This document shows, one piece after another, positions 1 to 36,491 of a stretch of 36,491 nt of DNA. Made by a program: the position numbers and the translations under genes. The DNA is from Kiritimatiellia bacterium (GTDB lineage Bacteria; Verrucomicrobiota; Kiritimatiellia; JAAZAB01), in NCBI GenBank assembly GCA_028715905.1, contig JAQUQV010000025.1:1-36491 (forward strand). The letters are read 5' to 3'. The notes below the pieces were generated by a model, which did not search any database, was not told where the DNA came from, and worked only from the letters and a program-made list of their open reading frames with translations. The first letter of the stretch is position 1. Every line of letters starts with the position of its first letter.

Positions 1-190
1 ATGGTCTTGTCCCGCCTTCCGGGCCTGCCCGTAGCGGGCAAAGCCTTCCAAATCTTGCTTCTGTTGCCCTCTAAACCGCACTCCTCTCGCCTTTTATCAC
101 TCTCCGGCTTTCTTGACGCGGCCCTGCGGGGCCCGGCCTTCGTTTTGTTTTGTGCTTGTTGATGGCGCATGAGATCGCTATGATGACGGC
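1..190. other. Leader region with no supported gene
   Basis: An open frame runs from position 1 to 162, but its product resembles nothing I know and has no visible ribosome binding site, so I do not call it. There is a short hairpin, TGCCCG-TAG-CGGGCA, near 28-42. It resembles the GCGGGC-ATA-GCCCGC hairpin just before the helicase gene. I see no clear promoter for the gene that starts at 191. Confidence 0.4.
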
Positions 191-2845
191 ATGACGGCAA
201 GGCGGATTGGGCTTTTTTCATTTGTCATCACGCTTGGCGTCTGGGCATGGTTTTCATGGCCGCTGCCGCGCTACCTGACGTCCGGCATTCCCGCCGCGGC
301 GCACCTTGCGCCGGCCGAAGCGCAGCCGCTCATCCCCGGCGACCACCTGCAATTCATGTATTACTGCTGGCTGGCCGGCGACATGATTTTCGGCAAGACG
401 CCCCTTTTTTGCAATCCTTATGAATTCAATACGGGCAGTGACCGGGCCGGCCTCTCTTCTTCCTGCGAAAGTGTTGCCGCTCTAAAATCCTCCGCGGCCG
501 GTCAGGATGTTTTGCGGGGCAAGGGTGAAAATTACCGGCCGGACGCTTATTATTTCCCCTTCTCGCTCGTCTATTCGGTTCTGGCCCTAACCGCCGGCCG
601 GGCGTTCGGCTGGAACTTGACCGGCTTGCTGTCCCTCTGGATGACTTTTTTCCTGGCTTGGCTACTGGTGCGGCGTTATTGCCGGCCCGACTGGCTGGCC
701 GCCTGCGCCGCATTGATTGCCATTACCCTGCCGTTCCGCTGGATCAATCTTTTCGGTGGCAGCCCGGCCGGGTTTGCCTGCGTTTGGATTCCGGCCGTTT
801 TACTCGGGATTGATCTGGCCGTGCGCGCCGGCAAACCCTCCGGCGGACTATTGGCGGGCGTTTCCCTGCTTTTTGCCTCGTGGACCGACAACCATGTTTT
901 TTTCTTCGGCGCATTGGTATCGCCGTTCTGGGCGCTGGTGGCTGCCGCGGCCGGGCCGGATGCAAGCAAAACACGACGGCATTCATGGCAGAAAGTTTTT
1001 ACGGCCCTCCTGCCGATTCCCCTGTTTCTGGGGGGCGCGCTCGCCTTCCCCGCCTTGATGCAGATGTTTGCCGGCGCCGCCGCAGCAAATCAACACCTCA
1101 CCGCCTCGGCCTCGCTTGGCGCGCGCGCCTGGCGCGAGGTCGCGCTCTATTCGCCGCAGGCGGACGGTTTTTTTGGCTGGCTGACTTCGGGCGTTTCCAG
1201 TCATATCTACCTGGGCCTGACGCCTTTGGCGTTCCTGGCGGCCGGCGCGGCCGGCTTGATATGGGCGGTTGTGCGCCGCAGTCCGGCCGGCCCGCGCCGG
1301 CTATTGGTCATGGTTTTAATGCTGGCGGCGCTGGCCGGTATCATGGCGCTGGCGCTCGGCACGAACGGTCCGGAACACGCCGTTTTGTTCAGAATATGCA
1401 GAAAAATAATTCCTCCCTATGCATTTATCCGCCAGCCGGCGAAAATATTCTGTCTGATGCCTCCTTTGCTGGCCGCGGCAACCGGCCTTGCTTTAAGCGC
1501 CGTTTTTGTCCATGTAAGGGCCCGGCCGATAAAAATTCTGCTGGCGGCGGTTTTTTGCGCGGCCGTCGCGGGCGAACATGCGTTGCGCGTCAATCCGACC
1601 GTCTCGCTGCTTGACGATCAACAGGGCGCTTATGCCGCCGTGGCCGAGGACGCCGCCGCGGCGGGCAAAGCGCCGCACGCGCTGGTGGTAATCTTGTGGC
1701 CGGGCGATTCGCATTATTCTTCCGTTTATCAGTATTACGCCTCGCTTTACCGGGTCAGGATGGTGAACGGTTATAACCCGTTTGTCTCAAAATACTATTT
1801 TGACAACGTTTTCCGCCGGTATGAAAGCGCCAACCAGGGGCGTCTGACCGACGAACAGATTGACGGACTGTTGCGGCGGGGGATTGAATATGTGATTTTA
1901 CACGAAGACCTTTTCCCGGAAAAAGTGAGCCCTTTTCCCGTTGGTTTCACCCTGCAACAATTCCTCGCGCACCCCCGCCTGCGGGTTATCAGGCAGGACG
2001 GCCGCGTCTGGGCCTTCAAAATGTTGCCCGGTCCGGTTGAAAAGGATGAATTAAAAACGGACCATTGGGTTTTCGGCTGTGCCCGCCACTGGGTGGCGGA
2101 GAATTGCGCCGGCGGCAAAACGCGCGTCAGCCATGACGACCTCAATGTGTTCGGCTCCTATACGGTTTTAAGCGGGCCCGGATCATGGCTCGCGGTTCCG
2201 GCCCTGCGGGTCGCGCCGTCGCCGCACTTGCGCTGGATGATGCGGGCGCGGGGCGCGGGCGCGGTCGTCGCCGTCATTTCCGCGGACGGGAAAGCGGTCA
2301 GCCGCGATTTGATTGATATTCAGTCCGATGACTGGGCATGGATTGACATCCCCATTGATCATTTTGACCATTTTAATCCGCTTGGCTTGAAAATTGAATA
2401 CGAGAGCGGCGCGGTGGAATGCAGCCGGATTCTCTTAACCGCCGGACCGTGGGTTACCCCCTGTGCCGGCCGGACAATTGACCTGCCGGCGCCCGGCATG
2501 TTTCATGCCGGTTACACGAGTCTGGACGGGGGCGCGGTTGTGCTGGAGAAGGAGCGCGAGGCCAAAGCGCTTATTTTTTACGGACCGAAAATGCCGCTGG
2601 AAAAGGGGCGCTACCGGATTGAACTCATTTTCAATTCGGATGCTCCCCGGGGCGTTTTGCTGGGACAATTCAACGTCAAGCGCCATGACCGCGATTGCAT
2701 CCTGAACTGGGTGCCGGTCGTGGCCGGGGCGCGTTCCCTGACTGAATTCGTCCAGCCGCAGAACGTGCCGATGTATCTTGAATTCCGGTTTCTCGGCCGC
2801 GGAAATCTGAGAATCAACGGCATCAGAATCACGCGGTTGGAATAA
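191..2845 (+). CDS. Large polytopic membrane protein, GT-C/YfhO-like
   Basis: An 884-residue protein with an N-terminal membrane anchor, about ten further hydrophobic segments to roughly residue 470, and a long soluble C-terminal part. The segment after the first helix contains an acidic-aromatic motif (PGDHLQFMYYCW), where GT-C glycosyltransferases and YfhO-like proteins usually carry their catalytic or lipid-facing loop. The last 250 residues look like beta-rich, carbohydrate-binding-type folds, as in other large PVC membrane glycosyltransferases. It probably transfers sugar to a lipid or surface polymer, but donor and acceptor cannot be read from the sequence. The ATG at 191 is the first in frame; the ATG at 180 meets a stop after four codons. 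Homology to GT-C is by overall pattern only. Confidence 0.6.
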   Translation: MTARRIGLFSFVITLGVWAWFSWPLPRYLTSGIPAAAHLAPAEAQPLIPGDHLQFMYYCWLAGDMIFGKTPLFCNPYEFNTGSDRAGLSSSCESVAALKSSAAGQDVLRGKGENYRPDAYYFPFSLVYSVLALTAGRAFGWNLTGLLSLWMTFFLAWLLVRRYCRPDWLAACAALIAITLPFRWINLFGGSPAGFACVWIPAVLLGIDLAVRAGKPSGGLLAGVSLLFASWTDNHVFFFGALVSPFWALVAAAAGPDASKTRRHSWQKVFTALLPIPLFLGGALAFPALMQMFAGAAAANQHLTASASLGARAWREVALYSPQADGFFGWLTSGVSSHIYLGLTPLAFLAAGAAGLIWAVVRRSPAGPRRLLVMVLMLAALAGIMALALGTNGPEHAVLFRICRKIIPPYAFIRQPAKIFCLMPPLLAAATGLALSAVFVHVRARPIKILLAAVFCAAVAGEHALRVNPTVSLLDDQQGAYAAVAEDAAAAGKAPHALVVILWPGDSHYSSVYQYYASLYRVRMVNGYNPFVSKYYFDNVFRRYESANQGRLTDEQIDGLLRRGIEYVILHEDLFPEKVSPFPVGFTLQQFLAHPRLRVIRQDGRVWAFKMLPGPVEKDELKTDHWVFGCARHWVAENCAGGKTRVSHDDLNVFGSYTVLSGPGSWLAVPALRVAPSPHLRWMMRARGAGAVVAVISADGKAVSRDLIDIQSDDWAWIDIPIDHFDHFNPLGLKIEYESGAVECSRILLTAGPWVTPCAGRTIDLPAPGMFHAGYTSLDGGAVVLEKEREAKALIFYGPKMPLEKGRYRIELIFNSDAPRGVLLGQFNVKRHDRDCILNWVPVVAGARSLTEFVQPQNVPMYLEFRFLGRGNLRINGIRITRLE

Positions 2846-2867
2846 AATGATAGCGCCTTCCTTTGGA

Positions 2868-3029
2868 CTATGATGTTTGGATTAGCACCTGAAATGTCAA
2901 AAACCGTGATGAAAAGCAAGAAAACAATGCTGGGTAAGGATGATGGGGGTATGCCTTTGAAAACGCTGCGGTCGGGCCTGTAATAATGCCCTTGATTTTA
3001 TTGCTGAATCTTTGTACAAACGAGTTCAT
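2868..3029 (-). pseudogene. N-terminal stub of a mobile-element-like ORF
   Basis: A 53-codon minus-strand frame starts at 3029 with a textbook Shine-Dalgarno (AGGAG, 8 nt before the ATG). Its first 16 or so residues (MNSFVQRFSNKIKGII) look like the start of a widespread family of transposase-like proteins in PVC and deltaproteobacterial genomes; this recognition is from memory. After that the reading frame runs into dispersed repeat A and stops, so the body of the protein is missing. I read it as the 5' remnant of a deleted mobile gene. Confidence 0.35.
2887..2945 (-). repeat. Dispersed repeat A, left copy
   Basis: A 59-bp sequence that recurs in inverted orientation at 32950-33008 with 58 of 59 bases identical. 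It lies in the intergenic space before the helicase gene and is followed at 174 bp by repeat B (3119-3152), the same order as in the other copy. Confidence 0.85.
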
Positions 3030-3118
3030 GCGCCGTTCTCCTGTGATGGTTTCTTTTTATCCACCCATTAAGAGATCAACGGCGCATTTCCACTTTATTT
3101 CGGAAGAGGCAACAGGGA

Positions 3119-3152
3119 AATAACATTGGGTTGCGGGCATAGCCCGCTTTGG
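3119..3152 (-). repeat. Dispersed repeat B, left copy, with hairpin
   Basis: A 34-bp sequence repeated in inverted orientation at 32799-32832 with 32 of 34 matches. This copy contains a perfect hairpin (GCGGGC-ATA-GCCCGC) that ends five bases before the helicase ATG at 3153. In the right-hand copy the two mismatches fall inside the hairpin and break it. Confidence 0.8.
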
Positions 3153-5123
3153 ATGACAGATTTGGAATCAGAGCTTAATCCCGAACAGATTGCCGCGGTG
3201 CAGGCGCCGGACGGCCCTCTGCTGGTGCTGGCCGCGGCCGGCACCGGCAAGACCCGCACGCTGGTCTACCGCGTGGCGCATCTCGTCGGCCGCGCGGTTG
3301 AGCCCCGGCGCATCCTGCTGCTGACCTTCACCAATAAGGCCGCCCGCGAAATGCTGGAGCGCGCCAGGAATATTGTCGGCCCGGAAGTGAGCGGGCTCTG
3401 GAGCGGCACTTTTCATCACCTGGCCAACCGCATTTTGCGCCGCCACGCCCATTTGCTCGGCTTTGCGCTTGATTTCACGATTCTTGACCGGGATGATTCC
3501 CGCGGCCTCATGCGCGCCTGTCTCAAGGAGCTCAAATTGACCGACCGCCAGTTTCCGCGCGCGGAAGTGCTCCTGGCGCTTTTGGGCGGCGCGGTCAACC
3601 GGCGCGTTGATCCGGAGGAAGCGGCCGCCGCGTGTTTTAAGGATCATCCCGTGGATATTAGCGACGTGCTGCGCGTCCTGGCCTTGTACGGCGAAAAGAA
3701 ACGCGGCCTCAACGCCATGGATTTTGACGATTTGCTCGTCAACTCTTACGAGCTTTTCCGTTGCCACCCGGAACCTCTGGCAAAATACCGGGAACAGTTT
3801 TTGTATATCATGGTGGATGAATATCAGGATACCAGCCTGATTCAATCCGACATGGTTGACCTGCTGGCGGCCGGCCGCCGCAATATCATGGTTGTGGGCG
3901 ATGATTTTCAAAGCATCTATTCCTGGCGCGGCGCCAATTACCGCAACATTCTCACCTTTCCCGAACGCTATCCGGACGCCCGGCAGTTCAAGTTGGAAAC
4001 CAATTACCGTAGCGTGCCTGAAATCCTGACGCTGGCCAACGCCTGCATTGCCGGTAATCCGCGCCAATATCAGAAAACTTTACGCGCCACCCGTCCTCCT
4101 TACTCCCGGCCGACCTTCGCCGTTTTGCGCGACGGCGCCCACCAGGCGCGTTATGTCATTGCGGAAATCCAGCGCCTGCGCCGCGCCGGCCTTGCCTGGC
4201 GCGACATGGCCGTTCTTTACCGCGCGCATTACCACGCCATGGAGCTCCAGCTTGAACTGGCGCGCGCGCAGATTCCGTTCGCGGTCATGTCCGGCGTAAG
4301 GTTTTTTGAGCAGGCCCACGTCAAGGACGCCTGTTCCCTTCTGCGCGTCATGCACAACCAGAGGGACAAGCTGGCCTTTGTGAGACTGTTGGGTCTCCTG
4401 CCGGGGGTCGGGGAAAAGACGGCGGCCAAATGCTGGGACAAGCTCGGCGGAAACTTCGCGGTTGGCCGCGAAGAACAGCGGCGGTTGCTTGCAACACTGG
4501 TGCCGGCCGCGGCCCGGGCGGCCTGGGAAAAAATCGCCGGATTGCTGGAGGAATATCCGGGGGGAAAAGAGCCGTCCGCGCCGCCGCGCCGCGCCGGCGG
4601 CCAGAAGCATGACCCCGGCAAAGTGATCCTGGATTTTGTCAGCAGGTTTTACGACGAATATCTGCTGGAAACCTACGACGACCATGAGCGCCGGCTGGAA
4701 GATTTGAGCGGGCTTTCCGGTTTTCTGGCCGAATTTGATTCTGTTGAGGAGTTCCTGAACGAAGTGGCGCTGGTTACCAATCTGGACGCCGACCTGGACC
4801 GCATGGACCGGGCGGCGGCGGATTGTCTGAGGTTGAGCACCGTGCATCAGGCCAAGGGACTGGAATGGCGCGCCGTGTTTATTCTCTGGGCCGCGGAGGG
4901 CATGTTTCCTTCCGCCCGTTCTTTGAACGAGGCGGGCGGCGACGAGGAGGAACGCCGTCTTTTTTACGTGGCGGTTACGCGCGCCAAGGACGATCTTTTC
5001 TTCTGCTTTCCGTCCGTCCGCCGCAACACGGACGGCGGCGTCAACTTCATGAACCCATCCAGATTTCTGGTGGAGGTTCCGCCGGAAAGCCTGAAAACGG
5101 AACAAATCGGTTTTATCGCTTGA
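3153..5123 (+). CDS. UvrD/PcrA/Rep-type superfamily 1A DNA helicase
   Basis: A 656-residue ATP-dependent 3'-5' DNA helicase. The SF1A motifs appear in order: Walker A (AAAGTGKTRT) near residue 27, motif Ia (LTFTNKAARE), motif II (VDEYQDTS) near 222, motif III (VVGDDFQSIYSWRGA), motif IV (ETNYRS), motif V (STVHQAKGLEW) and motif VI (ERRLFYVAVTRAK) near the end. Expected roles are unwinding in nucleotide excision or mismatch repair and clearing replication forks. It is slightly shorter than typical PcrA (about 720) and lacks the basic C-terminal tail. I chose the ATG at 3153; a TTG at 3126 with a GGGA upstream is an in-frame alternative. The start sits directly after the repeat B hairpin and has no good ribosome binding site of its own. 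Confidence 0.92.
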   Translation: MTDLESELNPEQIAAVQAPDGPLLVLAAAGTGKTRTLVYRVAHLVGRAVEPRRILLLTFTNKAAREMLERARNIVGPEVSGLWSGTFHHLANRILRRHAHLLGFALDFTILDRDDSRGLMRACLKELKLTDRQFPRAEVLLALLGGAVNRRVDPEEAAAACFKDHPVDISDVLRVLALYGEKKRGLNAMDFDDLLVNSYELFRCHPEPLAKYREQFLYIMVDEYQDTSLIQSDMVDLLAAGRRNIMVVGDDFQSIYSWRGANYRNILTFPERYPDARQFKLETNYRSVPEILTLANACIAGNPRQYQKTLRATRPPYSRPTFAVLRDGAHQARYVIAEIQRLRRAGLAWRDMAVLYRAHYHAMELQLELARAQIPFAVMSGVRFFEQAHVKDACSLLRVMHNQRDKLAFVRLLGLLPGVGEKTAAKCWDKLGGNFAVGREEQRRLLATLVPAAARAAWEKIAGLLEEYPGGKEPSAPPRRAGGQKHDPGKVILDFVSRFYDEYLLETYDDHERRLEDLSGLSGFLAEFDSVEEFLNEVALVTNLDADLDRMDRAAADCLRLSTVHQAKGLEWRAVFILWAAEGMFPSARSLNEAGGDEEERRLFYVAVTRAKDDLFFCFPSVRRNTDGGVNFMNPSRFLVEVPPESLKTEQIGFIA

Positions 5124-5189
5124 AAAAAGGGAACAAGGCGGTTAAAACCTTTCCGGTTTCGCGGCCGGTCTTTTTCCGAGGGACAGGGC

Positions 5190-6047
5190 ATGGGCAAAGT
5201 TAAAACATGGATTCCGGCTAAATTTCTGTTTCCCCCGTTTCAACTTGTCAGCTGGGTAAAATATCCGCCCCGCTGCGGCGGAGCGTCCCACACCCACGCG
5301 ATGTTTCAAGTGCTCATTGTGATTGCCGGCGCTTTTCATCTGGCCGATCCCGATGGAAAGAAAATGAGCGCCGGGCCGGGGGAATGCCTGGTGATGCCGC
5401 CCGGCAAGCCGCACGCCTGGGCGTCCGGCGAAAGCGCCTGCGAGGTTTTGCAGATATTGCACCGTCCGCTGCTCCTTGAAAATTACGGCGACCTTTCGGT
5501 TTTATTCGGCCGGCCGGATGCCGGTTGGCACAAAGTGAAAATCGGCCGGAAAATCGCGGAAGAAATTTCGGGCCGTCTTAAGGCGGAGTTCAGCGTCACG
5601 CGGCCCGCCGACAGCATCCTGGTGTTTGTCTACCTGCTGGAGATATTTTCGTTGGTATTACGGAATTTCTGCCGCGAAAAGGGGGTTTCGCCCGGAACAA
5701 GGCAGGGTGAAATCGCGGCGCAAAGGGCCTTGGTTTATATCCAGGAGCATTACTGTGAAAAACTATCCCTCCCTGCTCTTGCGCGGGTAGCGCGCCTGAG
5801 CGCAAGCCGTTTTTCCGAGGTATTCCGGGATAAAACGGGCTGTTCGCCCGTAAAATATCTGAACAAATACAGGATGGAAAGGGCCGGAATTATTCTGGCC
5901 CACACCGGCTTGTCCGTAAAAGAAGTTGCCGAACGGCTCGGTTTTGAATCCATTCATTATTTCAGCCGGGCTTTTAAACGGCATTTCGGGCGCAGTCCTT
6001 CGGCTTTTCCGCTGAAAACGGGCCGCGCCGCAAAAAGCGGCCCGTAA
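5190..6047 (+). CDS. AraC-family transcriptional regulator with cupin sensor domain
   Basis: A 285-residue regulator. The N-terminal half is a cupin-like ligand-binding domain (HTHAMFQVLIV, then a GPGECLVMPPGKPHAW turn) and the C-terminal 100 residues hold the two helix-turn-helix motifs of AraC (LSLPALARVARLSASRFSEV and VKEVAERLGFESIHYFSRAF). Proteins of this layout bind a small ligand, often a sugar, and activate a neighbouring operon. The two 21-bp-spaced direct repeats right after its stop codon (6048-6091) are the obvious candidate target, in front of the QueG-like gene at 6169. It follows the helicase gene by 66 bp but is functionally unrelated to it. Confidence 0.9.
   Translation: MGKVKTWIPAKFLFPPFQLVSWVKYPPRCGGASHTHAMFQVLIVIAGAFHLADPDGKKMSAGPGECLVMPPGKPHAWASGESACEVLQILHRPLLLENYGDLSVLFGRPDAGWHKVKIGRKIAEEISGRLKAEFSVTRPADSILVFVYLLEIFSLVLRNFCREKGVSPGTRQGEIAAQRALVYIQEHYCEKLSLPALARVARLSASRFSEVFRDKTGCSPVKYLNKYRMERAGIILAHTGLSVKEVAERLGFESIHYFSRAFKRHFGRSPSAFPLKTGRAAKSGP
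6018..6045 (+). terminator. GC-rich hairpin at the end of the AraC gene
   Basis: Perfect 9-bp arms (ACGGGCCGC / GCGGCCCGT) with a 10-nt loop, overlapping the stop codon of the regulator gene. There is no T-tract after it, so it may be an attenuator or a factor-dependent terminator rather than a classical intrinsic one. Confidence 0.4.
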
Positions 6048-6091
6048 GATTGTGCAAACAAAAAGCCGGATTATGCAAAGACATAAGCCGG
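6048..6091 (+). promoter_or_regulatory. Tandem AraC-type operator half-sites
   Basis: Two direct repeats, GATTGTGCAAAC (from 6048) and GATTATGCAAAG (from 6069), start exactly 21 bp apart. Each is followed by an AAGCCGG block. Tandem half-sites two helical turns apart are the classic binding mode of AraC/XylS regulators. The site lies between the AraC gene and the QueG-like gene, about 80 bp before the ATG at 6169, where an activator would touch RNA polymerase. The A/T-rich stretch 6101-6120 could hold the -10 element. Confidence 0.6.
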
Positions 6092-6168
6092 CCGATGGTT
6101 TATATTGGTTCATGTAAATACAGGCAAAGGACAGGAGTTGAACAAACAAATGCCGGGAGGGAAGCAAC

Positions 6169-7134
6169 ATGCTGACATCAGGTGAAGTGAAAAAACTTGC
6201 AAAGGAATGCGGCGCCGATATCGTCGGGATCGCCTCAATGGATCGTTTTGAGGGCGCGCCGAAACAGATGGACCCGCGCTATATTTTTCCCGGGGCAAAG
6301 TCAATGATTGTCATGGGCTTCCGCATTTTGCGCGGCGCGTTGCGCGGGATAGAGGAAGGCACGTTTTTTTCGACTTATTCAAGCATGGGATACGCGGCCA
6401 TCAACAAGATATACCAGCCCATGACCCTGTGGAATTTGTGCAAAGTCATAGAGGATGACGGTTATGAGGCCGTGCCGATTCCCAATAACTTTCCGTGGAC
6501 CAACACCGATTCCTCCGGCCAGTATCCGGAGAAAACCGGCCTGCCCCGGCCGGAATTCAGCCGGCCGGTGTCGCCCGACAAGCCGGCCCCGGACGTGTTC
6601 GTGCATCTCAGGATCGCCGCGTTCTGCGCCGGTTTGGGCGAGATCGGGTACAGCAAGATATTCCTTACCCCGGAATTCGGCCCGCGCCAGCGTCTGGCGG
6701 CGGTGATGACGGACCTGGAGCTTGCACCCGACCCGGTGATGGAGCCGGGGACGATTTGCGACCGTTGCATGTCGTGCGTCCGGGAATGCACGGGGCAATG
6801 CATCCATCCGAAAAAAACGGTGAAGGTTGTTCTGGCCGGCAAGCAGGTTGAATGGAGTGATATTGATTTCAAAGTATGCCGCCGGTATTTCTGCGGAGCT
6901 TCAAAGGAATACAATCCTTTCATAACGAGCCCGGCGGACGAGGCGGGGTTCAATCAGGACGCGCACGAGTCCCAGCAGTATAAAGTCGGCGCTCAATACG
7001 GGTACGGCCGGGCGCTGGAAGGGGCGCGGGGATGCATCCGGGCGTGTATGATTCACCTGGAGGAACGCGGCCGGGTGAAAAATAAATTCGCCAATCCCTT
7101 CCGCCGTTCCAAGCCCTGGAAACTGCCGCAATAA
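6169..7134 (+). CDS. QueG-like iron-sulfur protein
   Basis: A 321-residue cytoplasmic protein related to epoxyqueuosine reductase and the iron-sulfur part of reductive dehalogenases. The core domain has the 'GADIVGIA' opening and a 'FCAGLGEIGYSK' motif typical of the family. A ferredoxin-type motif CxxCxxCxxxC is at C197-C200-C203-C207. Four further cysteines (C237, C242, C289, C293) could bind a second cluster. The usual C-terminal HEAT repeats of QueG are absent, so a tRNA role is doubtful; in PVC genomes such proteins often sit with catabolic genes. A good ribosome binding site (GGGAGGGAAG) precedes the ATG. It is followed 33 bp later by the U32-like gene, and both are probably controlled by the AraC protein at 5190. 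Confidence 0.7.
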   Translation: MLTSGEVKKLAKECGADIVGIASMDRFEGAPKQMDPRYIFPGAKSMIVMGFRILRGALRGIEEGTFFSTYSSMGYAAINKIYQPMTLWNLCKVIEDDGYEAVPIPNNFPWTNTDSSGQYPEKTGLPRPEFSRPVSPDKPAPDVFVHLRIAAFCAGLGEIGYSKIFLTPEFGPRQRLAAVMTDLELAPDPVMEPGTICDRCMSCVRECTGQCIHPKKTVKVVLAGKQVEWSDIDFKVCRRYFCGASKEYNPFITSPADEAGFNQDAHESQQYKVGAQYGYGRALEGARGCIRACMIHLEERGRVKNKFANPFRRSKPWKLPQ

Positions 7135-7167
7135 ATTTTTTGGCGGATGCAAGCGCGGGGAGGCGCC

Positions 7168-8187
7168 ATGAAGTTTTCCGTTGGCTATCAGCTTTCCGGC
7201 GAAGACGAGCCGCCGTTCAGCGGCGCGCTCGGCGGGCTGCTTGATCATGTGGCGGAGGTGTATTTTCCGTGGCCGGATACGCCGAGCGGCCGCGCCGTCA
7301 TGGCCGTTCAGGACGGCTGCGTGGACTGGAACGGCCGGGAGACATTGGAAAACGATCTGCGCCTTTTCAAAAAAAGGAATATAAAGCTCAATCTGCTTCT
7401 GAACGCGAACTGCTACGGCCGCGACAGCCTTTCCGAACACTTCCGCAATTTCATCTGCTCGCTGATCGCCCACCTTTGCGAAAACATCGGCTTGGACGGC
7501 GTCACCACCGCCTCCCTGTTTGCGGCCGCGGCGGTCCGGAAAGAGTTTCCCGCGCTTGATGTCCGCGCCTCGGTCAACATGCGAATCGGGACGATCGGCG
7601 CGATGAAGATGGCCGCCGCGTATTTTGACAGCTTTTGCGTCCAGCGCGAGTTCAACCGGGATTTAGAGCGGCTCGCCGAGCTTAAAAACTGGGCGGACGG
7701 GAACGGAAAAAAACTAATCATGCTGGCCAACAGCGGATGTTTCAATTTTTGTCCCGGGCAGGTGTTTCACGACAACCTCGTGGCGCATGAACGGGAAATT
7801 TCCGGCATGAAAAATACGGCCGGGTGGAACCCCTGCGTGTGCCGGAACTACCTTGCCGACCGCCGCGCCTGGAGCGCTTTGCTGCAAAATTCATGGGTCA
7901 GACCCGAGGAACTTGTTCATTACGGCGGCTTGTTTCCGCTGGTCAAGCTGGCGACGCGCATGCACGCCAATCCCGAGCGCGTGCTCCGGGCTTATATTGA
8001 GGGAAAATTCACGGGAAACCTGCTTGACCTTTTTGAGCCGGGCTTCGCCCCTCTGCTCTATCCGTTCATTATTGACAATACCCGTTTTCCGGCGGACTGG
8101 TTCAGGCGGACGACGTCGTGTTCGCGGCGTTGCGGCGATTGTAAATACTGCGAAGAAGTCATGGACGCGGTGCTCGTGAAACTGTGA
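7168..8187 (+). CDS. Peptidase U32-like cysteine-rich protein
   Basis: A 339-residue protein with the alternating beta/alpha pattern and RASVNMRIGT-type strand seen in U32 'peptidase' family proteins such as UbiU/UbiV and RlhA. Characterised members use [4Fe-4S] clusters for hydroxylation of tRNA, rRNA or quinones rather than for proteolysis. Candidate ligands cluster in C191/C195 (CFNFC), C223/C225 (CVC) and a C-terminal C318/C322/C325/C328 group (CSRRCGDCKYC). The start at 7168 is chosen because a GGGGAGG ribosome binding site lies just upstream; an upstream ATG at 7147 is less likely. It is co-transcribed with the QueG-like gene. Two cysteine-rich redox proteins side by side suggest a shared oxygen-sensitive reaction, substrate unknown. 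Confidence 0.6.
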   Translation: MKFSVGYQLSGEDEPPFSGALGGLLDHVAEVYFPWPDTPSGRAVMAVQDGCVDWNGRETLENDLRLFKKRNIKLNLLLNANCYGRDSLSEHFRNFICSLIAHLCENIGLDGVTTASLFAAAAVRKEFPALDVRASVNMRIGTIGAMKMAAAYFDSFCVQREFNRDLERLAELKNWADGNGKKLIMLANSGCFNFCPGQVFHDNLVAHEREISGMKNTAGWNPCVCRNYLADRRAWSALLQNSWVRPEELVHYGGLFPLVKLATRMHANPERVLRAYIEGKFTGNLLDLFEPGFAPLLYPFIIDNTRFPADWFRRTTSCSRRCGDCKYCEEVMDAVLVKL

Positions 8188-8189
8188 GT

Positions 8190-8386
8190 TTAGCTTCGGT
8201 TCCGTCCGAAGCCGTCGTCCGTGTTTTGAAGCCTGCGCCAACCGCCGCCCGCACAAGCTCAATATCCGGCTGGCCAGATTCGGATACTCCCCGCGTTTCA
8301 CCAGCAGTAAATACCGGCTGTTCTGCGCCACAAACTTTCGCCGCTTCAGCCGTTGCTCCACGCTCCAGCTGACCGGGTTGTCCAGT
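8190..8386 (-). pseudogene. C-terminal remnant of a minus-strand gene, glycosyltransferase-like
   Basis: On the minus strand from 8386 down there is a stretch of about 65 codons with strongly coding-like composition (products such as NPVSWSVEQRLKRRKF and AQNSRYLLLVKRGEYP). It looks like the C-terminal tail of a family 2 glycosyltransferase or similar enzyme. In frame upstream there is a stop at about 8395, and no start or body of the gene. The frame then continues antisense into the U32-like gene, so the true end is unclear. It is called a fragment. Confidence 0.35.
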
Positions 8387-8412
8387 ATTATTTTCTATCT
8401 TCTTGCTTCAGG

Positions 8413-8438
8413 CTGTGTTACCCCCAGGGGTAACACAG
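8413..8438. repeat. Perfect 26-bp palindrome
   Basis: Arms of 12 bp (CTGTGTTACCCC / GGGGTAACACAG) around a 2-bp centre. No T-tract follows on either strand, so it does not look like a terminator. It could be an operator for a dimeric repressor, or a palindromic scar of a mobile element. It lies between two gene remnants. Confidence 0.7.
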
Positions 8439-8472
8439 TCTTGACGTTTAAGTTTGTCAGGTTAAATGCCGG

Positions 8473-8501
8473 TTGACAAAGGATAAAATTAGCTTTATTT
8501 T
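8473..8501 (+). promoter_or_regulatory. Candidate sigma-70-type promoter
   Basis: TTGACA at 8473-8478, a 17-bp spacer, then TATTTT at 8496-8501. It would give a leader of about 160 nt for the truncated oxidoreductase gene at 8667. The -35 is a perfect match; the -10 is weak. Confidence 0.35.
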
Positions 8502-8666
8502 TTACGCATCGTTTTGTTCTGAAACTCTCAATGCCGGATTGATATGCATCCAAATATTCTTGCCTTAACTCTTCTATCTTCTCCGCGCCCGCATGCGCGG
8601 TTATAAAAACCATCATATTCCAAAAATAAACGCATCCGCCGCATTGCAAGAAAAGGAATCCAGATA

Positions 8667-9260
8667 ATGAAAGAAGTATCCATCATCCTTGTTGGATTGA
8701 GCGCCTACGGCATTGAGAATTACGACACGGCCTGCCTGCGTGCTAAAACCGCCGGCGGCGTTGAGATTCTCTTTGTCACCTCCCATGCGGTCGGAGAAAC
8801 GCTGCCTCTCATGAGTGAATTTATTTTTGAAAAGACGAGGGTGGAATTGCAGGCGGGTTCCGCCCTGCGGGCCGTATTCAACGACGGCCAGACCAGGGAA
8901 TATCGCCTGCCCGCATCCGACCAGTCGTTCAACAAGCTCTGGCAGTGCATTGAAGCCGTACGCACCGGTTTCCGGCCGGTGTGCGGACCGGAGGCGGCCC
9001 GCGCCCAGACGCTCTGCATGAACGGCGCCCAGGAATCCATGCCGGAAATTATATCGTTTCCGCAGGGCATGATCCGCCGCCGGCGGGACGAGAAGGGCCA
9101 GGAATATGTTTTTGCGGAAAATTTGAGCGCAACGCTTGAAAACTGTTACGGCGAGTGGAAACTGCCGTCGGAAAAGGATATTCCATGGTCCAGACCCGGC
9201 CGCAGGATCGGCTTGTCTGCCTACGAATGGTACCCGGGCGGAAAAAGGGCCATGGAATAA
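8667..9260 (+). pseudogene. Gfo/Idh/MocA oxidoreductase with in-frame internal deletion
   Basis: A 197-residue open frame with a normal ribosome binding site (AAGGAAT). The first 15 residues (MKEVSIILVGLSAYG) are the opening strand and glycine-rich turn of the NAD-binding domain of a Gfo/Idh/MocA dehydrogenase. The next residues (IENYDTACLRAKTAGG) belong to the C-terminal substrate domain, which then runs to a plausible end. Family members have about 350-380 residues, so some 170 residues, including the rest of the Rossmann fold and the catalytic EKP motif, are gone without a frameshift. The product cannot bind NAD normally and is probably inactive, unless it has been recruited for another role. 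The full-length ancestor would have oxidised a sugar or polyol. Confidence 0.65.
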
Positions 9261-9287
9261 GATTATTTTCCGGCGCGTGTATGTCTT

Positions 9288-11726
9288 ATGCGCAGTATTT
9301 TGTCATCGTCGCCTTCATCGGCGGCCGTTTTTCGCGGTAAAATTGCAGCCATGATGTTTTGCACGGGCCTCTACGCCATGTTCGCGCAAATTATCCTGAC
9401 GCGCGAGCTGATGGTGGCGTTTTACGGCAACGAACTGACCATCGGGATTATTTTCGCGGCCTGGCTGTTGATGGTCGGCGCCGGCTCGCTGGTCGTCAGG
9501 CCTTTGCTGGGGCGGGCGGGCGAAAAAAAATTAAGCGCCCTGGCGGCCGGGTTATTGGCCGTATCGGCCGCAATCCTGCCGTTGCTTGTATTTGCCGCGC
9601 GCGCGCTGAGGGTTTTTTTTTGTGTCCCGATGGGCGAGTACATGGGTTTGCCGCCGATCATGGCCGGCGCCTTCCTGGTCCTGGCGCCGGTCTGTCTTAT
9701 TATCGGGATTTTATTTCCGGTAACCTGCCGTTTGGCGCTTCTCAAGAATGGAAGCGCGGCCGGCGTTTACGCCGCGGAATCGGCCGGCAGCATGTCGGCC
9801 GGCGTGATTTTTTCCTTTGCGCTTGTTAATTTTCTGCCGCCCCTGGGCGTGGCCGTCGCGGCGGCGGCGTGCGGCCTTTGCGGGAGTGCGCTGGTTGCGC
9901 CGCGTTTTTTTCTGCGCAAAGCCGGCTGGGCCGCGGCTTCGGGCCTGGTGATCATATTGGCGTTACCCGGCCCGATTAACGCCCTGGAGATGAGGGGCAT
10001 CAGGCTGCGCTGGGAATCATTCGGCGTTCTGCCGCGCGGCGCCGGGCATGCCTCCGGGCAGCCGCGTCTGGTCGCTTCAAGGGACAGCCGTTACCAGAAC
10101 CTGGCGCTGATTGAATCGGAAGGGCAAAAGACGCTTTACGGCAACGGCCAGGTGATCTTTGCCTTTCCCGATCAGATTTCCGCCGAACAGAAAATCCATT
10201 TTATCATGGCGCAGAAGCCGGATGCAAAACGCGTCCTGCTTATCGGCGGCAGTCCCGCCAACGACATCCCGGAACTGCTGAAATATCCTTTAACCGAACT
10301 TATCCATGTGGAGTTGGATGCTCTCATCAATGGCATGCTTTCTGACGCGGCCGGCGATGCGTACCGCCGGGCCGGCGCGGATCCGCGTTTGCGGAAATGC
10401 CCGGCGGACGGTCCGCGTTTTGTGAAAAACAGCCGGGAAATTTTTGACGTTGTCATAGTTGAAGCGCCCGAGCCGACCACCGTAAGCTTGAACCGTTTTT
10501 ACACCGTGGAGTTTTTCCGCGGCATCAGCCGCATTCTTGCCCCGCGGGGTTTCCTTTATACCGCGGTCAATTCCTCCGAACAATTGCGGGATAAAACCGC
10601 CGGCATGACCGCTTCCATTTACAGGGCGCTGCAGACGGTTTTCCCGCGCCTGCTGGCCACCGCCGGGCCCCGCGTCCGGTTTTTCGCGGGCAAAGAAGAC
10701 GCGCCTTTAACGTTTGACGGCAAAACTCTTTACGCGCGCTGGCGCGCGGCCGGGGTCAAGACGGATTATTTCCGGCCGGAATATTTTCTGAACGCCGATG
10801 AAATCAGCGTTGATAAAACCGATTTTATGCTTCGGCGGCTTGCGGAAACAGAAGCGCCCGCCAATTCGGCCCTGAAGCCGATCTCGGCGTTTTACAGTCT
10901 TTTGCTGTGGAGCAAATACAGTGGCTCGCGTCTTGAACATCTTTTTGGCTTTCTATATCGGATGCGCTTTGAACACGCCGGCGCCGCGGCCGCCGTTGCC
11001 GCCGTTTTGTTCCTGATTTTCGCAATCATCATGTTGGGGCGCAAAACGGCGGCGGCCGCCGGCCGCGCCGAGCGGATAATTCTCATAACGGTTGTCGCGG
11101 TCACCGGCTTTGCGGCCATGGCGCTTGAATTGGTTTTAATCTTCATGTTTCAAACCCTGCTGGGATACATTTACGCCAGCATCGGGCTGATTCTCGCCAT
11201 GTTCATGCTGGGACTTACCCTGGGCGCGGCGGCGGTCCGGAAATATCCGGTTGACCGGGCTGTAAAAAACTGGATGCTTTTGCTGACGCTGGACCTGGCG
11301 TTAATCCTGGCGGCGGCCGGTCTGCCTTTCCTGATGGAAAACGGGTGGCGTTTTAGCGCGGCCTGGCCCGCGGCCGGCATGATTTATTTCCTGACTTTGC
11401 TGGCCGGTTTTGCGGGCGGCGCGCAATTTATCCTGGCCGCCGGTTTGCTGGGCGCGCCGCCGCCCGGCGCGAACTGCGCCCCTTTGCCGCAGCCTCGTTC
11501 CGGCCAAAACCGCGCGGTGGAAAATGACGCGCGGGTTCCGCGCAACATCGCCCTTTTGAACGCGGTGGATTTATTCGGCGCGGCGCTGGGCGGCTTGTGC
11601 ATCGGCATTGTTTTTCTGCCCTTGTTCGGCTTTGGCGGCACCTGCTGGCTGCTGGTGATTCTTAAAGCCGGCACGGCCGCGCTGATTGGCGCCCGGCTGT
11701 GTTTTTATGCCCGGAGTTCCGCATAA
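9288..11726 (+). CDS. Membrane-fused spermidine synthase-like protein
   Basis: An 812-residue protein: about seven transmembrane helices at the N-terminus (TGLYAMFAQIILTRELMVAF opens the first), a soluble aminopropyltransferase/SAM-binding-like domain around residues 250-470, then further helices to the end. The domain has a SAM-type loop (VLLIGGSPANDIPELL) and the family's helix FYTVEFFRGISRILAPRGF. Where canonical spermidine synthase has a D-S/A-x-D-P active-site motif, this one reads EAPEP, so normal polyamine synthesis is uncertain. Such fused proteins are common in PVC and deltaproteobacterial genomes with unknown substrates. Starts at 9288 and 9351 are both possible; 9351 begins right before the first helix. 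It ends 107 bp before the hydrogenase operon, which has its own promoter. Confidence 0.7.
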   Translation: MRSILSSSPSSAAVFRGKIAAMMFCTGLYAMFAQIILTRELMVAFYGNELTIGIIFAAWLLMVGAGSLVVRPLLGRAGEKKLSALAAGLLAVSAAILPLLVFAARALRVFFCVPMGEYMGLPPIMAGAFLVLAPVCLIIGILFPVTCRLALLKNGSAAGVYAAESAGSMSAGVIFSFALVNFLPPLGVAVAAAACGLCGSALVAPRFFLRKAGWAAASGLVIILALPGPINALEMRGIRLRWESFGVLPRGAGHASGQPRLVASRDSRYQNLALIESEGQKTLYGNGQVIFAFPDQISAEQKIHFIMAQKPDAKRVLLIGGSPANDIPELLKYPLTELIHVELDALINGMLSDAAGDAYRRAGADPRLRKCPADGPRFVKNSREIFDVVIVEAPEPTTVSLNRFYTVEFFRGISRILAPRGFLYTAVNSSEQLRDKTAGMTASIYRALQTVFPRLLATAGPRVRFFAGKEDAPLTFDGKTLYARWRAAGVKTDYFRPEYFLNADEISVDKTDFMLRRLAETEAPANSALKPISAFYSLLLWSKYSGSRLEHLFGFLYRMRFEHAGAAAAVAAVLFLIFAIIMLGRKTAAAAGRAERIILITVVAVTGFAAMALELVLIFMFQTLLGYIYASIGLILAMFMLGLTLGAAAVRKYPVDRAVKNWMLLLTLDLALILAAAGLPFLMENGWRFSAAWPAAGMIYFLTLLAGFAGGAQFILAAGLLGAPPPGANCAPLPQPRSGQNRAVENDARVPRNIALLNAVDLFGAALGGLCIGIVFLPLFGFGGTCWLLVILKAGTAALIGARLCFYARSSA

Positions 11727-11778
11727 AATTGCTTTAAAATTGGCGTTTCACGCTGGAATGGACCGGAAATACAAAAAT

Positions 11779-11806
11779 TTGACAAACAGCGCAAAATCCA
11801 TACAAT
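11779..11806 (+). promoter_or_regulatory. Promoter of the hydrogenase operon
   Basis: TTGACA at 11779-11784, a 16-bp spacer and TACAAT at 11801-11806: close to the sigma-70 consensus. Transcription would start near 11813, leaving a leader of about 20 nt before the ATG at 11834. This gap follows the stop of the preceding gene and is the only sizeable intergenic space before the 16-gene operon. Confidence 0.65.
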
Positions 11807-11833
11807 CACAGCTTTTTAAAAAACACCCAAATT

Positions 11834-12865
11834 ATGATGTATAAACTGGACATAACCAGGCTGGATGATTTTTTAAGCGCCATTTCGACGGGGCGCGATG
11901 TTTTCGCGCTTGAAGAAAGCGCGGGGCAGTATCATTTGACGCGCGCCGATTCGTGGCAGCCCGGCCGGCATACTTTGGGCGCGTTTCGCCAGGTGGAGCC
12001 CCTGAAAACGCTGGTGTTCCGTCCCCGCGAGTTTCTCGGGGAAATCGGCCGTTCCCGGCCGGAGGCGGTTATGCCGGAACGCATCGTAATCGGCGTGAAA
12101 AACTGCGACCTTTCCGCCCTCAAAATCCACGATCATGTTTTTCTCAACACGGAACCCGCGGACCCGCTTTACCGGGAAGCCCGTGAAAAAACCATAATAA
12201 TTTCCTGCGATTGCTCCGCCGCGCGCGAAGTGTGTTTTTGTCCGGCGGTCGGGGAACAGCCCTATCCGAAAGCCGGCTTTGACATCAATATTTCGCCGAC
12301 CGAGCATGGGTATCTCGTGGAGGCGGGCAGCGCGCGCGGCCGGCAATTGCTGGAGAAGGCCGGAAAATTTCTTGCCGCCGCCGATGACGCGCTCCTTAAA
12401 GAGCGCGACCGGAACCGCCGGGAACTCACCCGGAAAGTTTGCGCGCAGGCCGAGCAAAACGGGCTGGCTTGCGGCGCCGACCTGCGCCGCGCGGTTGAAA
12501 AATCGCAGGGGGGAAAAATATGGGACGACTTTGCGCTGGATTGCGTTGAGTGCGGCGCCTGCAACCTGATCTGCTGCACCTGCCACTGTTTCCTGCTGGC
12601 CGACGGCGAAAGTAAAAACAAGGCCTTTGCCCGCGTAAAACAATGGGACGCTTGTCTTTACAAGAATTTTGCCGCGGTCGCCGGCGGGGCCAATCCACGC
12701 CGCCACCGGGCCGAGCGGCTGTATAACCGGTTTGAAAAAAAATTCAGTTTCTTTCCCGAAATCCTCGGAATTTACGCCTGCGACGGCTGCGGACGCTGCG
12801 TTGAGGCCTGCACGGGCAAGATTGACATACGCAAGGTGCTGGGGAGAGCCGTTCATGAGTTGTAA
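11834..12865 (+). CDS. Sulfhydrogenase beta (HydB)/AsrA-like dicluster ferredoxin subunit
   Basis: A 343-residue iron-sulfur protein of the HydB/AsrA family, which carries electrons between a flavin subunit and a hydrogenase or sulfite reductase. Two C-terminal [4Fe-4S] motifs are complete: C237-C240-C243-C247 (CVECGACNLIC) and C316-C319-C322-C326 (CDGCGRCVEAC). More cysteines (C125, C127, C134, C136) lie in the N-terminal domain. It is the first gene of the hydrogenase operon and overlaps the next gene by 11 bp, so the two are surely translated together and probably form one module. ATGs at 11834 and 11837 are equivalent; no strong ribosome binding site is visible. Sulfite reduction is unlikely because no AsrC-type catalytic subunit is present. 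Confidence 0.85.
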   Translation: MMYKLDITRLDDFLSAISTGRDVFALEESAGQYHLTRADSWQPGRHTLGAFRQVEPLKTLVFRPREFLGEIGRSRPEAVMPERIVIGVKNCDLSALKIHDHVFLNTEPADPLYREAREKTIIISCDCSAAREVCFCPAVGEQPYPKAGFDINISPTEHGYLVEAGSARGRQLLEKAGKFLAAADDALLKERDRNRRELTRKVCAQAEQNGLACGADLRRAVEKSQGGKIWDDFALDCVECGACNLICCTCHCFLLADGESKNKAFARVKQWDACLYKNFAAVAGGANPRRHRAERLYNRFEKKFSFFPEILGIYACDGCGRCVEACTGKIDIRKVLGRAVHEL

Positions 12866-13679
12866 CCCTTACATGCCGGTTCCGGCCATACTGGAAAAGG
12901 TGATTCAGGAAACTTCCAACATCAAGACTTTCCTGGTGCGGCCGGCCAAACCGCTTGTCTTCAAGGCCGGCCAGTTTGTGGAATTAACCGTGCCCGGGAC
13001 GGGCGAGGCGCCCTTCACGCCCTCTTCTTCGCCGGCGGAGAGCGAAAAAATTGAGCTCACCATCATGCGCGTGGGAAAAGTGACCGAAAAACTGCACGCC
13101 CTGAAGCCCGGCGCGGAGCTGGCCGTCCGCGGTCCGCTCGGCCAGCCGTATCCCCTGGCAAAATATCACGGAAAGGAAATTCTGATCGTGGGCGGCGGCG
13201 TCGGCCTGGCGCCCTTGCGGGCCCTGCTCTTTGCGCTGCTGGAAGAGGTTGACAAATACAAGAAAATAATTGTCCGTTACGGCGCCCGGACCCCGGCTGA
13301 CATAGTTTACCGCAAGGCGGTTGAGGAAAGCTGGGGCCGAAAGGACTTGGACGTCATGATCACCGTTGACAAAAGCGATGCGGACTGGAAAGGCAATGAA
13401 GGCGTGGTAACGACCATCCTCGGGCCGAAGAAACTGACCTGCAACCCCGGCGAGGGGGTGGCCGTGGTCTGCGGACCGCCGATCATGATGAAATTTGCGA
13501 CCCTGGAAATATTAAAACTGGGTTACGCGCCGGAAAACATTTACCTTTCCATGGAAAAAAACATGAGCTGCGGTATCGGGAAATGCGGGCATTGCCGCCT
13601 CGGCCCTTATTACGCCTGTAAGGACGGCCCCGTGTTCACCTATGACCGCGTGAAAAATCTGAATAAAATCTGGGACTGA
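12855..13679 (+). CDS. Sulfhydrogenase gamma (HydG)/AsrB-like FAD/NAD(P)-binding subunit
   Basis: A 274-residue ferredoxin-NADP reductase-fold protein. In order: an FAD-binding barrel to about residue 100, the nucleotide loop GGGVGLAP (113-120), the CGPP motif (206-209) that closes the NAD(P) site, and a PyrK-type [2Fe-2S] site at C239, C244, C247 and C255. It should exchange electrons between NAD(P)H and the iron-sulfur subunit encoded just before it. The start at 12855 is chosen because it gives the normal family N-terminus; a longer frame from 12669 would run inside the preceding gene. Its presence makes pyridine nucleotide the likely soluble partner of the hydrogenase complex. Confidence 0.87.
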   Translation: MSCNPYMPVPAILEKVIQETSNIKTFLVRPAKPLVFKAGQFVELTVPGTGEAPFTPSSSPAESEKIELTIMRVGKVTEKLHALKPGAELAVRGPLGQPYPLAKYHGKEILIVGGGVGLAPLRALLFALLEEVDKYKKIIVRYGARTPADIVYRKAVEESWGRKDLDVMITVDKSDADWKGNEGVVTTILGPKKLTCNPGEGVAVVCGPPIMMKFATLEILKLGYAPENIYLSMEKNMSCGIGKCGHCRLGPYYACKDGPVFTYDRVKNLNKIWD

Positions 13680-13687
13680 ATTAAACA

Positions 13688-14173
13688 GTGGCAAAACGAT
13701 TGTTCATAGACCTGAACAAGTGCGACGGCTGCGATAAGTGCGCGGTGAAATGCGCGTACTTTTACCGTTCGCAGGCGGCCGATCACGGCGTCCTCGCCTT
13801 GCGCGAAATGGCGGCCTTTGCCCTGGTCTGCCGCCGCTGCGAGGATCCCAGCTGTGTGGCGGCCTGCAAATTTGAGGCATTGGAGCGGCAGGGCGACGGT
13901 GTGCTGAAGCGCCATAACCTGCGCTGCGTGAGCTGTAAAAGCTGCAGCCATGCCTGTCCTTTCGGGACCATTTACCCCGAAACGCTGCCGTTTTATGTCA
14001 GTGCGTGCGATTTCTGCGCCGCAGCGGACGGCGGGGAGACGCCGTGCGTGATCAGCTGCGCAAAGAAAGCCATTGAGTTCAGGGAAGTGGAAGAGTCGCC
14101 CAAGGACGGTGTTTTCCTGATCGGCGAGCGCCTCGCAGTGCGGGCGCCGCGCTGGGACAAGAAGGATGTGTAG
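13688..14173 (+). CDS. HycB-like protein with four [4Fe-4S] clusters
   Basis: A 161-residue electron-transfer protein with sixteen cysteines in four groups: 12/15/18/22, 48/51/56/60, 80/83/86/90 and 107/110/120/124. This is the layout of HycB, HydN and DMSO-reductase beta subunits. In formate hydrogenlyase the same type of subunit wires the soluble formate dehydrogenase to the membrane hydrogenase. Here it probably wires the HydB/HydG-like pair to the NuoI-like subunit. The start is GTG at 13688, 8 nt after the preceding gene; the next gene overlaps its end by 8 bp. No formate dehydrogenase gene is present nearby. Confidence 0.85.
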   Translation: MAKRLFIDLNKCDGCDKCAVKCAYFYRSQAADHGVLALREMAAFALVCRRCEDPSCVAACKFEALERQGDGVLKRHNLRCVSCKSCSHACPFGTIYPETLPFYVSACDFCAAADGGETPCVISCAKKAIEFREVEESPKDGVFLIGERLAVRAPRWDKKDV

Positions 14174-15104
14174 CCCCATGAATATTTTTTATCTGATTTT
14201 ACAGGTGTTGGTTTTTCCGGGGCTGTTGTTTGCCGCCGCAGCGGGGCTGGCGACGAGCTGGGTGGACCGGAAGGTTACCGCGTATGTTCAGATGCGCGTC
14301 GGCCCGCCTTTTCTCCAGCCGTTTTACGACGTGCTCAAGCTGATGATCAAGGAAACCTGCGTGCCGGCCGGCGCGGCGCGCTGGCTTTTCCTTTCGGCCC
14401 CGTTGCTCGGCATGGCGGGCGCGGCGCTGGCCTCAATGTTGATCTGGCGGGCGTTTCTCCCGCTCGGGCAGACTTTCAGCGGCGATATCATCGTGATTCT
14501 GTACCTGCTCACCATGCCCGCCGTTTCCGTGATCATCGGCTCGTTCGCCGCCCAAAACCCGCTGGCCTCGCTCGGCGGCAGCCGGGAGATAAAACTCCTG
14601 CTTTCGTATGAGCTTCCGTTTGTCCTGGCCATCCTGGTGCCGGTTGTCCAGACGCAAAGCATCCGGTTTTCCGACCTGCTGGCGGCGGCTCCGGCGGTCT
14701 ATGCGCCTTCCGGCGTCATCGCGCTGGTGGTTGCGGTTGTCTGCATGCAGGCCAAGCTGACGCTGGTGCCTTTTGACGCCCCCGAGGCCGAGACGGAACT
14801 GGCGGGGGGCGCCTACCTGGAATATTCGGGCCCGCCGCTGGGGATTATTAAATTGACGCGCGCCATGATGCTTTTCATAATGCCGCTTTTCTTGGTGGCG
14901 GTTTTCTGCGGCGGAATTGTTTTTGACAAGGGCTGGCTGCCGGTCTTGGGCGGAGTTCTGAAATACCTGGGGCTGGTGGTGCTGGTGATTTTAATCCGCA
15001 ACACGGCGCCGCGGGTCCGGATTGACCAGGCGGTCAGGTTTTTCTGGGGGCCGGCGACCCTCGCCGCCTTGGCGGCGGTTCTGGCCGCAATGATCGGATG
15101 GTGA
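14166..15104 (+). CDS. Membrane anchor subunit, NuoH/HycD/MbhM-like
   Basis: A 312-residue protein with about eight transmembrane helices. It has the family signatures WVDRKVTAYVQMRVGP near the N-terminus, SLGGSREIKLLLSYELPF in the middle, and the acidic loop FDAPEAETELAGG, which in complex I and Mbh lies at the junction of the hydrophilic arm and the membrane. It anchors the catalytic subunits and passes conformational or charge changes to the pump modules. Two starts are possible, 14166 and 14178 (MNIFYL); the first overlaps the preceding gene. It is one of the least variable parts of group 4 hydrogenases. Confidence 0.92.
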   Translation: MCSPMNIFYLILQVLVFPGLLFAAAAGLATSWVDRKVTAYVQMRVGPPFLQPFYDVLKLMIKETCVPAGAARWLFLSAPLLGMAGAALASMLIWRAFLPLGQTFSGDIIVILYLLTMPAVSVIIGSFAAQNPLASLGGSREIKLLLSYELPFVLAILVPVVQTQSIRFSDLLAAAPAVYAPSGVIALVVAVVCMQAKLTLVPFDAPEAETELAGGAYLEYSGPPLGIIKLTRAMMLFIMPLFLVAVFCGGIVFDKGWLPVLGGVLKYLGLVVLVILIRNTAPRVRIDQAVRFFWGPATLAALAAVLAAMIGW

Positions 15105-15108
15105 CACA

Positions 15109-15585
15109 ATGGGGTTTGCCGTAAATATTCTTACAAGATCGCTGAACGTGTTTCACCTCGGCGGCAGCGCGTGCAACAACTGCGACATTGAGATTCTGGA
15201 TACGCTTACGCCGCGTTATGATCTGGAACGGTTCGGCATCACGCTTGTCGGCAGTATCCGGCACGCGGATGTTCTCCTGGTCAGCGGCATTTTCAACAAG
15301 AAAGCCGCCGTCCGTCTGAAACGGGTATATCAGCAGGCGCCCCGGCCGATTTTTGTCGTTGCGATCGGCTCCTGCGCCTGTACCGGTAACATGTTCCAGA
15401 AATCGTACAACTGGGACGTTCCCCTTGACCAATATATTCCCGTTGATATTTATCTGCCGGGCTGTCCGCCCAAGCCCGAGGCGATGATTATGGCAATTCT
15501 AAAACTGGTAAACAAATTGCGCGGCGCGCCGCCGGATGCGTCCGCCGGCAAAAGCCGCGCCGCCAAACAGAAGAGAGGCGCATGA
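15109..15585 (+). CDS. [NiFe] hydrogenase small subunit, NuoB/MbhJ-like
   Basis: A 158-residue protein holding the proximal [4Fe-4S] cluster next to the nickel site. The ligands are visible: the CxxC pair C22/C25 (SACNNCDIE), C89 (GSCACTG) and C119 (PGCPPKPE). It is short and has a single cluster, as expected for group 4 enzymes and unlike the three-cluster small subunits of uptake hydrogenases. There is no Tat signal, so it faces the cytoplasm. The basic C-terminal tail of about 25 residues is poorly conserved. The next gene overlaps it by 4 bp. Confidence 0.92.
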   Translation: MGFAVNILTRSLNVFHLGGSACNNCDIEILDTLTPRYDLERFGITLVGSIRHADVLLVSGIFNKKAAVRLKRVYQQAPRPIFVVAIGSCACTGNMFQKSYNWDVPLDQYIPVDIYLPGCPPKPEAMIMAILKLVNKLRGAPPDASAGKSRAAKQKRGA

Positions 15586-16022
15586 AAAGGGAAGAAATAA
15601 TCAGCCTGATCAGGGAAAAACTGGAAGGCAAAATCATCAATTGGACCGAAAAGTCCCCCCGGCGGATATATGTTGAAGCCAGGCCGGAGGATATCCCCGA
15701 AATATCCCGCTGTTTGTTCCGCGATCTGGAGGCGCGTTTTTCAATCGCCACCGGCACGGACACGCCCTCGGCCATGGAAGTGCTTTATCACTGGGCCTTT
15801 GACCAGTGCGGGATGTTTTTCAGCGTGCGCACGAAGTTGAACCGGGAAAAACCGGAGATTGAATCCATTACCGCGATTTGCAGGGGCGCGGAATGGATTG
15901 AACGGGAGATGTGGGAACTGCTGGGCATCACCTTTCATAATCACCCGGACATGCGCCACCTGCTTTTGAGCGATGACTGGCCCGCGGGCAAATATCCGCT
16001 GCGGCGGGATTATGTGCGGTAA
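15582..16022 (+). CDS. Hydrogenase subunit, NuoC/MbhK-like (30-kDa subunit family)
   Basis: A 146-residue protein of the complex I 30-kDa family. The diagnostic C-terminal motif is present: WIEREMWELLGITFHNHPDM followed by L-x-x-DWP and a Y-P-L-R-R-D-Y end. It has no cofactor; it holds the large subunit in place. It lies between the small and large subunit genes as a separate gene, in contrast to HycE-type proteins, where this domain is fused to the large subunit. It overlaps the gene before by 4 bp. Confidence 0.9.
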   Translation: MKREEIISLIREKLEGKIINWTEKSPRRIYVEARPEDIPEISRCLFRDLEARFSIATGTDTPSAMEVLYHWAFDQCGMFFSVRTKLNREKPEIESITAICRGAEWIEREMWELLGITFHNHPDMRHLLLSDDWPAGKYPLRRDYVR

Positions 16023-16028
16023 AATATC

Positions 16029-17249
16029 ATGGCAAAGACAACCATAATACCAATCGGCCCTTATCACCCGCTCCAGGAGGAGCCGGAGTTTTTCAGGCTT
16101 CACGTGGAGGGCGAGAAAGTCGTCGGCCTGGATATTGAGATCGGCTATAATCACCGCGGGATTGAAAAACTGTCGGAATCCAAGACGTACGAGCAGACCG
16201 TTTTCCTCGTGGAGCGGATCTGCGGCATCTGTTCCACTTCCCATCCGCTGGCCTGTGTGCAGGCCGTTGAGGACGCCGGCGAGGTAAAAGTGCCGGAACG
16301 CGCGCTTTACATCCGGTCCGTGATCGGGGAACTGGAGCGCCTGCACTCGCATTTGCTCTGGCTGGGGCTGGCGGGGCATTTCCTGGGGTTCAATACGGTC
16401 TGGATGTGGGCCTGGCGCTACCGCGAGACGGTGCTTGAGCTGTTTGAATTGATCACGGGCAACCGCAATCATTACGGCATGATGAAACCCGGCGGCGTGC
16501 GGCGCGACATCAGGACGGAAGACCTTCCCGCCATTAAAAAAATGGTGGCCAATCTCAAGGGGCCGCTCTGTCTTTTCAGGGATGCGGTGACGGACGATCC
16601 CCTCATTCACGCCCGTCTGCAGGGGGTCGGGACGCTCACAAAACAACAGGCCATTGACTATTGCGCGTTGGGCCCGACTGCCCGGGCTTCCGGCGTGGCC
16701 CGGGACGTCCGCAAGGACCATCCCCACCTGGCGTATGGACGCGTTGACTGGAACATCATCACCGCAAAGAACGGCGATGTTTTTGACAAAGCCATGGTGC
16801 GGATACTGGAGATGCTTGAATCCGTGAAAATCATTGAACAGTGCCTGGAGGCGCTGAAAACCGTGTCCGGGCCCATTGATGCCAATCCGAAATCAATCAA
16901 GCCCGGAGAAGGCATCGGCACCTACGAGGCGCCGCGGGGGGAAGTGATCCATTATATTCTCAGCGACGGCGGCAACCGTCCTGCGCGGCACAAAATCCGG
17001 GCGCCAAGTTTTATGAACGTCGCCACTAACCAGACGACCGTGATCGGTCATTCGGTGGCGGATGCCACCATCATCCTGGCGGCGGTTGATCCCTGTTATT
17101 GCTGCACGGAGCGCATGGCCGCCGTTGACGCCGGCAGCGGCCGGCGGATTTGCTCATCCGGCGAATTAATCCGCCTGTCGCAGGAAAAAACCGCCAGGCT
17201 GAAAAAGGAGTTGGGGCTGGAAGGCCCGCGGCTTGCAATAAAAGCGTAA
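16029..17249 (+). CDS. [NiFe] hydrogenase large (catalytic) subunit, group 4, NuoD/MbhL-like
   Basis: A 406-residue catalytic subunit. Both nickel-binding motifs are intact: L1 is RICGICS with C65 and C68, and L2 is DPCYCCTER with C356 and C359. It is therefore a true hydrogenase, not a NuoD or an MbsL-type sulfane reductase subunit in which these cysteines are altered. The DPCxxCTER version of L2 is typical of group 4 (Mbh, Hyc, Ech). About 47 residues follow L2 as a normal C-terminal domain, so it is unclear whether a maturation protease is needed. No hyp maturation genes are in this window, so nickel-iron insertion must depend on genes elsewhere. Confidence 0.94.
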   Translation: MAKTTIIPIGPYHPLQEEPEFFRLHVEGEKVVGLDIEIGYNHRGIEKLSESKTYEQTVFLVERICGICSTSHPLACVQAVEDAGEVKVPERALYIRSVIGELERLHSHLLWLGLAGHFLGFNTVWMWAWRYRETVLELFELITGNRNHYGMMKPGGVRRDIRTEDLPAIKKMVANLKGPLCLFRDAVTDDPLIHARLQGVGTLTKQQAIDYCALGPTARASGVARDVRKDHPHLAYGRVDWNIITAKNGDVFDKAMVRILEMLESVKIIEQCLEALKTVSGPIDANPKSIKPGEGIGTYEAPRGEVIHYILSDGGNRPARHKIRAPSFMNVATNQTTVIGHSVADATIILAAVDPCYCCTERMAAVDAGSGRRICSSGELIRLSQEKTARLKKELGLEGPRLAIKA

Positions 17250-17255
17250 GATTTT

Positions 17256-19142
17256 ATGGAAATTCTGTTCAATTCCATGGTTCTGCCGATCGTGTTCCCG
17301 CTGGCCGCGGGCTTGCTTTGCCTTCTTTTGCCCGGCGCCTTTGACCGCGTCCGGCCGGCGCTGGCGGCTTCGGCCGCCGCCGTCACCTTCCTGATGGTGT
17401 GCGCCCTTTTGCTGGTCTGGAAGCGGATGCCGGGCGTTTCTCCGATGATTCTGGATGTGGCGCGGGGCAGTCTGCGGCTGGATCATCTCAATTCCTTCGT
17501 CCTGCTGCTGATAACCGTGTTCGGTTTTCTCACCGCCCTTTATTCCATGAAATACATGGCCGGGAAGGAACGCCGGCGGGAATACTACACCTATCTCCTG
17601 TGGACCATAGGCGTCTCCTGCGGCGCGGTCCTGGCCGACAATCTCATTATGCTTCTGGTTTTCTGGGGCATACTTGGATTCACCCTCTATGCCATGATCG
17701 GTATCGCCGGCTCGCCGGCGGCCGATGCCGCCAGAAAAAGCCTGATTATTGTGGGCGGCACGGACTGTCTGCTGATGCTGGGCGCGGCCATGGTGTGGAC
17801 TTTCTCCGGCTCGCTCGCGATCAGCGGCATCGGCCTGGAGCTGGCCGGATGGCCCCGGGTTGTTGCTTTTTTGTGCATCGCCGCTGCGGCCCTGGCCAAG
17901 GCCGGGGTGATGCCCTTCCATTCCTGGGTTCCCGATGCCGGCGAGAAGGGACCGGCTTCCGTCGCGGCGTTTCTGCCCGCCTCCCTTGACAAACTGATCG
18001 GCATTTACTTCCTGGTCCGGTTGACCACGGATTTGTTCGTGATGACTCCCGCCATGCGCGCTCTGTTGATGATCATCGGCGCGGGCACGATCATTTGCGC
18101 CGTGATGATGGCCCTGGTGCAGCACGACCTCAAGCGTCTGCTTTCCTATCACGCCGTGAGCCAGGCGGGATACATGGTTCTTGGCATCGGCACCGGCACG
18201 GCCCTGGGAATCGCCGCCGGCCTCTTTCACATGCTGAACCACGTCATTTACAAATCAGCCCTGTTCTTCTGCGCGGGTTCGGTTGAAAAAGAGGCGGGCA
18301 CGACGGACCTGGACCGTTTGGGAGGGCTGGCCAGGGCGATGCCGCTGACTTTTGTTTCCTTCCTGGTTGCCGCGCTCGCCATTTCCGGCATCCCCCCGCT
18401 GAACGGATTCTATTCCAAGTGGATGATTTACCAGGCCCTGGTGGATTCCGGCCGGAACGGGAACGGTCTCTGGGTTTTTTTGATGGCGGCCGCGATGTTC
18501 GGCTCGGCCCTGACCCTGGCCAGTTTTGTCAAGATACTGCACGCGGTTTTTCTTTGCAAGCCCTCCGCGGAACTGCGCCATCGCCATATCCGCGAGGCCG
18601 GTTTTTCCATGTGGCTGCCGGGAGTTGCGCTGGCTTTTGTTTGCGTCCTTTTCGGCGTGTTTGCGTATCAACTGCCGCTTTCCGGGATGATTTTTCCGGC
18701 CGTGGGCGGCCCCGTCCGGCTGACCGGAGACTGGCAGGCGGGGCTGGCGGCCGCGCTCCTGTTGTCGGCCTGCATCTTGGGGCTGATTGTTTATCTCCTT
18801 GCCGCAGTCCGTAAAGCGCGTCCATGCGATACTTACATCGGCGGGGAGATCATGGAGGAGGCAGTGCGCCACCGGCGGGGCGGCAAGGCGGAAAGCGTGG
18901 AGGTTACGGGGGTTGACTTTTACAAAACCATAGAGGACATGATTCCCCTGCGCGGGATTTATGAGGCGGCCCGCAGGAACCTGTTTGACATCTATGAGGC
19001 CGGCGGTAAATTTGTCTTTTACTTTATGGGCATCCTGCGGAGCGCCCACAGCGGGCTTCTGCCGATGTACCTTACCTGGGTGCTGGCCGGCCTGCTGTTT
19101 TTGTTGTGGATTTTATTTTTCGGTTTCAGGGGCATAACATGA
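17256..19142 (+). CDS. NuoL/Mrp-type ion-translocating subunit with C-terminal anchor helix
   Basis: A 628-residue membrane protein of the NuoL/NuoM/MrpA-D family with about 14 helices. Key features are HSWVPDAGEKGP in the ion-channel half, HDLKRLLSYHAVSQAGYMV with the conserved lysine, and HMLNHVIYKSALFFCAGSV. After the core there is an extra region from about residue 515: a hydrophilic link, an amphipathic stretch (VTGVDFYKTIEDMIPLRGIY) and a final helix. This resembles MbhI or the lateral-helix end of NuoL and MbsH', which clamp the pump to the anchor subunit. No separate mbhI gene exists in the operon, in keeping with a fusion. This is the first of two pump subunits. Confidence 0.88.
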   Translation: MEILFNSMVLPIVFPLAAGLLCLLLPGAFDRVRPALAASAAAVTFLMVCALLLVWKRMPGVSPMILDVARGSLRLDHLNSFVLLLITVFGFLTALYSMKYMAGKERRREYYTYLLWTIGVSCGAVLADNLIMLLVFWGILGFTLYAMIGIAGSPAADAARKSLIIVGGTDCLLMLGAAMVWTFSGSLAISGIGLELAGWPRVVAFLCIAAAALAKAGVMPFHSWVPDAGEKGPASVAAFLPASLDKLIGIYFLVRLTTDLFVMTPAMRALLMIIGAGTIICAVMMALVQHDLKRLLSYHAVSQAGYMVLGIGTGTALGIAAGLFHMLNHVIYKSALFFCAGSVEKEAGTTDLDRLGGLARAMPLTFVSFLVAALAISGIPPLNGFYSKWMIYQALVDSGRNGNGLWVFLMAAAMFGSALTLASFVKILHAVFLCKPSAELRHRHIREAGFSMWLPGVALAFVCVLFGVFAYQLPLSGMIFPAVGGPVRLTGDWQAGLAAALLLSACILGLIVYLLAAVRKARPCDTYIGGEIMEEAVRHRRGGKAESVEVTGVDFYKTIEDMIPLRGIYEAARRNLFDIYEAGGKFVFYFMGILRSAHSGLLPMYLTWVLAGLLFLLWILFFGFRGIT

Positions 19143-19705
19143 GTCTGCTGGTCATATTGCTGGTTTTGATGATCATTGGCGCCATCATCGCCATAGAGAC
19201 GACGAACCTGCTGTCGTCCATCGTCTGCATGGGCGCGGTCGGCATCATGATTTCCATCTTGTACCTGTTTATGGGGGCGCCGGACCTGGCCATTGCCCAG
19301 CTGGTGGTGGAGGTGCTCTGCCTGATTATCCTGATCCGTGCCACGATCAGCCGCGATCTCACTTCCGTGACGGGGGACCGCGAGTTTTTCGGAATGGTCG
19401 TTACGGCGGCGCTTGTGCTGGTGATTGCCGTCGCCGGCGTCATGATGTTTGCGGATTTCCCGGAGTTCGGCCGGCCCGTGATGGACCGCATCGCCGGGAC
19501 AGCCTCAGCCGAGTACCTTGCGCGCGGGCCGGAACAGGTTGTGCCGAGAAACATCGTCAGCACCCTGATCCTGAGTTACCGGAATAGCGACGCGCTCGGC
19601 GAAGTTGCCGTTTTATTCTGCGCGGTCCTTGGGGCGCTGGCGATTCTGCGGCGGCCGGCGCGCAAGCAGGAGATGGAAAAAGACCGGGAGGCGGATGCCG
19701 TATGA
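19139..19705 (+). CDS. MbhD/MbhE-like fusion subunit (DUF4040 plus MrpB-N-like)
   Basis: A 188-residue membrane protein. The first part (GAPDLAIAQLVVEVLCLIIL) is the DUF4040/MbhD signature, found in the C-terminal part of MrpA. The end (YRNSDALGEVAVLFCAVLGA) is the MbhE signature. In Pyrococcus these are two genes; here they are one continuous frame. The start at 19139 gives an ATGA overlap with the preceding stop. It belongs to the Mrp-type ion-translocation module. Confidence 0.85.
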   Translation: MSLLVILLVLMIIGAIIAIETTNLLSSIVCMGAVGIMISILYLFMGAPDLAIAQLVVEVLCLIILIRATISRDLTSVTGDREFFGMVVTAALVLVIAVAGVMMFADFPEFGRPVMDRIAGTASAEYLARGPEQVVPRNIVSTLILSYRNSDALGEVAVLFCAVLGALAILRRPARKQEMEKDREADAV

Positions 19706-20193
19706 ACGAAACTCCAAAGAAAGAGGGCATGGATCTGGTGGCCAAGTCGGTGGCCGGCTGGCTGAAGGGTTTTATTTTTCTCTTTGGCGTATATCTTGTG
19801 CTCCACGGCCACGAAACGCCCGGCGGCGGGTTTGCCGGCGGCGTCGTCATGGCCTGCGCGTTCATTTTGCTGACGCTCACGGAAGGCCAGCGCGTCGGCC
19901 TGGAGATTCTGGGCAAGAGTTTTGCCGCGAAACTGGCCAGTTTCGCGGCCCTGATCTTTCTGGCTGCCGCCGTCGCGGCGGCCTGTTGTCCGGGCGTTTT
20001 TTTAAATGAGCTTCCGGCGGGGGGACGTTCCGGAGTCATGTCTTTTTTCAGGGTCAACGTCATGTTCGTGTACGATTTTTCCCTGGCGCTCGTGGTGAGC
20101 ATGTTGATTTACGTGGTTTTCTCCGTCACGGCGGCCGTGCATGTGGCAATCAACGGCGGCAAACGGAGAATGATGCGGAAAAGGAGGGGTTGA
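19702..20193 (+). CDS. MnhB/MbhF-like antiporter subunit
   Basis: A 163-residue protein with four membrane segments and the MnhB/MrpB motif GHETPGGGFAGGVVMAC. It is a structural part of the Mrp-like sodium/proton translocation module. It overlaps the preceding gene by 4 bp and ends in a basic tail (KRRMMRKRR), probably on the cytoplasmic side. Confidence 0.9.
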   Translation: MNETPKKEGMDLVAKSVAGWLKGFIFLFGVYLVLHGHETPGGGFAGGVVMACAFILLTLTEGQRVGLEILGKSFAAKLASFAALIFLAAAVAAACCPGVFLNELPAGGRSGVMSFFRVNVMFVYDFSLALVVSMLIYVVFSVTAAVHVAINGGKRRMMRKRRG

Positions 20194-20194
20194 G

Positions 20195-20542
20195 ATGGAA
20201 TATGCCCTTTGCATGGTTTTGATTGCGGTCGGTCTCTACGGCGCGGTCGTCAAGAAAAATGTGGTCAAGATTGTCATCAGCCTGGTAATTATAGAGTTCG
20301 GGATCAATGCGCTCCTGGTGCTGATCGGCTACCGGGCCGCCGGCTGTGCCCCCGTGTTGAACCCGGGCATGACCGTGGCGACATTCACGGCCGGCGCCGT
20401 TGATCCTTTGCCGCAGGCCATGGTCATGACCGCCATCGTCATCAATCTCGGCCTGCTGATTCTGATGGTGGCGCTCTGTATAAGACTGTATGAACGTTTT
20501 GGAACATTTGACATCACGGAAATGCGGAGGTTGAAAGGATAG
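20195..20542 (+). CDS. MnhC/NuoK/MbhG-like subunit
   Basis: A 115-residue protein with three transmembrane helices of the MnhC/NuoK family. The motif DPLPQAMVMTAIVI, with conserved buried acidic and polar positions, is diagnostic. In complex I and Mbh this subunit carries part of the ion path beside the anchor subunit. It starts 1 nt after the preceding gene, preceded by GGAGGGG. Confidence 0.9.
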   Translation: MEYALCMVLIAVGLYGAVVKKNVVKIVISLVIIEFGINALLVLIGYRAAGCAPVLNPGMTVATFTAGAVDPLPQAMVMTAIVINLGLLILMVALCIRLYERFGTFDITEMRRLKG

Positions 20543-20543
20543 C

Positions 20544-22010
20544 GTGAGCAGCCTGCTTCCATTGTTTATCGCGGTTCCCCTTGGGGCGGCGTTTTTTATC
20601 CCGCTGGTGTCGCTGGCCCTCAAGCGGGTTCCCGACCTGCTGGCCAATGCGGTCATGCTGGCGCTGGCGGCGCTGGCATGTCTCGCCATCGGCCAAACCG
20701 GGGAATACGTTCCGGGAGGGTGGGGCGCGCACTTGGGCGCCGCCCTGCGGCTGGATGGACTGACCGTGTTGATGCTGATAATAATCAATACCATCGGCCT
20801 GGCCATGGCTATCTTTTCCGTTCAATACATGACCAGGTACACGTCCAAGCTCCGGTATTACAGCATCTTTCTCTGCATGGTTGCGGGTTTGAACGGCATT
20901 GCGCTTACCGGCGACCTGTTCAGCCTGTACATCTTCATGGAAATTGTGGCGATCAGTTCGTATGCGCTGGTGGCGTTTGGCTGCGAACACGACGAACTGG
21001 AGGCCGCCTTTAAATATGCCGTGCTTGGCACCGTGGCCTCCGCCTTCATTCTTATCGGTATTGCCTTGCTTTACGCAATGCTCGGCACTCTCAACATGGT
21101 TGAGGCCGCGGCCAGAATCGCCGCAGGCGGAATTAACAGGCCGCTCACCATGGCGCTTGGCCTTTTCATCTGCGGCTTTGGTCTGAAAGCCGCGCTCGTT
21201 CCCTTTCATGCCTGGCTGCCGGATGCGCACCCTTCGGCCCCGGCGCCGGTCTCGGCTATACTTTCGGGCGTGGTGATAAAAACCGCGGGAATTTATGTCC
21301 TGGCCAGGCTGGTTTTCAACGTGTTTTCGATCCAGCTTGTGCCGGATATGCTCCTGATTTTACGGACGCTCGGGCTGGTCTCCATGGTCGCGGGCGGCAT
21401 TCTTTCGCTCGGACAATGGGACATGAAACGGCTGTTGGCCTATTCCAGTATCAGCCAGATTGGATATATTGTGGTCGGATTGGGACTGGGCACGCCCCTC
21501 GGGCTGGTAGGAGCGCTTTTTCACATGCTCAACCACTCGGTCTTCAAATCGCTGCTCTTTCTTAACGCCGGCGCGGTTGAATATGCGACGGGCAGCCGCG
21601 ATCTCAAGAGCCTCGGCGGGCTGTGGCGCAACATGCCTTTCACGGCCAATATTTCGCTGGTGGGATCCATGTCGATTTCCGGGATTCCGCCTTTTAATGG
21701 TTTCTGGAGCAAGCTGATCATTGTGCTGGCCTGCCTTGAAAGCGGGCATCCCTGGCTGGCCCTGGCCGCGGTGGCGATGAGCCTGGCCACGCTGGCGGCG
21801 CTGTTGAAAATGCAGAAACACGCTTTTTATAACGACCATAAACCGGCCTCGGCCCTGGCCGCGGAAGTCCCCTTCCTGATGCGCGCGGCCATGATTCTGC
21901 TGGCGGTGTTATGCGTGCTTATAGCCCTGCTGGTTCTGGCGGGATTTCGCAACCCTTACCTGATCGGGCCGGCGGCGGATGCGCTCCGCGCCTGGGGCGG
22001 CGCCGGGTGA
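20544..22010 (+). CDS. MnhD/NuoN/MbhH-like ion-translocating subunit
   Basis: A 488-residue pump subunit with about 14 helices and no C-terminal extension. Signatures: EIVAISSYALVAFG with the conserved glutamate, HAWLPDAHPSAPAPVSAILS with the broken-helix channel, and a WDMKRLLAYSSISQIGYI helix with the conserved lysine. It is the second antiporter-like subunit of the operon and is closer to MnhD/MbhH than the gene at 17256. It starts with GTG, 1 nt after the preceding gene. Confidence 0.92.
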   Translation: MSSLLPLFIAVPLGAAFFIPLVSLALKRVPDLLANAVMLALAALACLAIGQTGEYVPGGWGAHLGAALRLDGLTVLMLIIINTIGLAMAIFSVQYMTRYTSKLRYYSIFLCMVAGLNGIALTGDLFSLYIFMEIVAISSYALVAFGCEHDELEAAFKYAVLGTVASAFILIGIALLYAMLGTLNMVEAAARIAAGGINRPLTMALGLFICGFGLKAALVPFHAWLPDAHPSAPAPVSAILSGVVIKTAGIYVLARLVFNVFSIQLVPDMLLILRTLGLVSMVAGGILSLGQWDMKRLLAYSSISQIGYIVVGLGLGTPLGLVGALFHMLNHSVFKSLLFLNAGAVEYATGSRDLKSLGGLWRNMPFTANISLVGSMSISGIPPFNGFWSKLIIVLACLESGHPWLALAAVAMSLATLAALLKMQKHAFYNDHKPASALAAEVPFLMRAAMILLAVLCVLIALLVLAGFRNPYLIGPAADALRAWGGAG

Positions 22011-22028
22011 CGATAGGAATATAGAGAC

Positions 22029-22550
22029 ATGAAACAAATCGCCATGTTTTTGATGCTGCTGCTCTTCTGGGTCCTGTTGGTCTGGCCCTTTGAGACGGTG
22101 GACGGCGTTTGCCGCATTGCCGGCTCGGAAATCCTGCCGGGCGCCCTTGTGGCTTTGCTGGTGACGTTGATCATGCGGAAAGATATTCCCCGAAGTTTCG
22201 CGACCTGGATCAATCCGGTGCGCCTCTTTTGGTTCGCGGCCTATCTGGCGGTGTTTGTTTTCTACGTGATCCGGGCCAACTTTGACGTGGCCTACCGGAT
22301 TCTGCATCCCGCCATGCCCATTCGCCCCGGAATTGTCAAGGTAAAAACCTCCCTGAAAACGGGCGCGGGAATGGCCATGCTTTCCAACGCCATTGCCCTG
22401 ACGCCCGGCACATTGACCTTGCACGCGGATAAGAATGGCGACCTTTACGTCCATTGGATCAATGTGAAAGCCGATGACGTTGCGGGCGCAACCCGGCATA
22501 TTGTCAGCCGTTTTGAATGGTTCATCAAGAGGATTCTGGAGCAGGCCTGA
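22029..22550 (+). CDS. MnhE/MbhA-like antiporter subunit
   Basis: A 173-residue protein: two or three N-terminal helices and a cytoplasmic domain with the MnhE pattern (NAIALTPGTLTLHADKNGDL, then HWINV). Its place after the D-type subunit is the usual Mrp order (B, C, D, E, F, G). An 18-nt gap separates it from the previous gene. Confidence 0.9.
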   Translation: MKQIAMFLMLLLFWVLLVWPFETVDGVCRIAGSEILPGALVALLVTLIMRKDIPRSFATWINPVRLFWFAAYLAVFVFYVIRANFDVAYRILHPAMPIRPGIVKVKTSLKTGAGMAMLSNAIALTPGTLTLHADKNGDLYVHWINVKADDVAGATRHIVSRFEWFIKRILEQA

Positions 22551-22581
22551 AAGATTGCGATGAAAAAGCGGAAAGGATAAA

Positions 22582-22842
22582 ATGTTTTTCATTTCTGCAT
22601 ACCTGGTTTTGCTGATCTGTTGCGGCCTGTGCCTTTACCGAGTGGGCCGCGGGCCGACTGCCGCGGACCGCGCCACGGCCATAGACATTTTCGGCATCGT
22701 GGTGCTCTGTTTTACGGCTTTGCTTTCGTTGAAAACCGGCCGGGCGTTCTACATGGATATCGGCATCGCCTGGGCGATTATCAGTTTTATCGGCACCATC
22801 GCGCTTGCCAAGCATTTGGAGGGGAGGGGGTTTGATGAGTAA
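22582..22842 (+). CDS. MnhF/MbhB-like antiporter subunit
   Basis: An 86-residue protein with three helices and the MnhF hallmark RVGRGPTAADRATAIDIFG. It is a small structural subunit of Mrp-type antiporter modules. The 31-nt gap before it is the largest inside the operon but carries a GGAAAGGA ribosome binding site, not a promoter. Confidence 0.92.
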   Translation: MFFISAYLVLLICCGLCLYRVGRGPTAADRATAIDIFGIVVLCFTALLSLKTGRAFYMDIGIAWAIISFIGTIALAKHLEGRGFDE

Positions 22843-23221
22843 CGTTATCGGGATGATTTTTGTTGTGATCGGGCTGGCCTTCAATGTGCTGGGCTGCGTC
22901 GGCATGATCCGTCTGCCCGACATATACAATCGTTTGCAGGCCGCCACCAAATGCGTTACCATGGGCACCTGTATGGTCATGCTCGGCGTGATAATCGCAT
23001 CCGGTTTCTCCGGTTCGGCGCAGTTGAGCGCGCGCTGTCTGATCTGCATGGTGTTTGTCCTGATCACCGCTCCCACCGCCGCCCATGCCCTGGCCCATGG
23101 CGCCTATTCGTTCGGCGCCCGGCTCTGGGAGAAAAGCGTTGTTGACAGGTACAAAGAGGACTTTCCGGAAATATCGCGCAAACACGAACAACCGCCCCCG
23201 CCGACACAGGAAACAAAATGA
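22835..23221 (+). CDS. MnhG/MbhC-like antiporter subunit
   Basis: A 128-residue MnhG family protein with three helices and the motif GMIRLPDIYNRLQAATKCVT. The start at 22835 overlaps the preceding gene by 8 bp and has a GGAGGGGAGGGGG purine tract upstream; a longer frame from 22805 has no support. It completes the set of Mrp-type subunits. The C-terminus is longer than usual, ending in a charged proline-rich tail. Confidence 0.9.
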   Translation: MSNVIGMIFVVIGLAFNVLGCVGMIRLPDIYNRLQAATKCVTMGTCMVMLGVIIASGFSGSAQLSARCLICMVFVLITAPTAAHALAHGAYSFGARLWEKSVVDRYKEDFPEISRKHEQPPPPTQETK

Positions 23222-23829
23222 AACTGCCCTGTCTTTTTCAATTCCGGATATTGAGTTTGGCGATCAGGTCTTTTTTTGCGCGGGCTTTCACCACCCGTTT
23301 TCCGGCCGCGCCCTATGAGCCCATCCGCCAGTTCAGGGGCCGCCCGCGCTATCATGCCGAGGACTGCATAGGCTGCGGGGCCTGCGCGGAGGTTTGCCCC
23401 GCCGAGGCCATCAAGCTGGTTGATGATTTGTCCGGCCCAAAACCGGCCCGCCGGCTGACCCAGTATCTGGATACCTGCATCCAGTGCGGCCAGTGCGAAA
23501 GATATTGCCCGACCGAAAAAGGCATAAAATTATCCAATGAATACGATTATGCCGGCTTTTCAAAATCCGATTTTGAAGAAAGCGTGGAAAAAGACCTTCT
23601 GCTCTGCGAATGCTGCGGCGCTGTGATCGCGCCTTTGGACCAGTTGCGCTGGCTGGTCAGGCGTCTTGGCCCGCTCGCTTTCACCAACCCCACCTTGATG
23701 CTCGTTTCCGCGCGCGAGCTGGCCGTGGTCGGCGAAAACGTGAAAATCGCGGCGGATAAAACCGTGCGCGCCGCGCGCGTGAGCATCCAATGCCCTAAAT
23801 GCCGGCGCAAGTCGGCGCTGGCGGTTTAG
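23218..23829 (+). CDS. NuoI/HycF/MbhN-like ferredoxin subunit
   Basis: A 203-residue protein with two [4Fe-4S] motifs: C50-C53-C56-C60 and C87-C90-C93-C97. They relay electrons from the soluble input module to the small subunit. Beyond them, C130-x-C-C133 and C192-x2-C195 form a pair of CxxC motifs that could bind zinc or iron, as in the tails of HycF and HyfH. The N-terminal 30 residues are hydrophobic and basic and may dock on the anchor subunit. It is the last gene of the operon, 4 bp overlapped with the MnhG-like gene, and its 3' end overlaps the convergent gene by 35 bp. Confidence 0.9.
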   Translation: MKLPCLFQFRILSLAIRSFFARAFTTRFPAAPYEPIRQFRGRPRYHAEDCIGCGACAEVCPAEAIKLVDDLSGPKPARRLTQYLDTCIQCGQCERYCPTEKGIKLSNEYDYAGFSKSDFEESVEKDLLLCECCGAVIAPLDQLRWLVRRLGPLAFTNPTLMLVSARELAVVGENVKIAADKTVRAARVSIQCPKCRRKSALAV

Positions 23830-25804
23830 CGATATCCGCGGGTGCGGAGAGGATTTCCCTGAGGCGGATGCGGCCCAGCCGCGCCTTTCCCCGGCCGTGA
23901 AAATATACGCGCGGTTCAACCTTCATTATTTTTTCCGCCGTGAAAGTCAGGCTGTGCCAGCCGCCGGTGGCCGCCCCTTGAATAACTGTTTGCGCGAGCT
24001 GCCGCAGGCCCGCATCGCTGGCGATTTCAAGGGTAACGACAGGTTCCGACGCCGCGCCGCCGGTAACGAGCTCAAACGATGCTTCAAACTTTCCCCGATA
24101 AACCGGCCACTGAACGCCGAATGCCATCCAGCCGGCTTCATCGCGCGCCGCGTCGGCTTCCCGCGCGGCGCGTTTTTTTTGCGCATGGCTTTCAATCGGC
24201 CGGCCGGTCCGGCCATGCATGAGATCAGGTCTGGCTTCCAGTTCATAGGCAAGAACTTCGGGCCGGACCGGAATCAGGCGCAGTTCTTTGCCGGAAAGCC
24301 GGTACGGAATTCGTTCCGGGAAATGCGCCAGGAGCAATTTGTCCATTTTATTCAAGGATCTCGCCACCAAGGGACGGCTTTTCAGGCCGTGCCGGTTGAG
24401 GAAGAAAAAGCTGTGCGTGTTTGAAAAAGGGACCGATTCGTCTACCAGGATCAAAGCCTGATCGGGAGCGCTCCGGAATAACGCCAGATATTTGCTGATA
24501 GTTCCGTATTCTTTTTGCAAAACTTCTTTCTGCCCGGCCATGAAGTAAACGCTCGCTCCCAGGACCGCCGCGCCGGCCGCGATCAGCGCCGCCCGGCGCG
24601 CCCCGCGCCGCGGGATGCGGTCAATTAAACGCGCGAATCCGACCGCGGCCGGCACGATGATCAGCGGCAGGGTTTCAAAAAAATAAATGGGGCCGGTTTC
24701 ATGGCGGCCATAGTAATAAAAAAACACATAGGCGGTCCAGACCAGGCCGGCGCCGGACAGCATCAGGGCGCAGGGGGAATGAATCCGGCGCTTCGTTTGG
24801 CCGCATAAGCGGGTCTCCCGGGGCCACATGGTCAGCGCCAACAACAGGGCGATTACCAGCGAGCCGCGGAAACCGAAGAGCCAGCGGTCATACAGGTTTA
24901 AATTCCGGGCCAGGTTCGTCAACCCCTTTAACGGCGTGTGCATTACCTCGCTGTAGCGGGTATGTTTCAGGCCAAAACCGGGAGTTTCGCTGGGATCGTA
25001 ATACAGATAAGTCAATGTAAACGGGTCGCCCAGCGCGCAGTAGTTATAGGCCAGCAGAACCAGCATGAAGCCGGCGGCCACGCCGGCGAAAGAGATAATG
25101 CCGCGCCAGTATGTTTTGTCGCGCCAGAGACTTTTCAATTGCATTAATACGTACAGGCCGAAAGGCAGCGCCAGCCAGACGGCGGTATAACTCCGGTTAA
25201 TATACAGCCAGCCCCAGCCGGCCGCCGCCAGGGCCGCGAAACGCGCGGCGCCCTCGTATTGCCATCGGAAAAAACCATACAGAAACAGCGCGGTTGCCAG
25301 CAGACCGCTCGTATGACTCAGGAGCGTTCCGTGCGTAAACAGAAAAAACGGCGAGAGCAGGAGCATTACGCCGGCCGCCGTCATTGCGCGCGCATTGAAA
25401 AGGCCCGCTGTGCGGGCGATGAACCAGAGGGAAAGTCCGGCCGCCAGGGCCGCCATGAGATGCGGCCAGCCGGCCGCGCATCCCGGCGTCAGCCAGAAAC
25501 TATGCCCGGGGGGATAACGCGACATCCAGCCGGCGCGCTCATCCATAATGAACATTTCCTGGGCGAAGGCGTTCGGGATTGGCGGCAGGGGCCTTGATAT
25601 TTTGCCCTCAAGGAAAGCGTATGCCTGGAAAACATAGCTGGTTTCGTCGGTGGTGATCGGCGTGCGCAGGAAAACGAATTCATAAATCAGGGCCGTGATG
25701 AGCGCCGCCAGGATGGCGAAAAATACAACCAGCCGCCCGGAGTAATCGGGGCGCGTAATGGCGCCGGGCGTTAAATTTGCGGAAGAATATTGAAGCATTA
25801 GCAA
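23795..25804 (-). CDS. GT39/ArnT-like membrane glycosyltransferase
   Basis: A 669-residue GT-C-type protein. After the first helix comes the acidic motif TPITTDETSYVFQAYAF, which fits the conserved Asp-Glu of PMT/ArnT enzymes in the first extracytoplasmic loop. About eleven more helices follow, to residue 420. The C-terminal 250 residues form an extracytoplasmic domain with beta-rich end segments. Such enzymes move a sugar from a polyprenyl phosphate to a protein or lipid. It resembles the protein at 191-2845 in layout, without close sequence identity. Its stop lies 35 bp inside the end of the hydrogenase operon, tail to tail. Confidence 0.7.
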   Translation of the reverse strand: MLMLQYSSANLTPGAITRPDYSGRLVVFFAILAALITALIYEFVFLRTPITTDETSYVFQAYAFLEGKISRPLPPIPNAFAQEMFIMDERAGWMSRYPPGHSFWLTPGCAAGWPHLMAALAAGLSLWFIARTAGLFNARAMTAAGVMLLLSPFFLFTHGTLLSHTSGLLATALFLYGFFRWQYEGAARFAALAAAGWGWLYINRSYTAVWLALPFGLYVLMQLKSLWRDKTYWRGIISFAGVAAGFMLVLLAYNYCALGDPFTLTYLYYDPSETPGFGLKHTRYSEVMHTPLKGLTNLARNLNLYDRWLFGFRGSLVIALLLALTMWPRETRLCGQTKRRIHSPCALMLSGAGLVWTAYVFFYYYGRHETGPIYFFETLPLIIVPAAVGFARLIDRIPRRGARRAALIAAGAAVLGASVYFMAGQKEVLQKEYGTISKYLALFRSAPDQALILVDESVPFSNTHSFFFLNRHGLKSRPLVARSLNKMDKLLLAHFPERIPYRLSGKELRLIPVRPEVLAYELEARPDLMHGRTGRPIESHAQKKRAAREADAARDEAGWMAFGVQWPVYRGKFEASFELVTGGAASEPVVTLEIASDAGLRQLAQTVIQGAATGGWHSLTFTAEKIMKVEPRVYFHGRGKARLGRIRLREILSAPADIAKPPAPTCAGI

Positions 25805-25846
25805 CGGTCTGCCGGTAGACTGTTTTTTCTGGCGTTTTTTTCCGCC

Positions 25847-26986
25847 TTAGTTGCCCGGACCATATAAAATATATGTTTCTGCGTCGGTGATTGATTTGAC
25901 AATGAAAACCGAATTCAAGGGAATGACAAATTCGCTCGGCCCCTTGATGTTGCGCGGCCTGGCCCAGTCGTAAGTGTAACCCAAACGGGTCCACGGCCAT
26001 TGGTTGACCGCCACCTGATTGGTGAACCAGGAACAATGGTTTTCGCTGACCGCCAGCCGCGCCGAATTGGTGTATGAAAAATCCAGCGCCGCTTCGCAGT
26101 CGGTTGTTTCCGGGTCCGGGCTCGGGCGGAAAAGCGATTGCGGGTTCACCCAGAATTCGGCGATCATATCGTTGCCGGCCGTATGCGGCATGCCGAGGGC
26201 CTGCTTGACGCGCAGGAGATAATTGGTGCCGGTATAGCCGGCCAGGTAATGCCGCAGTTCCGGCACGGCCGTCACCCAGCTTTCCGCGTATTTATTTGTG
26301 TAAAGCCCGCCGATATGCTCCGGGTAATCAAAAGTTCTGGTAAAGCTCGCCACCAGGACCAGCCCGTTGCTCCAGACGAGATTGGTGTTGTAGGCGGCGA
26401 TCGGCGTCAGTTTTTTTGAGATTTTTGATGCGGCCGGCTGGTGGGCGTCCAGCACGGCGGCGGCAAACATTTCCGCCAGCAGGTTGGTGTCGGTTACGTC
26501 CTGTTCGGCGGGCCACCAGATGTACCATTTGTTCAGGGACGGCGAATAAACTGCCGCGTCGCAAATGCCGTCGCCGTCATAGTCGCCGGGGGAGGGCAGA
26601 TAACCCGGTCCGCCGAGCGTGGTGGTCATGGGCTGATAAAAGTTGCCGGAAAGTCTGGTGATCCATTCCCCGGTATTTTCCCGGTAAACCGTCAGGTCCG
26701 CTTTGCCGTCGCCGTCAAAATCGCCGACCACCGGATAACAGCCCGGACCGCCGAAGGAAGTCATTAGTTCGGCGTATTCACTTCCGGAAAGCAAGGCGCC
26801 CCACAAGCCCGCGTTTTCATCGTAAAGCGCCGGGTCAACCAGCCGGTCGCCGTCATAATCCGCGGAGACCGCTTCGGTTGTGTTCAGGCCCCAGTCAAAA
26901 ACCACCTTTTCGTACACAGTTTCGGCGCGCACTCCAGCCTGGCATAATAATAAAACGCAAATTGCCGGTCCAAATAACGTCCTCAT
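25847..26986 (-). CDS. Secreted FG-GAP/VCBS-like repeat protein
   Basis: A 379-residue protein beginning with a signal peptide (MRTLFGPAICVLLLCQAGVRA). I chose this start at 26986 over the longer frame to 27115. Then come about three repeats of some 47 residues with the calcium-site pattern D-x-D-G-D-x-x-x-D (DYDGDRLVDPALYDENAGLW, DFDGDGKADLTVYRENTGEW, DYDGDGICDAAVYSPSLNKW), as in FG-GAP beta-propeller blades. The C-terminal 200 residues contain no known motif. These proteins are typical of Kiritimatiellota surfaces and a second one is cut by the window end. Role unknown; cell-surface binding is plausible. Confidence 0.7.
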   Translation of the reverse strand: MRTLFGPAICVLLLCQAGVRAETVYEKVVFDWGLNTTEAVSADYDGDRLVDPALYDENAGLWGALLSGSEYAELMTSFGGPGCYPVVGDFDGDGKADLTVYRENTGEWITRLSGNFYQPMTTTLGGPGYLPSPGDYDGDGICDAAVYSPSLNKWYIWWPAEQDVTDTNLLAEMFAAAVLDAHQPAASKISKKLTPIAAYNTNLVWSNGLVLVASFTRTFDYPEHIGGLYTNKYAESWVTAVPELRHYLAGYTGTNYLLRVKQALGMPHTAGNDMIAEFWVNPQSLFRPSPDPETTDCEAALDFSYTNSARLAVSENHCSWFTNQVAVNQWPWTRLGYTYDWARPRNIKGPSEFVIPLNSVFIVKSITDAETYILYGPGN

Positions 26987-27294
26987 TCCCGCCCGCCTGT
27001 TTTTTGTATGCAAGGATTCCGCCTTTCCGTGGGTTGCCGCCTTAGCGATGGCGTTAAATTCATATTTCCGTAATTGAATGGAGATGTCAATTGCAAAAGT
27101 TGGAGCGGAACCCATTCCGGCCTTCCGTCCTTGCGCCTAGCGCCGTGGCGGACAAGCGTCGGCCCCTCCGAAGGGGCGTTTAAGAGGTTAAAGGGCAATG
27201 TGATCCCCATCCTGGAAAGATACGCGCAAACGGGGGGTGGACTGCAAGTTCTTGTGCGAAATGCGGGTCGGCGCGGTTCCCAAAGTTTGAGTTG
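26987..27294. other. 308-bp intergenic region before the repeat-protein gene
   Basis: Holds a candidate minus-strand promoter (27062-27090) and a small hairpin, GCCCCT-CCGA-AGGGGC, at 27162-27177, without a T-tract on either strand. No gene is supported here. Confidence 0.5.
27062..27090 (-). promoter_or_regulatory. Candidate promoter of the FG-GAP repeat-protein gene
   Basis: On the minus strand, TTGACA (27090-27085), 17 bp, then AAATAT (27067-27062). It is about 75 bp upstream of the signal-peptide start at 26986, which supports that start over the longer frame, because the longer frame would begin upstream of this promoter. Confidence 0.45.
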
Positions 27295-29571
27295 TTAATC
27301 GCCATATTTTATCCACTGTTTATAATTCTTTTCCCTCTCCGTAAGCGCCGGCTGGCGGGGGCCTGCTATAATCCTGTTCAAAACAGAATGATCAACTCCT
27401 GTTTTCTGCCAACTGGACAGGGTTTGCAATACTTTTTTCGCCTGTTTGATTTTGTCATCAAGCAATTTTCCGGAATAGCTGTAATCATAAATTTCCGACT
27501 CAAACCCAATGAATATTTCCATTCGCAAAAATTTTTTCATTGCGCGCGCCAACGCGATATCATCAAGCACTGTATTCCGCATTTTGCGCAATAGTCTTTT
27601 TTGGACTGCCGGCTCGCTTTTATGTAAATAATCTCTGAGCTGATAAAACTCAATGACATTAGCCGTTGATAAAAATTGCAATCCGGCCGCAGCCGCAACG
27701 GCATACTGCTTTTTCAGGCCGGGGCCGGCAGGAAAAGACCTGATTATAGACTCAATCATCCGCACCCCTTTATTCCAATCATATCCCATAGTCCGGAATG
27801 ACTTGATTAAATCCTCTGGCGTGAATGGTCCCAGCCAGCGCTCAAGGCGGTCCTCGTGGGGCTGGACATTTCGGTTGCGATGTAATCCCCAGTTATACGG
27901 CAAAGCCAGACGTTTTTCTTGCTCCAGATGAAGCTGATAAGCAGGACTGCGGGTGATTGGTCCATAATAAAAAACTTCATTTGCACAGGGGTATTGCCTA
28001 AAAGTCCGGGAAAAATGTTCCCATGCTTTAGCCGCCCGTTTAGCCTTTGTTTTTCCCCAATATATTCCGGCCAAACGCTCCAGAAAAGGCCGCTCTCTCG
28101 GTAAGGGCGCAAAAGCCGCCTCGCCGGCCGCCTTGAGCATCAGGCTGGGATAACCGCCGATGATCCAGCTTTCCATAGTTCCTGAAACGCCAAACTTGTG
28201 CATTTTGGCGAACTTTCGGTGCACAGTCTGCGGGAGAGGCAAATATGGCAAAGATGACAATTCATACGTTGTCCCGATTTGAAGCTTCGCATACATTTTT
28301 CTATTGCGCGTCCTGGCAATTTTGGCCAGGTTTTCAAAAACGCTGGAATTACCCTCGTAAGAAAGCGAATATTCGCAGGTGGAAACGTCTTTGCCGCATA
28401 TCTTTTTGATGCCGCCATGTTCCATGTTTTCCAGCCAGACAATATTGGGATTAATGCGCTTGACCAGGGCTGCTTTCAAGGCATTTGCCTCTTGGTCGAA
28501 CTTTCCGTAACTCCATGCAATCATTTTTGCCGAGGGATTGACCTTGCTCATCCCCTCATAAAACAGGTTTAAACCGTCGGCCAGCGCTTCTGTTTGCCCG
28601 CGTTTCCGGCAGCGCGGACAGCTTTGAACGGTTTCCTTATCCGGCCAACAGGTAGTTCCGCGTTCGCCATTGAAAATATTAATCAGACCGGCCAGCTTCG
28701 GGACTTGTTGAAACAGTGCGCCGACCACTTCAAGGATGTAGTTGCGCACCAAGGGAGAGGAAATGCATATTGAATTACAAATACTGCACATCCGGGTATT
28801 GCCGATAATTTCAGGATGACGCGCAAACACCGGATGGTCCTTGGGCACGATGCGCGGCTCAATACAGAACAGATAAACTTTGATTCCGTATTGCTCCGTC
28901 TTTTCGGTCAACTTTCTTAATTTCTCAAGACAATGTTTGCGCGGCCCCAGTTCCGGCAACACCTTTGAGGCAATCAAGCGTCGAAACAATCCCGCGACCC
29001 AAATGCCGTTCGTGCCGCAATGCATCAGTTTGTTCAAATATTCATCCGGATAATAATCATATTTGTCTTCCAATTCCCATCCTGATTGCCAGCGGTATGG
29101 CGCACAGGGGGAACGTGAAATTCTGGCCTGCACTTGCGCCCGGCGCGACACTTTGCCCAAGGGGAGCGTTGGCGCGCGTCGGATGGTCATTTCATCTTCC
29201 AGATAAATCAAAGCCCGGCGCATGCCCTCAACATCGCTTGACGTAATTAGACAACGCTGCGGCTGCACCTCAATTTGATAGACTTCTGAGGCGTTGCGGC
29301 TGCGCCATTTTGGCGTCTCGAGCGCGACCTGGATTTCATAGCGACCCCGGGGGTTTTTCACCTCCATCGCCACGGACATGAAACGATGAAAATCATGAAT
29401 GCTCCGGTCAAGTAAATGTATCTTTTTGTCATGAGGAATAACCAGCCGATAGCCAGCCGACAGATCAGATGTTGTTGTTTCGGGTTTGTAATTCCGATTT
29501 CTAATGCTTGTGCAGTGAACAGGCCGCGCAAGTTCCTTCAGTAAATGTCTGACTTTGTAATAATAGTTCAT
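27295..29571 (-). CDS. Glycoside hydrolase with GH20-type zincin-like N-terminal domain
   Basis: A 758-residue protein. Residues of about 40-150 match the pattern of the GH20 N-terminal domain (YQIEVQPQRCLITSSDVEGM, then RALIYLEDEM), followed by a probable (beta/alpha)8 barrel with WVAGLFRRL, FNGERGTTCW and a CPRC pair, and an all-helical tail. The CPRC motif also occurs in DUF4838 and alpha-glucuronidase-like proteins. The substrate is unknown. No signal peptide is seen, so it may act inside the cell. The start at 29571 has a GGAG site upstream; an earlier ATG at 29637 has not. Base composition is visibly lower in GC than in the flanking genes, which may point to transfer. It is divergent from the AraC gene that follows. 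Confidence 0.65.
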   Translation of the reverse strand: MNYYYKVRHLLKELARPVHCTSIRNRNYKPETTTSDLSAGYRLVIPHDKKIHLLDRSIHDFHRFMSVAMEVKNPRGRYEIQVALETPKWRSRNASEVYQIEVQPQRCLITSSDVEGMRRALIYLEDEMTIRRAPTLPLGKVSRRAQVQARISRSPCAPYRWQSGWELEDKYDYYPDEYLNKLMHCGTNGIWVAGLFRRLIASKVLPELGPRKHCLEKLRKLTEKTEQYGIKVYLFCIEPRIVPKDHPVFARHPEIIGNTRMCSICNSICISSPLVRNYILEVVGALFQQVPKLAGLINIFNGERGTTCWPDKETVQSCPRCRKRGQTEALADGLNLFYEGMSKVNPSAKMIAWSYGKFDQEANALKAALVKRINPNIVWLENMEHGGIKKICGKDVSTCEYSLSYEGNSSVFENLAKIARTRNRKMYAKLQIGTTYELSSLPYLPLPQTVHRKFAKMHKFGVSGTMESWIIGGYPSLMLKAAGEAAFAPLPRERPFLERLAGIYWGKTKAKRAAKAWEHFSRTFRQYPCANEVFYYGPITRSPAYQLHLEQEKRLALPYNWGLHRNRNVQPHEDRLERWLGPFTPEDLIKSFRTMGYDWNKGVRMIESIIRSFPAGPGLKKQYAVAAAAGLQFLSTANVIEFYQLRDYLHKSEPAVQKRLLRKMRNTVLDDIALARAMKKFLRMEIFIGFESEIYDYSYSGKLLDDKIKQAKKVLQTLSSWQKTGVDHSVLNRIIAGPRQPALTEREKNYKQWIKYGD

Positions 29572-29592
29572 GGGTGTGCTCCGATCCGGGTT

Positions 29593-29615
29593 GTATTTTT
29601 TTAAAAGAAAAATAC
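29593..29615. promoter_or_regulatory. Inverted repeat in the divergent hydrolase/AraC promoter region
   Basis: Perfect 8-bp arms (GTATTTTT / AAAAATAC) with a 7-bp centre, in the 100-bp space between the hydrolase gene and the AraC gene. It could be an operator or part of overlapping promoters. Low-complexity A/T content makes chance formation possible. Confidence 0.35.
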
Positions 29616-29636
29616 TTGAAATAATCATATTTCGCA

Positions 29637-30452
29637 ATGGACAAAAATATCATTTTTGTGTATTTTCATGTCATGGAGCTTTATTACGACCCAAAAGTGC
29701 GTCTTTTGTGCATAAAAAAGTGCTCTTTGCGAAAATGGCATTACGACCATCCCAAACTTCCCTTCTGGCGGTTGTATTGGGGCAGCGGGTCGGCCGCGAC
29801 CATCCGCTGCCTGGGCGAAATTGTTGCGCTGACCTCAAAAAGGATTGTGCTGGTGCCGCCGAATACCGAGCTCAGTCAGCGGATGGCGCAGGGACCGGTA
29901 ACGCATTTCGGCGTGCATTTCCTGGCCGATGCTCCGTTTAACCGACTCCATTCCAAGCTTTATGTATTCAAGGCCGAGGGAAATATGCCTGACGCCATAA
30001 AAGCCATGCCGCTGGATGATGAGGACTGTTTAACAAACAATCCTATTCTAATCACGGCCGTGCGCGGATTGATTCATGTATTGCTCTCAAAAATTCCGGC
30101 TGAAGACATGCCGCCTGTGCAAATTCAGGAACATCTGGCCAAAAGCATGACTTTTATTGAAGAGAATCTCCAGCGTTCGCTCTCCTATCTGGAACTGGCG
30201 CGCCAGATGAATATGAGCGTGAGCACGATGTTGCGTCTCTACCAGCGCGAATTGGGGCTGTCGCCGCATGAATATCTATGCCAAAAACGCATTGAAAAAG
30301 CCTGCCTGCTTATTCATGACCGGAGAACAAGCATTGAACAGATCGCGGAGGAAACCGGCTTTTGCGACCGCTATCATTTCACCAAGGTTTTCAGCAGGAC
30401 AACCGGCCAGAGTCCGGCCCGCTTCCGCGCTTATGGCAGGAAGCGAATTTGA
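29637..30452 (+). CDS. AraC-family transcriptional regulator
   Basis: A 271-residue regulator. The N-terminal domain is a divergent cupin-type sensor (KWHYDHPKLPFWRLYWGSGS). The C-terminal 100 residues carry both helix-turn-helix motifs (SYLELARQMNMSVSTMLRLY and IEQIAEETGFCDRYHFTKVF) and the family end TGQSPARFRAY. It is divergent from the GH20-related gene and probably controls it. The start may be 29637 or 29673 (MELYYDPK); neither has a clear ribosome binding site. It ends 73 bp from the convergent GHL10-like gene. Confidence 0.87.
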   Translation: MDKNIIFVYFHVMELYYDPKVRLLCIKKCSLRKWHYDHPKLPFWRLYWGSGSAATIRCLGEIVALTSKRIVLVPPNTELSQRMAQGPVTHFGVHFLADAPFNRLHSKLYVFKAEGNMPDAIKAMPLDDEDCLTNNPILITAVRGLIHVLLSKIPAEDMPPVQIQEHLAKSMTFIEENLQRSLSYLELARQMNMSVSTMLRLYQRELGLSPHEYLCQKRIEKACLLIHDRRTSIEQIAEETGFCDRYHFTKVFSRTTGQSPARFRAYGRKRI

Positions 30453-30525
30453 TCTCAGGAAAAAGGTCGCGATATTGTCAATTGCAATCGGATTGGCGGG
30501 CTTTGTGATTTTCCGCCGGCGGGTG

Positions 30526-32688
30526 TTACCGCTCCCGGTTGTTGCCGAGCAGCGGCAGGAAATTGGCGGCCAGCGACGGGTTGAGATCAAAGAGCACAAA
30601 TCCGCCGGCTCCGCCGGCGCGCAATGCCCGGATTTGTTCCAGGAAAATTTCGGGAGGAAGGTCGCCTTCGCTCAAGGTGGCGCCGATGCCCGGATAAACG
30701 CGTCTATTGCCGTTGGGAAGCGATAACTGGCGGGCCAGGGTTGTGCGGAAGATGGAAACGGAGGGAAAATAATCCATCGGACACACAAAATCAACCGTCC
30801 CTTCCCTGAGCCACAATCCCCAGTCCTGGCCGACGCTTTCCGCGCATTCCGGATATTTTCCAAAAACGGCGGCCGAAAGCCTGGCGGATGGTTTTGCTTT
30901 TTTCATTTCCCGGCGGACGGTCCTGACAAATTCCGTAATTTGCAAAGCGCGCCAGGTCTTATAGGCGCCGCTCTTTCCGCCTGAAATAACATCGGCCGGC
31001 CATTTTTTGACTGCCGCGCCGGACCAGTTTTCAAAACGTCGCCGGCAGGCCGCGCAATAGCATGAGTTTTCGTCCGGATAGCGGATGTAATCCAGGTGAA
31101 TGCCGTCAACATCATAACGGTTTAAAACTTCAAGGATTGCATTTACTTCCAGCGCGCTATTGGCCGGATCGGAGGGGCACAGCCAGTTCAGGGATTCATT
31201 CCGGCCGTTTTTTTGCAGGCGCCCCTGCCGGCGCAGGCCGGCAATGAATTGTTTGTCAGCGTTTTGCAGGTCCCAGCATATTTTCCAGACGTGAATTTCA
31301 AGCCCGGTGGCGCGGGCGGCGGCGGAGCATTGCGCCATCTGGTCGCCGAATTGGACGGTGCTTACCATCCGTCCGGCGTATTTGCTCGGAAAGTGGGCCG
31401 CGCCGGCCCAGAGCATGTTCGGAAACACGGCGGTTATGCCGCCGCCGGCGAGCAGGCGGCAGGTCTTATTCCAGTCGCCCGGGTAAAGCCCCAGGCCGGA
31501 ATGGTTCCATACTCCGCGGAATTCGTTTTGCCTTGCCTTCAAGGCCGGCGGCGGACGGTATTCCTGCCGCCGGCAAAAATATTTCCCGGCCGCGTTCCGG
31601 ACCGACTGGTCATAATAACCGAGCAGGGCCAGAAGCATTTTTTTCTTCTGTTCGCTGTCCTCGCTTTGTAAGACATGGGTCATCCAGGCGCCTTTTTCCG
31701 ATAAAACCCAGGCCGGGTCGGCCAGGGTTTTGCCTTCTGAGTCTTGCCAGCGGGCGATAATCCTGCTCTTTTCCGAATCCGGGAACACGGTGTAAATGTT
31801 GCCGGATTCCTGGATCACTTTCGCCGGCATTCCGGGTGGCGCCGAATTGTTGAAAACGAAACCGTTCCAGTGTCCCGGGCCGCCGGCCGCCTGGTATTTG
31901 CCGAGTTTCATGCCGAGCATTTCTGCCAGTTGCGGATTGGAGCCGTAAAAGACAATCAATCGGGCGCCGCCGGCGGCAAGTTTTCCCAGTTGGCGCATTT
32001 CCCGGTCGTTGATTTGCGGATTGTAAGGGAGAATAATGACGGCCGCCGAGCGGAGTTTTCCCGCGGCAATATCATCGTCGTCCAGAATGGAATGCGCCAC
32101 GCCCGCGTCTCCGAGCCATTTGGCGATCCGCGCCGTTGTTTTCCGGGCCACGGCCCTTGCGTCTTTGTCCGGCGCCGAGGAGGTTGCCTTTACCAGGATG
32201 ATTTGGCCGGCGCCGGCTTTCAGGGCGTTGAGGATCACAAATGAATCGGCCGCGGCTTCATTCTGGAAACTGACGCGCACGCCGTTGATTTTATTCCATC
32301 CGGCCGGTTTGCCTTCGGTGGCGGCGGAAGCGGTTTGAAAGAAAAACTTCTGCCGGCCGCCCCTGGCCAGCGGTTGAATCCAGAGATACCAGCCCCGGCC
32401 GCTTTTCAGATAAAGACCGATTGATTGGACCGCTTCCGGCGCGGGGGCGGTCAGTTCCATCTCAACCGTGGCGGCGGCGGAAAGGTCGGCCGCCGCCGGG
32501 CAGTCCCAGTAAAGCCGCGTTTTGTCCGCGTTGAAAACGCAGGAAAATTTCACCCCGTCCGCCGCTCCGGCCGCTTTCAGGGCGCCCGGTCCCGGCCGCC
32601 ACTGTGTCTGGCCGGCGGGTTCAACAATCGGCTCAAATCCGGCCGGTGAATTTATTCCCGTTAGCAGGTAAATGAATAATGCTATGAC
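30526..32688 (-). CDS. GHL10 (DUF187)-type glycoside hydrolase, 5' end uncertain
   Basis: About 720 residues. The C-terminal 320 contain a GHL10/DUF187 barrel: EFRGVWNHSGLGLYPGDWNK at its start, then VDGIHLDYIRYPDE with the acidic residues expected on the active-site strand, and FVCPMDYFPS. The N-terminal 390 residues hold a beta-rich domain and a flavodoxin-like stretch. A hydrophobic segment (VIALFIYLLTG) at the N-terminus looks like a shortened signal sequence. No ATG, GTG or TTG begins in frame there; the frame stays open to 32955, passing through the B repeat. The real start may be CTG at 32667, an unusual codon, or an upstream ATG. Likely exported and active on polysaccharide. Confidence 0.65.
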   Translation of the reverse strand, partial: VIALFIYLLTGINSPAGFEPIVEPAGQTQWRPGPGALKAAGAADGVKFSCVFNADKTRLYWDCPAAADLSAAATVEMELTAPAPEAVQSIGLYLKSGRGWYLWIQPLARGGRQKFFFQTASAATEGKPAGWNKINGVRVSFQNEAAADSFVILNALKAGAGQIILVKATSSAPDKDARAVARKTTARIAKWLGDAGVAHSILDDDDIAAGKLRSAAVIILPYNPQINDREMRQLGKLAAGGARLIVFYGSNPQLAEMLGMKLGKYQAAGGPGHWNGFVFNNSAPPGMPAKVIQESGNIYTVFPDSEKSRIIARWQDSEGKTLADPAWVLSEKGAWMTHVLQSEDSEQKKKMLLALLGYYDQSVRNAAGKYFCRRQEYRPPPALKARQNEFRGVWNHSGLGLYPGDWNKTCRLLAGGGITAVFPNMLWAGAAHFPSKYAGRMVSTVQFGDQMAQCSAAARATGLEIHVWKICWDLQNADKQFIAGLRRQGRLQKNGRNESLNWLCPSDPANSALEVNAILEVLNRYDVDGIHLDYIRYPDENSCYCAACRRRFENWSGAAVKKWPADVISGGKSGAYKTWRALQITEFVRTVRREMKKAKPSARLSAAVFGKYPECAESVGQDWGLWLREGTVDFVCPMDYFPSVSIFRTTLARQLSLPNGNRRVYPGIGATLSEGDLPPEIFLEQIRALRAGGAGGFVLFDLNPSLAANFLPLLGNNRER

Positions 32689-32695
32689 CTGAATT

Positions 32696-32714
32696 TTGCA
32701 CGAAATTCGTGCAA
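32696..32714. promoter_or_regulatory. Palindromic operator-like site before the GHL10 gene
   Basis: TTGCACGA-AAT-TCGTGCAA: 8-bp perfect arms, 3-bp centre. It lies immediately upstream of the hydrophobic start region of the GHL10-type hydrolase, where a repressor dimer would block transcription or translation. Symmetry and length fit a LacI- or GntR-type operator, but the regulator is not identified. Confidence 0.5.
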
Positions 32715-32798
32715 TATTCGGGTATGAAAATAAAAAATTTGGACATATTTTAGGAATTCTAATCCGGCATAAAAAAACTGTTTGGCGGGGTATGAAGA

Positions 32799-32832
32799 CC
32801 AAAGCGGTCTCTGCCCGCAACCCAATGTTATT
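32799..32832 (+). repeat. Dispersed repeat B, right copy
   Basis: Inverted counterpart of 3119-3152, with 32 of 34 bases matching. The two mismatches break the hairpin that is perfect in the left copy. It is 117 bp from repeat A; on the left the same gap is 173 bp. Confidence 0.8.
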
Positions 32833-32949
32833 AATGCTTCCTTCCCCATGTGGTGCGAATTTGGTTAGAAAAAGGCGGCGACGGGCCAGATGCGCCGGAA
32901 TCGCCGGAGATTTTCCGAACGAAATGCACCGCGCATATGCTTCATCCCG

Positions 32950-33008
32950 CATCATCCTTACCCAGCATTATTTTCTTGCTTTTCATCACGGTTTTTGACA
33001 TTTCAGGT
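32950..33008 (+). repeat. Dispersed repeat A, right copy
   Basis: Inverted counterpart of 2887-2945: 58 of 59 bases match. Together with repeat B it shows that the two intergenic regions, 30 kb apart, derive from the same element. Confidence 0.85.
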
Positions 33009-33166
33009 AATAATTCGCCTCTATTTCGATACAATAATAACAAGCATGGGGAAGATGGAAAGCCAAAAGAACGGGGTATTAACTGCGCCCGCTTTGGCAA
33101 AACACAAAATTTATTCCTCTCTGCCTTGTGCATTTTCCCTCTCTCTGATATAGTTCCGTAAGTTTG

Positions 33167-33186
33167 AACAGTTAATAACAGTTAAT
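33167..33186 (+). promoter_or_regulatory. Perfect tandem decamer before the small winged-helix gene
   Basis: AACAGTTAAT occurs twice in direct succession (33167-33176 and 33177-33186), 18 bp before the ATG at 33205. Repeats one helical turn apart are a common layout for regulator binding; self-regulation by the downstream protein is possible. Confidence 0.4.
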
Positions 33187-33204
33187 CCCCAAATAAGGAG
33201 AGCC

Positions 33205-33597
33205 ATGCGTTCAGAATTATCAGCCGCTCAATTAAAAAAAGCCCTGAACATCCGCACCAAGATTGACAAACTGAATACCCGGATCGACCGGCTTCAAAAG
33301 CAGTTACAGGAAGTGTTGGGCGGAGCAGCCGTTAAGTCAAAGGTTGCTGTTCACAGAAAGATCAAAGCACAGCGAAAAATTGGGTTTATAAAAAGCAAAC
33401 GCGGCAACCTGAAAAAACTGGTGGTCAAGGTGCTTGAGAAAGCAGGCAAGCCGTTGCGTATAGCCGAAATTTACAAAGAACTGAAAAAAGCCGGATATAA
33501 GACAACGTCCAAAAATCCAATACGGCAATTGAGCACCCGGCTTTATGGAGACAAAAACTTGAAAAGACCGTTTCCCGGAACATTTGCTCTGCAATAA
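33205..33597 (+). CDS. Small coiled-coil and winged-helix protein (HARE-HTH-like)
   Basis: A 130-residue basic protein. The N-terminal 40 residues form a heptad-type coiled coil (IRTKIDKLNTRIDRLQKQLQ). A lysine/arginine-rich linker follows, then a C-terminal 60-residue domain (VVKVLEKAGKPLRIAEIYKE, then RQLSTRLYGDK), which resembles HARE-HTH or a similar winged helix. Such small proteins occur in many copies in Verrucomicrobia-related genomes with unknown targets. A strong AAGGAGAG ribosome binding site is present. Possible DNA-binding or nucleoid-associated role. Confidence 0.6.
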   Translation: MRSELSAAQLKKALNIRTKIDKLNTRIDRLQKQLQEVLGGAAVKSKVAVHRKIKAQRKIGFIKSKRGNLKKLVVKVLEKAGKPLRIAEIYKELKKAGYKTTSKNPIRQLSTRLYGDKNLKRPFPGTFALQ

Positions 33598-33637
33598 GAA
33601 GCGGCAAATTATTTCCTTGTAGCAAACTGGGCCAGAA

Positions 33638-33730
33638 ATGATATTCCGCATCAGCCAGAAACTCGGAAAGAAAATCCAGGTCGCGCCATCAAAGGCGCTC
33701 CCAGAAAATACATTATCAATTCACAAATGA
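33638..33730 (+). pseudogene. N-terminal stub resembling DUF6933 proteins
   Basis: A 30-codon frame beginning MIFRISQKLGKKIQ and continuing to a proline-rich turn (PSKALPEN) before it stops. As far as I recall, this is how DUF6933 proteins (about 170 residues) begin. The rest of the gene is absent, so it is a truncated remnant. No ribosome binding site is evident. Confidence 0.4.
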
Positions 33731-33811
33731 ATATTGAGACTTGCCCCTTACGCACGCTTGGATTATAAGATAATAGACCTGTGTCGTTTCGCAAAGCTCA
33801 ACTACGCAGGG

Positions 33812-33838
33812 CACTCATCGCCCGGAGGGCGATGAGTG
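33812..33838. repeat. Perfect REP-like hairpin
   Basis: Arms of 12 bp (CACTCATCGCCC / GGGCGATGAGTG) around GGA. No T-tract follows. The sequence before it (CGCAAAGCTCAACTACGCAG) has the look of intergenic REP/RAYT-type palindromes, so a transposable palindromic unit is more likely than a terminator. Confidence 0.6.
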
Positions 33839-33910
33839 GAGGATAAGGGATATATTTAATGCAGGAAGGTTCTTTCATTGCATTTCTGCCATAAAACAAG
33901 GAGGGTTAAT

Positions 33911-34348
33911 ATGAGCTGGATCAAGGAGTTCAAGCAGTTCGCGATGCGCGGCAACGTGATGGATATGGCGATCGGCATAATCATCGGGGCGGCTTTCGGC
34001 AAAATCGTTTCCTCGCTGGTTGCGGACGTCCTGATGCCGCCGATCGGGAAAATTATGGGCAATGTGGATTTTTCCGACCTGTTCATAGTGCTGGGCACGG
34101 GAACTTATCCAACGCTGGCGGCGGCCAAGGCGGCCGGGGCCGCGACGCTTAACTACGGCATTTTTATCAATACGGTTATAGATTTCACAATCGTGGCGTT
34201 CTCCATTTTCGTGCTGGTGAAGGGCATAAACGCCATGCGTCGCCGCGAAGAGGCGAAAGTTGTTCCCCCTCCGCCGCCGGCGCCTTCAGCCGAGGAAAAG
34301 CTGCTGGCTGAAATCCGGGACCTGCTGAAAACCAACAAGTCCGCCTGA
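33911..34348 (+). CDS. mscL: Large-conductance mechanosensitive channel
   Basis: A 145-residue MscL protein, a pentameric inner-membrane channel that opens under osmotic downshock. The N-terminal signature [20 protein letters not shown] and first helix are intact. A second helix ([20 protein letters not shown]) and the C-terminal bundle ([14 protein letters not shown]) follow after a proline-rich link. The start at 33911 is chosen because of the AAGGAGGG ribosome binding site; the longer frame from 33878 has none. Length is normal for the family. Confidence 0.96.
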
Positions 34349-34378
34349 TGGGCTACACGTATCGGAAGGAAAATAAAT

Positions 34379-35194
34379 ATGTTGCCTATGCATTGTGTGC
34401 GTTATTTCAGGTTGTCGTTCCTGGTTGGCCTCGTGGCTTCCATGGCGCTCGCGGCAGCCGTAGCCCCGGCTCAGGCCCCCGCCCCTGCAGCAGCGGCCGC
34501 GCAGGCGCCTGCGAAAAAGGAAGGCTGGAATTCGGAAATTAACGCGGGGCTCAACCTGACCCGCGGCAACAGCAAGACGCTCCTCGTCAATGGAGGGATT
34601 TTGTCCGAATATATAAGGAATGAAAACGAACTGCGGCTTGGCCTGCAGGGCGCTTACGGCGAAAGCGCCTTGACCGGGAACAGCGCTTCAAACAAAACGG
34701 AGCAGACGACCGTTCAGAATGCCAAGGGCACCGCCGATTACCGGCGTCTGTTCAGCGAGCGTGATTACGGTTACGCCAACGGTGAATTGATGCATGATGC
34801 CATCGCCGGTATTGATTACCGCCTGATCATGGGTCCCGGAGTCGGGCGCTATTTCCTGAAGAGCGATCTACAGAAGCTGAGCGCCGAAGCAGGCGTGGCC
34901 TACGTGCGCCAGCGGCGGGAGGGCGACATCAACAACACCGTCAACCTGCGCGTGGCCCAGCGCTACGAAATCAAGTTCTTGGAGAAGTCCAAGCTCTGGG
35001 AGTCGGTGGAGCTGTTGCCTGCATTCAATGACTTCAGCAACTATTTCATAAATTTTGAAATAGGTGCCGAGGCCCCAATGGCCAAAGATTTGAGCCTGCG
35101 GATCGTGCTTCAGGATCAATACAACAACCGGCCCGCCAGGGATAAGGACAAGAATGATGTGCAGCTGATCGCCGGTGTTGCATATAAGATCTAA
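34379..35194 (+). CDS. DUF481-family outer-membrane protein
   Basis: A 271-residue protein with a signal peptide (hydrophobic core to residue 30, then an alanine/proline-rich stretch) and a beta-barrel-like remainder (NSEINAGLNLTRGNSKT, with alternating hydrophobic residues to the end, IAGVAYKI). This is the DUF481/YdiY group of outer-membrane proteins, often induced by salt. That fits its position 30 bp after mscL, possibly as a small osmotic-response operon. Function unproven. Confidence 0.75.
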   Translation: MLPMHCVRYFRLSFLVGLVASMALAAAVAPAQAPAPAAAAAQAPAKKEGWNSEINAGLNLTRGNSKTLLVNGGILSEYIRNENELRLGLQGAYGESALTGNSASNKTEQTTVQNAKGTADYRRLFSERDYGYANGELMHDAIAGIDYRLIMGPGVGRYFLKSDLQKLSAEAGVAYVRQRREGDINNTVNLRVAQRYEIKFLEKSKLWESVELLPAFNDFSNYFINFEIGAEAPMAKDLSLRIVLQDQYNNRPARDKDKNDVQLIAGVAYKI

Positions 35195-35214
35195 ATTGAA
35201 CCTGGAAAGATACG

Positions 35215-35313
35215 ATGCCGTTACCCGCGAAAATGGAGATAAAAAACGGAGTTTACCGTTACGGCAACCTGGAGCTTCCGCTTTACTCAGGTGAGTGGTC
35301 TTACCCGTTATAA
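35215..35313 (+). pseudogene. N-terminal stub resembling GH35 beta-galactosidase
   Basis: A 32-codon frame with a GGAAAG ribosome binding site. Residues 7-25 (MEIKNGVYRYGNLELPLYS) resemble the beginning of GH35-type beta-galactosidases, where the sequence would go on into the barrel. It stops after six more residues. I read this as the surviving 5' end of a deleted hydrolase gene. The similarity is from memory. Confidence 0.35.
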
Positions 35314-35328
35314 TGAAAGGCATCAATT

Positions 35329-35955
35329 GTGAATAATATTATTAAGAATGCTCTCCCGATAACTGCTGCATTATTACTAGGCCTGCCGGTTCAAATTAAT
35401 TTCGCCGCTGAGGAAATTAATGCGTCAAATACGGTAGATAAAAACAAGGAGAAAGATATGGCTCTTTCAGGAACCAACAAAATACTGGTGGCTTATTTTT
35501 CACATACCGGCAACACTCGTGAAATTGCCAATCAAATTCATAAACTCGTGGGCGGTGATATTGTTGAAATCCAGACCGTAACGCCGTATCCTGATGATTA
35601 CAATGCGGTGGTAAAACAGGCCAGGGAAGAGCTTGCTCCCGGCTACAAACCAGCATTGAAAACAAAAGTTGAGAATATCAAGTCGTATGATCTGGTTTTC
35701 GTTGGCTATCCTAATTGGTGCAGTACGATTCCAGCCCCGGTCAGAACATTTTTGTCGGAATACGATTTTTCGGGGAAAGTTATTGTGCCGTTTTGTACCC
35801 ATGGCAGCGGTGGTTTAGCCCGAAGCGTTACGGACATCTCAGAACTTTGCCCCAAATCGAGCTTTTTAGACGCTTTTGCGATTCCGGGCAAGGAGGTTAA
35901 AACCGCTCAAAACAAGGTATCTGAATGGTTGCGGAAAATAAAAATCATAAAATAA
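35329..35955 (+). CDS. Flavodoxin, possibly exported
   Basis: A flavodoxin-fold protein of 208 residues from GTG at 35329. The FMN-binding loop is SHTGNTREIANQI, followed by GYPNWCSTIPAPVRTFLSEY and PFCTHGSGG, as in the flavodoxin_4 group. The first 26 residues look like a signal peptide (ITAALLLGLPVQINFAA), so the protein may act outside the cytoplasm. There is also an internal ATG at 35458 with a strong AAGGAG site, which would give a cytoplasmic 165-residue form without the leader. Which start is used cannot be decided from the sequence. Confidence 0.8.
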   Translation: MNNIIKNALPITAALLLGLPVQINFAAEEINASNTVDKNKEKDMALSGTNKILVAYFSHTGNTREIANQIHKLVGGDIVEIQTVTPYPDDYNAVVKQAREELAPGYKPALKTKVENIKSYDLVFVGYPNWCSTIPAPVRTFLSEYDFSGKVIVPFCTHGSGGLARSVTDISELCPKSSFLDAFAIPGKEVKTAQNKVSEWLRKIKIIK

Positions 35956-36063
35956 AAGAAACAAAACTCTCAAAGGCAGGCAGGAAATAATTGTTCCCGT
36001 AAGGCTGAAAATCAAGTGGCTGAAGAATTAACGGGGCGGGGAAAAACCTTTTATTTTTTTATT

Positions 36064-36491
36064 TCATTCGTCCAGAAAATTCGGCAGATCAACCAGGATA
36101 TAATTGCCGCTGGAAAGTCTGATCTTCCAGTTGCCTGCGGAGGTGTCTGCCGCCGCCGGATCAGCGTATCCATTGCCGTCAAAGTCGGCGCCCATGCCGA
36201 TGTAACCGGCGCCTCCGAGGAACCACGGATCAATTATTGCAACGCCATAATTTGACGACGAGAGGATCACGATCCACAAGCCCGTCTCCGCCCGGTAGAT
36301 CGCCGGATCAACCTTGCCGTCGCCGTCAAAGTCGGCGGCCACCGCCGTCCAGCCGGCAAATCCCAGCAGACCTTCTGCGGTGATTGTCTGATAACCGGCC
36401 GTGGAAAGTTTTACCTGCCATGTGCCATTGGTGTTGTATAAAGCCGGATCGGCATAACGATCGCCGTCAAAATCAGCGGCAATAGCCTGCC
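36064..36491 (-). CDS. FG-GAP/VCBS-like repeat protein, 5' part outside window
   Basis: The C-terminal 142 residues of a protein on the minus strand, open to the window edge. Three repeats of about 48 residues each begin with a D-x-D-G-D/N calcium-site motif (ADFDGDRYADPALYNTNGTW, ADFDGDGKVDPAIYRAETGL, ADFDGNGYADPAAADTSAGN), and the protein ends in DLPNFLDE. It is the same type as the protein at 25847-26986. Probably secreted and surface-exposed. Confidence 0.7.
   Translation of the reverse strand, partial: QAIAADFDGDRYADPALYNTNGTWQVKLSTAGYQTITAEGLLGFAGWTAVAADFDGDGKVDPAIYRAETGLWIVILSSSNYGVAIIDPWFLGGAGYIGMGADFDGNGYADPAAADTSAGNWKIRLSSGNYILVDLPNFLDE

Follow-up and report, generated by a model that had tools for sequence, protein, structure and literature searches.

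A conserved 16-gene operon for an Mrp-linked group 4 [NiFe] hydrogenase with a putative NAD(P)H-type input arm

A 16-gene operon in the genome of an uncultured Kiritimatiellota bacterium probably links the NAD(P)H pool and H2 to an ion pump. From its gene content, we consider it reasonably likely that the operon encodes a single energy-converting, membrane-bound, Mrp-linked group 4 [NiFe] hydrogenase, with HydGB and a HycB-type protein as the input from NAD(P)H. Evidence that supports a single complex includes the unbroken operon, the four NiFe cysteines, and the HycI and HypD maturation genes of the host, together with a gene order that is fixed in all 34 complete loci and the retention of HydGB-HycB in 45 of 47 loci among the best 80 of 265 relatives. 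Further support was taken from the host genome, which is 96% complete and in which neither an FeFe hydrogenase nor RnfC gave a match above the cut-off. The host belongs to the PVC bacteria, as the original prediction from the DNA had proposed.

Operon organization and hydrogenase core

The window, which is the whole 36,491-nucleotide stretch analyzed, contains 16 open reading frames that fill the span from 11834 to 23829, all on the plus strand (Table 1). The gene set is continuous, as predicted, with a largest gap of 31 bp (22550 to 22582) and overlaps between neighboring genes that are mostly 4 to 8 bp. An in-frame ATG at 19139, if used for initiation, would reduce the 37-bp overlap at the start of the MbhD+MbhE gene to 4 bp. 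The HydG start is probably the one tabulated, and the MrpG-like gene starts at either 22805 or 22829, with a short overlap with the MrpF-like gene. The operon borders appear natural, because 107 bp separate the operon from the end of the upstream gene, which encodes a spermine-synthase-like membrane protein (9288 to 11726), and the downstream neighbor lies on the opposite strand. Pfam and NCBIfam profile matches agreed with the predicted identity of each of the 16 genes.

Table 1. Genes of the hydrogenase operon, with positions in the window
Product	Position	Strand	Evidence
HydB-like (sulfhydrogenase beta/AsrA-like) Fe-S subunit	11834..12865	+	Fer4_22; PDB 9nez_B, E=5e-38
HydG-like (sulfhydrogenase gamma/AsrB-like) subunit; FAD, NAD(P), 2Fe-2S	12873..13679	+	9nez_C, E=5e-51; AsrB, 215 bits
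HycB/CooF-like subunit, ligands for four 4Fe-4S clusters	13688..14173	+	Fer4_11; 12-16 conserved Cys
NuoH/MbhM-like membrane anchor	14166..15104	+	NADHdh, E=5e-64
NuoB/MbhJ-like small subunit, proximal 4Fe-4S	15109..15585	+	Oxidored_q6; C22, C25, C89, C119 invariant
NuoC/MbhK-like subunit	15582..16022	+	Complex1_30kDa
[NiFe] hydrogenase large subunit (MbhL/HycE/NuoD-like)	16029..17249	+	Complex1_49kDa and NiFeSe_Hases; L1/L2 motifs
NuoL/MrpA-N-like antiporter subunit, TM5 Glu replaced by Gly138	17256..19142	+	Proton_antipo_M
MbhD+MbhE fusion (MrpA C-terminal part)	19106..19705	+	MbhD and MbhE Pfam domains in one gene
MrpB/MnhB-like	19702..20193	+	MnhB
MrpC/NuoK-like	20195..20542	+	Oxidored_q2
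MrpD/MbhH-like antiporter subunit, TM5 Glu intact	20544..22010	+	Proton_antipo; 6cfw_H, E=9e-78
MrpE-like	22029..22550	+	MNHE
MrpF-like	22582..22842	+	MrpF_PhaF
MrpG-like	22829..23221	+	PhaG_MnhG_YufB
NuoI/HycF-like 2x4Fe-4S subunit, C-terminal CxxC...CxxC element	23218..23829	+	Fer4; HycF-type model, 107 bits

The large subunit has the L1 motif ERICGICSTSH and the L2 motif DPCYCCTER, and all 79 relatives compared keep the NiFe ligands C65, C68, C356, and C359. Three complex I-like homologues fetched for comparison (from contig C16 of the same genome, G041, and G050) lack both motifs. The best PDB matches were P. furiosus MbhL (286 bits) and then E. coli HycE (277 bits), with complex I subunits lower. 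Because both CxxC pairs that bind NiFe are present, the large subunit is a hydrogenase. The opposing reading, that it falls among nonhydrogenase, complex I-like proteins, was rejected on the intact L1 and L2 cysteines. The predicted assignment to the group 4 [NiFe] hydrogenases is borne out by these four metal-binding residues and by the complex I-like membrane partners in the operon (NuoH, NuoB, NuoC, and NuoI homologues), which are a group 4 trait. Membership in group 3b, the sulfhydrogenases, does not fit, as only HydB and HydG are common to both and the large subunit is group 4-like. The large subunit extends 44 residues beyond the L2 Arg362 in an apparent cleavable tail, whereas MbhL in its solved structure stops at the L2-motif arginine, and proteolytic maturation is therefore likely. 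The host genome has one HycI-type protease gene and HypD.

In a quickly built tree whose reference branches are long and whose deep placements are unsure, the large subunits of the family clustered in a single supported clade that excluded Mbh, Hyc/Hyf, and other group 4 forms. MbhL (group 4d), on a long branch, fell outside the 82-row family clade, and HycE and HyfG (group 4a) formed their own pair outside it. This comparison, a form of which had been proposed with the original prediction, sets the large subunit apart from MbhL and HycE/HyfG. The same tree, with its unsure deep placements, gives no support to a Hyf-type or Mbh-type enzyme by descent.

Recurrence of the operon among uncultured bacteria

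Relatives were collected from one genome per species, and the best 80 of 265 relatives were kept. The scan patterns were drawn from the family clade itself, and the edges of the clade are therefore unsampled. Within the best 80, gene order is identical in all 34 loci that hold the full set of 16. These loci come from at least 11 phyla: Kiritimatiellota, Lentisphaerota, Fibrobacterota, Pseudomonadota, Bacillota, Omnitrophota, Auribacterota, Eiseniibacteriota, Latescibacterota, Elusimicrobiota, and Hydrogenedentota, with the qualification that all relatives are metagenome assemblies whose taxon labels come from MAG records, some possibly misbinned. Among the best 80 relatives, the nearest loci, with 88% identity, are in Kiritimatiellae MAGs. 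Recurrence of the full order in every complete locus excludes a chance gene cluster, and a one-off oddity was rejected because the same operon, in the same order, is found in many uncultured bacterial phyla. The original description of an unusual mix of modules thus holds in that named enzymes such as Mbh and Hyc/Hyf differ, but not in the sense of rarity, because the identical gene set is widespread.

Among the best 80 relatives, HydB, HydG, and HycB lie upstream of the hydrogenase in 45 of the 47 loci with enough DNA, and the full Mrp set lies downstream in 45 of 49; Mrp genes are absent from four loci (L073, L093, L109, and L119). A Nitrospirota locus (L060) has an insert between HydG and HycB, which was checked for a molybdopterin enzyme of the type found in Saganbacteria; judged by eye, the first gene of the insert resembles a pilin gene and not one for such an enzyme. 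Among 195 genomes sampled across the phylum of the host, only 3 have a close HydG, suggesting that the operon was inherited patchily or transferred. In two genomes of the host's family, the contig that bears the complete operon also has another group 4 cluster, oriented the opposite way.

Input arm, membrane arm, and proposed function

HydB and HydG are homologues of the beta and gamma subunits of P. furiosus sulfhydrogenase 1 (9nez), which agrees with the predicted HydB/HydG-like input pair. By Pfam, HydG combines FAD-binding and NAD-binding domains with a DHODB 2Fe-2S domain, and its four 2Fe-2S cysteines and C200 are invariant in 54 of 54 relatives. The residues of HydG do not reveal from sequence whether NADH or NADPH is preferred. 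In HydB 15 cysteines are invariant in up to 50 relatives, HycB has up to 16 conserved cysteines, and in the NuoI-like subunit the eight cluster cysteines and C130, C133, C192, and C195 are invariant. Ligands for a continuous Fe-S chain are invariant in 50 to 79 relatives, and with the cysteines of HydG, HydB, HycB, NuoI, and NuoB retained, an unbroken electron path between NAD(P)H and the NiFe site is possible. HycB-type proteins are the linker of formate hydrogenlyase, and here the HycB-type gene sits between HydG and the membrane genes. Apart from the large subunit, the genome has a single NiFeSe_Hases match, which is another group 4 subunit, and this leaves HydGB without a soluble hydrogenase as partner.

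In the membrane arm, Pfam matches identify a NuoL-like gene, then the MbhD-MbhE fusion, then homologues of MrpB to MrpG. MrpA itself consists of a NuoL-like domain with MbhD/E-like parts after it. The NuoL-like and MbhD-MbhE proteins together therefore represent a split MrpA, and the operon has a full set of Mrp A to G homologues with MrpA in two genes. The genes predicted for a NuoL-type pump and a full Mrp set are thus present, but they are best read as one module rather than as two separate parts.

Gly138 of the NuoL-like subunit aligns with the TM5 glutamate of E. coli NuoL, NuoM, NuoN, HycC, HyfB, HyfD, and HyfF. Glutamate is also found at this site in the MnhD-like protein of the window and in four antiporter subunits of contig C4. 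All 61 close family members scored have the TM5 glycine and lack an acidic residue within seven positions of it, whereas TM7 Lys215, TM8 Asp245-Lys246, and TM12 Lys388 are retained. Glycine is also present in 7 of 8 divergent, lower-scoring NuoL homologues; the only divergent homologue with glutamate is from the Mrp-less Elusimicrobia locus L073. Its MnhD-like partner has the TM5 glutamate in 59 of 59 relatives scored, and the Glu/Lys pair is kept in all of these. We know of no earlier report of TM5 glutamate loss in a NuoL-like subunit. A pump that lacks this glutamate may deviate from the textbook mechanism, which counts against the proposed function, and the Glu-to-Gly change offers a natural test of the Glu-Lys pair in complex I-type pumps.

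From the gene set, gene order, and cluster ligands we infer an assembly in which NAD(P)H would reduce the FAD and 2Fe-2S cluster of HydG. Electrons would then pass through HydB, HycB, and the Fe-S clusters of the NuoI-like and NuoB-like subunits to the NiFe site, where H2 would be made. The redox reaction would move NuoH/C/D through conformational changes, and the split Mrp module (NuoL-like, MbhDE, and MrpB to MrpG) would convert these into Na+ or H+ transport. The c subunit of the host ATP synthase has the Q...ES...Y pattern of Na+-type rings, but leucine where Na+ rings have threonine.

At 1 atm the H2/H+ couple has a potential of -414 mV, which rises to about -266 to -296 mV at 1 to 10 Pa. 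NADPH, near -370 mV, could yield roughly 75 to 105 mV per two electrons at 1 to 10 Pa H2, or about one ion, but NADH, near -280 mV, would yield little at these pressures. H2 formation from NADH would give little or no energy unless H2 is very low, which counts against the proposed function. These yields are small at textbook potentials, suggesting that the complex would work near equilibrium, in a direction set by H2 removal. Energy would be conserved only when partners keep H2 low; otherwise the ion gradient would be spent to push H2 out, or the complex would run in reverse, from H2 to NAD(P)H.

It is possible that the operon instead encodes an ordinary ferredoxin:H+ enzyme of the Mbh type, in which reduced ferredoxin docks on HycB or the NuoI-like subunit and HydGB is a side branch that also allows electron exchange of ferredoxin with NAD(P)H, by confurcation or transhydrogenation. 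The ferredoxin-type clusters of HycB and NuoI would suit such an enzyme, as would the top match of the large subunit, the ferredoxin-dependent MbhL, and HydDB lists group 4g as putatively ferredoxin coupled, which counts against input from NAD(P)H. However, HydG has a single FAD domain, with nothing to indicate a dedicated bifurcating flavin, and HydGB and HycB, which are missing from classical Mbh, are kept beside the hydrogenase in nearly all loci. This alternative appears unlikely. That HydB and HydG form a separate soluble enzyme, merely cotranscribed with an Mbh-type hydrogenase, seems quite improbable. Cotranscription by itself does not prove a complex, and the CO dehydrogenase arm of a comparable cluster in Thermococcus onnurineus was found to be mostly soluble (PMC4731540), but the gene order is fixed across at least 11 phyla, a HycB-type linker gene separates HydG from the membrane genes, and no other NiFe large subunit in the genome fits HydGB.

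The kinship of HydGB with AsrAB and sulfhydrogenase also means that it could act toward sulfur compounds, a further point against the NAD(P)H reading. An arm that trades electrons with polysulfide or sulfite, like sulfhydrogenase or AsrABC, would make the complex an H2-linked, ion-pumping sulfur reductase. The structural relative 9nez is a sulfhydrogenase, and in the NCBIfam models AsrB is the top score of HydG and AsrA matches HydB, but these scores are under all curated cut-offs and the operon in the window has no siroheme subunit, AsrC. We regard this function as highly improbable.

It can be suggested tentatively that the operon represents a widespread respiratory enzyme in which one complex would couple NAD(P)H and H2 to an ion gradient, doing the job that Rnf and an Mbh share between them, and in which the one of two antiporter-like subunits that lacks the TM5 glutamate would use a modified ion path. 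An NAD(P)H-type arm in a large, strictly syntenic branch suggests that the ferredoxin assumption of HydDB may be wrong for much of group 4g. If so, the way metabolism is modeled in Omnitrophota, Kiritimatiellota, and further uncultured anaerobes would change.

Comparison with known systems

The original prediction held that known relatives each lack at least one part of this operon. P. furiosus Mbh (6cfw) has the NuoB/C/D/H/I core and an Mrp-type arm in common with the window, but it has one antiporter-like subunit and separate MbhD and MbhE, and to our knowledge enzymes of this type have neither HydGB nor HycB. E. coli Hyc/Hyf resembles the window in its HycB-type linker and HycF-type C-terminal element, but has formate dehydrogenase as its input and no Mrp subunits. 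P. furiosus sulfhydrogenase 1, the source of the HydB/HydG homology, is a soluble group 3b hydrogenase without a membrane arm. The 16-gene Mrp-Mbh-Codh cluster of T. onnurineus has the same three-part plan of input, hydrogenase, and Mrp, with CO dehydrogenase in place of HydGB (PMC4731540).

HydDB places formate- and CO-dependent Mrp-linked enzymes in group 4b and treats group 4g as a loosely defined, uncharacterized class. A search of the open-access literature, with subscription papers mostly outside its scope, yielded no named complex with the 16-gene order and no biochemical data on any family member. The Saganbacteria RX5A genome has a region with a group 4 hydrogenase, Mrp, cooF, asrA, and asrB that was called "enigmatic," with its nearest hydrogenase sequences in Omnitrophica and Zixibacteria (PMC6349859). 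Compared by description, that locus differs from the window in also having a molybdopterin oxidoreductase, and it is probably a cousin of the operon described here. The closest published case is the hydrogenase of "Candidatus Saelkia tenebricola" (Omnitrophota), which was filed as group 4g and Mrp linked; the part of that paper considered here makes no mention of a HydB-HydG-HycB arm (PMC8542988). Its large subunit is 67% identical to that of the window, and its MAG (locus L070) has the complete 16-gene set with no change in order. Thus, the class of Mrp-linked group 4 hydrogenases is already known, and the points worth following are a putative NAD(P)H-type arm that runs through the whole family and the loss of the NuoL glutamate.

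Further hydrogenase-related clusters in the same genome

The genome that carries the 16-gene operon contains another group 4 [NiFe] hydrogenase cluster (locus L003, contig C4, 30000-49000), in which the CxxC motifs are intact. Three antiporter-like subunits are followed by NuoB-C-D-H-I, the genome's only HycI gene is located within the cluster, and an additional Mrp-like set (E, F, G, D/E, B, C, D) lies ca. 3 kb downstream. No HydB/HydG input pair was found in this second cluster. A third cluster (L043, contig C16) is complex-I-like, and neither NiFe cysteine motif is present in its NuoD-like protein. In two same-family genomes (L024/L025 and L026/L027) the second group 4 cluster shares a contig with the 16-gene operon, the two being convergent and ca. 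4 kb apart.

Variation among the relatives

Mrp genes are absent from family members L073, L093, L109, and L119. Where the sequence extends over that part of the locus, these have HydB-HydG-HycB; the remainder comprises NuoH-B-C-D, either one antiporter-like subunit or two, and NuoI. It is possible that these loci represent a series of Mrp-module gain or loss. In several further Omnitrophota loci, a gap of ca. 450 to 620 bp occurs at the NuoD/antiporter junction, the position taken by the extra gene in L109 and L119.

Additional genes within and near the operons
Feature	Location	Strand	Context
Helical soluble protein gene, putatively PhoU-like (by eye)	L109 1994-2623		Between NuoD and antiporter genes
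Helical soluble protein gene, putatively PhoU-like (by eye)	L119 1842-2468		Between NuoD and antiporter genes
Large ORF, no Pfam match	Window 191-2845	+	Near 16-gene operon
Large ORF, no Pfam match	Window 23795-25804	-	Near 16-gene operon
Large ORF, no Pfam match	Window 27295-29637	-	Near 16-gene operon

Placement of proteobacterial sequences

In the large-subunit tree, a quick reconstruction with long reference branches, sequences from proteobacterial MAGs (L053, L054, L057, L058, and L059) nest beside those of Kiritimatiellota/Verrucomicrobiota, a placement that could reflect either transfer or misbinning.
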